In this document: positions 1-64,000 of the stretch, piece by piece
Layout: each line of letters opens with the position of its first letter
Numbering within the stretch: the stretch's first letter is position 1
Origin: Stachybotrys elegans
Taxonomy: Eukaryota > Ascomycota > Sordariomycetes > Hypocreales > Stachybotryaceae
Assembly: GCA_020746835.1 (NCBI GenBank)
Contig: JAGPNK010000003.1
Coordinates: 310,001-374,000, forward strand
Length of the DNA: 64,000 nucleotides
Reading direction: 5' to 3'
The notes under the pieces: generated by a model
Told to the model about the DNA's origin: nothing
The model's input: only the letters and a program-made list of their open reading frames with translations
The model's database searches: none
Translations under genes and position numbers: made by a program

Positions 1-355
1 ACGACGTTGGGACGTCACGTCAAATAACATACCCGAGCGTCTGGGGAACGTTGGTGATGTCGACCATCATGCGGGGCCTCAGACGGTAGCGGTGGTAGAC
101 CTCCATGTTGTTGCGGTACGAGTACTCGCCGGCAGCACCGTTGCGGTAGTAGGTGTAGTTGGTGGCGGGCAGGTAGCGCTGAGCAACCCATTCGAAGTCA
201 GGGATGCCGACGATAGAGGTGACGTTGGGCAGCTCATTGTCGGGCAGGGCACCCAACTGCATCTCGATGCCCGTGTCGGGAGACTCGAGGAAGGGACGGG
301 CGGCCATGACGCCAGAGGCCATGGCGGCCGAGACGAGGATCTGCTGGGAGCGCAT
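1..355 (-). CDS. FMN-dependent alpha-hydroxy-acid dehydrogenase (lactate oxidase/cytochrome b2-like), first exon, cut by window edge
   Basis: Only the N-terminal exon is present (355 down to 34). It ends at a GTATGT donor whose intron runs off the left edge. The visible ~107 residues begin with a signal peptide-like stretch (MRSQQILVSAAMASGVMAA). They continue into a segment with the arrangement seen at the start of FMN-dependent alpha-hydroxy-acid dehydrogenases: an N-terminal helix, a short YRNN segment, then RLRPRMMVDITNV. In this family that RLRPR...D segment opens the TIM barrel that binds FMN and oxidises L-2-hydroxy acids such as lactate. The flavin-binding and catalytic His/Arg residues lie outside the window, so substrate cannot be judged. 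The signal peptide suggests a secreted or vacuolar member rather than the mitochondrial cytochrome b2 type. The first ATG at 355 is the natural start because it opens the hydrophobic leader. Confidence 0.7.
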
Positions 356-2716
356 CGTGCAAGAGGGGAAGTGAGAGACAGGAGCAGAGAGAGAGTGTAT
401 GAGTGAGAAGTGCTGCTTGGCCTTGTATCTGGAGGGGAATGTCTTTCCACTTGCAGTGCTGCTCTCCTTCCGGCGACAAACGAAGGGGCGGCCGGCGCGA
501 CTTTATACTGCTGCTTCCCGGGCGCCGGGATTGTCGTAGCAGCGATTGCACACCCTCATCCACAATGTGTTCGCGTGGGATGGCCGAAAGCAGCGCGGCC
601 CATGTGACGGAACGGATGGGAACCTGGATCTCCCATGACGAATCAATGCCTAGGCCAGAAGGAGAGGGTTCCCACGATGCATCATCCCGGCAATGAGAGG
701 ACCGGCCGCCCCACCATCTTAATTGATCCTGTCTTGTCTTTACAGTACATACTACGGCCAAAGGTCTTGACCGAACATTGAGGAGCGGCTGCCCCTGGCG
801 CAGAGGGCGGGGAACCCAGCAGCCAAGTGGTCGGCAGTACTGCAATACCCCTGGGCTTGCCCTCTGTCGGAGACATATTATCCCACGGCTGTTGCAGCGC
901 GGCGCGGTGCAGCGCAGCATTTTGCCTTTTGCCTTTTCGTGTCCGGCACGCCCGATCTCGGGAGATTCATGCATGCTGTAGGAGCCTCTCGTCCCCCTGT
1001 TTGACCTGACCGACACAAGCAGCAGCTCAGCAACGACACGAGCGGACCGCAGCCGGGGCCTCGCCCAGATGAGGAAGTTGAACAGGCTGCTGCGACAGGC
1101 TTGGCCCACGGCCTCGTTTGGCTCGCCTTCCCATGTCGGCCGCCACCCGAGTTAAGGCTCGTGTTGCCTCAACTGCCCTAGCCCATGACCAATGTTTGGG
1201 TGGCTGACGGGTCGGCAGCAGCAGGGGTCTTCGGCATCTGCCATTTCGCCATCTCCACTGCAATCTCCATGTAATCCCTTCTCTGCGGAAACCTGCCAGC
1301 TCTTTGGCTTCCCAACAGCCCAAATGGGAAGTAGAGAGGAGGACAGGAACGGATCCAAGATGCATCCAATCTTGCGTCCCATCTTGCATCCATCTCGCAT
1401 CCATCTACGTAACTCAACTCCACTAGGCGGGCCGATTTATTTTCTTGAAACCATGGGCTACCACCAGATTGATAGGGCCTTTTCCGGCAGCAGAGAGGGT
1501 TCTCACGTCATGACGACTGAAGACAGCATTGCAGCGCCCCCAGCTAGTCCCGTTTGATGTTGATATCGGGGCCTGTATTGCCCAGGTCCTGATAAGGCTC
1601 AACTGGAATGGGATCGATCGCGGATCGCAAGCCTGCAATCTGCAGCCCTGGAGTCAATAATTACTCAACGACCTCGGCTGCTCATTCTTGGCGATGCTGT
1701 CCAACGGTTGATCCACCATGATCCGTGGTGGATGTGCCTTTTTCTGTTGTACTACTTTTTTATTTATTTATTTTATTAATAATTTGCATTGCTTTTTTAT
1801 CGCAACATGGATGGGCCATCGCACGTCAAACCGCCACCATTGTCGATGTGGATGGCATCACTACGCTTGTTTGTTTCTTGTTTTGTGTTTTGATTCCATC
1901 ACTCTATCTGCTACCATCGTCGTCATTCTTGCCTCCACTGCAGCCTGGATGTGTCTGTCAATTCCAGGCTGCGGCTGCTCTCCTCGGGTGCGTCCATGGA
2001 ACATGCTAAGATCAACGCACGGGCAAAACTGGAACCAACTAGCTGGGCCAAGTACAGCGTCGTGCCGATCACATCATGCATATTAGTGCTGTTCCAGAAT
2101 TCGATGCTGTTCCAGACATTGATGGGATGGACCAGCTACCAATGGACCATGGTGAGCATGGGCGAAGAGATTAAAAAGGAGGCACACTGCATTCAAGATT
2201 TTTCACAACGATGCCAGATTTCTCAGGTAACAACCTTTTTTTCCTTTTTTTTTTCTTTAGCGAAAACCACGGTGACGTGACGTCTCTGCTCTTGGCAATC
2301 ACCGGTGCCTCGCTAGTAGTTGTGGCTGTGAGACCGGATGATGCCGTCCGTCCCAGCTTGCATCAAAACGTGGTCCAAGGCATGACCCGAGGATTTTCCT
2401 CTTCCGTCCCTTTTCCTGGCAAAATTCCAGAATGCCAAGCTTCTCTTTCGAAACCCGGGTCACACATCACCGTTGCATCATCCATGCAGCAGCCACAGTC
2501 GTCATGAAGAATAACACTGACAGCTCTATAGAGGGCTAAAACACCTGCCTCATCGGTTCCGGAGCTGTCACATTGCCGTATTCCATGTCGGCAATGCCGG
2601 TGTGCGTCCGCCTTTATCCTGCACACCCAACCCAGCGGCTCCGACACTATCGTCTAAGCTTATTTACATGATGCCCGTGCTCAGCCACACGGCCTCGTAC
2701 TGCTGTGCGTATGCTT
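356..2716. other. Long intergenic region, no gene recognised
   Basis: About 2.4 kb between the dehydrogenase start and the terpene cyclase 3' end. Open frames up to 291 codons occur on the minus strand near 234-1109. Their composition is Arg/Ser/Pro-rich without recognisable domain structure, and they overlap the leader of the dehydrogenase in another frame. A T-rich tract lies at about 1738-1800 and T-runs at about 2235-2262. I see no convincing exon chain. Confidence 0.55.
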
Positions 2717-3951
2717 TCACAGGCTAAAGTCGATGCTCTGGTCATTATTCCTCACGCCCGAGACATCATATCTCTTGGTCTCCAGGCTATAACCTTGTTA
2801 GCTGACGTGTACAACTCAATAGGCAATCATCCTACCTCCAGATCAAGTTGCCCACGCAGTTGCTTCGTTGAATCTCGATAAACTCTCTGATCTTCTCTTG
2901 TACTTCAGGTTCCAACCTCGGCTCCTCGGATAGTAATTCTCTCGCTGCTTCGTCGAAGCGCTTTTTCGAGGCCTGAAGTGCTGCCACTGATAGAGCCATC
3001 GCCTCGTTCATGTCCATGGTCGTTGCAAACGTCAAAGGGACAATACTATCGAGGCACCCAAGCTTGATCTCCTTCCTGAGGGAAAGAAGATCATTAGTGA
3101 TGGAGATGATGATGTTTGTCTCGTCCCAGAGCGCGCACATGGCGCTGCTGTTCATGACGTGAAGTGGGAGGTGCGCCGCCATGGAATATTCTCCCACGGC
3201 AGAACCAATGTAGACGGCACTGGTTCCCAGGCGAAATGACCAGTACTCGTCGAGCGTGGGGATCTCTCCGCGCAGCCGCCCCAGCTGCTCGACCTCGGAG
3301 GCCCTCATAAACCTCTCAATCTCGTCGCCGAAACGGCGCAGCTGGCTCTCGTTGTAGAATGATCGGAGTGCGTATCCAATCACATCAAAGCTCTGCACAA
3401 TGTGGCTCTGTGGTTTCAGATCATGTTCGCCTTGAGCTGTATCTGTCAAACCCAAGCAGCTATTGACGAAGCGGAGAGTCTGGTCTCGATAGGTCTGAGC
3501 GCCACTGAGGCTCTCCGAGTAGGCTCCGCTGGGCTCGTCGATTTCATCATCCCACGTAAACAGCCAGATGACCAAATAAGCCAGGGTCTCGAGACACTCG
3601 GGGGAGGTATCAGGCCACCACAGGGCTGTAAAGAGCGCGAAATCCGTCCTTTCCAATCTCTTCTGCTTCTCAGTGCTGAAGCTGAGGCTGTGCCAAGTCT
3701 TTGTTAGAGGAATGTTCCATTGTAAGCAAAGGGTCATCTCACCTCTGAATTTTCTGATTCACTGTATCCCGCAGAGGCTCAAGCCAAGGACTGACGTGCC
3801 GGTGACTGATTCCCTTCCAGTCTTGGAAGATTGGCCGCAGGTCAGGAAGATGAGCTGTTTGGCCTCTTATTTTGAGAAGCAATTCATCACGCTTATCGAC
3901 CGGCGGCGATAACACCACATGAGAGTGCTCCGATGTCTGCGCCATTGTCAT
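2717..3951 (-). CDS. Class I terpene cyclase (sesquiterpene synthase-like)
   Basis: Three exons, 3951/3945..3743, 3687..2836 and 2786..2717, give about 374 aa from the second ATG (3945), a normal length for a fungal sesquiterpene cyclase. The enzyme class ionises a prenyl diphosphate (usually farnesyl-PP) with three Mg2+ and cyclises it. Both metal-binding motifs are present: the aspartate-rich DDEIDE (about residues 114-119) and the NSE triad NDLLSLRKE (N266, S270, E274). The C-terminus carries the usual WSLETKRY segment with the RY pair. This last exon is only 70 nt and is easily missed, because reading through intron 2 gives a false stop after GNLIWR. Introns are 55 and 49 nt with CTAAC branch sites. 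The gene is transcribed divergently from a P450 across 532 bp, the usual arrangement for a cyclase and its tailoring oxidase. Product unknown. Confidence 0.88.
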
Positions 3952-4483
3952 GGTGCAAAGATTCAGCGAAAAGTAGCAATGTGGTTCGGTCATGTGAACC
4001 AGAAAGACGCTTGACAATGGGAATGTATTACAATATCCATATCGTCCACTTGTTCTGAATACTTCTTATACTTGGATTCGGCTTCAACCTATTCGGGAAG
4101 CAACCTCGCAAGGCAGATTCAGACCACCTAGGCCTGGTCTTTGTAGATAAGGCAACGTTATGCATGGCGGCAATAACCCAATTAGGAGCTTCTATATCGC
4201 GTGATGTGATGCCAACCACCTATCATATTCTCATACGAGGTGCTTCCCTCAATAGCCCTCGCTTCAGCGGCCAATCGCATCGTACAGCATGAACCAATCG
4301 TGATGCAACTGTGTAAGCTTACAGATATCGGGGTTGAATCGCCCGATGTCTTTGACGCGGGGGTTCGCTCTCTTCGCGCTCATAATATGGCGGTATTTAG
4401 TCTGCGCTTCCTCTTCAGGCTTGATCAGCGAGAGCACATCCTATCTAATCTGAAAGTCAGCATCTAGTCGCCAGCTTATCAAC
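3952..4483. promoter_or_regulatory. Bidirectional promoter between terpene cyclase and P450
   Basis: A 532-bp divergent intergenic region. It contains CCAAT boxes on the plus strand (around 4269 and 4293). It also has an inverted repeat ATCGGG (4327-4332) / CCCGAT (4342-4347) separated by 9 nt, which places CGG and CCG triplets in the geometry often bound by Zn2Cys6 regulators. No pathway regulator lies next to the pair in this window. The regulatory role is inferred from position only. Confidence 0.5.
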
Positions 4484-6293
4484 ATGGCATTTAGTATTAT
4501 TCACGAAGATAGCAGGCCGCCAGCTTTGGCGATTCTCGCAGTCGCCAGCATCGTCGCATATGTCGGTCTCGCCATCTACAGAATCACCTTGCATCCGCTA
4601 GCCCGGTTCCCTGGACCGCGTTTGGCAGCGATAACGAAATGGTACGAAGCGTACTTTGACATCTTTTACAAAGGAGGATCCCAGTACACCAGCAAGATCA
4701 GGGAGATGCACGATCGCTATGGCCCAATCGTGCGCATCAACCCAGACGAAGTCTCGGTACGTGATGCCGACTTCCATGACAGGCTCTACGCCCCTCCGCG
4801 CTCCGAGATTCGGCACCGTCACCCACATTTCTCTACGACCCTCGGCACAACCAAGGGCTCATTCAGCACAGTAGACCACAAGCTACACAAGAGTCGCAGG
4901 ACGGCATACTCGCCCTTTTGGGGCTCGGCCAACGTGATGGCCGCTGAACCCTTGATCATGGGAATGGTCAATGATCTCTGCAAGCACGTAGCAGGCATGC
5001 AAGAAGGCAGCGGCACAAGTCTGCGCACACTTTTCGCTGCTACAAGCTTCGACACCTTCTACACGTGGGCTTTTGGAAGCTCATTAGGCTTGTTGGATAA
5101 TCTCAAGCTCGCGTACGACATTAATGAGGCAGTCGAGATTGGCGTCACGAGCCCGCCATTGCACCGAATCTTCCCATCTATGATGCCCATTGCGAGACTC
5201 ATACCATCCAAGATTCTCCGCTACGCTTCTTCCCATTTGAACAACGTCATGGGACTCCACTCAGTAAGCACGCCACAAGAGGACAACAAAACGCGGCCCT
5301 AACTTCTGATAGATGATTGTCAAGGCATCGGAAGAGTGGATCGCAGCATACAGCGGCCAGTCAGACGAGAAGCAGCTGATCGGTCACTCAAAGCCTCAGC
5401 CTCGAACACTGTTTGATGTTCTCCGTAACAGCAATGCCCCAGAGGAGGAAAAGACTGCGTCTCGGATGGCTCAGGAAGGGATTGAGATGTTCATGGCCGC
5501 ATACACGCCAGGCCGTACCTCGATGCTGGCCATGCACTATCTGCACGCCCACCCACATGTGCTTGAGAGGATCCGAAACGAACTGGATCAGGTAAACCCA
5601 GACCCTGCTATGGATCTGACCTTTGCCAAACTCAACTCCCTCCCCTACCTGGTAAGTCACAGCTTAAAGCTCGTCGCAGCCTCTTGTGCAGGCCGTGGGC
5701 ACACTAACATGAGTAGCGTGCAACGATGAAGGAGATACTTCGCATCACATTTCCCGTGGGAGCTCGGCTTCCGTTCCTGTGTGCGGAGGACCTCGAGTTT
5801 CAAGGGTGGAGGATTCCAGCGAATGTAAGCTCGTCATCAAGTCATGCCTGACATGGCGATGCAACTGACAATGAATATCAAGACGGGAGTTTCGGTAAAC
5901 CACCGAATCCTGCTTTTTGACCCCGATGTTTTCAAGAATCCATACGAGTTCAACCCGGAGCGATGGCTTGATGCGTCTCACCCAATCGATGAGAAGAGGT
6001 ACTACATCCCGTTCGGAAAGGGAGCTCGAAGCTGTCCAAGTAAAGAGTGCGTACATAACCCAAGCTCTTCGCCCGATGTATTGCAAACCGCCCGTTTCTA
6101 ACATGATCTTGTGGATAGATTCGCGACTCAGTTTATTCAGCTCATCGTTGCTACTCTGATCCAGCGCTTCGACTTCAACATGGATGACGCTATCTGGGAG
6201 CGTGATGTGGCGGCTGCCAGCGAATCAGTTCTGACATCACCAAGTACCGAAAGCAAAGGTCTCAAGATTTATCCTGTCGGCCAGCGGTATTAA
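4484..6293 (+). CDS. Cytochrome P450, trichodiene-oxygenase-like class, terpenoid tailoring candidate
   Basis: Five exons (4484..5263, 5313..5651, 5717..5824, 5883..6046, 6119..6293) give about 521 aa. An N-terminal membrane anchor (about residues 14-35) is followed by a Pro-rich hinge (HPLARFPGPRL), typical of ER-bound fungal P450s. The K-helix ExxR (KEILR) and a heme loop FGKGARSC with the cysteine ligand are present. Two features are odd. The residue two after the heme cysteine is Ser (CPS) instead of the near-universal Gly. The I-helix reads AAYTPGRT, without the acidic residue of the usual A/GGx(D/E)T(T/S) motif. Overall resemblance is to the fungal CYP family containing trichodiene oxygenase, judged from the N-terminal half. 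It is divergent from the terpene cyclase, so the likely role is oxidation of the cyclase product. Intron 4 splits the codon just after the heme loop. Confidence 0.85.
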
Positions 6294-6421
6294 TTAAGAC
6301 GGCGTGAGTCTAAACAGGGGCTGGTTATGATGGAGTGGGCTTGTTTCAACGTGTTCTTTTATTCTCTGGAGATTTATTTCTTCCTGAATAGTTATGCTAA
6401 AAACTTCCAAGTAGACTGATT

Positions 6422-8651
6422 TCACTGGAAGTTGACTGCCACGCTTGACGCTCCCATCTTTTGGCCGTCAACGTAAACATTAAACTCGAGAGTCGCCCCA
6501 GAGGGAATCATCTCAATGACATAGTTCACTCTTTTCAACATCTCGCCCTTGGGGTTCTTGAAATCCTTCCATTTCGAGAAGGGTAGGGTAGGCTTCCAGG
6601 TAATTGAGCACATATAGTTGACCGAGTCAGTCCCCCGCGATGGCGGCTTCTGTTCATCACACTCGTAGATCCACTCGGTAATTGAATGGCCAGGATCGCT
6701 TCTATATGTGCGGTACCAGCTATTACGCACTGCGCCCATATTAGAACTCTCGTCGCCCTGCAGGATGGTCAGTAATCGTTATCAAGAATCGTTGGTCATG
6801 GATGGCGATGCTTACCCTCTTAAGATACCACTGCATCTGGTTATCGGCCATATATCGATCCTCATTCTCGTCGAATCTCATATCGGCTTTTTCGTGAGTG
6901 CCAGCGACGAAAGGGCACTGGAACTTGTATCCATAGCTGGCACGAGAAATCGTCGAAGTCACTTTGATAGGAAGGCTCTCAGGTGACAGTGATGTGATAT
7001 TTCTTTGGGCCACGTTGTCTAGGAAGCCTTTGTACACCGCTCCCCGACATATCGCGGTGCGACTGTCCATGATATTAGTACGATATGTTGCCATTTTCGC
7101 GGTCAGGCACTCACGGTCTCATGCCACCCGACTGCAAAATGTCGATACGAGAGGACTGGAATCGGTCCCTCAGATGTTCGTAGAGGTAGGGACTGGCGCC
7201 GAATCCTCCAACCAGAATGATACCCTGAAAATGATGAGCTTTGCGTATCACAAAAACTGGATGGCAGCTTACATTTACAGAAAGACCTTTCCCCTTCGCA
7301 CCTTTTATCTGCTCGTCGACCAAGTTGTCAATATCCTTTAAGACGGTGCTGAATATCTCCTTGACGTGATTTCTAAACATGTCAGTACTTCAACCGATAC
7401 GCCATTCAAGAATGATTGTGGCTTACGCTGTGAACATCATCCGAGCGTTCTTGATGGGCGGATCGCACTTTGCGTCAGTGGTTTTGCCGTTACGAAACGC
7501 CGCTGCAGGAACTCGGATAGGGTAATCTCGCTCGAGTGAGGGTGTAAATTGAGGCTTGACACCCCTCTCCCAATCTTCGCGCAGCACATCATTGATGTCG
7601 TTTTTGCTAAGGTGATCCCATCGCCTGCCCAAGCACTTGTGGCATTTGATCTCAAATGCTTGGTCAACAAAGATGCCACCGCAGAGGCCGCCTTGCGCGT
7701 CATCGTATTAGCTGGTAGTCTTTCAGCCTGGGGACCAAGTCCAGTACCTGTGCCTTCCACTGCCTCCTCCATCCTAACTGGATTGGGACCGGTGATCTTG
7801 TAAGTAATGAGATCCTGTTTTTGTCAACAACGCTCTTGGCTATAGAACTCTTTCTTGGCGTGACCTACCACAGTACCACCACCTGCGTCGCAGACCATGA
7901 ATACATCACCCTTGGTGACCTTTCGCCCAGGCTCGCAGAGAGTCGATAGCGCAGCAGCCTCGGGCTCAGGAGCAAAACTCAATATAGTTTCCCCGCCAAG
8001 CCTGAAGTCTAGCATGCCGGCATTTGCCGCAGCTTGCCTCATTTCTTGCCTAGCATATCCTTTCCAGATAGCAGGGACTGTGATGACAACATGGAAGCGC
8101 AGCGCGTCAACGACGGCTTGTCCACGCGCCTTGGTGATGGTCGCGAGCACATGAGCCCAGAGAGCACGGAGGTAGTCCGTCACTAGATCCACTGCTGTCT
8201 TGCTCTCTACGCGTAGAAACTGACGCGCTCTGAGTACAAACTCAGAAGACCTTAGACGTGGCTCAAGGTCTTCCTCTTTCACCAGCAAGAGTTTGAACCA
8301 CCGGACCGGGTCGCCGTCCGGGGGTACAAGGTAGCCCCACGACATCTCTCCATCTTCGTAGAATATTTCCGTCGGCACTTTTCCCTCTTCGCGGCCGGTT
8401 CCTGGCCAGCTGGTGATGATGTTTACGTCGCCGCTCGTCCAATCAGCCGCTGTTGCCCAGGCCACACCTGAGAAGCTAGAACCGGAAAAGTCAGTAAGGT
8501 GATTCAAGATGGTTCTCAAAGCTGTACTGTGAAAAACATACGTGGTGCCGAAATCAATGCCAATGACTAGGATGTCATCGTCATTATCGTCCGACACTGT
8601 GTCTGAAATGGACAGCAGTCCCAGCTTGGCCATGGTGAGCGACTGGTTCAT
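6422..8651 (-). CDS. Hsp70-like ATPase (actin-fold, HSPA12-like fungal family)
   Basis: Eight exons (8651..8542, 8475..7869, 7814..7748, 7691..7427, 7372..7273, 7224..7115, 7062..6816, 6757..6422) join to about 613 aa. The actin/Hsp70 ATP-binding motifs survive only after splicing: phosphate-1 loop GIDFGTTFSGVAW, phosphate-2 CDAGGGTVDL, and adenosine motif LVGGFGASPYL. The protein has no canonical peptide-binding domain and no EEVD tail. The C-terminal ~190 residues are a divergent beta-rich extension ending SVAVNFQ. Such proteins are common and multi-copy in filamentous ascomycetes, with no assigned client or pathway. The gene lies tail to tail with the P450 (128 bp apart), but I have no reason to place it in the terpene pathway. 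The start at 8651 is the first ATG; a second in-frame ATG lies at 8633. Confidence 0.85.
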
Positions 8652-9468
8652 GAAGGGTTTGTGCTGTTAGGTAATTCGGCCGAGGAGGGAGTTCTTGAAT
8701 TATGATTTGGCGATTGTGACATAGGACCACTCGCAAGGATATGAAGGTTGTAGAAAGGGTTGGCACATTAATATAGCATTCTCCACCATCAATTACGTAT
8801 CCCAGTATTCTTCTGGTGTTTGAGTTGCATGGATGTCAAGCGCCATTGCACCACAAGGCTCTCGAGCCGCCGGCCTCTTCTCAGGCCTTTCTCGTATCTG
8901 CACATGCACGCACAGACACTTGGTCAAATTGCAGGAGGCCTTCACCTTGGCTGGCGGCTCGGTGTTCATCTTTGACCAATCATGAGGCGGCACATCCTCA
9001 TGATTCATTTGTGGCGTCTTGACTGCATATATTCTTGTCTCAGATTGCCGCCGAATCACATCTTCGACCAATCAATACGCGGTCCGGTCTTGCCTCACTT
9101 TCAATGCGAAACTTCCACCTGCGACTGTTAGCCTCTTGCTTATGCGTCGTGACCTGAAAAGTGGAAGAAGAGCCTGATCTATTTGCGGTATAGATACTTC
9201 TCGTACACAGGTGAGATATGGTGCTTTTTCAGTTGGTCACAATATCTCACCCACAGTTGGTTTCTTGTCAGCCTCATTGTGAGAGTTCAAAAGCTTGGTC
9301 GCTTTGACTTGAGAAGCGCCTGTTTTACTGTTTATGTCGTATACTGCGTACGCGCATCAGACACGAGAGCCGGCCACAGGACCTTTTGCGGGTTTATTCA
9401 CTAGGTTGTCAACACCTGAAGACCCCCATTGTCAATCTCAACTTCAGGTCTGACTCAACGACTTGTCA
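8652..9468. other. Intergenic region, divergent promoters
   Basis: 817 bp between the diverging Hsp70-like and coiled-coil genes. Short open frames occur on both strands, but none has a recognisable domain or splice context. A TTAATATAGCAT stretch near 8768 could serve as a TATA element for the Hsp70-like gene. Confidence 0.5.
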
Positions 9469-10990
9469 ATGATGGCCAACATGCAGGCTCCCAATTCTCC
9501 CGAAGATGTAGAGATGGCAAATTCAGAGCTGGTAGATCCGCGGATCGACGACTTGGCAAAGCCATGCTTGCCTCCTGGTAATGTCAACCCCCCTCTACCA
9601 AGATGGAACATGGGTAATACCCAATACCATTGCAGAATAAATCCCCGCTCGAGATACTCATTCTAAATCATTCACGCTTCACAGTCAAGCAAACAGAGTG
9701 CGCCGCCCAGCAGACTGAGAAGAGTGAATCGCCCCTCCCAGAATCTCAGGACGAGATTAAGAGGCTCCAGGAGGAACTCTCTTTGGCAAAAGAGCAATAC
9801 ACCAATTCTCAGGACGAGATAAAAGGACTCCAGGAGGAGCTCTCTTCGGCAAAAGAGCAATACGCTAATTCTCAGGACGAGATTAAAGGGCTCCAGGAGG
9901 AACTCTCTTCAGCGAAAGGGCAATTCACTAAATCACAGGTCGACTTGAGGATGGCCAGGAAGCAGTGGAAGCAGGCTGCTCAAGAGCTGAACAAGCAGCG
10001 CACGTCTGCTGCCGCTTTCCATGCTGTCACCGACGACTACCTGAAGCAGCAGATTGGAGAACTGAGGTATGACATACGCTGCCTGGCTGAACGATACTTT
10101 GGAAATTTGCCACTTCGGCCATGGCCTACACCACATCGGCAAAGTCATGACACCAGGCAGGCCATAATCATGCCAAACGAGTATGGGCAGTGCCCTGCCT
10201 CCGCAGAGTTGGCAGAGTCGTTTTTGTGGCGTGTGATAGGCAAGAAAATATTTTGGAAGTATCAATGGGCTACGAGGTATCCTGGCAGAGGCCTCCTGTA
10301 CCTCCAAGATCATCTAGAGCCTCCCGAGCGTGAGTTTAGGCTGATTTTCAGTTTCTCTCCGGAGCTGGACTGATCACTTTGAGTCTAGAAGTGGTTGACG
10401 AGGATGGCGTCCAAACTCCTCTGCAGCTGGATGCTCTCAGAAAATATCACATGTGGCGAGCCACGACAGCGCAGATGATCTTCAAAGCAGACAATGACAA
10501 GGAGGAGCAAGAAGCGTGGACACGGGTCGCAAATCATCTGATAAAGCAGTACATTGACCCAGTGGCTACAGAGCTGATTCCGGTTCCAAAAGAGGGTCAA
10601 TTTCACAGTCTCCTTCACGAAATCATTGTCAAAGCGTTGAAGCTAGACCGGGAACTAAGCCAACAACTTGCCGTGGTCCGCTGGGTGTTTGAAGATGCAA
10701 GAGTTGATGCTCCAGCCGACGCATCGGAAGATGCGCACCAAGACAGAGATGCCCAGAGCTCTCGGGACGGCGTGCGTGTCATCGTTGCGCCAGGTGTGAC
10801 AAAGCGCGGCAAGTCTTCTGGAGAAGACTTTGGAGAGGTGATAGAGTTGATGCCGGCGGAAGTCGTCGTGGTTCGGAATTTGCTCTCAAGGGAGAGCAGA
10901 CGAGAGTCGGGTGCTCCGCATGCAGAACATGGAATTGGCGGCGAGGGGAGTTGGAGCCATTCGAGTAAAAGGGGATATTTTGGTTGGTAG
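9469..10990 (+). CDS. Coiled-coil protein with tandem 21-residue repeats, unknown function
   Basis: Three exons (9469..9577, 9685..10329, 10389..10990), about 451 aa. I do not recognise a catalytic domain. After an acidic N-terminus come three tandem 21-residue units of the form SQDEIKxLQEELSxAKEQYxN (9744-9932), which are strongly heptad-like. A further helical segment follows (KQWKQAAQELNKQRTS). The middle and C-terminal parts are mixed alpha-rich sequence containing MPNEYGQCPA and a basic, Ser-rich tail ending GYFGW. No signal peptide or membrane segment is visible. The first splice must use the acceptor at 9684, because the nearer AG at 9634 leads at once to a stop. ATGs at 9469 and 9472 are both possible. 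Function is likely structural or oligomerising, but this is inference. Confidence 0.65.
9744..9932 (+). repeat. Three tandem 63-bp units encoding a coiled-coil heptad repeat
   Basis: Units at 9744-9806, 9807-9869 and 9870-9932 are highly similar in DNA sequence. Each keeps the reading frame of the surrounding gene and encodes a 21-residue (three-heptad) unit. The third unit is the most diverged at its 3' end (GQFTK instead of EQYxN). Near-identity at the DNA level suggests recent expansion or homogenisation. Confidence 0.8.
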
Positions 10991-11685
10991 TGTTGTTTTT
11001 ACCAGACATTGAATCACACATGGAATCTGACGGCTTCAAGAATGACCTTTGCTTTTCAGATCTAATTGTTGGGGCTTACCGGTCAAGCTCGTCATCTAAG
11101 AGTTTAACACATGGCCGCCAATAGAGACCAGGCAGCAGCGCCCCGAGTATAATTTGGCGAATGAACCAAATATTCCTTCACGTGCCGGCACTGCCCGCAT
11201 CATATGCCGGAGAGCCGAGAAGCGAGCTCCAATGTTGCCCGGTGGGAGGGACGTCTTCCAGAAGGTCTTCCAAAAGGGGAAACGACCACGCGAAATTGTG
11301 AGTGGGACGGCCACAGCGGGGAAATAGAGTGCCTCTTTAGAGGCGGGAATGTGCCTGGGCTGAGGAGCGCATGGATGCTGCGCCCCAAGAGGATGGTCAG
11401 ATCTTGTAGCTAAAGTGCGTCGGGCGCCGATCGAGGCTGACTGGAGGGACGTAGGATGGAAATGACGAAAGGGCGTGAGGAAGATAAGTAGGCGCAATGG
11501 TCCTGATGTTGCCTCGAATGTTCTTCATCCCTCATCCATATTTCTACACGTATACAATCCAGCGACTTGTTAGAAACATCCTCGTCGCCCTATTGCTGTA
11601 TACTTGTACACACACATACACACAGAGAAACAGCAAGAGTCCTTTACACTCTACCACTCCCCAACCGATTGCACACATTACCACA
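10991..11685. other. Intergenic region and promoter of the small Gly-rich gene
   Basis: 695 bp. Open frames on both strands (for example 11096-11497 minus) show no domain and look like chance frames. The last ~150 bp contain CA-rich repeats (ACACACATACACACAG) typical of a fungal 5' leader. Confidence 0.5.
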
Positions 11686-12003
11686 ATGTGCTTCGGCAAG
11701 AAAAAGTCCCGCAACACAGAGCCCAACTGGGCAGCGCCGCGACCCGTCTCCTGGGACCAGTCGAGCTTCAAGCGTCACCAGTACAACCACAACAAGGCCT
11801 ACTACGCGCCGCCGCGCAGGTACGAAGGCTCCAAGCGCGGACACTATGGCGGCAGCGCCGACACGGCCATGATGGGGGCCACCGCCGCCTCGGGAGGATG
11901 GCTGTCATGGTCGGGAGGCGATAGCGGAGGTGGTGGTGGTGGTGATAGCGGAGGTTGTGGTGGTGGTGGTGGTGATGGCGGCGGTGGAGGAGGCGGCTGC
12001 TGA
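11686..12003 (+). CDS. Small Gly/Cys-rich protein starting MCFGKKKS, unknown function
   Basis: Single exon, 105 aa from the ATG at 11686. An upstream in-frame extension back to 11497 is judged to be leader, because an ATG preceded by ACCACA fits a fungal start. The N-terminus MCFGKKKSR is followed by an Arg/Tyr/Pro-rich middle (YYAPPRRYEG) and a C-terminal run of about 35 mostly Gly residues interrupted by DSGG and GCGG and ending in Cys. No signal peptide. I recognise the MCFG + Lys start as a recurring feature of small uncharacterised fungal proteins. The Cys at position 2 followed by a basic patch would suit lipid modification and membrane association, but that is speculation. The (GGT)n-like coding tract is low complexity and probably length-variable. 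Confidence 0.6.
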   Translation: MCFGKKKSRNTEPNWAAPRPVSWDQSSFKRHQYNHNKAYYAPPRRYEGSKRGHYGGSADTAMMGATAASGGWLSWSGGDSGGGGGGDSGGCGGGGGDGGGGGGGC

Positions 12004-12576
12004 GCGATGAACACGAGAAGGGATACCAGATGATGGATGAAGCCAGTTTGTATTTGTATTAAATGTATTGTTATTTTGAAGAGTTAATCATCCCCACTAA
12101 ATTGATTCCATCCCAACACCGAGCCAAGGCCCGTCTCGGCCATCATGCGCCCTCCGAAGGCCGCCGCCCGAAACATCGGCAAACGAGAGAAACCCCGATG
12201 CGGCATCCATTTGTCAGGCCTGTCCGTCCCTCTTCACATCACCGCCGGCTAGGCAAAACCTTGCGTGCTATATATGCATAGGTAGTCGCGGCCTGGCTCC
12301 GAGTTTATTCGTAAGCGTCATGCAATATACGGCCTTTGGCCATTTGCCGAGCAGCGCATGCTTGAACCAACTGCATGAGCTCCTGTTGGTGAACAGCTAA
12401 CCATTCCGAATCACAAGCTCTGTCGCCGCTATGTATAAGAAGATGGCGTTTCCGTCGCAATCTCAACCATCATCCCACCCATCATCGCACTCACAATCCA
12501 TCAATACTCATTGACATACTCACAATCTTCAATTCCAATCTCCATTTCCATCTCCTCTCAATCCCAAACACCCATC
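12004..12576. other. Intergenic region and NmrA-like gene promoter
   Basis: 573 bp. A TATATATGCATA stretch lies near 12270 and TATGTATAAGAAG near 12430. The latter is a plausible TATA element followed by a CATC/CACC-rich pyrimidine leader that runs to the NmrA-like start codon. No other gene seen. Confidence 0.55.
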
Positions 12577-13612
12577 ATGTCCAAGATCATCACCGTCTTC
12601 GGCGCCACCGGCAACCAAGGCGGCTCCGTCATCGACAGCATCCTCAGCGACACCGCCCTCGCCTCCGAATTCACTATCCGCGGCGTCACCCGCGATACCA
12701 CCAAGCCCGCCGCCAAGGCCCTCGCCGACCGCGGTGTCCAGGTCGTTTCCGTACGTCTCCTCCCCACTCCTCCCTTCATACACGAGCTGACCATGTACAG
12801 GCCGACATGTCCTCCCCCTCTTCGCTAGCGGCCGTCGTCTCCGGCGCCCATACCGTCTTCCTCGTCACCAACTACTGGGACGCTGCCGCTGGTGCCACCT
12901 CGCACGGCCCCGGCGTCGAGGAGCTCACGCAGGGCAAGGCCGTCGTCGACGCGGCCAAGGCTGCCGGCGTCCAGCACCTCATCTTCTCCTCGCTGCTCAA
13001 CATCACGGAGCTGACCAACGGCCGCCTCACCCATCTCAAGCACTTTGACGGCAAGGCCCAGATCGAGCAGTACGCCCGCGACAGCGGCGTCCCCTCCACC
13101 TTTGTCCTCGCCGGCTTCTTTATGAGCAACTTCTTCAGTGCCCTGCGCAAGGGCGACGACGGCTCATACACCATGGCGCTGCCCGTCAACTGCGACAAGG
13201 CACAATTGCCTGTATTTGACACGCCCGCCGACATGGGTATGTACGAAGCAGCCGATGTGATGGGAATATTCGCTGACAATTACTAGGCAAATTCGCCAAG
13301 GCCGCCATTAAACACTTCCCCGAGTACACCGGCAAGCGCATCTACGCCGCCACCGAATACATGTCTCCCAACGAGGTGGTCGCTCAATTCACCCAGGTCA
13401 CGGGCAAGCCCGCCAAGGCCATCCAGGTGCCCGACGAGACATACAAGTCCTTTCTGCCCGCGCCCATTGCCCAGGAGATGCTCGAGAACTTCAAGCTTCT
13501 CGAGGAGCCCGGCTACTATGGCGGTGTTGACCTGAAGGAGAGCTTGTCGTTGCTCGATGAAAAGCCCGTCACACTCAAGGAGTGGCTGGTCAAGACCCAG
13601 GAGAAGTGGTGA
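12577..13612 (+). CDS. NmrA-like NAD(P)-binding protein
   Basis: Three exons (12577..12750, 12801..13236, 13287..13612), 311 aa. The N-terminus is a Rossmann nucleotide-binding strand-loop-helix: VFGATGNQGGSV (GxxGxxG class, about residues 7-18). Then come TVFLVTNYWD, HLIFSSLLNI and a substrate-side segment FFMSNFF. This is the architecture of the NmrA/HSCARG branch of atypical short-chain dehydrogenases. These proteins usually lack the catalytic YxxxK and act as redox (NADPH/NADP) sensors or regulators rather than enzymes; NmrA itself modulates a GATA factor in nitrogen repression. This copy is a paralogue type rather than NmrA proper. Codon use is strongly C-ending, unlike the neighbouring HET-type genes, suggesting good expression. 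Introns of 50 nt. Confidence 0.85.
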
Positions 13613-13878
13613 ATCATCTCTTGTTAAGTAGAGTTTCGATGCATATTCAGCGCTTCAACTAGTATGCGAGTAATTTAGTCCTTCGTTAATACATATATAT
13701 CGATTCACGCGCAAAATGACGAATTGGACGCATTGGAACAAATTCATTCTGTGAGAGAAAGTACTCACGATATATCCCTATCTAATTCCACCATGTTCCT
13801 TTTGTATACCACGAACCCACGCCATACGCCGAATCCAGGCAAATTCCCATCCAGATATCTCAATATGCGAAAGAAAGA

Positions 13879-14865
13879 TCACAGCTGCGGCACGTCATTC
13901 ATCAGGCGCACCTCCTCGCCCGGCTTGAATGGGGGCAGTCCGATGTAGGGACATCCGTCGCAGCGGAATGCGTCGCCCAGCGCGCAGTTGCCGCACGACC
14001 CAGTCTTGCCCTGGACGGTAAAGTCGAGTTCGTTGAGGTCGTCCGTCTGCAGCTTGATGGCGTTGAGGTCCTTGTCGGCTTTTTCGCGGCGCAGCCTATC
14101 TTCCTTCTCGAGCTGCTCGGCAAGGCCACACGTGCAGTCCTTGCAGGCGCGTCGGCGGCGACCGGGCTTGGGCTGGCACTCGGGGGCTAGGATAGTTAGT
14201 ATTGGTACAGTTCGTTCGTAGGTGAATGACGTTGACTTACGCTGCTGAATGGGACGCTTGAGATCCTCCTCCGTCATCAGGGTGTCCTCATCAATAATAT
14301 CGTCATCGTCGTCGTCGAGGTCATCGAGCTGCAGCGTCACCGTGTTGTTGACCGTAGTGGTGGTGGTGATCGGCGTCTTCTTCTTGCCACCCAGGCGCAG
14401 TGGCACCACAACCTCTTCCTCCTCGACCTTCTCAAACTTGCCGCCAACGTCCACGAGGCCAGCAAGGATAGCCTCACGCGCATCAGCAGTGCTCAGCGCG
14501 CCGCCGTCCTGCATGGCCAGCTTGCCACCCACAGCCATGGCGGGCACAAGGGCAGCATACAGGCCGCGATCCAGCAGAGAGAGAGCCTCGTCGCGGCGTG
14601 CGCCGTCGTCGTCCGTCAGGACAAGGACGAGGTCATAGGTTGAGGCAGGGAGGGACACGAGGCCGGCCGACAATCGGTCGAGCATCTGGAGATCGGCCGA
14701 GGAGCGGTCGAAGGTGGTAAAGACGCGTCGGAGCTTCTCCTCATGGGCGGCGACGGAAGGAGGGGCTAGGAGCAGTGTCCGACGGCCCGCGGCGCTGGAG
14801 GTCTTGGTGGCGAGAACCGGGGAGAAGTCATCGGACGTGTCGATGGTGACGATGGAGGGAGCCAT
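13879..14865 (-). CDS. DRE2: Dre2/anamorsin (CIAPIN1), cytosolic Fe-S cluster assembly electron-transfer protein
   Basis: Two exons (14865..14241 and 14186..13879), 310 aa. Dre2 works with the diflavin reductase Tah18 to pass electrons from NADPH to the cytosolic iron-sulfur assembly machinery. The N-terminal ~130 residues form the degenerate methyltransferase-like domain. An acidic linker ([14 protein letters not shown]) follows, then the two signature cysteine regions. Motif A is C..KDCTC around [17 protein letters not shown] (2Fe-2S). Motif B is the twin CX2C, CGNC-x7-CDGC (second cluster), with [13 protein letters not shown]. Removing the 54-nt intron gives [11 protein letters not shown], restoring the first cysteine of motif A in correct spacing. 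This is a single-copy housekeeping gene and marks a conserved patch between accessory regions. Confidence 0.95.
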
Positions 14866-15458
14866 GGCTGCGGAGAAGGTAACGATCTGAATGATGCAAG
14901 AAAGCCAAGAGCCAGTGCTGTGAGGGCTTGTGTGGGTGAATGAATAAATAAATGCAGAGAAAAGATTCGTGGGGGGATGCGTCGAGTGGCTTTGAAATCA
15001 GAAATTTGTCGCAGCCTCGAGGCCGATTTTCGGATTGGATTTGACAGCGCGCAAGATGCGGAAATGCGCGGGCTGGCAGGGAAGGAGGGCTTGGAGGGGG
15101 AGGGAAGGAGGGGTCCAGACCGGGCACTCCATTTTATGGTGGGGGGGAACCTTATCGATACAGAAATTTATTAGCAATTGCTTGCCAAAGGTTGGTCACT
15201 GGTGAGTCAGTCCAAACGTCATCCATGCGCTAAGGCGATTTAACAAGTATCCCGTCTCCGTCTCGCCCATCTCCAGGGTAGCAGCTTTTCCGCGGAGAAA
15301 ATTCAACCTGTTTTCAGCAAAGCTATGATGGATCTGGGATTGATCCGAAGTATGGAGAGGAGATGAAATTTACATAATTATTCTCTGACTTCTGTCTTCG
15401 CATGCTCCCAGAAAGTGGATACCTGGCAAGGGTTCACCCTCTAGCTGAGGGACTGCAA
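14866..15458. other. Intergenic region, DRE2 promoter side
   Basis: 593 bp holding the DRE2 promoter and the 3' flank of the C2H2 gene. G-rich tract at about 15085-15150. No additional gene recognised. Confidence 0.55.
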
Positions 15459-17652
15459 CTAGTTGTCCAACCATGATACCGACTGCAGCAACTGGTCGAG
15501 AGTTTCAGTCGGAGTGCTATCCCGGAGTTGGGCATCTAAGAGGGTCTCTAAGATGGATTCCCCAGTATGATCTGTGAGATCACTGAATGGGTTGCAAAGC
15601 TCCCAGCCAAGGTTGGTACGCTTGACGACACCCACTTGCTCAACCCAATTACCTAGGGTAGGATCATCATCCCCACCAAATGATATAGATGGCTCCCGAT
15701 CATCCGCTATGGCGACGAGATGCTGAGTGACGTGCTCCATGCGTTGGTCCCATGCCCCTTCACCATCAAACATCATCGAACAGTTTTGAGCAGGACAGCG
15801 CATATAGGTAGGGGGGTGGCACCGCACACGCTTGGCCTCGACCTGCAGCTTGTGCAGCTGTTCGTCTTGCTGGGCTGACTTGTACTGCCGGTCAGATGGG
15901 TAGTGCATGCGTTGGAAGTGCTGGGTGAAGAGGTCCCTTCGGCGGAATATGGTACCCTTTTCTGGGAGAGTTGCATGTCGCTTTTGGCGGCTTTCGTACT
16001 GGGCACAATCATCCGTAGTACACAGCCAGTACGTCAAGCCGAGGTGGTGAGAGACGTGACGCTTCCAGTCATTCTTATATGCAAATTCAAAATTGCATCC
16101 AGCGTAGTGGAATACGCAGTAGAAGTGGTGTCTAGGGGCAACAGGTACCTGACCTGGCGTTACCCGTAGAGTTGGTATCGCCGGGGCATCAATGGGCATC
16201 TCCCCTTGTGAACCTCTCATTGAAGAGATTTCAGAATCGTCCCCTTCCTCTTCATCCTCAATTTCAAGTGTGGCGGGTAAAATGGTGAGAGCAAGCTGCT
16301 CTAGATGCTTCACAAGGTGGGAGGATGTTTGAATCTTGCTTTCAGGAAAGTTTTCCAAGCAGATGGGGCAACTGGAACCTTGACGACGCATTATATCGCC
16401 GTGGTCTAGAGACATGTGGGTTTCCCATTCTGCCCTTGTCGCAAAAGGGGCATGTTTAAACGAACAGGTGCTCTCGAGACACAGGTAAGGTCGAAGATCT
16501 TGGAATAAATGCTTCCTTTATCATCGTTAGTGCCCAATACTGGTGTCTTGGCCGTTTGCAGGACACTTACTTCCACGCGCGTTTGGTTTTGATGGAAATC
16601 ATGGCTCCACAGCCTATGCACTCGAAGGGGATCCCCTTCCTTGCATCGTTGGGAAGGGGTGGTAAACGGACAGATCCGCCAACGCCTCCATGATAAGAAG
16701 CCTCAGTTTCGGCATAGTCGCTGGGTGCTGGCAACAACGGTTCCGTAGGTACAGAAGTACCCAGGCCGGAGTCATGAAACATGGTCGACGCGGGTTTACT
16801 GATTGCGTCACAAATAAGGGGAGATTCCTCCAGCTTTTGCCATTCGATGTTTTGCGTTCTCGTCTGTCGGCAGTGGAGAAATTGCGACCAACTAGCATTG
16901 CCAAGGTGTGCGGCAAGACTTGCCTCACATTGGGGATACCGCTGGAGAAGTCGGTCGATAAATATCTGCGCTGGATTCCAAGAACCGAGGGTCTCTAGCT
17001 TGACGGCTGATTCCTTGGCGGTGATCCCGACGGTAGGCTCCTGAAATCTAGAGACGAGCTCAAGAAGACATTGCGTATCAGTCTTAATGTCTTCGGAGAT
17101 ATCAATCAGATCCCCGCCTCCATCGTCTGAAGACACGTCACTATCTCCATCGCTGTCAGAAGCCTGGCTGCTGTCTTGATGGTTGATCTCTTTGACTTGT
17201 GCCGCAATCTGGGAGAGCTTGGCGGCCTTGGAAGTTAATGAGGAGCGATGGTCGGTGTGAAGTTGTAAGAGAAGCCCTATAAACATTAGCCAATCTATAT
17301 ATCTTTGATCTCAGATATTGTTATTATTATTACTTTCTGTGAGTGTCTTGGTGACGCTGAGCAAGAGGCGAAGCGTGGCGGATCGAACTCGCTTTGACTT
17401 TGCTAGACATGCATCAAACTTGTTCTCGCCTACACCGACTCCATCGGCCCAGAGCACAAGATAGCTCTGGCTACGTTGTAAGCTGACTAGGACCGATCTT
17501 TGAACCGAAGACTTTTCGGAGAGTGCTTTGAGGACGTCGCAGTAAAATGAGGAGCAAGAAGCGTAGAGGTTCGCAACAAGCGATGGCTCGGCGGAGAGGT
17601 CGTCTTCCTGTGCCTGGGCAAGCCATTTGTCAATCAACTCGGTTTCTATCAT
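15459..17652 (-). CDS. C2H2 zinc-finger protein of the AcuF-like fungal family
   Basis: Three exons (17652..17334, 17276..16571, 16515..15459), 693 aa. The N-terminal ~120 residues are helical. An acidic Ser/Asp stretch (DSDGDSDVSSDDGGGD, about 150-165) follows. Zinc-finger-like pairs come next: FECIGCGAMISI...RAWKKHLFQDLRPYLC, CPICLENF...HLVKHL, FYCVFHYAGC...WKRHVSHH, and YMRCPAQNCSMMF...RMEHVTQH. The arrangement (ECxxC, then DLRPYxC, then CPICL) matches a large ascomycete family named after AcuF-type C2H2 proteins, which sit beside HET, NACHT or ankyrin genes and have no established target. The second splice uses an AG (16517-16516) 14 nt upstream of a competing AG that would cause a stop. 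It is divergent from the DUF7580 gene with about 360 bp between start codons. Confidence 0.75.
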
Positions 17653-18011
17653 GGCTTATGACGAGAAAAGTTTGAATGAACCCAAAATACGATGTCGGAT
17701 GAGAGCAAAGCGAACCCGGGTGCGATCTGACATTAGTAGTTCAGCCTCATTCTGGTTCGCCAGAGTGAGGGGTCGAGGGGCGGCTGAATGTCTGAAATGG
17801 CTATCCAGCCTGCAGACTGCCTTGTCAGCACCATTATCTGCACTGCCCCTTGCTGCGCCCAGCCTCATCTCAGCCTGTGAAAGCCTACCATTAAGCGCCA
17901 TGACTGGCACAGCTCCACCGTTCACCATCACCCTCAGGCTCCTCATAGCTCAACACCCAGCAACGCGTCGCATCCATCAGCATACCCGTGGCCAGGCATG
18001 CCATAGTCGCC
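17653..18011. promoter_or_regulatory. Shared divergent promoter of the C2H2 and DUF7580 genes
   Basis: 359 bp between two divergent accessory genes. Open frames cross it on the plus strand (17627-18091) but lack domain content. A 5' extension of the DUF7580 gene into this region cannot be excluded. No clear palindrome seen. Confidence 0.4.
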
Positions 18012-19822
18012 ATGAAAGAAGTCACTCCGGCCCTTGTAACCTTATGCCTTCAGACGGTGAAAGGCACGCGCACCGCTCGGAAGACGCTTAAACAATTGCG
18101 GCCTCAGACCAGTGAGATCAAGCGAATACGAAAGATATTCGGCGCCCATAACACCATCTTCCTTGATGAACTACAGCTACTCTTTCAAGAAGCTCTAGAC
18201 TCAAATGAAGCTGAGGCTCTTGTCAATGACATTGGCAATCCAGGTTGGATTAGTCCTGATATCAACGACACTATCAGGACCTCTCTCGGGGACAAGTATG
18301 ACGAATGCAGGAAGATGATAGGCGAGATGGGCAAAGCTATCAATGGATTCTCTCAATCTCTTGATACAGATGCCACAGTCAGATCGCGGGTAAGGATGCA
18401 TCAACTATACACTGGCATGGAAGTGCTGTAATGTTCTAAAATTCTTGAGACAGATGAAAGGAAAGGCCCGGGCCACCGATGAAGCCGTGCAGGCTGCGAC
18501 GGATAACACCAACTGTAGAAAGTTCCTCGACGACTTCTATCACAGCATACAAAAGCTGGTCAGCCTCCGCAGGAAATCTGCCGAAATCCAATACTTGGAC
18601 AAGACATCCAAAAAAAGAACGAGCCCAATGCCTAGCTTGTATCAGGAAATCACACTCCACTCCAAGTCATTTTACATGGTCCTACAAGCTTTTTGGACCT
18701 GCTTGCAAGATCAGCATACGAGCCATGACATTCGTCTGATGATTGATCATTGGAAGGATGGCAGGTTAAGGGTAGTGGTATGCTATCGATCGGGACGTCG
18801 TACGGGACGTCGTACGCAGAGGTGAGTTTCCCAAGCCATTACGATGAATATGATAGCTAAAAGATGGCAGCGGCTTACTGGATTTTCTGGTGAGCTCGCG
18901 AGTCTTTCACGTGTCCATACCTTCAATACCTAAGCAAGCGAAAGACCAAATAGAGAACGAGGAACGGCCCCAGAAAATGCGCAGAGTAAGGTTTTCCGAG
19001 GACTGTGCTGCAAGGGGCGCTGCTACTGGACTGATACACACGCCAACCGAGCCCGATCAACACCCAGAAAAGAATCTCTGTTCTGAAGGAGACATGTGCA
19101 GTCAACTTTGTGCCCAGATTGGATGCGACACAAGCGGCGTCTATCTTGATGCGCCAGACCGTCTCCGCCATTACGTGTCTCCTATCTGCAGTAGTTCATG
19201 TGATCATACCAAGTGTCTCAACGCAAAAGAGCTGGGAGAGCCGGTGCCTTTGCAGAGCATATTCCGCTTCCCCGTTGAGAACACACTGTCAGTCACCGAG
19301 CAGCTTCGCCTCGCACTCAAGCTTGTCAAGGGCGTCTTACAGTATCAATCAACCCCTTGGCTCCAGCCCCGGTGGACACTTCAGGACCTGTCGTATTTTG
19401 ACGCGGCCAACGACCTGGCAAACGCACTAGAGACACTGCACATCAGCTCGGACCTCGTTTTCTCAAGCCTACATCGTACTCCCCTAATGGACAGCACTGA
19501 GCAGTCAGGGGAAGTACAAGGCAAACCGGTTCCTAACGTCATCATGCATCACTTAGGTGTTGCTTTGCTTCAGATTGGTAGCTGGACCCCGTTGGACCCT
19601 AGCGACTATGGTCAAATCCAGCATGCGGTGGACCTCTCAGAGAGCTACCTGCACCTGGGCTCGAGTTATCACAGGATCGCAAAGCAATGTCTTGAGTGCA
19701 ATTTCGGATTTGGCACCGATCTCTCCGTGCCGGAGCTACAGAACGCAATATATCGGGACGTTGTGTGTGAGCTGGAAAGGCTTATTCAGAAGGTGGACAG
19801 CTTTGTTGAGGATCCCAAGTAG
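18012..19822 (+). CDS. DUF7580 domain protein
   Basis: Three exons (18012..18389, 18454..18821, 18871..19822), about 565 aa. The family is widespread in filamentous ascomycetes, with no known biochemical activity. Recognisable hallmarks are the N-terminal helical region with KRIRKIFGAHNTIFLDELQ and GWISPDINDTI...LGDKYDEC, and the C-terminal block LVKGVLQYQSTPWLQPRW. Then come a short VIMHHLGVALLQIG stretch and a terminal helix with C..ECNFGFGTDL. The last acceptor must be the AG at 18869-18870, because the AG 9 nt earlier gives a stop within 25 codons. An in-frame GTG at 17988 lies upstream, but ATG 18012 is the likely start. An acidic/basic middle (about 250-300) with MRRVRFSED is poorly conserved. 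It sits between C2H2 and HET genes, a neighbourhood typical of heterokaryon-incompatibility-like islands. Confidence 0.72.
18792..18815 (+). repeat. Perfect 12-bp tandem duplication at exon 2 end of the DUF7580 gene
   Basis: GGGACGTCGTAC occurs twice head to tail at 18792-18803 and 18804-18815, just before the inferred donor at 18822. It encodes a Gly-Arg-Arg-Thr duplication in the exon frame (RSGRRTGRRTQ). This part does not resemble the conserved family sequence, so it may be a recent slippage event or part of an intron that I placed too far downstream. Confidence 0.6.
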
Positions 19823-19917
19823 GTTTCATAGACCCGCAGTAGACTAGAACCTAGGGTAATGTTACTTTTCTATTGTTTATGGAAGAAATTCAGAGTTGAC
19901 GATGCCCTATATGTGTC

Positions 19918-21666
19918 TCAAAACATCCTGAATCCATTGTTCGCCTCTGTAATGTATAAGAGTGCCGGCCTAATCTCCCTATCGGCTTGTTCTGTGGGTT
20001 CACCAATCTTGAGATGTACTTTGCCTGGAGTGGCTTCAAGGTTTTCCTGAAAGCCATGCTGGTCGTTCCTTACATTGTCTTTAAAGTAGTCAGACAGTCT
20101 TGAAAGATAGTCGTTCTTGTATGCAGCTGCGCAGCGTGAAAGATGCTTCCATTCTGGAACCGACAGGATAGAGCCTGCATTCTTCTTGGCCAAGTTATTC
20201 TCTGTCTCAACTCGACAGTACCACACTGGGGACTGCCTGCTCATATCAACCAGAAAGAATACATAAAGTGCTTCATAAGGCACCTTTCCGTGTATGCCCA
20301 GCACCAGCAAGGCGGAGTAAAATAACCCCGTTGAGTCACTTTGCTCCGCAAGTCGCAGGATGTCTGTGTCGTTATCAAAACAGCTGACGGGAAAGCTATT
20401 CTTTGTCCATGTGTCCAAAGAAAGTGGGATTCGCGCAGTTGCTGGGGCTGTATTTTCCTCAAAGAACAGATAGGCGGTGGGCTCTACCACCAGCAGCACT
20501 CCGAAAGGAGGGATGCTCAAGTCTTTTGGTATCTTGGGTCCTCTGTGCTCCACTCTCGATGGTTTTATGAAGAGATCATAGCAGGTAGGAGATTGTGGGA
20601 CAAGGAGGTTGATAGGTCGTGGAGGAAACTGGGATCTTTGGAAGACTGCTCTTCCTAACCCGGATCTTCGCAGGTAGATACAAGCCCTTGAGAGCGGTGA
20701 GCGGTATTTCGATGCGTCACTTGCGTCAAGAATAGCCACGAGTCCCTGGATTGTGTACAGAACTGGAAGTGTTATTGACAACCCGATATTTGTGACAGAG
20801 TATGGAGCTGGATCGCCAACAGGTGCCACCTGAAATCTCCAGGAATCTTTGAACACTGCTGCGGACGGAGCCAGCATACTAGTCCAGCTCGCGGGAACAC
20901 TCTCATCCCATGTCCAGCAGAAGATTGTATGGTCGTAATGACTCCGAACAATCTCCTCCTGCAACCGCGTGAATGCTTTGTGGCCCTCGCCGTAAAGCAA
21001 GGGCATATTGATGTCGAAAAGACCAAGCATGCAATATGCCATATCTTCGATGCGAGTGGTTTGCCGTCCCGAAAGCCAGGACATTTTGGTGGCAACAGTC
21101 GTGCTATCTGGTGACAGAGTATTGGTGATATACTTGACGTCGATTCCCGTAATAGCAGATACTATGCCAGCAAGCTTACGACTGGCCTTGGTTCCAATCT
21201 CCACCCAGGTCTGGGAGTAAAAGACGACCTGCGGCGGTGCTAGAAGTTCCTGGAGGGTCCAGCCGCGGGTGAACCATTTGCTCTTGCTGAACTCAAGCGC
21301 TGCGGCATCATTCTCGACAACATCAACCAGGTACGCATAGCACTTAATCGAGCCACGATACCATGCGTACATTGAGTTGATGGCCTCGGTCAACTCGGCA
21401 GAACTCCTCTTATCGATACAGTTTGTATCTACCCAGAGCCACTCTATGCCATCGTGTACAGCCTGCTTGCAGGCCCCCGTGATTTTCTGGAAGCCCTCCT
21501 TCTGCGTGATGGGACCCCCGCGGATGTTTTCGTGCGCCTTCCAAGACATCCAGTCTTGGTATGTTACTTCCTCTTCCCCCCATGTATGCGTCAAAATCGC
21601 GTACTGGGGAATCTTGCCTCCAAAGAACTCTGATAGTTCCAGAGTGGAGGCATTGATGAGACGCAT
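19918..21666 (-). CDS. HET domain protein (heterokaryon-incompatibility type)
   Basis: Intronless, 582 aa. The N-terminal HET domain (about 20-160) shows all its blocks: YAILTHTWGEEEVTYQDW, IEWLWVDTNCIDKRSSAEL with INSMYAWY, and WFTRGWTLQELLAPPQVVFY. It is followed by the ITGID...LSWLSGRQTTRIEDMAYCMLGLFDINMPLLYGEG block that defines the HET-E/HET-D subtype with short C-termini. No NACHT or WD repeats are attached; the C-terminal ~280 residues are a divergent beta-rich region ending in NNGFRMF. HET domains trigger cell death when non-self hyphae fuse. Whether this copy is active cannot be told from sequence. It converges on the DUF7580 gene with only 95 bp between stop codons. Confidence 0.9.
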   Translation of the reverse strand: MRLINASTLELSEFFGGKIPQYAILTHTWGEEEVTYQDWMSWKAHENIRGGPITQKEGFQKITGACKQAVHDGIEWLWVDTNCIDKRSSAELTEAINSMYAWYRGSIKCYAYLVDVVENDAAALEFSKSKWFTRGWTLQELLAPPQVVFYSQTWVEIGTKASRKLAGIVSAITGIDVKYITNTLSPDSTTVATKMSWLSGRQTTRIEDMAYCMLGLFDINMPLLYGEGHKAFTRLQEEIVRSHYDHTIFCWTWDESVPASWTSMLAPSAAVFKDSWRFQVAPVGDPAPYSVTNIGLSITLPVLYTIQGLVAILDASDASKYRSPLSRACIYLRRSGLGRAVFQRSQFPPRPINLLVPQSPTCYDLFIKPSRVEHRGPKIPKDLSIPPFGVLLVVEPTAYLFFEENTAPATARIPLSLDTWTKNSFPVSCFDNDTDILRLAEQSDSTGLFYSALLVLGIHGKVPYEALYVFFLVDMSRQSPVWYCRVETENNLAKKNAGSILSVPEWKHLSRCAAAYKNDYLSRLSDYFKDNVRNDQHGFQENLEATPGKVHLKIGEPTEQADREIRPALLYITEANNGFRMF

Positions 21667-22609
21667 AGTGGCGGGAAGATGTGGGAACTCCCGATCCTGT
21701 GCCTCGACGGATGGAGATCAGTAACCTGGAAAGACCCCTCGGGTGATATAGACAATATCACATTAATAGATGACAGTTGGTAGAAGAATTCGAGGCTATG
21801 GATATGGGAATATGATAGAGATGAGGGGTATCCGCCCAGTGTGTGATTGGCTATTCACACCAGGCAGAAGAAGGCTTCGCCACTGCTTACGGGTCATACA
21901 GAGGCCTTGCATACATCACCAATAGGAGCTGTCTGCTGTTAATATCTCTTGTCTGTACTCCCAGGGGGGCCATAGCCTACCCGACTCCAAAGGAAAAGAA
22001 GATGGCCCTTTTGCCTCTTGTGTTCAAGTGGTTAGCTGATAGTACGGAGTAGGCTCGGGCATTCAGCTCTACTTCCGACACACCCTGGTCGCTCCCTGGG
22101 AACACTTGCCCCAAAATGCAGTCAGTGACAACCAACTGCATATCCAGGTCTTGGCCTCTCCGCAGCGGTGATAGCGACGATTCTTTTTGCACCTTCGGTA
22201 GGTTTCCGGTACAACAATAACTACAGTTTTTATGTCGCGTGATATGGCCATATACTTTATCAACTGCCTGCTAATATAATGATGAATGAATCGGAATAAA
22301 CTCCTCATTCCAGCTTCGAACACTCTCATATACATCCTACAGTGCCCAATCAAGCCTTTGCCAGTTGCTGGAAGCGCTGGCGCTAATGGTGCACTGTCCT
22401 TCCTTCTTCCAGCTTGAAGATTGATTGGATCTTCACGCGCCCTCATCTCCAGACCCACCACGCGTTTACATGGGCCAAGGTCAGGGTACTTGTAAAACAT
22501 GTCGCATGCGCCCTCCTTTCCGTGACTTGGATTGTTCCCTCTCTTCTGTTACGCTGTTGCTGTTCTCCTTCACTTCAATTCGTCATCCCCCAGCATATCG
22601 GGCCGCCAA
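21667..22609. other. Intergenic region, divergent promoters
   Basis: 943 bp between the HET gene and the membrane-protein gene. Several frames of 70-140 codons occur on both strands without domain content. No gene recognised. Confidence 0.5.
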
Positions 22610-23470
22610 ATGTCGAATTATCACTACTCCGACCTCGAGGTCGCTCCTAGCAAGGCTCCGGAGGTCTTTCTGCGCGATGCCCCGGAGCGTGCGCCCGAAG
22701 TCGTTCCTCACTCTGCTCCCGAACCGCTTCCTTACTATTACAATCAGAACAAAGACGATGGTGCTACGCCGTCAATTCCTCCCAAGGAAAAGGCCCGTGT
22801 CTGCGGAGTGAAACGAAGGACCTTCTGGGTTATCTTGGGCGTTGCTCTCGCCATCATCATAGCAGCTGTCGCTGGGGGCGTGGCTGGAGCTCTAATTAGC
22901 AGAAACGGCAGCTCCGAAGGCTCTTCCGACCAGAGTACCGAAGCAGATCCATCGTCTGATGGTTCGCCCTCGTCAACTGCTCCTCCCCCCTTCTTGACCA
23001 CTTCGGGGCCACTTACAACAGAGCCTGCCACCACTTCCACTCAGAGCCTTTCTACCACCACCGTCACCCTCGCACGCACGACCTTAATCCGTGATTGTCC
23101 CTCCGCCGATGGCTCCTTGTACGATGCAAGCTACGAAGACAACGAGCCGCTCGTCTTCCGCAAGTTCTGCACTGCTGGGCTGCGCCACGTGCTCAACGGC
23201 GTCGATCTGATCAACCAGCCGGAGCAGAGCTTGAACGACTGCATCAACGCATGCGTGGATTACAATATCAGAAACAGAACCGACATCGCGACCGGCGACA
23301 ACCAGCCTTGCAATGCCGTATGCTGGCGAAGCAATGAGCAGCTGTCCAACATCAACCAGATCCCGGGGCAGTGCTTCGGTTACACCACACTCAACAACTC
23401 AATGGGCTTCCAGGTTACTGATGAACCCCTCTGCGACTCTGCTGCATGGATCAACCAGAGGGATCTGTGA
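22610..23470 (+). CDS. Single-pass membrane protein with Cys-rich C-terminal ectodomain
   Basis: Single exon, 286 aa from ATG 22610. An acidic/Pro-rich N-terminus contains repeated APE motifs (SKAPEVFLRDAPERAPEVVPHSAPEP). A basic stretch (CGVKRRTF) precedes one strong transmembrane segment (about residues 73-97, WVILGVALAIIIAAVAGGVAGALI). Next is a long Ser/Thr-rich linker (about 100-160) that is probably O-glycosylated. The C-terminal ~120 residues have spaced cysteines (RDCPSADG, RKFCTAG, CINACVDYN, CNAVCW, QCFGYTT, LCDSAAW), resembling the PAN/apple-like Cys-rich modules seen in fungal surface proteins. The predicted topology is N-in, C-out, as a plasma-membrane or wall-facing protein. Function unknown. 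Similar proteins are frequent in Hypocreales and relatives. Confidence 0.7.
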   Translation: MSNYHYSDLEVAPSKAPEVFLRDAPERAPEVVPHSAPEPLPYYYNQNKDDGATPSIPPKEKARVCGVKRRTFWVILGVALAIIIAAVAGGVAGALISRNGSSEGSSDQSTEADPSSDGSPSSTAPPPFLTTSGPLTTEPATTSTQSLSTTTVTLARTTLIRDCPSADGSLYDASYEDNEPLVFRKFCTAGLRHVLNGVDLINQPEQSLNDCINACVDYNIRNRTDIATGDNQPCNAVCWRSNEQLSNINQIPGQCFGYTTLNNSMGFQVTDEPLCDSAAWINQRDL

Positions 23471-25147
23471 GCAGGCAACATGTTGAGGAAACGAGTCGAA
23501 TGCTACGGTCTACCACGCCGCTGCCGATCCTCACAGCTCTCGATTCATGTGAGATTTCATGTTCGTGTGCCATCATGGGTTGCAGACCAGCGACTTCGAG
23601 GAGGGCCCCTCTGAGGAACCCTCGATTCATATGGCGAACTGGTCGGTCATCATAATACGGCAAATATACACGGGCTCATATGTACGCGGCCTTTACGCCT
23701 ACAACAAATTGGTTGCTTCGGGAAGAGTCAATCATTCGTTTACAATGGTTGGGGGAGGTGCAGCAAACATGTCGACAGCCACGTGGGCAGCGAGCCAGAA
23801 TACAGTTTTCACGAAGACGATAACACTCGCCCTGGGCGAATATCCAAGCGATATAGGCTGATAAGTGCATGGGAGTATTCAACTTGCCGGCCTCTGAGGA
23901 TGAAGACAATGGACAGCTTCAACTTGGCTGGCCTGTTGTCCATGACTACGCGGCAAGACAACAGCCTGGATCGGGATGATGGAATCGATGGGCGGCTGGC
24001 AGGTTCGTTGAGACTTGGGAAAATCCCATAAATGAGGTAACGTCCTGGGATACTGGGTTCCTAAAACTCTTAAACCGGAATGCGTTGATATATGTTGATG
24101 AATGGATTCACGATGCAGTGGATGACCTGGAGGGCTCCTACAACCTTCACCAAGAACTCATGCTTGGTATTTATACCGACAATGCGACAGAGGTAGAGAT
24201 TCCTTAACTTGGCAGAGTTGATCGATGGGAAATTTGAGATTCTCAACGATTGGTGACGAGGTTAGAGACGGTACGCATTAGGGACTGTCTTGGTTGGCGA
24301 GTCGCTTGGAAGCCCAGAAGAGATCAAACATGCTCAACCAGCGGCCGCATTCTATTGCTCAGGGCCGTTTTGCTTGTCGGGTGCTTGAATCTGGGCAGCC
24401 ATTCACCACATTAGATACGCGTCGGAAAGATGTGGACGGTAGGAATAGTTTCACGTGTAGCCGAGAAGAACAACTAGGGAAGATATGCCACAAGGCAGTC
24501 TACGGAGAATTCCACAATGCATCATTGATGCTACGCTCAGATCTTTTATCTTCACGTGCGCAAACACATGTAATGTAAATGGAACGTCCTGACCCAAAGG
24601 CTGTGTGGGATGGATATCAGTAGCTTTGAGTCAGCTCCCACTGGTGATATAAATAACTACTGACTCAATAAATAGCAAATTTGGGTCTCATATACTCCCC
24701 GAAAGAACCCATACAAGAAAGAAATGATAACTCTGTTGCCTCGTGAATAGTCAGATCATAGAGGTGTCTAGCTATAGGGTAGCAAACCTTGCTAGTAGCA
24801 AACCTAGCCGACAGAAAAAGATGCGAATGTAAAGTTTCTTGTAGTGGCAGGGCGGCGAATATTTGAATAGATCTCTGTTGATCTTGAATGCTATTTTTAC
24901 AGCTGTGTTTACTGCCTTTCTTGTTTGTATTTTTATTTTATTATTTCTTTATTAAGATTCATCGGATAGAAATGATGGAATTGGTGGTGTAAATCTACCT
25001 ATGGTTAGACATAATACTAGCATTATTACATCCACTTATCCACACCTCTCCCGTGCCAGCTTCAGCTGAACTTGGGCCGTCTCATCCTCAAACGAGCTGG
25101 AGACATGGCGGCCGAACTCCAAGGTCGGATGGGATAAGCTTAAGCTT
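23471..25147. other. Intergenic region without a confident gene; possible decayed frame
   Basis: About 1.7 kb. Frames here are short and interrupted. The longest suggestive frame runs 23869-24207 on the plus strand with one in-frame TGA at 23977-23979. Its second half contains VDEWIHDAVDDLEGSYNLH, but no family was recognised. From about 24880 the sequence is AT-rich and looks like the 3' flank of the FAS1 gene. Confidence 0.45.
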
Positions 25148-26494
25148 CTAGTCCAGATAAGCGTCCAGCCTCTCCCTCAGCTCCTCGACGGTCATGTCGT
25201 CGGACACCGAGAGGCCGCCGTGGTTCTTGTGCGGCGGGATCAAGACCTTGTCGAGCACCTGAATGACGCCGTTGGCCGCGATGCCGTCCTGCACCGCGAC
25301 GTGCGTGAAGCCGTTGACGCGCATCGTCACGAAGCCCAGCACCCTGCCGATATCGACGCCGACGTGCACGTCGTGCAGCAGCGTCGTCAGGTCAAAGTGC
25401 TGGCTGCGCTCGGCCTCGACGTCGCCGCCACTACTCGCGCCATTGCTGCTGCTGCTGCTGTGGTCGTAAAAGGCATCGCTGTAGAGCGTCGCGTTGGCCA
25501 CGATGTGGTACTTGAGGATGGCGTCGAGGTACTTGAGCCCCGTGCGCGTGTTGAAGAGGAAGGCGTTTACCTTGGGGCCGAGCCGCGAGAAGGCGTTGTT
25601 TGTCGGCGCGAAGACGGTCGAGCCCACCATCTTGACCGCGTGGATGTACTCGACGAAGTGAGTCTTGCCGTACGCCAGCAGCAGCGTCGAGAACTTGTCT
25701 GGGAACAGCGACAGCTCGGGCCCTACGGCGGGCGGCGGCACGATGATGCTGCTCACGCCGTGCACGATGCCGTTGCTGGCCGGCTTGTCGATGGCCACAA
25801 TCTTGCTGTAGAAGTTGACGCGCGCACCGCCTAGGCCCACGCGCGTCCGCAGCCGCTGCGCATCGCCGCCCAGCCGTGATGCGTTGAGCGCCGTCGGGAT
25901 CGTGTGCGTCCCCAGGATCCGGCGCGCCGGGTAGCTGCCCACGCCAATGTGGTAGAGCAGCACCTCCTCGACAAATTCCTTGCTGGGCTTGTGGTGCTTG
26001 GGGATGTGCTCGAAGGCCACGTCGAGGGGCACGAAGACGGTGTGGTTGGGCCCGGACGTGCTGTTGAGCAGCTTGACGATGGAGGGGTACTCGTCGATGA
26101 GCTTGGCAAACTTGGATGCGTCCTTGATGCCGTGGATGACTTGATAGAGCGTGGCGTTGGAGTGGTGGTGGCTGTCACCCTGTCCGTCGGCCACGCCGTC
26201 AGCCGCAGTCCCCATCAGCTCGTGCAGGGAGCCAGAGACATGGTCGAGGCTCTCCGCAAGGCCGCTCGCCGCATCTTCCCACGTCTGCGCGAGCGACTCC
26301 TTGGTCGGGAGGATGCTGAACCACGACTCCTCGCCATCCTCGACGACATCTGCTGCCGGCGACGAATGCTTCACGGAATCGTCAACATGGCCAAGAGGCA
26401 CCTGGGCGTTTCCCGGAGCTTCCGGAAGCACAAAGGCGTGCGCCAGGGTGGGCAGCATGGCTGCCGTCGCGGCAGCGGCAGTAAGCAACTTCAT
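25148..26494 (-). CDS. Secreted protein with two FAS1 (fasciclin) domains
   Basis: Intronless, 448 aa. A cleavable signal peptide (MKLLTAAAATAAMLPTLAHA) is followed by a ~90-residue linker and two FAS1 domains. The first runs about residues 115-255 with the H1-like TVFVPLDVAFEHI and H2-like NGIVHGVSSIIVP. The second runs about 260-425 with STVFAPTNNAFSRLG and NGVIQVLDKVLIPP. Asn-rich sequons (NATL, NHTV, NASR) suggest N-glycosylation. A Ser/Asn/Gly insert (DHSSSSSNGASSGGD) interrupts the second domain. FAS1 proteins act in cell adhesion and wall association; fungal members are often wall or vacuole proteins. There is no C-terminal hydrophobic GPI signal, so it is probably freely secreted or vacuolar. 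Strong GC3 bias accounts for long antisense open frames over the gene. Confidence 0.88.
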   Translation of the reverse strand: MKLLTAAAATAAMLPTLAHAFVLPEAPGNAQVPLGHVDDSVKHSSPAADVVEDGEESWFSILPTKESLAQTWEDAASGLAESLDHVSGSLHELMGTAADGVADGQGDSHHHSNATLYQVIHGIKDASKFAKLIDEYPSIVKLLNSTSGPNHTVFVPLDVAFEHIPKHHKPSKEFVEEVLLYHIGVGSYPARRILGTHTIPTALNASRLGGDAQRLRTRVGLGGARVNFYSKIVAIDKPASNGIVHGVSSIIVPPPAVGPELSLFPDKFSTLLLAYGKTHFVEYIHAVKMVGSTVFAPTNNAFSRLGPKVNAFLFNTRTGLKYLDAILKYHIVANATLYSDAFYDHSSSSSNGASSGGDVEAERSQHFDLTTLLHDVHVGVDIGRVLGFVTMRVNGFTHVAVQDGIAANGVIQVLDKVLIPPHKNHGGLSVSDDMTVEELRERLDAYLD

Positions 26495-28164
26495 CTTGGC
26501 AGAATGGGATTCGGCTAGTTATGGAAGAATTAAGAAACAGGAAAAAGGGTTGATTAATCAATCACTTATTACAGTACTTGAAACATTCACACAATTATTT
26601 GTTTGCTTGCTTGCAACAGGCAGGGCTTGGAAAGATTGGGAATGCTGGATGGCTGAGTGAGACGGATGGCCAACAATGTATGACGACTCCAATTCCTCTT
26701 CCCCTCCTTGCTCCCACGCAGTGTATGTTTATGTCACCCGAATGCTGCCATGGCACTGGCCCGGCGAGAAAAAAGGCGTGATCCGTGGCATAAGCTGACG
26801 CACCAACGGCGACATTGCCACGCAATCACAAGCACCGTCGACCCTCCATCTTGTTCCTCCTCCTCCTCCTCGTTGATTGTGCCCCGATTCGTCGCACACA
26901 CGGCGACACGACGGCCCGGACAGCACAGCGCAGCGTACACAGACTAGCTCGTCTGCTCTGCTCCATGTGCACGTCTGTGTGTTCCGGGACGCTGCTCTTC
27001 CAGGCCCGCTTGTGCCATCATGTCTCACCCTCGCCTCCACACCAGGGCTTTGGATCTGCGCCTGGTCCACTATTTTGATCGAGCACCCTAAATGCTTCGT
27101 GGGCATAGACCACGAGCTTGAAGGTGCACAGAGCTGCCTGGCCTTGCTTGCCATGACTATCCACAAGGGCCGTGTTCCAGCCCTTGCCTTGTTTCTGCAC
27201 TGCCTACAGCAGCATGCCAAAAGCAATCGCTCGCTAGCCAAGCCAAACGCAGGGGAAAAAGCTAATGAGAGGAGAAGAGGGAGGCATCGGCTAGTTCCAT
27301 CAGCCCTAAAGCGGACAAGCTGGCTACCGGGGGCGATGTGCGAGGCGCTGTGGTTAGGACCATTGATGCGCCAGGTCTGAGGAACGGAGGCACAGGAGCA
27401 GCAGCAGTCACTGCCGGGACTGTCACTGCATGGCCTTGGTGGCTGACGGCGAAGAATAGAAACATGCCGGCGTGTGGAATGGACTCAACATACGAGGGAG
27501 GGGGGGGGGTCTCGAGCGAGAGGGATGGGAGGGGCCTTGGCCTTGGGACAATCACAATCACACTTATTACGGCCATCTTTGTAAGGCTGTCTACTGTGTG
27601 CTGGCTGCATCTAACTGCATCTGAATCTGACTCTTACGCCCCGCCAAGCCAACCTTGTATGCACGTATAAACTGTTGGTCCCTCTTTTGAGTCGGACCCC
27701 CCGTCCCCTCCCCCGTCCTTCCCCCTCCCTCCCATGACAGTTTGGCAGTCGGCCGCATCATCCAGGACATCCCAGCATCCGTGCCACATCAGGCATACAG
27801 AAACGAGTGACCCCTAGCTATAACCCCATCACCAACGTCTGGTTCCATCCGGCTCGTGGTCCTGACACGTTCTTGTTTTGTTTATTTTCTTACATTACAT
27901 TTCTATCCCCAACCAACAAAAGCCTTTCTTTGCATCCCATTCTTTCCCATCTTCCTCGACGACGACAACGACGATACACGGCCGCTACGACCACGATTGA
28001 CGTAATACATCCCTACCACCTAGCCGACGTACCGCATATACACATACATACAAACTTGACGGGGCTGCGAGTCAATCAACCCTCCACCTACTCATCGCCT
28101 TGGTAGGGACGGGAGACGCGGAGAGAAGAAGAGAAGAAGAAGAAAAAGAAATAAACCGCCCGCC
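26495..28164. other. Long intergenic region and pyrimidine-rich leader
   Basis: About 1.7 kb between diverging genes. Frames on both strands overlap each other and are Arg/Ser/Cys-rich without domains. Low-complexity tracts include TCCTCC repeats near 26850, a run of 10 G at about 27500 and C-rich sequence near 27700. The last ~150 bp before 28165 are purine-rich GAAGAA leader. No gene recognised. Confidence 0.55.
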
Positions 28165-29430
28165 ATGCTTCGCAAAAAGGAAGTCTACACGGTGGTGACG
28201 CCCATCCCCAGCTTCATCCCCCGCCAGCTCGCCATCGACATCCTCCACTCGCACAGCGAAGTCATCACGCTCAACCCCCTCGTCCTCGAGCACAAGGCCA
28301 TCCCCGCACCGCAGAATGCCGCCGCCGACGAGTACTACAGCACCTGGTACGAGATCAGCGAGCGCATCCAGTTCGTCCCCGGCATGGGCAAGATGGGCTC
28401 CAGCCGCATCTCCTTCAACGGCTGCTTCCACGACATGCCCTGGGGCCTGCAGACGCACATCTACGCACCCATGGGCGTCGACCTGCGCAACCGCTACCGC
28501 ATCGCTGGCAACCAGCCCGGCGAGCCTCCCGAGGTCCGCGAGATTGGCCTCGAGAACCTCGGCGCCCCCGCCGACGGGCTGTACCTGCGCGAGGACATTG
28601 AGATCAAGTGCAACCTCACCATGGTGTCCTTCGTCAAGGCCCAGTGCAAGGCCGCCAGCAAGGAGATGGTCCAGCGCATCATCAAGAAGGCCGAGCTGCT
28701 CGATTCCGGCGTCCTGCAGGGCATGATGGAGAACGGCCGCCTGCGCACCATCAACCCCAACGATCGCTCCCGGACGGGCTTTTCGCGCCACAGCCCGCAC
28801 CCATCCATCTCCTCTATCTCAAGCCCCATCCAGTCCATCTCTAGCCCTCTCCAATCCAGCAACCCGAACTACGTGTTTAACCAGTACCAGCAACCGCAGC
28901 AGCAACAACAGCAGTACCAGCAGCGCCCCGGTACAGCCGGCTCCCACTACGGCGGCACGCCCATCCAGCAGCAGCCGCCACCAATGCCCTACGGACAGTT
29001 TCCGCCGCAGCAGCTTCAGTTTGGAGGACAGCAGCAGCAGTACCAAGGTTACGCGCCGCAGTTCGCCCAGGATAACAAAGCGCTGCAACAGTTCCCTATG
29101 GAGCTCCCCGGAGACTTCCACTACGCCCAACACACAACACCACCACCGGCACCACCACAGCCATCGCCAGGTCTGCGCCCGCCGCCCCTGCAGCTCAACC
29201 GCTCCTCCTCATCCTCCTCGGACCCGCGATGGTCAAACTCCCAAGCCAGCCCCCCGCTCAGCGCAGACAACTACAGGACGAGCATGAGCTCCGTGGCCAG
29301 CAGCGTCGCCGGCAGCAGCAGCGTGGGAGTAGGGAGCACCTTCTCGTCACCGGGGTTCCCGCCGCAGGGCTACGGCTACGCGGCGGAGCTGCCCTCGCAT
29401 CGCGAGACAGTTGAGGAGCACAAGATTTAG
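28165..29430 (+). CDS. DUF7053-type protein with Gln/Pro-rich C-terminus
   Basis: Intronless, 421 aa. The N-terminal ~180 residues match the fungal DUF7053 pattern. They begin with a basic TVVTPIPSFIPRQLAIDILH strand-helix, then NPLVLEH, a WYEISERIQFVPGMGK segment, a CFHDMPWGLQTHIYAPMGVD core, LYLREDIEIKCN and a final helix SFVKAQCKAASKEMVQRIIKKAE. The fold resembles START/polyketide-cyclase-like lipid-binding modules, but no ligand is established. The C-terminal ~240 residues are disordered, rich in Gln, Pro, Ser and Tyr (several QQQQ runs), of the kind found in condensate-forming or adaptor proteins. No signal peptide. The combination of a small folded domain and a prion-like tail suggests a regulatory or scaffolding protein. 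Confidence 0.75.
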   Translation: MLRKKEVYTVVTPIPSFIPRQLAIDILHSHSEVITLNPLVLEHKAIPAPQNAAADEYYSTWYEISERIQFVPGMGKMGSSRISFNGCFHDMPWGLQTHIYAPMGVDLRNRYRIAGNQPGEPPEVREIGLENLGAPADGLYLREDIEIKCNLTMVSFVKAQCKAASKEMVQRIIKKAELLDSGVLQGMMENGRLRTINPNDRSRTGFSRHSPHPSISSISSPIQSISSPLQSSNPNYVFNQYQQPQQQQQQYQQRPGTAGSHYGGTPIQQQPPPMPYGQFPPQQLQFGGQQQQYQGYAPQFAQDNKALQQFPMELPGDFHYAQHTTPPPAPPQPSPGLRPPPLQLNRSSSSSSDPRWSNSQASPPLSADNYRTSMSSVASSVAGSSSVGVGSTFSSPGFPPQGYGYAAELPSHRETVEEHKI

Positions 29431-31240
29431 TGGGCCTGGATTCAGCTGAACGAACCCCTTCCTCTTCACAGGGAGGGCTGGAAAAGGGGGTACTCGGGAT
29501 GTGGAGTTGTGGGTTTTTTTTCTTTTCTTTTTTTCTCTTCCTCGTGGCTCTTCTTTCTTTTGTTCCACCTTAATTTTCCTTGTCTCTTACACACGCACTG
29601 GGGCGCAGGTAATTTTATGATATCCGTGGGGAGGTGCGCCGTGTTTCATCCATGTCGGGAACCCATGCTCTTTCTTGGCCTTGTCCATGGCTGCGACTCC
29701 CCCTTGGCGTTATTATGGAGATTGAAAAGACGATGTTTATACCACCATGAAGCTTGTTCAAGGATATATACCAGCCAGAATATACTTAAACCTTATTTTC
29801 TTGCTTATAGAATCTACCCACCACCCATCCATCCATGCAGCAGGCCATGATTTGTAGTGACAAGAGACGTTGCGATTGGCCTATGGCTTTCGGACGATAT
29901 GATCCGTGCTCGCCAATGTGTCGCCAAGGCAAATTGACCCCGACCTGAGACGGAAGCCCCCTAGGCCTCGCCGTGCCAGAGTACGACATCGACGATGATG
30001 GGAATCTGCACAAAGCAAAGTCGAGGTCTGTGTTGACATGCAGCCGAGAGATGTTTACAGTCATGTTCCTTGTTTCTCCTGTGCAGTGCATGCATGCTGT
30101 TTCGACTGCGCAAGGTTCTCCTGACGACCAGGCCTGACCTGACCTGAATCTTCGGCTATCACCCGCAATCTGTGCCTTCAGAGGCGTTTCTTGCGAAGCC
30201 AAGAGTCGTTTACACCTTGTCACAGCTCGGGCCACTCTTTGAAGACGAATATTGGATTGCAGCTATCTATGCTCCATATGTTCATCGCTCCATTGATCGG
30301 CGTGATGCGTGTCCATATGTCTGGTGAGGTTTTCTCGGCGTCGGGTCCCATTCCAAGCCAGCTTGTAGTGACAGTCCGGGAAGACACAATACCAGCGAAG
30401 CGTCCCATGGGACTCCCCGGTGTGACGCTCAAGGTCCTTTTTCTTGGTAAATGTCCTCTGACAGCCCGGAACATCAGACTGTATTGGAGGACGTGTGCTG
30501 CGGCGCCTGTAATACCAGTGTTATCACCCCACGCTGGAATTCATGGCTGAGTGGGAAGACTTACGAGGAAGAGCCCTGGGACGACGGAAGTTGTCGCAAT
30601 CTGTCCAGTGACGAAGTAGAGGAAGCTGGGTATTTAGCAAATTCGCCATCGTTTTCTGTGCGCTGTGCTGTATATGCTTCCGTCGGCTGAGCATCCTCAA
30701 TCTCGTCCTGACCAGCAGGCTCCTGCGGACATAGCTGTCCATCATTATTCTCTGGAAGCGGGCTCCGTTCACAAGCTGGGCCCACTAGCGGTCAATGAAT
30801 TGAGGCCAAGTTTCGGGATGATGAAGTTGACACGGAAATTCGGATGACTCTCAGTGGTCCTGAACAGAAACGGAAGGTCTCTAACAAAAAGAGACAGACA
30901 AAGGAGACGCTCCTTAGGACGACACCTTGGGGTACGCGCCTTGACTAATTATTCATCAAATTGGTCTTCAGCCTTGGTAAATTAACGTCAGATACCGCTG
31001 TGGGGGCAGGCGGGACATTGCGATGTTGTTGCAAACACCGTTGAGGAATGGCCTGCTTCACTGATCAACCGCACCCGAGCCTCTCAAACCGTTTCTGCCA
31101 CAGCTCTTCACCTCTCCTCTCGCCCAACCTCATCCGCCTCCACCCAAGTCGGGATTGCTAATAGTCGAGTATGTGGAACAGGACATCTTGTCATGTGAAC
31201 AAGTTAGTTATACTTGAACGACCTAGTAACGGTGACCCAA
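29431..31240. other. Long intergenic region, no gene recognised
   Basis: About 1.8 kb. It starts with T-rich 3' flank (29510-29560). Frames at 30191-30550 (plus), 30220-30474 (minus) and 30561-30785 (minus) are opposite or overlapping, and none has a domain or convincing splice context. A relic of an older gene around 30.2-30.8 kb is possible but unsupported. Confidence 0.5.
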
Positions 31241-32205
31241 TTAAGATGCCGAGCCAATATCGCCACTGACAAAGACCACTAAAACTGCGGCATATGCTGC
31301 CGTGGCCCCAAACACTTCTGCTTTCCTCGCATTTGTCAACAGTCCTATAGTTGCGGCGAATATGATGGTGAACAACGCAACTAAGCCCAGCTTCAGATCC
31401 TCAGACTCTGTTCTATGAAGTATCAGGATGGCCCCAACAAGAAGCAGAGCCGCGAGCACAATGCTCAGAATAGAAATGAACATGGCAATTCGCTTGCCAG
31501 AGGCGTAGCCTACTAAAGGTGACACTATATCGCCGTGGCCAGCTTTTTCCTAGACGCCAAATCAGCTTCTTCACAGATGGTGTTGATATGGTATGCCCGG
31601 ACCGTAAAGAGGTATCCAAAATAATCCTGGACAAACGTCGTTAATCTGTCAGGTGGCTCGGAAGTATGTAGCACCACGAGGTCTTCTGTATCGTCGTATA
31701 AAGACGAGCTATAGCCTCCCAGCATAGGAAAGCTGCGGCCATCACCCGGCGGTCCATGAAAGAAGTTTGTTCTGAATGCCTTCAAGGTTCTCCTATCTGG
31801 TGGTGGCAATAAAGATATGGCGCTTTCAGAGATCAGAGCTTCTCCTGTTCCTGTCAGAGAAGATGCATTTGCGTCACGGGTACAGGTGGTAGTACTGTAT
31901 TCGTTCATCTTTGCTCTTACGTCGAGTAACAACTTTATCCGTTCTGAATCATGATCATTCTTGGCCTTGTAATCTTCCCAGTTGCGCAGTGTTTGCAGAG
32001 ATTCAAGGCTCTCCTGGTCCTGCTGATCGAAAGCATCCAGTTTGGCTTCCAACTCTGCCAACTCGCTCTGGAGTAGCAGTAAATTTCTCGCGGCCAGTCG
32101 CCTAAATCTTTTAAATATCGCTGCGGTATTGTCCCTGTCACTGGCAATGAATGCCGAGAGAGAAGGGAAGCCGTCAGCGTGGATATGCTTGCTCGGTCTG
32201 TTCAT
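31241..32205 (-). CDS. DUF6594 membrane protein
   Basis: Two exons (32205..31603, 31549..31241), 303 aa. The soluble N-terminal region has the family hallmarks FPSLSAFIASDRDNTAAIFKRF, RNLLLLQSELAELEAKLDAF, and a mid-region LPPPDRRTLKAFRTNFF. It also has the short loop SFPMLGGYSSSLYDD with DLVVL. The C-terminus has three transmembrane helices (about residues 220-300), including FISILSIVLAALLLVGAIL and the terminal block LLTNARKAEVFGATAAYAAVLVVFVSG. Without splicing, the two parts lie in different frames. A 53-nt intron with a weak donor (GTCCGG) and acceptor TCTAG restores GYLFTEKAGHGDIVSPLVGYASGKRI. The family is abundant in filamentous ascomycetes, often close to HET genes, and has no known function. 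Confidence 0.78.
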
Positions 32206-32520
32206 GTCAGATACCCGCGCAGTAAGAGCTGCTGAATGAAGAGGCAGGCCCTAACCGTTCGATGCAAGGAACATTGATATGCCGCTGTTCGCAATTCTTC
32301 AGCATTAACAAGCGCCTTGCAGTGCATCTTGAGTGCGCTCTGCCTTGGGGAGAGCCTTGCGAAACCTTGAACACGTGCTTGCAGTTGATTGGCAATGACA
32401 CAACCACAAAGTACCGCATATAGATAAGGACCTGTCCCCTTTCATCCATCCCGATCGACTCCGACTCTCCTGCTAACATCGCTGTATCGTACTGTCATTA
32501 CCTGCCTGGTGACTACCATC
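32206..32520. promoter_or_regulatory. Divergent promoter, DUF6594 and aspartic-module genes
   Basis: 315 bp between two divergent start codons (32205 minus, 32521 plus). It contains the pyrimidine-rich CATCGCTGTATCGTACTG leader of the plus-strand gene. A minus frame (32207-32479) has no domain content. Confidence 0.45.
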
Positions 32521-34432
32521 ATGGAAAGCGACATATATACCGATGAAGATTATTTCATACCCATTTCACCGCCGCTACAGCCATTTCGACCGAGACTAGA
32601 CAACAACGGGCTTGCTAGGGAACAAGAAATTAATGTATTAGATATTGACGAGGATACTCTTCTAGTGAGATACTTTCCCCATTACCCCGCGCTATCCTAA
32701 ACGCTGACAAGGCCCCAAGCACTCGCCCTGGTACGACAGTAGAAAAAATGCGGCTATAAGCGGAGGTGCTATCCTTCTTCACCATTTAAGCAATGGTAGA
32801 ATCCTCGAACCCCGTCAACCGGTTGCAACAATTGAGACAGATTCCTCCGGAGGTGGGAGTAAGGATGAACTGAACCCTTCTTCCTTCAATACTCGCCCTA
32901 CCTCCAATAATGAACCAAATGTCCCCCCCCAGTTATATTCTCCCGGGGGGCTATTCTTACCACCATTGCCCCCAAGTCCACCACGATCGCTGCCAAGTTC
33001 ACGATATTCGCCGCCGAGTTCACCACAAACGCCGCCCAGCATTAGAGAGACTTTCTCTAGTTCGTCCATACCGACATTCAAGCAAAGGCGTTCCAGACAC
33101 GTTCGGAAGCGCCTCGGGCTTCCGCTGCTTGTTCGCAGGAGTACTGTCGCTATAGAGGTCATGGGATGTCCAGATAGTGGCTCTGACACAAATATCATGT
33201 CTTTGGAGCTTGCTACGCAACTTGGACTGGAGTTGAGGCAACCTGGAGAGAATGGCGACCGCTTTTCACTTGCTAATGGAAAGCATGTACGGTCCATTGG
33301 TCAGACATCCGCAAAATGCTCGTTCCTAAACGATTCTTCGCCAGGATCCCCTCTTTTGGAGTGCATCTTCAACGTCTTCCAAACTTTGGCAGTACCAATG
33401 ATTCTTGGTATGGAGTTCCTCTTAGAAACAGAAACGTTAACGAAGCACACGGATCGTATGGTGGAACAGCTCGTCCCCGCCATGCAGTCGCTCAGGGTCA
33501 ACAGCATCGGAAAGCCTCGGCAGAGCCTCGTATGCCGTCTCGATAGGCATATCGGATGCGCGAATATCGATACCGGATCAGACTTGGACTTTGTTAGTCC
33601 CCAGTTTGCCCAGTCGAGAGGCTTTGCTGTTACGCCGGAGTTTGCAGAGCTGGAGTTTGCTGATTCTAGCAAAGGGTATACTTTGGGTGTCACAAAGGCT
33701 CCATTGTGTATAGGAAATTTGGACTCACTGGACAAATTTATTCCTAGTGACTCTTCTATTGATCTCGAGTTCTACGTGCTTGAGAATCTCAACGCGGACA
33801 TTCTGCTTGGATTGGACACCATCGAGGAGCTGAAAATTTTCGAGTTGCACACAGATTTATTTGTGCCTAGTCTTCCACGCTTGGGTGAATCCGATATCAA
33901 CATTATCCGCCATATTGGCAACGTGGAGAGAAAAACGTCATGGCTGTTCCAAAGGTTCAAAGGCATGTTTCGAAGCACATCCGGTGAGCAAGGCGGTGGT
34001 GAGTTCCTTCCCTTTCTTTACTTGGTACCCCAAACTTACCTGTCATTCTACCAGCTCCATTGGACGATCTCAGAAAACAGCTCAATATTGAAGACCAACG
34101 TGAAAATTCGCATCGCGAGGCTGTACGAGCTGTAATAGACAAACTTCAGGGCCACGAGAAGGCTGTGGCTCAGAGTGCAGAGAATGAGCGGATTCAACTA
34201 TTTGAGCAAGAACGAAACCGGCGCGTTCAATTATTGAACAACCCACGAGAAGATGCCTATCGTTGCAATGTGCTGGGATGCAGCGCACCGCCCTTTCCAA
34301 CACAGTACCTTCTTAATTCGTAGGTTTATGTGGATTGTTCCGCCTGGGTCTGTCTATCAACTTGCTAATGACAGTAGCCATGCCAATATTCACAGCAGTG
34401 AGAGACCGCATTACTGTCCAATCACAGGGTAG
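32521..34432 (+). CDS. Protein with two retropepsin-like aspartic protease modules and a C2H2-like tail
   Basis: Four exons (32521..32664, 32720..33998, 34055..34319, 34378..34432), 580 aa. After a Pro/Ser-rich N-terminus come two similar modules. The first has PDSGSDTNIMSLELATQLGL, a strand with SLANGKHVRSIGQ and the flap-side hydrophobic MILGMEFL. The second has NIDTGSDLDFVSPQFAQSRGF, FADSSKGYTLG and ILLGLDTIEEL. Each keeps the DS/TG catalytic triad and the terminal hydrophobic-hydrophobic-Gly strand of retropepsins, so one chain could form the two-lobed active site that viral proteases build by dimerisation. A coiled helical region (RENSHREAVRAV...NRRVQLL) follows. The tail YRCNVLGC...YLLNSHANIH forms a C2H2-like finger, completed by the final 55-nt exon. 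There is no reverse transcriptase or integrase nearby, so it is a domesticated or independent family. Activity is unproven. Confidence 0.75.
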
Positions 34433-34876
34433 CGAGCGTTATGCTGATAGGATATCCCTTCGCCAGACACGTGCATGTGCATCACGTCGAGAAATCAAGG
34501 GATGATCCTCTCCTTAGAGCAGTTCTAAGTCAGAGACCTGACGGCCCAAATACAGGTAGAAGGAGGAGGGCCATTTAGTATCTGTCTATAACACAGCACG
34601 TTGGATGGACCCCCCCCACCCCCCTGTTTGTGCATCTTCTGAGCTTCGTATATTCTAGACAGACTGAAGGGGCGTCATAATATCTGACCGGATCCTGACA
34701 CATACGTTGGTGGACCGTCTCGGGTGCGGTGAAGATCTACTGTAATCATCACCACGGGAGTAAGGTCGGTATACATGTGGCTGGGTCGAAGTATGCGTTA
34801 TGGTTGGGTAGCTTAGATGCTTGATGATAGCAATACTATGAAGTGCTTCTTCTTCTCGAATGATGATTTCAGACTA
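34433..34876. other. Intergenic region
   Basis: 444 bp between convergent genes, with a C-rich tract at 34609-34625. Nothing else recognised. Confidence 0.5.
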
Positions 34877-36439
34877 CTAGGACGCCTTCTGTGAGGGGCA
34901 TAAGTGATGGACAGGCTCATCACCTATCTCGGCCATCTTATCCTCCAACTTCTTCATCATAACACGGACCACAGATGCATATTCTGCTTCGTGGTAACAA
35001 TTAAAAAGCTCCAACGGGTCCTTCTCGCAGTCGAAAAGCTCCCACTCCTTCTCCTCGCCACCAGGCTGCGTCCCCTCGAGTCCGAAATCCTCATTGTACC
35101 AGTAAATCAGCTTGTAGCGCTTATCACGGATGCCATAATGGGCCGACGCTCCATGGATCTTGTCGTTGTGCATCCAGTACCGGTGGTAAGCCACCTGCTG
35201 CCAATTCTCGGGAGTTGTGCCTTGGAGTAGTGACCGGAAGGAGAAGCCTTGCATATACGATGGTATCGTGACGCCGGCGAAATCGAGAAAGGTAGGTGCA
35301 AAGTCTACATTGCTGATGATGTCGTTGCAAACGCTGTTTGACTTGATCTCTCGGGGGTACCTGATTAGGAAAGGCATCTGGAAGCTCTCTTCATACATGA
35401 ATCGCTTATCGAACCAGCCATGTTCACCGAGGAAGAAGCCCTGGTCCGAGGTATAGATGACAATGGTATCCTTGGCCAAGTCTTCCTCGTCTAGATAATC
35501 CAGGAGCCGACCAACATTGTCGTCAATGCTCTGGATGGTGCGTAGATAGCGCTGCATATAGCGCTGGAACTTGAACTCCGCAAGTTCCTCTGGCGTACTG
35601 AAAGTGAAAGCTTCGCCTGTCTGCTTGCAGACGAGCTTCATCCTGGTCACATCAGATGGCGCTGGGATCTTGCGATCCGCCCGGTTCCACACATCCATCA
35701 GCTTCACGCCGACTTCTGCTGCCGGGCCCTCGGGCTGCACGAGGCCTAGGTCGGTGTATGTCAGATCCTCTGCGACTCTCATCTTGACAATTTTGGCAGC
35801 GTTGGCGCGATTCTTGTAATCGTCTGTGAAGGTATCTGGAAGCTTCACGGGATCCGTATACATGTCCTTGTGCTTGGAGTCATACTCCCATGACCGATGA
35901 GGTGCCTTGTGGTGGCACATGATGAAAAAGGGACGAGACTTGTCCCGCTTCTTCATCCAGTCAATACACTTGTCAGTGATGATATCGGTGGCGTAGCCCG
36001 GAACCTTTGACATGCCGCTGGGCTCAATGAACTGAGGGTCCCAGTATTCGCCCTGGCCTGGCACAACACTCCAGTAGTCGAAGCCTGCTGGCTCGTGGGC
36101 CTTGCCTTCACCGAGATGCCACTTTCCCACCATGGCTGTCTGGTACCTTTGCGGCGAAGCTCGCAGCTGCTTGGCGACGTTGGGGAGCCTCTTGGGCAGC
36201 GCCGAGTCAAGAGTTAGGACGCCATTGACGTGATTGTGTGTTCCGCACAGAATCGCGGCCCTTGATGGAGTGCATATGCTGTTGGTCACGTAGCAATGGT
36301 TGAAAAGCATTCCCTCGTTTGCAATCCGATCCAGATTCGGCGTGGAGTTGATCCCCTGCCCGTAGCAGGAGATGGACTTGGCAGCATGGTCATCGGCCAT
36401 GATGAACACGATGTTTGGGGGCGTGTCCAGCTTCATCAT
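34877..36439 (-). CDS. Sulfatase 1 (intracellular-type, alkaline phosphatase superfamily)
   Basis: Intronless. The frame is open from 36580, but the start is placed at ATG 36439 because MMKLDTPPNIVFIMADDHA is the normal beginning of the domain; this gives 520 aa. The catalytic signature is ICTPSRAAIL, with the cysteine at residue 56 that must be converted to formylglycine. Metal ligands come from NIVFIMADDHA and YTSDQGFFLGEHG, and GKWHLG is also present. No signal peptide is visible, so the enzyme is probably cytosolic. Its overall layout (GYATDIITDKCIDWM, SRPFFIMCHHKAPHRSWE) resembles glycan sulfatases of the N-acetylglucosamine-6-sulfatase / mucin-desulfating group more than the classical fungal arylsulfatase. 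Substrate is not determined. It is the first of three sulfatases in 12 kb, and its upstream region carries two CGG-N4-CGG elements. Confidence 0.88.
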   Translation of the reverse strand: MMKLDTPPNIVFIMADDHAAKSISCYGQGINSTPNLDRIANEGMLFNHCYVTNSICTPSRAAILCGTHNHVNGVLTLDSALPKRLPNVAKQLRASPQRYQTAMVGKWHLGEGKAHEPAGFDYWSVVPGQGEYWDPQFIEPSGMSKVPGYATDIITDKCIDWMKKRDKSRPFFIMCHHKAPHRSWEYDSKHKDMYTDPVKLPDTFTDDYKNRANAAKIVKMRVAEDLTYTDLGLVQPEGPAAEVGVKLMDVWNRADRKIPAPSDVTRMKLVCKQTGEAFTFSTPEELAEFKFQRYMQRYLRTIQSIDDNVGRLLDYLDEEDLAKDTIVIYTSDQGFFLGEHGWFDKRFMYEESFQMPFLIRYPREIKSNSVCNDIISNVDFAPTFLDFAGVTIPSYMQGFSFRSLLQGTTPENWQQVAYHRYWMHNDKIHGASAHYGIRDKRYKLIYWYNEDFGLEGTQPGGEEKEWELFDCEKDPLELFNCYHEAEYASVVRVMMKKLEDKMAEIGDEPVHHLCPSQKAS

Positions 36440-36687
36440 GTCGGAGGTGTCTCTACTTGCCGCTTCGAGTCTTTGTGCATGAAAAGGGAAAGAAGGGGAA
36501 TGATGTCGAGGCGCGGTGAGCGGGGATAGGGCGCGATTGTAGGGATTATTCGTATGGCCTCGCTCAGTGATTAAGGTCACATCTCCGAACTAGGATATTC
36601 CTTTGTCCCCTTCACCGACAGCGCATGCTCCTCAATCCGGAGTGCTGGCTTGTTAGGACCTAAACTTTAGTGGTCCAGCTCAAGTGT

Positions 36688-36702
36688 CGGTAATCGGCGA
36701 AC
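36688..36702 (+). promoter_or_regulatory. CGG-N4-CGG element, copy 1
   Basis: CGGTAATCGGCGAAC, 250 bp upstream of the sulfatase 1 start. Direct CGG triplets separated by 4 nt are a typical Zn2Cys6 dimer target. It matches the consensus CGGTARTCGGYGAWC shared with 36766-36780, 41984-41998 and 44590-44604. Confidence 0.55.
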
Positions 36703-36765
36703 AGGGTGTTGGCTGGTGGAGAATAAAACAGACAGCTGGCTAACCAGTGGTTTATTTTGCCACAG

Positions 36766-36780
36766 CGGTAATCGGTGAAC
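36766..36780 (+). promoter_or_regulatory. CGG-N4-CGG element, copy 2
   Basis: CGGTAATCGGTGAAC, differing from copy 1 at one position and lying 78 bp from it. Upstream of sulfatase 1. Confidence 0.55.
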
Positions 36781-36844
36781 GATGAGAGCACGCCATCACT
36801 CAGCCGTTGAGACAAAGCTGATTCCGGGGAAGCAATAACTTGGC

Positions 36845-36866
36845 GTTCCGGTGAAAGCCTCGGAAC
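36845..36866. promoter_or_regulatory. Inverted GTTCCG-N10-CGGAAC repeat
   Basis: GTTCCG at 36845-36850 and its exact reverse complement CGGAAC at 36861-36866, with a 10-nt spacer. The half-sites are the same as those fused without spacer in the palindromes at 46840-46853 and 49127-49142. Confidence 0.5.
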
Positions 36867-36875
36867 GATTGGCTC

Positions 36876-39158
36876 TCAGATGCAATCATGGGACGAACCT
36901 GGTGAGAAGTCACTCTGCCAACCCCAGGTCGGCCAAAGATTCAGGTCCCAGGTGCTCAGGTCCAGAGCCTCGAGTGGGCCAAACCCGGCGTGGATGTGGT
37001 CACCAACTGCTGCCAAGCCGGGATCACCCCATGCGCTGCCAGCCAGGCCGATTTGCCTGGACTCAAGCGGCATTTGCTGATCATGAATCGCAGCCGCTAC
37101 AGAGGGATTGGGGTTGACGAGGGCACCAACGGGCTCAGCTCGTCTCGCCTCTCTAGAGTCGTCGTCCTCGTCACGAAACCCCGCCTGTCTGAGCGCGCTG
37201 TGAATACCCAGCCTCGTGCGCCTCTGTATGTTCATGGCGAAGCGTGGCCGGTGGCTGCGATCTGCTTGCTCCTCGTCGGAAAATTCTCTGCGCTGATCTG
37301 GCGTCCCTGCCATGTGCATCGCAATGATATGATCGAGCTCTTTGACCGTCTTACCTAGCATCGCCGAGGAAGAAAACATGGAACGAATGATTCGTAGAGT
37401 CTCTTTGGCCATCTCTATCGCCTCTTCGTCCGTGATGTTCTGGTCCTGTGGTACAGCGTTGGATGCACCGAAAAAGAGTAGCAAGCGGGATGCGTGATAG
37501 CCGCCAATGCAAATGTCTCTAGGTGGTGCAACCAACTGTCGATTCAAATCCCGGACATCCTTGATGATGTTGATGAGGGTGCGGGCATGGTGAAGACACG
37601 AGATGGCAGCCCGCGACACGTAGCCAGGCTCGCAGGCCCGGATGACGGCATCAGGTGCGGCCTCTTGGTAGCCAGAAACAAAAAGTCGGTAAATATCGCA
37701 GTGTGTTTGATGCCATGCAATTTGAACCGCAACGTATCGTGGGAGCCATCTCGAGCCGGCATAGCGCTGAAGAGTCTCTGTGTTGTACGGTGGCGGCTCT
37801 ACTAGTCTGAGCGATTGGATCATCTCTTCAGCCAGGTCTGTGAGCTGGGGAGTGACATTGGACTCGACGGACAGCTGCCGCTTCAGCCGCATAACATCTC
37901 TTCGGACAATGCTTAGGCGAAGGTAAACCTGCAAGAGGCCGCCCTCGGCGACGCCATCCAGGGACGATGAGCTTAACGTTAACTCGCTGGCATGGAAGTC
38001 TTCCTCAGGGCATGGCATCTTGAGGTAGATGAGGTCCGACTGGCAGACGCTCGACTCGGGCAAGCCGACGGAGAAGTAGCTATCAACCAGCATGATGGAC
38101 CAAGTCAGACGTCTTCGGACTTCTTGGGATACGTGGTCCAAGTCGAGCCGCTCGTACTGCAGCCGCAATGCGCTGATAGACCGAGCGACGATGGACAGGA
38201 GCATAAATCCCCTCTTGAAGTTGCCCGTCTCAACGCGATATAGGACAGCGAGCAGGAGGGCCTGGGTCTTGAACACGGTAGGGCTCTCAATGCTTTGCCA
38301 TGCCAGATCCTCTGCACGCTGCACCCACAGGGAGGCATGGGATGGGTAGTACTTGGGGTATTTCATGATGCTCGTGGTGAGTCCGCAAATGGAGAGCAAC
38401 AGTGCTTCATTAATGGTCTCATCGAGGCACCGTTTGGTGACGGATATCTCGGAGAGGAAAGCGAAACCTGGCAGGGCGTAGATGTATCTGAAGAAGTCAT
38501 TGACCATCTGCAGCTGCTCGTGGGTTGTTGGGAGGGCCTGGCTGGACCTTGGGCTGTCCGCGCTGAAGTTGGACGCCGAGCTCTGCCAGGATTCGTTCAA
38601 CATGACGGCCGAGTTGGCCAGCAGGGAGCCGGCGGCTGCAGGTTCAAGTGCCCGGGTTGGCGCAGGCGATGGAAGAGATGGCGACGTGGGTTTCCTAAGC
38701 TGCTCCATTGCCTGCGACGAGCTACCAGGAGACGTAGGACAACCGCCTTGAAACGACAATGCGCCGTTGGATGAGGCCAGGCTAGCCCTCGACTGCGACG
38801 CGCGCCTCCTTGCGCCGGGATAGACGCAGTCCCTGGACCGCGCCTGGCACGGCTCGCACGAGGGCGTCTCGCCTGTGCACCTCGTCTTGTTGGCGCGGCA
38901 AGGAATGCACGCCAGCGGTCTCCGCCTCTTCTCCAGGCGAGGCAACGGCTGGGCATGGCGGCTGGGAGCCTCGGCAAAGAAGCAGGCAAACTCGAGCCGC
39001 TCGCAGTTGGAGCAGCAAGGCGGTCCTCCACTGCAGCGAACCTGAATAGAGAGAGAGAGGAGGTGGTTAGTCGGACAAGGACAAGGTCGCTTGAGGGAAC
39101 GACTCACCTTGCGAGCACGACATTGCACGCATGTATTGGCAGACCGGGCGGGCGGCAT
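36876..39158 (-). CDS. Transcription factor with two tandem Zn2Cys6 clusters and a fungal TF domain
   Basis: Two exons (39158..39108, 39041..36876), 738 aa from ATG 39158. An in-frame ATG at 39305 would add 49 residues. Two zinc clusters lie back to back: CVQCRARK/VRCSGGPPCCSNCERLEFAC (about 10-37, split by the intron) and CIPCRANKTRC...CEPCQARSRDC (about 63-90). Both fit CX2CX6CX5-6CX2CX6C. Most fungal regulators have one. The middle (about 220-600) is a typical fungal-specific TF domain with LPGFAFLSE, YPSHASLWVQRAEDLA and RRRLTWSIMLVDSYFSVGLP. The 66-nt intron is in frame and stop-free. It lies between two sulfatases, so it is a strong candidate regulator of the block, possibly through the CGG-N4-CGG motif. 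Targets are inferred. Confidence 0.87.
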   Translation of the reverse strand: MPPARSANTCVQCRARKVSRSLKRPCPCPTNHLLSLSIQVRCSGGPPCCSNCERLEFACFFAEAPSRHAQPLPRLEKRRRPLACIPCRANKTRCTGETPSCEPCQARSRDCVYPGARRRASQSRASLASSNGALSFQGGCPTSPGSSSQAMEQLRKPTSPSLPSPAPTRALEPAAAGSLLANSAVMLNESWQSSASNFSADSPRSSQALPTTHEQLQMVNDFFRYIYALPGFAFLSEISVTKRCLDETINEALLLSICGLTTSIMKYPKYYPSHASLWVQRAEDLAWQSIESPTVFKTQALLLAVLYRVETGNFKRGFMLLSIVARSISALRLQYERLDLDHVSQEVRRRLTWSIMLVDSYFSVGLPESSVCQSDLIYLKMPCPEEDFHASELTLSSSSLDGVAEGGLLQVYLRLSIVRRDVMRLKRQLSVESNVTPQLTDLAEEMIQSLRLVEPPPYNTETLQRYAGSRWLPRYVAVQIAWHQTHCDIYRLFVSGYQEAAPDAVIRACEPGYVSRAAISCLHHARTLINIIKDVRDLNRQLVAPPRDICIGGYHASRLLLFFGASNAVPQDQNITDEEAIEMAKETLRIIRSMFSSSAMLGKTVKELDHIIAMHMAGTPDQRREFSDEEQADRSHRPRFAMNIQRRTRLGIHSALRQAGFRDEDDDSREARRAEPVGALVNPNPSVAAAIHDQQMPLESRQIGLAGSAWGDPGLAAVGDHIHAGFGPLEALDLSTWDLNLWPTWGWQSDFSPGSSHDCI

Positions 39159-39467
39159 TTTGAGCACCACGCCCACGTCCTCGAGTGCAGTGTTGCCGTT
39201 GCTTCGACATGACGGGTTGAGCAAAGCCTGAGATGCTTCTTGGTCTGGATGCGACGAGAGCGTGATTGCGCCATAGCGGGGCCCTATACTGGGAACTGGG
39301 GTCAATTACAGCGGTGCATTACTGGCATACGCTGCTGGTTTAGTGTCTGGGCCACCACTTGACATTCAAGGCATTATCTGGACGCATTGCTTCTATTCTT
39401 TTACCTAAATACAAGTGAGGTAGGTATTAATTTTGAATGCGGTCTCCCATTAAATCATATACATGGG
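39159..39467. promoter_or_regulatory. Dual zinc-cluster regulator promoter / 3' flank of sulfatase 2
   Basis: 309 bp. It contains in-frame upstream ATGs relative to the regulator, and AT-rich sequence near 39400. No copy of the block's CGG-N4-CGG element was seen. Confidence 0.4.
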
Positions 39468-41654
39468 TTAATCTCTCAACTCCTCGGATGGAACTGTTGG
39501 TCCCATTTCCTCGTCCGTCAAGACATGGACATCCGCCATCAGATCCTCCATGGTGGCATGTCGCTGCTCAGGACCTCCTGCGGGCGTCTGATTCGGCCGT
39601 ACGCCAACCGTGCCAGGCGACGAGGACACCCAGTTGTCTGTCGGCTTCCGGTGCGCCTTGCCCAGGCCCTTCTCTGCCCCCGGCGGATAGAACGGCTTCT
39701 CGTTCTCCTCGTCCTGGTATAGCATGCATTTGCCAAAATGCACCTTGGGCATCTGCTCATAGAAGTCGTCGTACTCATACGCCATGGCTGCCGCGAGCGA
39801 GTTGACTCGACTCCTTGCCTGCGGCGGCTGGAGTGCTGACCACGGATCGCGGCAGCTGTCTCCGGTGCATGACTTGGTCACCATGAGGATGGCGTTTAGC
39901 CGGTGAATCAATCGCTGATGCTCATGCGCAACGTCTCCTCGCGCGAGGTTATTGATCTCCCAATGGTCGGCCTATCGTTTGCTTGTCAACGCTGCTCAAT
40001 TCGAAACACAGGACCATCACCAACCGTGGTGTTGTAGAGCTCCATCTCATTCGTGCACCAGTGGAGGAACATCCACGAGCTTTCCTCCGACACGATACGA
40101 AGCGTCTTGTAACTGTTGTTCACAAGTCTGACGCCAGCATATTCGGGAATTTCGACAATTTTGTCTCCCCAAAACTCAATGTTAATAATCTCCTTTGCTG
40201 AGCCAATCTCAAGACGCTTCTTGGGTACGGGGTCTCTCCAGTCCGAGAGCAGGCTTCGGCCATCGAGGAACTCCGGCCATTCTGCCTTGTCCAGGCCCAT
40301 TATCTCGAGAAAGGTTGGTGCAAAGTCTAGATGTGCGCTGGCGACCTTGGATTTCACCCCCTTTGGCATCTTCGGACCTCTGACGATAAGAGGGAGGTTC
40401 GTGTCCTGGATGTACGGAAGAGCTTTGCCTCCAGGCAAGCGATGCGCCCCAATGTGATAGCCGTTGTCCGTGGTGTAAATGACTACAATGTCAAATACCA
40501 TCTCGCGAACACCCTGGGGTGGAATACATACTGTACGTGTTGTCCAGCTGGCCAGCTTCATCGAGCTTGCTAATGACATCCTCAATGATTTCATCAATGC
40601 CTTGAATCGACTGGATCCGCCCCCGAAACAGTCGATCTGCGGATGCCTCTGCCTCGCTGTTCATTCGTTCCAAGTCCTTCAAGAAGACGCTTTTGCCTTG
40701 CTGTATCTCGTCCACAGGATTCCAGTTGGCGAACCGGGGGGCTTGGAGACCGGGAAACATGTCCGCATGCCGTGCTTGGGGCGTCGGCGGGTTGGACCCT
40801 GCGACATGCGGTGCATATGGCATGATTGCCAAAAAGAATGGATTTCGGTCGTTGAGAAGACGATCCAAGCGGTCAAGTCTGCGGATCACGATCAGAACAT
40901 GTCTTTCATGAGCTGGACATGACTGCTTACGCCTTGATTCTTACAACATCGTTGCTGTGAAAACCTCGATATTGGACTGGGCGTTCTCCATTTTGAGACA
41001 TGACGACGTTGTTGAAGTTGTTGATGTAAGGTTCAAGCTGCCGCAATGTCAACCGTGTTTTATGGCAATGATGCTGAGTGTCATACCAGGGCATCCACAT
41101 GATCCCATCCCTTGGGAGGAATGTGGTAGTTGGCCTGGCTGTAACCATTAAGGAACTTTCCAACCACTATTCAGAGTCAGACGACGTAACTCAATAAGAA
41201 GAAGGAAGACATGACAAACTCTCTGCCTTGTAGCCAGCCTTCTTGATCCAGTGAGGGAGGTAGTTTAGGTCTTCGCCAGCAAGACGCCATTTGTCGTAGT
41301 TACCTCTGCGAGTCCATTTCGTCAGTCCAACAAGACGGATTTCATGTATGCGGTCAAGTGTTTTACTTACCCAGGGGGGCGAACGTGCGTAATGTTGGTC
41401 GAGTGAGCGGCCTGGCCTCTGAGCAGCGAGGCCCTCGACGGACAGCAGTTGCTCACAGTGCCAAAATGATTCTCAAACTCGACTCCCTTGGCCACCAGTT
41501 CTCTCTGCAGGACCGGCATGTAGTCCAATGAGCCCAGCTGTCTGTCTTGGTCATCAGACATGATGAAGACAATGTTTGGCTTGTGGCAGTTTTTCCTGCC
41601 AAAGGCCAAGCCGGCCATGGCCAACGCCGTAACAAAGGACACAGTCAACCTCAT
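39468..41654 (-). CDS. Sulfatase 2, secreted arylsulfatase
   Basis: Seven exons (41654..41371, 41305..41220, 41166..41087, 41037..40931, 40878..40532, 40482..40025, 39971..39468), 621 aa. It starts with a signal peptide (MRLTVSFVTALAMAGLAFG), so it is secreted. NIVFIMSDDQD and CCPSRASLLRGQ (formylglycine cysteine C70) are the sulfatase signatures. THVRPPGGNYDKW, GKFLNGYSQANYHIPPKGWD, AIMPYAPHVAGSNPP, YTTDNGYHIGAHRL and APTFLEIMG follow in the usual order of fungal and plant arylsulfatases. The small exons (86, 80 and 107 nt) carry conserved blocks and are easily lost by gene callers. This family releases sulfate from aryl or glycan sulfate esters outside the cell and is induced by sulfur starvation in Neurospora. 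It is divergent from the sugar transporter over 609 bp holding shared motifs. Confidence 0.88.
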
Positions 41655-41748
41655 TTTGCCAGTCGCTTCTCAACATCCGGGGTTGAAGCCGTAGGCTGGA
41701 CGGATATGCCCTGGAAACCTCACCCATCTATTACTTTATACACTGCAT

Positions 41749-41812
41749 CTACAGCGGGTCGACAATGCAATCCGACTAGTAAAGACGGTTTACTTTTGTT
41801 GACCCGCTGTAG
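41749..41812. repeat. Inverted repeat with 15-bp arms in the sulfatase 2/transporter promoter
   Basis: CTACAGCGGGTCGAC (41749-41763) and GTTGACCCGCTGTAG (41798-41812) are reverse complements with one mismatch and a 34-nt spacer. The arms contain CGGGTC/GACCCG. It lies 95 bp upstream of the sulfatase 2 start codon, a plausible operator position. It could also form a hairpin. Confidence 0.65.
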
Positions 41813-41983
41813 GTGGACCACCGATAGCTTGGGCCGTACATAGACTGCCCTGCAGGATCCAATCACGAAATTGCGTCATTCTTGAGATTCTAACACCATT
41901 GCGGATCTAACGAGTTCTTCACCCGGTTGTAAGAGATCAACACGCACAAGATTGGCCCTCAATAAAATATCATGGTGACTGCT

Positions 41984-41998
41984 CGGTAGTCGGCGATC
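41984..41998 (+). promoter_or_regulatory. CGG-N4-CGG element, copy 3
   Basis: CGGTAGTCGGCGATC. Exact 15-bp match to 44590-44604 and 12-13 of 15 positions shared with the two copies upstream of sulfatase 1. Located between sulfatase 2 and the transporter. Confidence 0.6.
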
Positions 41999-42263
41999 CA
42001 CTTGGTTGCTTGCGAACAGGCTAATGCTCATCGCAACAGCTTGAACCGAGTGGTTGGACTTGCACGATTCCGGAAGACCCTGGGGGGGGGGAAATGTGCC
42101 AGCTGAAGGTATTACACTATGCGACGCTGCTGCTCCTCATGTTGGCGTCGAGGACAAGCCCCTTGGTTCTTTTAAAGGTTGCGACTGTCCGCCAACCCTC
42201 CAAGACAGACTCCTCAGGTTCATCTCAACTTGTCCAAGGTGCTCCCTCGTCTTCGCCGACAAC

Positions 42264-44164
42264 ATGTTGTACAAATTCCTCGCCAGCCACAATTACAAAG
42301 TCGGCCAGCATGTCTCGACGAACTTAGTCCTGGCCAGCATGGTCATGATGTCCAGTGTCTTTGCATATGGCTTTGAGAACTCTGTGCTTGCCACAATCCA
42401 GGCCATGGATGGTACGTCTGCTTGCACGTCGGATTCGCAAATCAACGACTGACTGTGACGGGCTCAATAGCTTACGAGCGTGCCTTTGGCCAGTACGACG
42501 AAAAGACGGAAAGGTTTGGCTTCACTGTTGCTCGCCTCGCCTATCTCAACTCGTTTCCCCTCATCACGTATGCCATTGGCGTTATTGCCGCCGGGCAGAT
42601 TGGTGAGCGCTGGGGTCGCAGGGTCGTCTTTTATGGAATGAACTGCATCTGCACGATTGGCGTTGGCATATGCTACGCAGCTAGGTCCTATGAGACGGCC
42701 CTCGTTGGAAGAATGATTATCAACTTGCACGTGGGAGCCGAGGCCTGGTTGGTCCCTATGTGGTTGGCAGAGATTGTCCCCGCAGCCGTCCGAGGTTCCA
42801 GTAAGTCATGGCGAGTCCCCTCACATTTCGGTTGCCTTTGCTAACCAAGCATCTCGCAGTGGTCGGTCTCTATCCCTTCAGCCACGTCTTCGCTAGTTTC
42901 CTCGCGGCCGTCGTCACCAACGCGACGAGCAAGATTCCTGGGGATGAAAGCTGGAAGATCCCCGTCCTCATCATGTTCGCCTTCCCGTCGTTTGCCCTGC
43001 TCATGGCCTGGGCCTTGCCCGAATCCCCTCGTTGGTTGCTGAGGAAGGGAAGGCACCAAGAAGCCATTGAGGGCCTTTTGTACATCAATGGCGCGGACAA
43101 GAACTACCCAGCGGAGCAGGAAGCCCAGCTCATCCTCAGCATGGCCGAGGACGCAGCTACCAAAGGCAAATGGAGTGAGCTATTTAAGGGTGTCAACAAG
43201 GCCAGTTTTCTGATACACAGCCAGTTGATTTAAAATACTGACTGACAATAGCGTCGTACTTGGGGTGGTCTCATTGCAGCTGGTGCCAACCAGCTCACGG
43301 GCCAGTCCTTCGCGTCAAGCTACGGTACTGTCTTTCTCAAGCAGATTGCTGTCATGGACCCCTTCACCGGAACCTTGATCAAGCGATCCCTTGTTCTCGG
43401 AGGCTGCATCTTTGTTATCACCATGGTCGAGAGGCTAGGAAGACGTCGAGTTGCGCTCACCGTCGGCAGCATAACCACCTCTGTTCTTATGATCATGGGT
43501 GGCCTCGGTACCATTCACGAACCCAACAGATCCGAGAAACTTGGTATCTTGGCCATGACGATCATCTTCCCGTGCACTTACATCATCGCATTCGGCTCTA
43601 CGTGAGTATCCCTTCCTGTCCCGGGATGTCCCCGAACTCTAACAAGTTTTCCAGTATGACAGTGATCAAGGCTGAAATTCCTCATACTTCCTTGCGTGAC
43701 AAGTCCAACATGCTGTTTTGGAGTTGTTCCAACATTGGCAACTTTGTCACAACCTTTACGGTGCCTTACCTCATTCGTTCGCCTGGCGCCAATCTGGGAT
43801 CCCGAGTCGGTTTCATCTACGGAAGCATCGCCGCAGTCTTTCTGGTGCTCCTATTCTTCTTCGTGCCCGAGATGACTGGCAAGTACGTACAGACATGACA
43901 AGAAACTATAGGATTGCATACTAACCGATTAGGTCCCTTGAAGAAATTGACGAGATGTTTGAGAGGCGCATCCCCGCCTGGCAAAGCAGAAGTACGAGCC
44001 AAACTAGCAAATCGGGCTTGAAGAGACGTGCGCTAACTGAGAGAATAGATTTCAGGGCGACGGGCATGGCAGCAGCTGTTACTGATCTGGAGAACCACCA
44101 TGCCAGCACCGCCCTGGATGAGAAGCTGGACTCTATCGAGAATGTCGTCGAGAAGCGATCTTAG
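42264..44164 (+). CDS. MFS sugar transporter (sugar porter family)
   Basis: Six exons (42264..42411, 42471..42800, 42860..43200, 43252..43601, 43655..43882, 43933..44164), 542 aa. Sugar-porter signatures are visible in order. GERWGRRVVF lies after helix 2, EAWLVPMWLAEIVPAAVRGS in helices 4/5 and the loop, PESPRWLLRKGR before the central loop, ERLGRRR after helix 8, and PEMTGKSLEEIDEMF after helix 12. It should act as a proton symporter for a mono- or oligosaccharide at the plasma membrane. The third intron (43201..43251) does not fit a GT donor at the conserved position. A GC donor (AAG/GCCAGT) gives the family-like join VNKRRTWGGL. The GT alternative at 43189 would delete VNK. It lies between sulfatases, consistent with uptake of a desulfated (or still sulfated) sugar. 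Confidence 0.9.
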
Positions 44165-44580
44165 TGTTGGATGTGTACAAAGAGACGAGCTGCGAGTCAC
44201 GAGAGCCTTGGATATTTTAGATGGCCTTGGAACTCAAGCATCGAAGGACTCAGGGTGTTGAAGTTAGCATTAGATGACATTGGCCTAGTCGTATGCCTCA
44301 AATGGAGGGTATATACAAGACAAAGACCCAGAGTCGGCGTATGATTACTGAAACCAGTGGATTGACTACTCCAAGAATAAAAATGATGAACATACATCTC
44401 GAACAAATGTCTCTGGCAGCCTGACGCCAGAATTTGGAACAGCACATAGGAATCTGAGCCGTGTACGGCCAGTAGAATACCGCTACAGGCTACCATTGAG
44501 AAAGAAACGCGGGGAAACCCCACCGAGAATCCAGTCTGACTGGGGAAGCACCGTTTTGCTGAATAGGGGGATCGTGACTC

Positions 44581-44604
44581 GTCGGCGATCGGTAGTCGGC
44601 GATC
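44581..44604 (+). promoter_or_regulatory. CGG-N4-CGG element, copy 4, with adjacent half copy
   Basis: GTCGGCGATC at 44581-44590 is followed by GGTAGTCGGCGATC. The core CGGTAGTCGGCGATC at 44590-44604 is identical to 41984-41998. The 10-mer GTCGGCGATC is therefore tandemly repeated with a 4-nt gap. 239 bp upstream of sulfatase 3. Confidence 0.6.
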
Positions 44605-44708
44605 AACACCAATGATCCCTGCTTTCAACTACTCCAATTGCTCGGGATCACAGGACGCGAGGAGTATGGTGCGAAGTTACCATTGAATGACGTGAGGGTG
44701 TTAATGTC

Positions 44709-44726
44709 CATGTTTCTCGGAGCAAA
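44709..44726 (+). promoter_or_regulatory. Shared CATGTTTC-TCGGAGCAAA element, copy 1
   Basis: CATGTTTCTCGGAGCAAA, 117 bp upstream of the sulfatase 3 start. It differs from the copy at 46869-46887 only by one missing C. It contains a CGG triplet. Confidence 0.55.
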
Positions 44727-44740
44727 CTGTACATGACTGA

Positions 44741-46626
<1,886 letters not shown>

Positions 46627-46839
46627 AAATGATATGTCTGCAAGCGGAAGTAGGGTCTCGTCCCTTGTGTGCTGGCAAGTCATAGTCACAGCAGAAGCTC
46701 AGCCACCTCCCGTTACCCAGTGCCAATAGCCAGTTTCATGTCTAGCAGCATGCATAAAGTCACTGATTCTATCCCATTCGGGCGTAGGATTGGGTACTCC
46801 GTAATAAGTGGGTGACGGCCCCATCAATTTGTCATCTCC

Positions 46840-46853
46840 GGTTCCGCGGAACC
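46840..46853. promoter_or_regulatory. Perfect palindrome GGTTCCGCGGAACC
   Basis: 14-bp perfect inverted repeat with a central CCGCGG (CCG/CGG triplets), 145 bp upstream of the second regulator. Core GTTCCGCGGAAC is identical to the palindrome at 49127-49142 before the SDR gene. Confidence 0.6.
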
Positions 46854-46868
46854 TGCTCCCCTGGAACT

Positions 46869-46887
46869 CATGTTTCCTCGGAGCAAA
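46869..46887 (+). promoter_or_regulatory. Shared CATGTTTC-TCGGAGCAAA element, copy 2
   Basis: CATGTTTCCTCGGAGCAAA, 111 bp upstream of the second regulator; same sequence as 44709-44726 with one extra C. The distance to the start codon is also similar in the two genes (117 and 111 bp). Confidence 0.55.
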
Positions 46888-46997
46888 TGCATCTCATCCT
46901 CGAGCTGGCAGGAGTAGGTTGGTCTCTTTGCTTAACCAGGACATCTTGATCACACTTGTGCCCTCCCCCCCAATTGCATCGGACTTCGGGATTGACC

Positions 46998-48836
46998 ATG
47001 GAAAGCGGTGGAGTACGGCGAAAGGTAAAGCATCAAATGCCCCTCCATAAGCGACAATTGATGGTGCTGACCGACTTTGCGCCCAAGGCATGCGATCTTT
47101 GCTATAGAAAGAAGATAAAGTGCGACGGGAAAAAGCCTCTTTGCTCTCATTGCGTCACGTACGCCTCCGACTGTACTTATGGCTGCACGAGTCGAAAGAA
47201 AAAGCCCCGAAGAAAAGAGCCCGATAAGCCCGAAGCAGACCAACAGGATCGTGTTAAGTTTCTGGAAGCCCACATCAAGGCTCTGGAACAAAAGATTGAG
47301 GTCATGACAAGCCTATCTTCGGGTCTACAGAGTATCCCGGCGGAGATGATAACGCCTCAGAGTGATGAACCCATTCCTCCTAGAGCAGGTCCGTTTTCGT
47401 CCTCGGCATCTGCAAACCTGCCACCACAAGAAGAGGTGCTACCAATAGTCGAACACTATTTGACTACCTCGAATTCGCAGCTACCCCTGTTCCATCCGAG
47501 AACGCTCCTCAGCATGGTAAGGGCGTGGTATCAAGAGCCGCACACTAGGGATCCCATCACTTGGGCAGCTATCAATATAGTCCTCGCACTCGGGCTTCAG
47601 TTCGACAATCCCAAGAGCGCAGCCAACTACGCAATGCATGCACAGTCAATGCTCACACAAGTGACAACGGGCCAAGTGACCATAGTCAACGTGCAGATAC
47701 TCCTGGGGCTCGTCATGTTTCTCTACGGCATATACGACTTTGGCCCCCCTTCCATGCTCATAGCCATTGCGCTGCGCTTAGCACAGCAACTTGGACTTCA
47801 CACAAGGATGTCATCACAAGGCCTCGACCCGCACCTACAACTGCAGCGTGCCAGGGTCTTTTGGATTGCCTACATCTTGGATAGGGACATCAGTTTGAGG
47901 ATTCGACAGGCTCCTATCCACCAAGATGACGACATCGACCTGGATCTACCAGGTGAGAGTGCTAGCGATGAGGCTGGTCAGGTACTCGCACCCGATGGCC
48001 AGAGGAGAATGAACTTTTTCCGGGCCCGGGTACTGCTGGCTCGTATCGAGGGACGGTACTACCATTTGCGATATTCCGTCAAAGCAGCCAGCGCGAGTAC
48101 TGACGAGCAGGCCAAAGCTATGGCAGCCATGCGCCAACAGCTGGATGAATGGGACTCTCAAGTGCCTCATGCATTCAGCCCAAGGGCACTATGCGAAGAT
48201 GAAGACGATGTGTCTGGACTGACAAGGTCATTCACTATGCTATTCGCCACGCGCCTGACATGCATGTGCGTGGCCAGTCAAGCTTCCACCATGAACCTCA
48301 TGTGGATAGAGAGTCTGCGTAACTTTGGTAGAACGGCCATTGCAGGTTTGGGACCCTCGTTGACGCCCCTGCCAACGAATTGGCAGACACTTGTTGAGGA
48401 CTCTCGAGACTTTTTGAAGCTGTTTATGGGCTTCAAGAAGAGAGACTCGACTTTCATCTGGTGAGTTGACCATTTGCACGCTCTATCTAAAATAAAACTT
48501 CTCGCTAACCAGGAGTGTTCACACGTTACTAGGACTGCTTTATGCGGCTTCGGAAGTGGGATTCTCTGTCTGACGGCGAATAACATGTGTGACCCTTATC
48601 ACCCGAGTGCCGAGGATGACATTCTGCTCGTAGAGTCGGCACTTCGGGTGATGGAGGCCTGGACCGAGGAAGTAAATATTAACTGGGTATCGAGGGTCCG
48701 CGACACTTGCAGAGAGCTCGCCTCCCATGCACGCTATATTGTCGAGCACAAGCAACTCCCGCATATTCCCATCTTCAACGGTCTGCTTGTTGATGGGCCG
48801 TTTCTGAACTCTTTCCTTTTGAGTAAGAATGACTAG
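46998..48836 (+). CDS. Zn2Cys6 transcription factor with fungal TF domain
   Basis: Three exons (46998..47024, 47088..48460, 48533..48836), 567 aa. The first intron is inferred: GTAAAG..CCCAAG, 63 nt with CTGAC. Removing it joins MESGGVRRK to ACDLCYRKKIKCDGKKPLCSHC, the usual immediate start of a zinc cluster. Retaining it also keeps the frame. The cluster is CX2CX6CX6CX2CX6C. A basic linker (SRKKKPRRKE) and a coiled coil (VKFLEAHIKALEQKIEVM, about 58-75) for dimerisation follow. The middle domain has SQLPLFHPRTLLSMVRAW, AIALRLAQQLGLHTR and RRVFWIAY-like RARVFWIAYILDRDISLR. The last acceptor is 48532; the nearer AG at 48512 gives a premature stop. Positioned between sulfatase 3 and the SDR, it is probably a local regulator. 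Palindromes in its own promoter may be autoregulatory. Confidence 0.87.
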
Positions 48837-49126
48837 GGAGTAAAGTTATGGGCGCTATCTTGAACTTCTTATGCAGGACCTAGAAAATGTAGAACATGAT
48901 GGAATTCTATTCGGGCTATTGCACCAATTCCATTTGTTGACCTGAGTGAAAACATAATCGCCACAAGGCAAGCCTTTTCACAGGAACTTTTATAGCCCAT
49001 CGGCCGAGGCCTATTGCCTGTTACAAGAAGCTATGATCCCCAGCAACAAAAATGCAACGACATTCGCCACTGACTGACACGGCGCTTGGATCTTTGGAGA
49101 CCCGCGTCCTCACTGCCTTCGTGGGA

Positions 49127-49142
49127 CAGTTCCGCGGAACTG
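49127..49142. promoter_or_regulatory. Perfect palindrome CAGTTCCGCGGAACTG
   Basis: 16-bp perfect inverted repeat centred on CCGCGG, 171 bp upstream of the SDR start. The 12-bp core equals that of 46840-46853. Confidence 0.6.
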
Positions 49143-49180
49143 CTACCCCAGCTGTCCTACAAGTCTTCACTAATCTGAGA

Positions 49181-49194
49181 GGTTCCATGGAACC
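49181..49194. promoter_or_regulatory. Perfect palindrome GGTTCCATGGAACC
   Basis: 14-bp perfect inverted repeat, 39 bp downstream of the previous palindrome. Same outer arms (GGTTCC/GGAACC) but a CATG-type centre in place of CGCG. Confidence 0.55.
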
Positions 49195-49312
49195 ACCCAT
49201 GCCCTCCTTCGTAGGATAAATATCTGATAGCGCAGCCCATAATCTTCAGTCATCTACACAATCAATTCTATCCAGCACACCTTGACTCTCGACAGACTCC
49301 ACGCATTCCACC

Positions 49313-50286
49313 ATGGCAGACTCGACTGAGCAGATCAAGGCCCCAGCTTGGGCGAGCTTCACCAAGACCCATCACTCCAAGCCATATCCATTCATCTCAC
49401 CCACAAGACCTGAGCTCTCTGCCGCTGGTAAGAGCGTCTTGATTACTGGAGGTGGCTCTGGTATTGGCAAAACCGTTGCCATCGCCTTTGCGCAAGCCGG
49501 AGCCGCCTCCATAGCCATCATCGGCCGTCGTCTCAACCGTCTTCAGAGCACAGCTGCTGAAATCACCGCCAGCAGCACCAAGAATGCCGAGGTGTATTTT
49601 GAGTCGGGCGACATTGCCCAGCGCTCATCAATTGACGCAGCAGTGTCCGCGATCGGTGGGAAGATGGGCAAGATTGACATCTTTGTTCCGTGTGCGGGCA
49701 TCCTGACGCGATTCGGCCCGCTCCGCGACTATGATGGGGATGAGTTCAAGCGAGGCCTGGATATGAATGTCATGGGGGCGTTCAATGCCTTACAGGCTTT
49801 CCTGCCGTGGGCTGCCCCGAATGCCATGGTGTTCAACATTTCGTCGGCTCTCGCCCACGTCAAACCCAACCTCGAAGTGGTTTCGTATGCCGTGAACAAG
49901 ATTGCCATCGCCAAGATGTTCGACTATCTCGCCGCCGAAAATCCGGATCTCCACGTCGTCAACATCCAGCCGGGTGTCATTGACACTGAGATCACCGACG
50001 GCTACGACATAGAAAGCCAAGATGAAGGTACGTCCTCGCGGTTGCGGTGCATGCCGCGAAACTTGAAAAGCATTCACTTGATTTCTCGAAAGGCTCATTA
50101 TGACTGACACTGATTCCAGTTGAGCTTCCTGCGCATTTCCTCGTGTGGCTGGCGTCACCAGAGGCAAGGTTTCTTAAAGGGAAATTTGTGTGGGCCAACT
50201 GGGATGCAAAAGAATTGATGACAAGGGCAGAGGAGATCAAGACCTCGCGGCTACTCACCATATATCTGGACGGTGTCCCTATCTAG
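49313..50286 (+). CDS. Short-chain dehydrogenase/reductase (SDR)
   Basis: Two exons (49313..50027, 50120..50286), 293 aa. The cofactor motif TGGGSGIG (residues 45-52) lies in a Rossmann start (SVLITGGGSGIGKTVA). The catalytic residues are Ser177/178 (FNISSA) and the YxxxK pair Tyr192/Lys196 (SYAVNK). GRRLNR after strand 2 suggests NADP(H) preference. A ~38-residue N-terminal extension (MADSTEQIKAPAW...) precedes the core and matches the fungal SDR group with TFTKTHHSKPYPFI-like starts. The C-terminal exon carries LASPEARFLKGKFVWANWD. Classical SDRs oxidise or reduce hydroxyl/keto groups of sugars, steroids or polyketides. Next to the sulfatase-transporter block it could process the released alcohol or sugar, but substrate is not predictable. 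Promoter palindromes link it to the second regulator. Confidence 0.88.
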
Positions 50287-50818
50287 ACATTACTATGTCT
50301 TGAGAAATCTACTCTCCAATCCGCATTGCTGTATCTCTCCAATCATGGAAAGCCCCAGAGTACAGAGTATCTTTGTCATGAATTTTTGCCTGCGGGGTTT
50401 TCACCCTTGGATAAATGTCATATTTTCCTGGTCAAGCTCGAGAACGACTTCCAGCAGAAGGAAGGAAACACGATGATTGAAGAGGCCAAAGAAACAACAA
50501 TTGGTGCCATTAAGTGGCGCTCATAGACGTCATGACGCGGAAGAACTTTCATCCGCTTCATTATACGAGCCGAAGTTTTCGCGAGCACACGGCCTTCCAT
50601 CCCCACAATATTGGCGGCAACTTAGTTCTCGCATCCTCCACAAGCCAGTCCTGAAGATCACGATACTCGCAGTGCACTCTCTAGATCTTGATCGCTCATT
50701 TCGTTCCCGCCCACCTTCATATATACTTTGAGTAAGGAAATGAACCCCCCCCCCCAGCTTCTGTCATCAGTTTCTAACGTTAGACCAGACATCTCATCAG
50801 CCCGCCCATTTTTAAACG
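50287..50818. other. Intergenic region
   Basis: 532 bp with a C12 run at about 50746-50757. Short frames only; no gene recognised. Confidence 0.5.
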
Positions 50819-51295
50819 ATGGAATCACCGACCCGCATTCTTGTCATCGTGAAGCATAAACACTTGGATGGTTGGAAACAGGCCTGGGACGAACCACAGA
50901 AGATTATAACTTGCGTCTTGAAGAAACTTCACTATGATCATCTAATATCACTGGATGATACATATGATAGTTCCGATTGCCGTTTTATTGCCGTGGAGCG
51001 CTGGGATCCATTGGTCTTTCTTGTCTTCGACCTCTTCAATGTAGAATATAACCATCTTGATGCGCATCTAGCTGGCAAGAACTAACTGCCTGTAAGGGTA
51101 GTTCATATCTCCCAGCGCGATACTGGTAGTTACAAAGTCAAGGCAAGGGCACCACAGCCACTGGGAACGGTGGGCCAACAGATTCGTGATCTTCATGATC
51201 ACCATGGCTGGGAGGAGCGCGTCCCTTTCAGGATCGACCATGCCAATGGGGCAGTCCCCCTCTACCTGAATTCACGAACATTACGCTACGAGTAA
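50819..51295 (+). CDS. Small hypothetical protein, tentative two-exon model
   Basis: The frame from ATG 50819 is open for 88 codons. A second frame (51116-51295) follows with coding-like composition. Joining 50819..51040 to 51116..51295 by a GTAGAA donor and a CTCCCAG acceptor gives 133 aa (MESPTRILVIVKHKHLDGWK ... LNSRTLRYE). No family recognised, no signal peptide or membrane segment. The alternative is a single-exon 88-aa protein with an unrelated downstream frame. The nearer acceptor at about 51096 leads to a stop, which is why the later one was chosen. Confidence 0.35.
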
Positions 51296-51836
51296 TGTAG
51301 AGAGATAGCATAGGGATACTGTTACAACATACTACGCTAGTCGGCTGCTGCCACATCTGACAAGACTTGTTTCGGCTGATTGAACTGAGGAAATGCTTCG
51401 GTTAGATAAAGGTAGCGGGGAAAACCTGTGCACCCTGCGTGCCGGGCTACGTCCTCCTCGAGTTGTTGGGGATGGCCCCGAGCGTGAAGTATTACCGAGG
51501 CAGGCTTACTACACTATCGCTTATGAGTTTGTATCACAAGGCGGATCAATGGAGGCGACAATCAACCAAACCAACTGTTTGATGTATTTGCTTGATTTAT
51601 TTCATTGAAAATTGGTCCAATGAATCGAGAAATCCGGAAGAGATTGGGTGGGAGTACACATAAGATATAGAAGGCAACTCAAGGCAATTACAAACATTAA
51701 CACTTGATACAAAATTCATGGTCACCTTGGGGATAGATAATTTATATGTCTTATTTACGGGCGTGACTCTGCAAGGATGCTTTTAAATTGTATCATCGAA
51801 TAATTGTGCACGTCTCTTATCTTTGTGCCCGAGAGG
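51296..51836. other. Intergenic region
   Basis: 541 bp. A 71-codon frame at 51393-51608 (plus) has no recognisable features. AT content rises towards 51700-51830. Confidence 0.45.
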
Positions 51837-52442
51837 TTAAATTATTCTATAGCTATTGAAACTAGCTACTTCACCCTTTGGAAATAGTCGCCCCTCAAAC
51901 TTGTAATAACTGCATTCAACTGAAAAACAACCAGCTCGAGTCCATGTATCATTATCCAGACATTTTCTTAGCAGCATAAGCCAAGCTCCAGGATAATCCA
52001 AACCAACGTAGATACAGTGAAAGTTTTGACTCTCTTGTAGCTCCTTTGTAAGCTGTTCTGGTGAAATGCCGCTTTCTGACAAATGCAAATATGCCCCGAA
52101 CCCAAATATCTTCCAACGTTGCAAGCCTAAGTGATAAGCCTCGGGGCTTTGTCCGATCTCGTTGTACGATACTTCGAAACCTGGAACTCTCCGGGCTTCG
52201 ATGCGAAGAATTAATGGGGCTATTTCGCTCTTATGACCTGCCAAACCTTGCGTGCCATACGGAATGATGCTACCAGGCTCGCCTTCGAAGTGGAGGGATC
52301 GAAGTTTTCTTTGAAATCCAAGCCTCTCGGAAGAGTCGATATTAAGTCGTACATTTCCAGCCCATCCAGCCCATGTCCAGGTTGGATACTCTAACCGGCG
52401 TGTGGTCTGTGTAAATCCAGAGCAGTGAGAGAACCAAGTAGC
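51837..52442 (-). pseudogene. 5'-truncated HET-type gene remnant
   Basis: A 201-codon open frame on the minus strand, beginning right after an in-frame TGA (52443-52445) and with no ATG near its start. The first ~30 residues (ATWFSHCSGF...RRLEYPTWTWAGWAGNVRL) match the segment after the HET domain in one class of HET proteins. That segment reads like GFPSWSWAGW, with the same spacing after a WF..C block. The rest (KLRSLHFEGEPGSIIPYG ... KFEGRLFPKGEVASFNSYRII) would be the C-terminal half. The HET domain itself (SYxWG, CINQ) was not found upstream within ~700 bp. It could be a decayed gene, or the 3' exon of a gene whose upstream exons I did not identify. Confidence 0.5.
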
Positions 52443-53110
52443 TCAGCTTGTCCTTATCAGCAGGGTAAGCCAGACCGTGGACTTCTCGAATAGTCGGTGT
52501 CCTGCTTGAGAATCGTTGGATAATGCCCGCAGATGCAGACTACATGGATGAGGTGTATCTGCTGTGTCTCGCGGCACACCAGGAGGATGCAGCAGCGGGG
52601 CACCTGCCACCTCCTTCGTGGGGCGCGCGGGAGCGCTGGCTGCGAAGAAGCCTCCACGATATCAAAAAGGCGACCGAGGACCGGGGTGCGGCAAGGTTCG
52701 ACGTCAAAACCGTCGCTGATGCCGGCTTCGTTTTCCATGATACTGCTGCTGACGCGGTTGATCCGTAGAGGGTTGCAGCCTCGGACGGCATCCATCTCAG
52801 CTGTAATCGATCACGAGTCCGGGCCTGTATCATCGCGACTGGATGGCATGCGGATCAACTGTGCGCTGGGCCATGACATGGCAGCCCAGGCTTTCGCAAT
52901 AAAAAAGAAAACGTACTCTGACCTGACGGGCAAAGGGCACGTTACCGAGTCACCCTAGATTTAGAATCTTTTGTACTGACTACATTAAATACCCTAGTAG
53001 CTACGCTACGAGTGGACCAAGGTGTGCCCATACTTATGCCGGATAGGTTGTACTAGTACCCATGATGAGTGAGGTCGCTATCTAGATGGACGATGGACCT
53101 GGTCGCCCGC
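52443..53110. other. Region holding a small hypothetical frame between the HET remnant and the dehydratase
   Basis: 668 bp. Besides the frame at 52523-52768 it shows no recognisable gene. I looked here on the minus strand for the missing HET domain and did not see its motifs. Confidence 0.45.
52523..52768 (+). CDS. Small hypothetical ORF
   Basis: An 81-codon frame from ATG 52523 (MPADADYMDEVYLLCLAAHQ) with G/C-ending codons and an amphipathic, acidic composition. No domain recognised. It might be a single-exon small gene, an exon of an undetected gene, or chance. The minus-strand frame opposite (52457-52795) is less coding-like. Confidence 0.28.
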   Translation: MPADADYMDEVYLLCLAAHQEDAAAGHLPPPSWGARERWLRRSLHDIKKATEDRGAARFDVKTVADAGFVFHDTAADAVDP

Positions 53111-54254
53111 CTACCCATCATGAGGCTCGCCACCCTCGGACAGCCCTTTCATGTATCCCTCCAGAATGTCGATCGACACGTTGCTGCCGCCGCACACAAC
53201 AAAGACAACAACGCTGTCGCGCCCCAGCGTCGGCACCAGCTCCGACAGGCGCCCGCTGTAGCACAGGGCAAAGCACACCCCGCAGGCAGGCTCGACCAGA
53301 TAGCGCTCGTCATTGGCGAATCGGCGGCACGCCTCGACCGCCTCCTTGTCCGAGAAGACGGCTGTAGACACCGTGTCCCGCAACCCGTACTCCAGGGCCT
53401 TCCGGCACACCGTCCTCGGCCCGAGGCTTGTCGCCAGGCTTGTGATGGCGGGCAGCGTAATCAGCTCTCTGCTGGCCACGGCTTTGGCTAGAGACTCGGC
53501 CCCCTTGGTCTCGACGCCGATGACCCTGGTTTGGTCCATCTTGAGCTCGTCCAGGCCCTGCACTATGCCGCAGAACAGCCCACCTCCTCCCACGCTGCAT
53601 ACAATGGCATCGAGCCGGCCGACATCCAGAGATTCCCCGCCGTCCGATGCGGGATAGTGCCTGGACGCATCCCACAGCTGGCTGACCGTCTCGTGGGCAA
53701 TGAGGGCATTTCCCTCCCAGATTTCAGGAGCATCGAAAGGTGGAACGTAGACAGCAGTCTCCCCCGACTGCTGGGCCTCCGGCATCACTGTCCCGACGAG
53801 ATGCTCGTCGGCTTCCTGCCAAGACTCCCCGTGCCGGACCACGGCCACTGCCCCGGCCTGCCGAAGCTTGGACACCATGCAGTCTGTGGTGGTGAGAGGC
53901 ACGACCACGGTTGCTTTGCAGCCCAGCGTCACGGTGCCGTGGACGCAGCCCAGCCCGGCATTGCCGCCCGAGGAACTGTAGAAATGCACGGGGCCAGCAG
54001 CGTCGCTGTTGCTGCCCGCACGGATGGACGCGAGCTTGGCCGTCAGGAAATGACCTATGCCTTGCGACTTGAACGACCCCGAGGGCTGCAGGCTCTCCAT
54101 TTTGAGATAGACGTTGCTTGCAAAACGGTTAGCCGACCCGTCACTGGGCATCCAGACGCCTTGCTTGGTTCACGCACCAGCCTGCCACATTGGAGAGCGT
54201 GGCGGATCGTATCAGTGGAGTCTCAATCCACGGCACTTTTTTGTGCGACTTCAT
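53111..54254 (-). CDS. L-serine/L-threonine dehydratase (PLP fold type II)
   Basis: Two exons (54254..54178, 54116..53111), 360 aa. The first exon (MKSHKKVPWIETPLIRSATL) is needed for the normal N-terminus; splicing gives AGCNVYLKMESLQPSGSFKSQGIG. The PLP-binding lysine is K42 in SGSFKSQG. The phosphate-binding and substrate loops are SSSGGNAGLG and the Gly-rich VCSVGGGGLFCG. The enzyme class deaminates serine or threonine to pyruvate or 2-oxobutyrate and ammonia. There is no regulatory ACT domain, so it is a catabolic form like yeast Cha1. It sits head to head with the 2OG oxygenase about 1 kb away. The dense antisense frames over this gene are shadows from its high GC3. Confidence 0.92.
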
Positions 54255-55262
54255 CGTGACTCGCAGTCGACGCCGTCTCCTCGGGATGTGAGATTTTGCC
54301 GACCAGAGAGGTTGGATCCCTAAAATAAATGCCACGCAGCCTCAAAGTCCCCAATCAACCAAGAAGGCAACAGCACCGTCGCACTTGTTGTCGGAGTGAC
54401 GGTACCGGGTTTCCGGTGATTGTACGTCACTGCTCCCTGTTCTTTCCGTGACGAGGCACACTGGCGTGGCGCGAAAATGCAGAGAGGCTGTTTCTCGGGT
54501 GCCTTTGGCCGCCAGTCAGGATAAACGTTGACCACAACGTGGGTCGGCCGACAGCTGTAGGCCACCGCCGACGACATGTATGATGTACTACACGGATGGT
54601 GCCATCCTTATCGACAACCCATAGGTTGGAGAGGGCCGCCTCATTTCGACTCTTTCCGGCCATCCCCGCTACACTACTTCCTGCTCGCACTGCCACGGCA
54701 AAAAGCACCGGAGCAGTGCTGCTGCTGATGTGGCCTTCTGCGCCCAGCTAGGCTGGAAACTGTGTAGTCACTACAGCCTGCATTAAACTGTCTGATAAGA
54801 GGCAAAAGGCCTCATGGCTCAACCGGTGTGCAGCCATAGTCCTGCCTGCAGTACTGCGACATGAAGTACTGGAGCAGCACTGCTGCTGACGTCGCAACCA
54901 CTACAGCCTGCATGAAGCGGTCTGATAAGAGATGGGTAGCCTAATAGAAGCCAACCAGGTACGAAATGACAACAGGTAAGGCATACATCCCATGTCCGCA
55001 ACCACCGCGGCGTAGTGTAACTTGGTAAGGTGCCATCGTGGAAAGAGGGGTATGTTGACCCAAGTTGTCGTCACGCTGCCAGATGAGGCTTGAAATGAAA
55101 GCAAGGAGATGATATCATCCATTCAGCACAACCATAGCAAAGGAAGAATGTGGTATGCGCTCTAATAATTATACAAGTCCCGTATAGGCCTCTCGGCCAT
55201 GCGAGGAGTCAAGAAATGTTGCCATACCTGCCAAAGGCCAACTCACCCCATGCCTTTCCGTC
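54255..55262. other. Intergenic region with a diverged direct repeat
   Basis: About 1 kb between the dehydratase and the oxygenase. It contains an imperfect direct repeat (see 54669-54942). Frames such as 54427-54708 minus have no domain. Confidence 0.55.
54669..54942 (+). repeat. Imperfect direct repeat, two copies
   Basis: Copy A is about 54669-54812 and copy B about 54834-54942. The best-aligned parts are GGAGCAGTGCTGCTGCTGAT (54710-54729) against GGAGCAGCACTGCTGCTGAC (54871-54890), and the segment with CTACAGCCTGCAT (54771-54783, 54901-54913) followed by GTCTGATAAGAG. Copy A has an extra ~30 bp between the two blocks. Several differences are C/T or G/A transitions, which would fit mild RIP, but the number is too small to claim this. 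Confidence 0.6.
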
Positions 55263-56424
55263 ATGTTCGACATTGAATTCGCTCATCCCATGCGCATCCC
55301 TCTTGCTGGGCTAGCCCGTCTAGACCCCGGCGCTCTGCAGCTTCTAGAGGAGGCGGCCACGCAGGATGGAGTCTTCTATCTCGATCCCCACATGCAGGAT
55401 GGCAGCATGCCAGATCCAACTCGGCAAGATCGCGCCGCCTGTCTAGAGCTTGCCAATGACCTCCTGAAGTCCTCAGCGTATGATTTGCTGCAATACGACA
55501 TAGACGAGGTGGGAAGGTACAAACTCGACGGGTAGGTCCTTCGGTCCTTCGCGGGCCCATCTGCTGCCAGTCTAACAACTCGGACTCGATAGATATAAAC
55601 CAATGGGCAGGAATGCGGGTGTCACTGAGAAAGCGCTCGACTGGTTCGAGGCGTTCCTCGTAAGCAACTTCATGCCATGAACACCTATGCATCCTGGGCT
55701 GCTTAGGTTAAGAAACGTACTGTAGATCTCGCACGACCAGATGTGCAACGACGCTCTGGACGAGCAAAGAATTTCATATCCAGAAGCGATTGAATCCCGC
55801 CGCAGGTTCCTCAAGTCGCACATCGACTCCTTCCACCAGATGGGTCAAGTCATCCTGCAATCGCTGAGCGTCATCTGCCATTTAGACGCCGACGAATCCT
55901 TTTGCCAGCGCCACAGACAGAACCTCCAGTCTATCAGTGCTTTTGGGGTTTTGCGATACCCAGCTCTGGACAAGGAAAGTACACACCTGTGTCACGGAGC
56001 ACACACCGATGTTGGCTCCATCACATTCCTGTCCACGACAGACTACGGATTGCAATTCCAGGAACCTACTAGTGAGGCATGGAGGCTCATAGAGCCTCGC
56101 GATGAACTATTGCTGGTCAATATAGGCGATTCCCTCCGCTTCATGTCCAACATGCGTTTCAGGTCAAGCTTGCACAGGGTGGTTCCGTTTCCTAGGAAAG
56201 CCAACAAAGACCGGTATTCCTGGGCATACTTTATGCGACCCAACTATGATGCCGAGTTCAGAGACTCTGAGGGGAAGTTGTGGAAGAGCATTGAGTGGCA
56301 TACGGCCAAGTATTCCGTCTTCAGGGCGCCACTGTCCGAACAGCAGGCTTCGTCAATCCTGACGGGTAAGAAGGGATACGTAGGACTTTGGTCCCGCTCG
56401 AGAGAGGAGGACATGGAAAGCTAG
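55263..56424 (+). CDS. 2-oxoglutarate/Fe(II)-dependent oxygenase (isopenicillin-N-synthase-like)
   Basis: Three exons (55263..55531, 55593..55659, 55726..56424), 344 aa. The double-stranded beta-helix carries the metal triad H205-x-D207...H262 (GAHTDVGSITFL; SSLHRVV) and the 2-oxoglutarate-binding R275-x-S277 (DRYSWAYF). An N-terminal block (RIPLAGLARLDPGALQLL, DGVFYLDPHM) matches the DIOX_N region. Such enzymes hydroxylate, desaturate or cyclise small molecules; in fungi many belong to secondary-metabolite clusters. The middle exon is only 67 nt. No targeting signal. Together with the GAL80-like and membrane genes downstream it may form a pathway, but the substrate is unknown. Confidence 0.88.
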
Positions 56425-56761
56425 TGATTCTGATTGATTTCAATGCAATGCAATCGCCGTGTTTCATAGCTTGGAAAAATCAACGCTTCTGTCGCGTCCG
56501 GTTTCGTCCCCGACTTGAGGAGGAGATGATGGCTGTTCAAAGCGTAGATTAATGGTGACAACCCGGTGTTTTCCTAGTTGGGTAGTGCTAGAAAACAGCT
56601 TATTCGAACTCCCAATACTTACAAATCCCCGCTCATGAAGTATGTTACATTGGGGAGGTATGCTGTGCTTATAAATCCTACGGGGGGATACAAATACGCT
56701 CCAGGTCATTGATCATTATCTCTGTGCAACTTCGTCGTGTCAGATCTGTGTGAAATTCAAC
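56425..56761. promoter_or_regulatory. Intergenic region, promoter of the GAL80-like gene
   Basis: 337 bp. A CTTATAAATCC stretch near 56667 is a plausible TATA element about 95 bp before the start codon. The minus frame at 56464-56709 has no domain support. Confidence 0.5.
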
Positions 56762-57937
56762 ATGGCTATCCGCGTGGGTATTATCGGCCTTTCTTCCTCG
56801 GCCAAGACTTCCTGGGCTTCAGGTGCCCATCTTCCCTATCTCCTCTCGCCACGGGGGCAATCCAAGTACCGGATTGTTGCTCTCTGCAACTCCTCAGTAG
56901 AGGCTGCTAAGCGCGCAGTCGAAACCTACAATCTGCCACCAGAGACACGGACTTACGGCGATCCCAAGTCTCTGGCCGAGGACCCCGACGTTGATCTTGT
57001 CGTCAACTGCACCCGCGTTGACGTCCACTACTCCACCATACTGCCAAGCGTCAAGGCCGGCAAGAATGTCTTTGTCGAATGGCCACTCGCACACAATGCC
57101 CAGCATGCTAGCGACTTAGTGCAAGAAGCCAAGAAGAGCGGAAGCGCCACCATGGTAGGCCTCCAGGGTCGTCTGGCACCGGTTTACGTCAAGATCAAGC
57201 AAATATTGGAGCAGGGTCGGGTTGGTAAAATCCTGAGTGCCGAAATCCGAGCGTCTGGAGGCACCAATGACCGCGAGAAGCTGCCTCCCGGGCTGGCTTA
57301 CTTTGGAGACAGATCCATTGGAGGCAATGTTTACACGATTGGGTTCGGCCATCGTACGTATTGGACAGGCAATTATTGAGACTCATTACTGACGCTTTTA
57401 GTCTTTGATCAACTGCAGCATCTTATGGGCGACTTTGTGAATCTCAAGCCCCAGTTGCAAATTCAGCGTCCGACAATGAAGATTATTGATCCTTCGACCA
57501 AGGAAATCATACACTCGGCCACTTCCGATGTACCAGATCTCATCTTCGCTACTGCCACTCTTGCAGAATCACCAATCACTCGTGGGGGTGCCTCTGTGCT
57601 TCTGAGATTCCGTCGTGGCCAGCCGTTCCCTGGAGACCCTCACCTCGACATCGCGATCAATGGCGAGGGGGGCGAGATACGACTGCGGGCCATGGGCGGT
57701 ACAGCGCTACATGCCACGGCCTACAATGGCCCAGTGGTCACCGAGGTCCACGATTACAAGACAGACAAGGTTGAAACAGTGGAATGGGAGTGGGCGGATT
57801 GGCAGGACAGTTTGCCTCTGAGTGCACGAAGCATTGGCATGCTGTACGAGAGTTTCGCAGATGCTAATTCCAAGCCACCGACGTTTGAGGATGCCCTCAT
57901 TCGACACGAGCAGCTTGAGGAGATGCTAGTAGAATAA
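56762..57937 (+). CDS. Gfo/Idh/MocA-family NAD(P)-binding protein, GAL80-like
   Basis: Two exons (56762..57353, 57402..57937), 375 aa. The N-terminal Rossmann domain begins IRVGIIGLSSSAKTSWASGA (GxxG-type). It continues RIVALCNSSVEAAKRAVE, DVDLVVNCTRVDVHYSTILP and KNVFVEWPLAHNAQHA. The EWPL segment takes the place of the EKP motif, whose Lys is catalytic in true dehydrogenases of this family. That loss and the ALCNSSVEAA segment are typical of GAL80 and its relatives, which bind NAD(P) but act as regulators. An enzymatic role cannot be excluded, because the C-terminal domain is intact. The intron splits the codon after GFGH. An ATG at 56750 would add four residues. Confidence 0.82.
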
Positions 57938-58117
57938 TTGATGATCGGCATAGGCCTAACAGAGATATATTTCCGTAGACAGGGAAAAGTTTGTGGCATG
58001 GGCCGGTGACTGTCCAAGAATATGTAAATGTTGTAAGCCATTCTCTCATGCTTGTAAGACCATATGCACGATCATGGATGATGTGCATTCAGTGGCGGGG
58101 CAGCATGATGATCTAGA

Positions 58118-59222
58118 TTAAGAAGACTTGAGCTTGGTCTCCCTCCAGAGCCACCCGAGGGCAAAGGCACTTCCAGGCCCCAGCACGACACCAGTCGAAA
58201 GCAATCCTCCGAGAACTGCCCAGTCCGCAGCCGTGACAAGGCCAGAAATCGCCAAATCTAAGAACGAGTACACCAGCCACAAGGCCGCCGCGCCAAAGGT
58301 GCATACCTGATCCGTCTGTAGCACGAGCCTCGTGTGCAGCACAAAACTGTCGCTCGGAGTAAAGTCTGGCACATACAGCTCGGCGAGCGAATAGGGGCTG
58401 CGCGCAAGCATGTACACCCACGCACCTGCTGTGGTCTGGGCCACGAGAGCTAGTATAAATCTCGGCGAGGAGGGGATGCTTGCACACAGGGACTCGGGCA
58501 CGATGTTGGCGGTGACAAAGGTGGCGATGCCGAGCCAGAGCGGCGTCATCTGCCAGGCATATGTCCAGTAATGACGGGTGTTGAAGTCGGGGGCCAGGAA
58601 CATGGCAAGGATCTCTGCGGTGTGGAGGGCGAGGAGGAGTGGGAGATAGAAGGCCAGGTACTTGTTGTTGATGCTGCGACGGCTCGGCGACTTGACGAGC
58701 TCGCTGGCGGTAGGGCCAAACACCAGGTTGAGGAAGAAGCAGATGGGCGCGACAACGCCAGCAGTCAAGATTTGGGCTGCTGTCAAGAACACAGTCGGTC
58801 TGCAAAGCCGTTTCCATTAGACTCCCGATCCCATGATAATCGGTGGACAAAACTCACATGTAGGCAGCCCTAAACGCATTGCCAGCACGACACGACTCAA
58901 TCATGAAAACAGCGTAAAGGGGGCCCAGGTCCATCAGAAACGTAAAAGTCTGCCACCAAGAAATGCTGTCATAGCCAAATGTCGACGGCGAAAACGTGCC
59001 CACGGTGCCGTAGAACAGCTCATCGAGGAATCGCAGCGGTGCTGGGTGGAAGCGGGGAAGGATGGCGACGGACCCGCCATCCCAGGCAATTGTGCCCGTC
59101 TCACGGAAGGGCAGTTCGTTGGCCAACAGCTTGTCAATGTCGATTGTCTTGTGGCAAAAGTAGGTGATTGCCAGAAATGGCGCCGCGGCGAGGGCGCGGA
59201 GGAGCGTGGATTGGAGGCCCAT
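58118..59222 (-). CDS. Polytopic membrane protein of the type found in fungal metabolite clusters
   Basis: Two exons (59222..58858, 58799..58118), 348 aa. About eight hydrophobic segments are visible, among them LLRALAAAPFLAITYFC near the N-terminus, FLMDLGPLYAVFMI, ILTAGVVAPICFFLNLVFG, YLAFYLPLLLALHTAEIL and the last helix WAVLGGLLSTGVVLGPG. Motifs such as WWQTFTFL, FMIESCRAGN, and MFLAPDFNTRHYWTYAWQMTPLW recur in a family of ~350-aa integral membrane proteins next to terpenoid and other biosynthetic genes. Some relatives have been suggested to be cyclases or transport helpers, but no function is established. It is convergent with the GAL80-like gene (180 bp between stop codons). Confidence 0.7.
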
Positions 59223-60011
59223 GGCTGTTTCGGACGAGTTACTACACACGTGGGTGATGAAAGAGCAAAAGAGAGGCAATTACTTGTTTAAAGGATTTCC
59301 GGCCAGGCCGATGAATTACAAATCGCCAGGATGTTGGTCCTACTGCTTATGGTTCCACGGTTATATCCACAACAGACGTCCCTGCAAAGGTCTACCCAAT
59401 CAATGTTGGCTCCTGCGGGCGAGTTAAGTCGTGCAGGCAAGGAAGGGATCCGCGGCAACCTAAGGCTGGGCTGTCAGCGCTCCGAGTTTCCGTCTCGCCA
59501 TCCGTCGAAGCTTGATTCGACGAGTTGGGCTCAGTTATTTTATCAAGGGTATTCAAGAGTTCACACTGTCATTTCTACCAGCTGCAAGTAAGGCATTTTC
59601 TGGGTAGAGTGCGGAAGAGTGCTGGTATAAGCCAGCTTATGGCAAAGAGTTCCATTGTTACCCCGAGTGTGCCGCTCGCAATTCTCGGTTTTGCTGCAGA
59701 TGCAACCAACCACTGCGCGCACCAGTCCGTACCCCATGCTCGTCACCCACCGTCTACGTCAAGACAGCGACCAACTTTGACAGACAACACTAGCCTGGAA
59801 TCGAGTTTCGCGTCGTTCCAAACTACTGTATTGGCAAGGACGGGATCAGCCAAGGCTACGTGCAAGGGGTTTCCGTAGGGAATGGAAGACCCGGATGACG
59901 GGGTGCGAGTAGTAGCCAATGATCCGATATTGCGTTAGCCGTCGCCCTACATATGGCACAGTGACGGCAGTCCCCTTTACTCGACTATTCCGTAACCCTC
60001 CCTGCACTTAA
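59223..60011. other. Intergenic region
   Basis: 789 bp. Frames of 60-117 codons on both strands lack domains. Nothing recognised. Confidence 0.5.
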
Positions 60012-61436
60012 TCACCGTCCGACTGGGGATTCATGGCTGGATTCGCTGGAAGGAGATGCTCTGTGGATGGGGCTGAGACTCTGCTTAGCCAAGCTGACCT
60101 CGTCGTGCAACTGTGCGTCCTGCTTGCCGCTATCACTTGGGGTGCTGCCATTCTGTGTGTATAGTTTTGTTGGCGAAGTTGGAGTCACTCCGCAGGTACC
60201 CTTGGTTATCGCTTGGCGCTCCTCGAGGCGATCAGCTACCGGAAGCTTGTCTTCCATTCTAACATCAGACCCAGGGCACTTTACTTCTCCAAATGAGTTG
60301 CCTGAGCAGGGGATTCGTGTCGCTGAATTTGTGCGAATTCCCATAGACGTGTTCCCCTCAATCATCTCCGTGGGACTGTTGGACAATCCGGGCGCGTCTT
60401 TTATGTTGATGCATGTCTCGTGGGTTCTTTCATGCGCAAGACTGCTCTCGTGGTTGGTTTCTTTTCTTGCCAGATTCGTGGCGACTCCTGGGTTATGGAA
60501 AGCACCTTCATCTTGCTCCAGAGCATCGGCAGACAGCCAAGACAAGGAAGTGCCGATATAAGTCGTTGACCTGCCGAGTGGAAACTTGGGATTGATCAGG
60601 TGTACATATCTTTTGACTACATCGACCATCCTCCTGGCGAAGTCGATAGACACCGAGGAGCTCCAGCGGTCGTTGGACAAGGGCACATTTCTGGAAGCGC
60701 GCAAAGATATTTTTGCGTCATCAACAAGGTAGTCCCAGCGCTGGCCCTTCTCCAAGAGATCCCTGCCAGGACCGAGGCTATGCCAGTTGAATGTATAGTT
60801 GGGTTCCCGTGCTCGCGAAGGAACCTCCAATGGAACTGCAAACATCCCATGAAGGGCGCTCGGCCTGAGCTCCAAATGGTCAAGGCTGTATCTGCGACCT
60901 TGAAAATCATCGGCAATCATCTTCTGCCGGACTTGTTCCACGGCCACCATGAACTCGGACGGACTCAAGGGCCGACTCCAGTATACAACATCCTCATTGT
61001 CACTACAGTCGTCAAGGATGTATGAAGCCCTGAGATTTCCCGCTCGGAGGCGTGCCCACAGGAGGATTCGGTCGAGCCAAAATGCGATATGAGCCTTCAG
61101 ATCTAGGGTGAACTTGGGTGTAGTACTCCTCAGGCCTAGTTCGCGGTCTCTGTGTTGGGTACCCAGCTTATGAAACCTGTCTTCGATCACCCCAAGGAGC
61201 TCTAACTGCTCCATTCGCTGCCAGTACATGACCAATGAGTCGATTTCGTTGGCTGTGAACTTTGGCTCCTTCTGCGTTTGGCCAGGCACTGCGCGGAAGA
61301 GATCGCGTCTGATTGGCATCTCGGACAGCTTTTGGGGTGTCGTCTGGGAGGCTTGTTGCGGCAATGCGTGGTTGACGGGAAGCGGAGGAGCCTCGGACAT
61401 GGTCGCATTCTCATCTCGGTTCTGTTGGGCAGCCAT
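60012..61436 (-). CDS. Hypothetical protein, 474 aa
   Basis: Intronless frame from ATG 61436. The first ~60 residues are polar and Pro-rich (MAAQQNRDENATMSEAPPLP). A folded-looking region (about 60-290) follows with FTANEIDSLVMYWQRMEQLEL, LKAHIAFWLDRILLWARLR, YWSRPLSPSEFMVAVEQVRQ and HLINPKFPLGRSTTYIG. The last ~180 residues are low-complexity Ser/Thr/Asn/Pro-rich and probably disordered. No signal peptide, membrane segment or family recognised. The repeated aromatic/basic pattern WLDRILLWARLR is helical and could be an interaction surface. Upstream exons before 61436 cannot be excluded. Confidence 0.6.
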   Translation of the reverse strand: MAAQQNRDENATMSEAPPLPVNHALPQQASQTTPQKLSEMPIRRDLFRAVPGQTQKEPKFTANEIDSLVMYWQRMEQLELLGVIEDRFHKLGTQHRDRELGLRSTTPKFTLDLKAHIAFWLDRILLWARLRAGNLRASYILDDCSDNEDVVYWSRPLSPSEFMVAVEQVRQKMIADDFQGRRYSLDHLELRPSALHGMFAVPLEVPSRAREPNYTFNWHSLGPGRDLLEKGQRWDYLVDDAKISLRASRNVPLSNDRWSSSVSIDFARRMVDVVKRYVHLINPKFPLGRSTTYIGTSLSWLSADALEQDEGAFHNPGVATNLARKETNHESSLAHERTHETCINIKDAPGLSNSPTEMIEGNTSMGIRTNSATRIPCSGNSFGEVKCPGSDVRMEDKLPVADRLEERQAITKGTCGVTPTSPTKLYTQNGSTPSDSGKQDAQLHDEVSLAKQSLSPIHRASPSSESSHESPVGR

Positions 61437-62538
61437 AATCTGCCAATTGCTGTTAGCACCATGGGCTCGGGTACCATGGACGGTTGTGGGCTTACTGTGA
61501 GGCGAAGGAAACCTTCATCAGATCAAGCGAATATGTTTGTTGTGTTCGAGGGCGTCCGATAGTGGATGGATAGAAGGCATAGCAAACAGCATCACCTCCA
61601 GGCTCTCCTCGGGTTGCTCAAGGAGACTGCTGGTCCCTGCTGAGCGATCTTCACAGCCTCGAATAGCGAGAAAGAAAGAAAGAAAGCACGGGGTGATCTC
61701 TTGAGTTTGCATCCACCAGAGCAGGCAAAGGGCTGTGAGGTGGGTTGATGATTGGCGGTCGGAGGTGGGAGAGGCAGCCACGAAAACGTCAAGAGGCAAA
61801 CGAGAAGTTTTTGCTTGTTCCACCCTATGAATGCAATACGAAATTGGGAAATAAAATGTGAAGAAGCGTAGGCAAGCTTTGTGGGTGACGCTGCCAGCTG
61901 TCGCTCCATTCTCCAAATCCCTTGCCAGCTGGCGGGACGTTTCTGCACCCTGATACAGACATCACTGTCCATCTCCGGTATTCAGATTCTTGGACTGACG
62001 GTCGGGGATTGGTTCAGTTTGGAATACACAGGGACTGGACAGTGGACTCCAATTCCTAGCTCTAGGAGATGTGCTTTTGGTGGCTATATTGGTTCATCGG
62101 GGGCAATCATGCCGAGATTCTCTTTCAGCTTGTATTATTGCCTTTTCTGGTCGAGATTTCATGCCAAATGAAGGCCTTGTTTTGATGTTGCAAAAGAGAT
62201 ATACCTTCGCAAACATTGAACAGGAATTCTAAAGCAGGAATACAACCTGTCGTCGGCTCCGTTTGGTATTAAAAGCTCGAAATCCCGGGTAATGAGATGG
62301 CTTATTACGCTCCTATTACTCCATCTACTTCATCATGTGCTACCACGTGACGTGCAGTGAGGCTCAAGAGCCTTAGGTAGTGACATACATCAGCTGCGGC
62401 TGAAGCCACGTCATCTTGTCCCTCGATCATCTATTTATTCCATTGCATTGCCCTCTGGTTCTATTTCATTCCCCGTTGCCCGACTTTCTCGTACTTTGTT
62501 TAGCAAACATCGGCTCCTCGTGTGACTGGATAGTTACG
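61437..62538. other. Intergenic region with a (GAAA)n microsatellite
   Basis: 1.1 kb between diverging genes. A short GAAA tract (about 61668-61686) is the only repeat. Frames on the minus strand (61518-61972) overlap and have no domains. A CTATTTATTCC stretch near 62430 could be a TATA element for the downstream HET gene. Confidence 0.55.
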
Positions 62539-64000
62539 ATGTCTTCATATACCTACGAGCCTCTTTGTCGGGACAAGCAAGAGATTCGACTCATGAGTTT
62601 ATTACCAGCCTTGGACACCCCGCAAGATGAGGCAAGCATGGCACCAACGAGCCGAGCCGAAGCATCCACAATTAGAGCCTCCATTCATAAAGCAGATCTT
62701 ACAGAAGACCTAGTCTTCTTGGCTTTATCCTATGTCTGGGGAAGTGAAAACAACAGGTCTACAATTCAGGTCGACGGCTTCTCCCTGCCAATCACGCAAA
62801 ATCTTCTGTCCGCTCTCAAGCATATCCAAGACAGCACCGAGCCGGTAACGCTGTGGATAGACGCCATCTGTATCAACCAGTCTGACAAGGAAGAGAAGTC
62901 ATGGCAGGTTCAAAATATGAAACAGATATACAAGAAGGCAAGAGGCACCATTGTCTGGCTCGGGGAGGACATTGACGGCGCTGGACACGTCATGGCGGGT
63001 TTCTCCAATCCCTCCCTGCTTCTTCAGTCATTGCTTGATTTCGACAAATTGATCCAACAGTACGACGTCTCATCACCGCATGATGCATCCAAGGCTCTAC
63101 AGAGTCTGCTCAACCGTGGATACTTCTTTCGGATCTGGTGCCTCCAGGAGTTTTGCGTATCAGACAACGTGACCATGGTATGCGGTGACCACCGTGTGGC
63201 TCTGGATTCCTTCTACGAAATCGCCAATATTATGAAAGGGTGCATCTATACGCGGGTTTGCACTGCTTTGGGTACGCAGGAATTTCCCATGGCTGAGAGT
63301 GCCACGAGGCTGTTTGCATCGCAATTGGGGCCCGATGGCGCAAACAGAATGTTTAATCAGAGGCAACAGCTGCGACGAAGCTCACGTGAAAGTCATGTTG
63401 GGAATAATGGAGGGGCATCAACGCTTCTACACCTGCTCGTCTCTGCCTTTACACATATCGGGAACGATGTGACTCTTCGGTCGACAGACCCGAGAGACCT
63501 CGTATATGGTTTGCTCGGGTTGGCTAGCGATACCGACCAACTCTGCATCCGTCCGGACTACAAAAAGTCTTGTGAGGAAGTGTTTATCGAAACCTGGTCG
63601 GCTATCCTAGCAAAGAGTTCGGCAGCAGCGCTAGGGGTTTCCCAATATGGGAGACAGAGAGTTGCTGCCATTAACGAGGATGCAACGGCTCCGGGTATCG
63701 CTATATTCTCTGGCAGATTCTCTGAATATGGCCTTCCACGGCTCGACTTTACGGCGCCAGGCGGCCAGGACCTGCCATCATGGGTGCCAGATTGGCGCGT
63801 GTTGAGAGACCCATGCATTAGCTCTGATCTAATGGATAAACCATTCAATGCTTGTGGCCAGAGAAGTGAAACCAGGTGGGTTTCAACCAAGGAAGACGTG
63901 ACAATAGCCCTCAAGGGAGTTCGAGTGGACATGGTCAAAGGAGTGGGCACAACCATGTCCCTAGTGAAGGATCACATCACTCAAGGCTTCCAGCCAGCAG
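62539..64000 (+). CDS. HET domain protein, cut by right window edge
   Basis: Open from ATG 62539 to the end of the window without stop (487 residues visible). It starts MSSYTYEPLCRDKQEIRLMS, the usual leader of one HET class. The HET domain follows: LALSYVWGSENN (about 61-72), LWIDAICINQSDKEEKSWQV with MKQIYKKARGTIVWLGED, then GYFFRIWCLQEFCVS (about 195-209). The block DPRDLVYGLLGLASD (about 320) and SWVPDWR mark the post-HET region of this class. It differs from the HET protein at 19918-21666, which has the THTWGEEE / DTNCID variants. The 3' end and any further domain lie outside the window. Probable role in self/non-self recognition or allorecognition-linked cell death, by family. Confidence 0.88.
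   Translation, partial: MSSYTYEPLCRDKQEIRLMSLLPALDTPQDEASMAPTSRAEASTIRASIHKADLTEDLVFLALSYVWGSENNRSTIQVDGFSLPITQNLLSALKHIQDSTEPVTLWIDAICINQSDKEEKSWQVQNMKQIYKKARGTIVWLGEDIDGAGHVMAGFSNPSLLLQSLLDFDKLIQQYDVSSPHDASKALQSLLNRGYFFRIWCLQEFCVSDNVTMVCGDHRVALDSFYEIANIMKGCIYTRVCTALGTQEFPMAESATRLFASQLGPDGANRMFNQRQQLRRSSRESHVGNNGGASTLLHLLVSAFTHIGNDVTLRSTDPRDLVYGLLGLASDTDQLCIRPDYKKSCEEVFIETWSAILAKSSAAALGVSQYGRQRVAAINEDATAPGIAIFSGRFSEYGLPRLDFTAPGGQDLPSWVPDWRVLRDPCISSDLMDKPFNACGQRSETRWVSTKEDVTIALKGVRVDMVKGVGTTMSLVKDHITQGFQPA

Follow-up and report, generated by a model that had tools for sequence, protein, structure and literature searches.

Seven intact spliced gene models occupy positions 34877-50286 (15.4 kb) of the window, that is, the whole 64-kb stretch of Stachybotrys elegans (Hypocreales) DNA that was analysed here. 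They encode three sulfatases (S1, S2 and S3), a transporter of the major facilitator type (MFS), two zinc-cluster regulators (Zn1 and Zn2) and a short-chain dehydrogenase (SDR), and no further gene is recognised between them. The models were built with GT-AG introns set by eye and by reading frame, and they are without RNA support. Their presence at these positions, as given in the preliminary description, is borne out by the spliced models and by Pfam domains: Sulfatase (PF00884) scores above the cut-off in S1, S2 and S3, and Zn_clus together with Fungal_trans in Zn1 and Zn2. The raw open reading frame of S1 begins with a GTG at 36580, which was set aside in favour of the ATG at 36439 as the better start. 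Positions of the genes and of the promoter features are collected in Table 1.

Table 1. Genes and promoter features of the sulfatase locus (positions in the window)
Feature	Position	Strand	Remarks
S1, sulfatase	34877..36439	-	one exon; 520 aa; CTPSR; PF00884 E 7e-56; SGSH_C 1e-51
Zn1, regulator with two tandem Zn2Cys6 clusters and Fungal_trans	36876..39158	-	738 aa; one intron (inside first zinc cluster)
S2, sulfatase	39468..41654	-	7 exons; 621 aa; CCPSR; PF00884 E 9e-45
MFS, sugar-porter family transporter	42264..44164	+	6 exons; 539 aa; Sugar_tr E 5e-73
S3, predicted AtsA-type arylsulfatase	44843..46626	+	3 exons; 560 aa; CSPTR; PF00884 E 5e-54
Zn2, regulator with single Zn2Cys6 cluster and Fungal_trans	46998..48836	+	588 aa; doubtful member
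SDR, short-chain dehydrogenase (adh_short)	49313..50286	+	2 exons; 293 aa; doubtful member
CGGTAATCGGCGA, core direct repeat	36688..36700	+	249 bp upstream of S1 ATG
CGGTAATCGGTGA, core direct repeat	36766..36778	+	327 bp upstream of S1 ATG
ATTGCGCCAT, CYS-3-like site	39265..39274	+	107 bp upstream of Zn1 ATG
CTACAGCGGGTYRAC, 15-bp inverted repeat	41749-41763, 41798-41812 (arms)		between S2 and MFS
CGGTAGTCGGCGA, core direct repeat	41984..41996	+	shared promoter of the divergent S2 and MFS; 330 bp and 268 bp from their ATGs
CGGTAGTCGGCGA, core direct repeat	44590..44602	+	241 bp upstream of S3 ATG
CTCGGAGCAAAC	44716..44727	+	upstream of S3
TTCCGCGGAA, palindrome	46842..46851		~147 bp upstream of Zn2 ATG
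TTCCGCGGAA, palindrome	49130-49139		upstream of SDR
TTCCATGGAA, palindrome	49183-49192		upstream of SDR

The sulfatases and their neighbours

Is the proximity of three sulfatases fortuitous? We merged the 20 sulfatase exon matches in the genome to give 15 loci, of which 12 are strong and the other 3 partial or weak. Within about 11 kb here lie three of the strong loci, and random placement of 12 loci gives about 5e-5 such triples: the clustering of sulfatases at this locus exceeds chance.

The three enzymes are of different types, as first described. Among solved structures, S1 is nearest to the GlcNAc-6-sulfatase 5g2v (E 4e-124, residues 7-507) and to the mucin-desulfating sulfatase 7p24, both of which we take to be members of sulfatase subfamily S1_11; its full-length closeness to GlcNAc-6-sulfatase-type enzymes holds among solved structures, and its specificity is a sequence-based prediction. 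A PDB search gave no close solved relative for S2, the best match being 5g2v (E 7e-25) with an alignment in pieces, and the shapes of its motifs GKFLNGY and DNGYHIG presumably suggest a GlcNAc-6-sulfatase/Sulf (S1_6) of the GNS/SULF type. S3 aligns with the Pseudomonas arylsulfatase (PAS; 4cxs/1hdh) over residues 1-541 (E 1e-187) and keeps the metal, nucleophile, Lys and His positions, with the roles that we assume for them in PAS. By full-length similarity and active-site residues it is a predicted AtsA-type arylsulfatase (S1_4). The N-terminus of S2 is hydrophobic and looks, on inspection by eye, like a signal peptide; inspected in the same way, S1 and S3 show no evident one.

The formylglycine motifs had been described as intact, and the C-x-P-x-R signature with its Cys is indeed kept in all three, but an intact signature does not prove formylglycine, because neither of the two known maturases, FGE and anSME, was found in the genome. 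The sole PF03781 match is nearest to EgtB sulfoxide synthases and adjoins a DinB domain, and the C-terminal segment of it that was searched has no Cys; for anSME, TIGR03942 gave 0 matches. A missed or unknown formylglycine maturase is possible in S. elegans. According to a review, fungal arylsulfatases appear to be without the formylglycine modification, and the corresponding cysteine in the sulfatase of Fusarium proliferatum LE1 has been reported as unmodified (Korban 2017, as told in PMC5857272).

The transporter is nearest, among solved structures, to XylE (6n3i/4gby) and GLUT3. A paralogue of it on C3 (55% identity) was considered as part of a second sulfatase-transporter pair and rejected, there being no sulfatase match on C3. 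The SDR lies below the cut-off of each NCBIfam family among 25 of the 213 matched. Both zinc clusters of Zn1 are found, by a pattern of our own, in 23 of 39 homologues, one cluster in 3 and none in 13, the last comprising two fused models and eleven proteins of 528-693 aa.

Promoter elements and the extent of the cluster

One promoter element is CGGTARTCGGYGA, a CGG-N4-CGG direct repeat of which the 43.4-Mb genome holds 6 exact copies. Four of these are in the cluster, two upstream of S1 and one each upstream of S2/MFS and S3, at distances of 241-330 bp. The reversed pattern, used as a control, was counted by number only, at 10 copies genome-wide. One of the two copies outside the cluster is within a UDP-glycosyltransferase-like frame (L010); around the other (L011), four frames were scanned and gave no Pfam family. 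The 10-mer CGGTARTCGG has 102 copies genome-wide (reversed control 303), and in 16 kb 4 are seen against 0.038 expected (Poisson P 8e-8). Because the motif was picked after the fact, it was set against shuffled versions of the six intergenic stretches. Among 2000 shuffles, none had a best 13-mer family of 4 copies and 35 had one of 3 copies, and in an earlier run (n=150) no 13-mer family exceeded 2 copies. At seven other sulfatase loci no exact core repeat was found, and copies with 2 mismatches occur in L002 and L008. The placement of the repeat supports co-regulation of S1, S2, MFS and S3.

Which regulator would act on these promoters? In Neurospora, CYS-3 binds and activates ars-1, a choline sulfatase gene and eight MFS genes, according to PMC8550094, and the genes described here could likewise be a sulfur-scavenging set under global CYS-3/MetR rather than under a local regulator. 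With the motif in the form printed there, the site before Zn1, ATTGCGCCAT, is the sole exact ATBRCGCCAT in the window, and S1 is preceded, at 36787, by an 11-mer with one mismatch. However, chance could account for such a site (expectation 1.04 for 64 kb, and at least one in 58 of 100 shuffles), no exact CYS-3 site (ATGRYRYCAT or ATBRCGCCAT) precedes S2, MFS or S3, and the near-private CGG repeat speaks for a local factor. Global control of the whole set is thus quite unlikely in our judgement, and the CYS-3-like site before Zn1 is kept as a weak lead. The inverted repeat CTACAGCGGGTYRAC was tried as a regulon-wide motif and rejected: its two arms at S2/MFS are the only two exact copies found genome-wide, and 16 one-mismatch copies occur elsewhere (reversed control 33).

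The shared promoter motifs of the preliminary description are real, but they form two sets. The core repeat stands before S1, S2/MFS and S3 and is absent from the promoters of Zn1, Zn2 and SDR, whereas Zn2 and SDR are preceded by the palindromes TTCCGCGGAA/TTCCATGGAA, which presumably resemble pleiotropic-drug-response elements. These palindromes are absent before S2, MFS and S3; a looser form, TTCCGGGGAA, occurs once at 36822, between S1 and Zn1, and TTCCGCGGAA has 32 copies genome-wide against 29 for the reversed control. Since Zn2 and SDR have a different palindrome in place of the core motif, the core probably consists of five genes, S1, Zn1, S2, MFS and S3, and the two other genes, first counted as members, are doubtful ones. 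Zn2 is linked to S3 by the word CTCGGAGCAAAY, common to their promoters, 110-116 bp before both, with 12 copies genome-wide (reversed control 13); the word of CTCGGAGCAAAC recurs, ending in AAAT, at 46877-46888 upstream of Zn2. The shared word argues mildly for Zn2 staying in. It would also suit one unit of all seven genes, in which Zn1 and Zn2 act jointly and the SDR oxidises or reduces an alcohol freed by the sulfatases, as would the absence of any other recognised gene in between; the different promoters of Zn2 and SDR speak against such a unit, which we regard as unlikely.

The proposed use of a sulfated glycan is not supported: no Pfam family of glycoside hydrolases or polysaccharide lyases was found in the seven genes or in the 20 pieces scanned among 73 flanking open reading frames (stop to stop, at least 130 aa), and S3 is of the arylsulfatase type. 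The same observations, together with an SDR that adjoins the S3 side of the locus behind its presumed drug-response-like palindrome, would fit detoxification or the tailoring of secondary metabolites, with sulfate removed from aryl or steroid-like compounds and not in a nutrient pathway. Yet the transporter belongs with the sugar porters of XylE/GLUT type, S1 is nearest to carbohydrate sulfatases, and no polyketide, peptide or terpene synthase was seen among the 20 flanking pieces, which makes this alternative improbable.

Two further genes were examined as extensions of the cluster. A PALP gene at 53114-54169, tried as a cysteine synthase whose inclusion would widen the cluster to sulfur assimilation, was left out because it is nearest to serine/threonine dehydratases. 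A 2OG-Fe(II) oxygenase at 55726, tried as an AtsK/TauD-type sulfate-ester dioxygenase, was rejected, since it belongs to PF03171; TauD belongs to another Pfam family.

Linkage in other fungi

Linkage was judged from equally long contigs, locus tags and fused gene models, counting all named rows with a contig. Homologues of S3 and MFS lie on equally long contigs in 9 of the 19 named fungi present in both match lists, where equal size is not adjacency if the contigs span megabases, and on differently long contigs in the other 10 (some rows being several strains). Consecutive tags are seen in Penicillium canariense (N7482_001649/001650), Sporothrix stenoceras (Sste5346_003919/003920) and Phialemonium thermophilum (VTK73DRAFT_8218/8217); those of Thyridium curvatum are non-adjacent (008907 / 010389). 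The MFS homologues of the nine equal-contig fungi have 30% to 63% identity, and in the MFS tree the ones from Phialemonium, Cordyceps and Paramyrothecium form part of a paralogue clade of their own. In Fusarium subglutinans P0021, S1 and Zn1 are one fused model. In the trees of S3, Zn1 and MFS, S. elegans groups with Apiospora.

Linkage thus appears, from these comparisons, to recur elsewhere in part, as S3-MFS and S1-Zn1. Because these two linkages recur, the absence of conserved linkage that had been named as counter-evidence does not apply to them, but other pairs match in few organisms: Zn1-S3 in 2 of 10 named organisms, plus one contig of 106,120 bases, and Zn1-MFS in 2 of 9, the Zn1 match of Paramyrothecium being a 27% homologue. 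The initial statement that no fungal equivalent is known needs qualification by the partly linked homologues in other ascomycetes; among the titles and beginnings of abstracts listed, in a coverage leaving most subscription journals outside, none describes a fungal sulfatase cluster.

A possible working of the cluster

We consider it fairly probable that the five core genes form a pathway-specific cluster for the catabolism of sulfate esters. The model is directly based on gene content, the placement and rarity of the motif, the recurring part linkage and the catalytic motifs. Zn1 is proposed as the local activator: as a single chain with two Zn2Cys6 clusters it could recognise a pair of half-sites of the same orientation, so that binding to the CGG-N4-CGG repeat before S1, S2/MFS and S3 would switch these genes on jointly, and Zn1 may itself be under the sulfur-starvation regulator CYS-3/MetR. 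The nearby Zn2 could also bind the repeat, and Zn1's own promoter is without it. S2, if secreted, would strip accessible sulfate outside the cell; the porter would import a small sugar or glycoside, either sulfated or already desulfated; and S1 and S3, presumably cytosolic, would strip the remaining sulfate, leaving a carbon skeleton and free sulfate. A neighbouring unit under a different palindrome would be formed by Zn2 and SDR. Of the joint function first put forward, a linked and apparently co-regulated set of sulfate-ester genes stands, by virtue of the CGG repeat and the part linkage, but the glycan substrate is not supported and the membership of Zn2 and SDR is doubtful. A bolder version, in which a self-regulated, horizontally mobile cluster has a double-zinc-cluster regulator reading its near-private repeat, possibly as a monomer, and sulfatases working without formylglycine through an unmodified Cys or an unknown maturase, is a tentative and rather doubtful one.

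Several described systems resemble the locus. In bacteria, polysaccharide utilisation loci with S1 sulfatases likewise place several sulfatase types beside a transporter and regulators, and the S1 protein of S. elegans resembles 5g2v and 7p24. The bacterial loci use SusC/D, whereas the S. elegans locus has introns, an MFS porter, Zn2Cys6 regulators, local CGG-repeat control and no glycoside hydrolase or lyase in the pieces scanned. Pathway-specific nutrient clusters of fungi, of the nitrate, quinate, galactose and proline types, also combine enzymes, a porter and a local Zn2Cys6 regulator under shared CGG half-sites; the present locus differs in its sulfate-ester enzymes, two zinc clusters per chain and near-private repeat. 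Unlike Pseudomonas AtsA, S3 is fungal, has three exons, stands beside an MFS porter and belongs to a genome in which no formylglycine maturase was found. The Neurospora ars-1 regulon (PMC8550094) also includes genes of sulfatases and MFS transporters that serve the use of non-preferred sulfur sources but is run by CYS-3, whereas the S. elegans locus has its near-private CGG repeat and one possible CYS-3 site, before Zn1. A Fusarium proliferatum strain has been reported to use fucoidan as a carbon source with a sulfatase; that of LE1 is a single enzyme with no cluster described in the accessible part of the source (PMC5857272), in contrast to the sulfatase cluster of S. elegans.

Sulfate esters are among the main forms of soil sulfur, and their use by fungi is less known, according to PMC5857272. 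The soil fungus S. elegans is probably equipped with dedicated tools for the use of sulfated compounds, because three sulfatases, a transporter and a double-zinc regulator adjoin and the control sequence is almost private to the cluster. A compact cluster with its own regulator offers a handle on both substrate and control. With 12 strong sulfatase loci and neither FGE nor anSME detected, activation of fungal sulfatases becomes directly testable in one organism, and the double-zinc-cluster regulator with its candidate site would make it possible to test cleanly whether direct repeats are read by proteins of this kind.

Gene models and sulfatase families

Stachybotrys elegans (Hypocreales, Stachybotryaceae) parasitises Rhizoctonia solani (PMC4413796), and the genome searched here comprises 43.4 Mb in 61 contigs. 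Seven genes were rebuilt, GT-AG introns being picked by eye and frame, and all seven models have an open ATG-to-stop frame. Pfam assigns them to three sulfatases (S1, S2 and S3, with the motifs CTPSR, CCPSR and CSPTR), two Zn2Cys6 regulators (Zn1 and Zn2), one sugar porter (MFS) and one short-chain dehydrogenase (SDR), which confirms the gene content noticed in the preliminary description. The public protein model P0001 joins Zn1 and S1 as a single 1046-aa protein, in which the first zinc cluster is broken off and both the second cluster and the N-terminus of S1 with its metal ligands are missing. In the DNA a stop codon ends Zn1 and a gap of 436 bp follows, which supports Zn1 and S1 as two genes, and P0001 is probably a misannotation hiding both of them. 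HET-domain (heterokaryon incompatibility) genes flank the cluster region on both sides, and an open frame adjoining its left edge, with weak similarity to retroviral-type aspartyl protease (E 4e-5), may be a retroelement remnant.

Coordinates of the features in window and genome numbering
Feature	Window	Genome
Window		C23:310001-374000
Seven-gene cluster	34877-50286	
Public model P0001	34877-39158	
CGTTCCG-N10-CGGAACG inverted repeat	36844-36867	
HET domain, one flank	19921-21717	
HET domain, other flank	62404-63999	
Frame with protease similarity	32708-34132	
L009, PF03781 match		C23:1372015-1375317
TTCCGCGGAA pair		C4:913652 and 914176
TTCCGCGGAA pair		C22:184143 and 184200

In a search of solved structures, residues 7-507 of S1 align with GlcNAc-6-sulfatase 5g2v (E 4e-124), S1 also matching mucin-desulfating sulfatase 7p24, and residues 1-541 of S3 align with Pseudomonas arylsulfatase (PAS; E 1e-187), while no close relative of S2 was found. 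S3 keeps the active-site positions of PAS (Asp-Asp, Cys-x-Pro-x-Arg, Lys-x-His, His and Asp-Asn); its best PDB chain has Ala in place of Cys at C-x-P-x-R. By eye, S2 has a hydrophobic N-terminus, a putative signal peptide, and Leu at the His position of the PAS Lys-x-His. SulfAtlas places the Pseudomonas enzyme AtsA in S1_4, and MdsA and heparin 6-O-sulfatase in S1_11 (PMC5066984). The proposal of three different subfamilies is thus fair. That of polysaccharide use is unsupported: no depolymerase was found among the seven genes and the flanking ORF pieces scanned.

Activation of the sulfatase cysteine

The formylglycine motifs were said to be intact, and C-x-P-x-R is indeed intact in all three sulfatases, but neither of the two known maturases (FGE and anSME) was detected in exon-by-exon genome searches. 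PF03781 has a single match in the genome, at locus L009, adjoining a DinB domain. The protein is closest to EgtB sulfoxide synthases and lacks cysteine in the C-terminal segment searched; the stretch read starts about 100 bases 5′ of the ATG. Because of the neighbouring DinB domain, the EgtB similarity and the cysteine-free segment, the sole FGE-domain gene found, an EgtB-like DinB+FGE protein, is predicted to encode an enzyme of the ergothioneine type. Nothing in the genome matches TIGR03942, the model for the radical-SAM maturase. The genome holds 12 strong sulfatase loci, yet neither a true FGE nor an anSME turned up in these searches, which were run exon by exon and which a divergent gene could escape. 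According to a review, the modification is apparently absent from fungal arylsulfatases, an unmodified Fusarium proliferatum enzyme being cited (PMC5857272). Pichia pastoris is reported to activate human GALNS even when no FGE is supplied, co-supplied FGE improving activation by up to 1.8-fold (PMC4932491).

Promoter repeats and regulators

CGGTARTCGGYGA, a CGG-N4-CGG direct repeat, has six copies in an exact whole-genome search, four of them in the cluster: a pair 5′ of S1 and single copies in the divergent S2/MFS promoter and 5′ of S3, all 241-330 bp from start codons. One outside copy lies inside a UDP-glycosyltransferase-like coding frame (L010) and the other at L011, where none of four frames scanned has a Pfam family. 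As the repeat was picked after being seen, the choice itself was tested by dinucleotide shuffling of six intergenic stretches (2,878 bp), scoring the best 13-mer family with one mismatch allowed: four copies occurred in 0 of 2000 shuffles and three in 35. The bare 10-mer has 102 genome copies (0.038 expected per 16 kb; P ~8e-8 for at least four). Reversed-pattern controls exceed these counts (10 vs 6 for CGGTARTCGGYGA, 303 vs 102 for the 10-mer), so that the repeat is concentrated at the cluster rather than enriched genome-wide. Exact CGGTARTCGGYGA is absent from seven of nine other strong sulfatase loci, for which some 1.5 kb of flanking DNA to either side was included, two of these seven having two-mismatch copies, and the whole-genome search found none near the remaining two. 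CTACAGCGGGTYRAC, a 15-bp inverted repeat between S2 and MFS, has no further exact genome copy.

Zn1 has a tandem pair of complete Zn2Cys6 clusters. Among 39 homologues, our pattern finds both clusters in 23, one in 3 and none in 13, the last being two fused models and eleven proteins of 528-693 aa. A two-cluster Zn1 suits the direct repeat as its candidate binder, a pairing that we infer. Neurospora CYS-3 sites include ATBRCGCCATC, ATGGCGCCAT and ATGRYRYCAT (PMC8550094). The sole exact window match to ATBRCGCCAT lies 107 bp 5′ of the Zn1 ATG; at least one match occurs in 58 of 100 window shuffles, which makes it a lead and no more. Exact ATGRYRYCAT, with four matches across the window, was not found between 34 and 51 kb.

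The core repeat was not found in the Zn2 or SDR promoters, which splits the seven genes into five (S1, Zn1, S2, MFS and S3) and two; Zn1, whose promoter lacks the repeat, is counted in the core on position and linkage alone. The Zn2 promoter has TTCCGCGGAA (32 genome copies vs 29 for the reversed control) and the SDR promoter TTCCGCGGAA and TTCCATGGAA. TTCCNNGGAA has five window copies vs 1.22 expected (at least five in 1 of 100 shuffles), four of them in cluster intergenic stretches. Counting against the split, CTCGGAGCAAAY is common to the S3 and Zn2 upstream regions, one copy each at similar distances (12 genome copies; reversed control 13). Within the S1-Zn1 gap, close to where it meets the Zn1 stop, lies an inverted repeat with the half-site of TTCCGCGGAA and a spacing of about one helix turn. 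Two further close TTCCGCGGAA pairs, on contigs C4 and C22, are possible other targets of a TTCCGCGGAA-binding factor.

Linkage and history in other fungi

Linkage was compared for S1, Zn1, S3 and MFS. Of 19 named organisms common to both lists, 9 have their S3 and MFS homologues on equally long contigs (Aplosporella, Clonostachys rosea, Cordyceps, Microdochium, Neofusicoccum, Paramyrothecium, Penicillium canariense, Phialemonium and Sporothrix); these contigs span 10.8 kb to 9.2 Mb, so that long-contig matches alone are weak as linkage. The MFS homologues of the nine have 30-63% identity, those of Phialemonium, Cordyceps and Paramyrothecium falling in another clade of the MFS tree. Locus tags of S3 and MFS are consecutive in three pairs and non-consecutive in Thyridium, which has comparable tags. 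Contigs match for Zn1 and S3 in 2 of 10 named organisms and one further 106 kb contig, and for Zn1 and MFS in 2 of 9. In Fusarium subglutinans the single model P0021 contains Zn1 followed by S1; most plausibly, gene prediction has joined two neighbouring genes here.

In maximum-likelihood trees of selected rows (S3, 49; Zn1, 26; MFS, 30), S. elegans and Apiospora group with support of 100/100 each time, joined by close metagenome sequences in the S3 and Zn1 trees; Clonostachys (Hypocreales) is the next neighbour in the MFS tree. S3 identity is 82-83% with Apiospora vs at most 59% with named Hypocreales in the S3 list. The congruent placement of three genes in these selected rows would fit either transfer of the cluster or its loss in most lineages. 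The description that suits the locus best is an apparently co-regulated cluster for sulfate esters whose core has five genes, a variant of the known fungal nutrient cluster.
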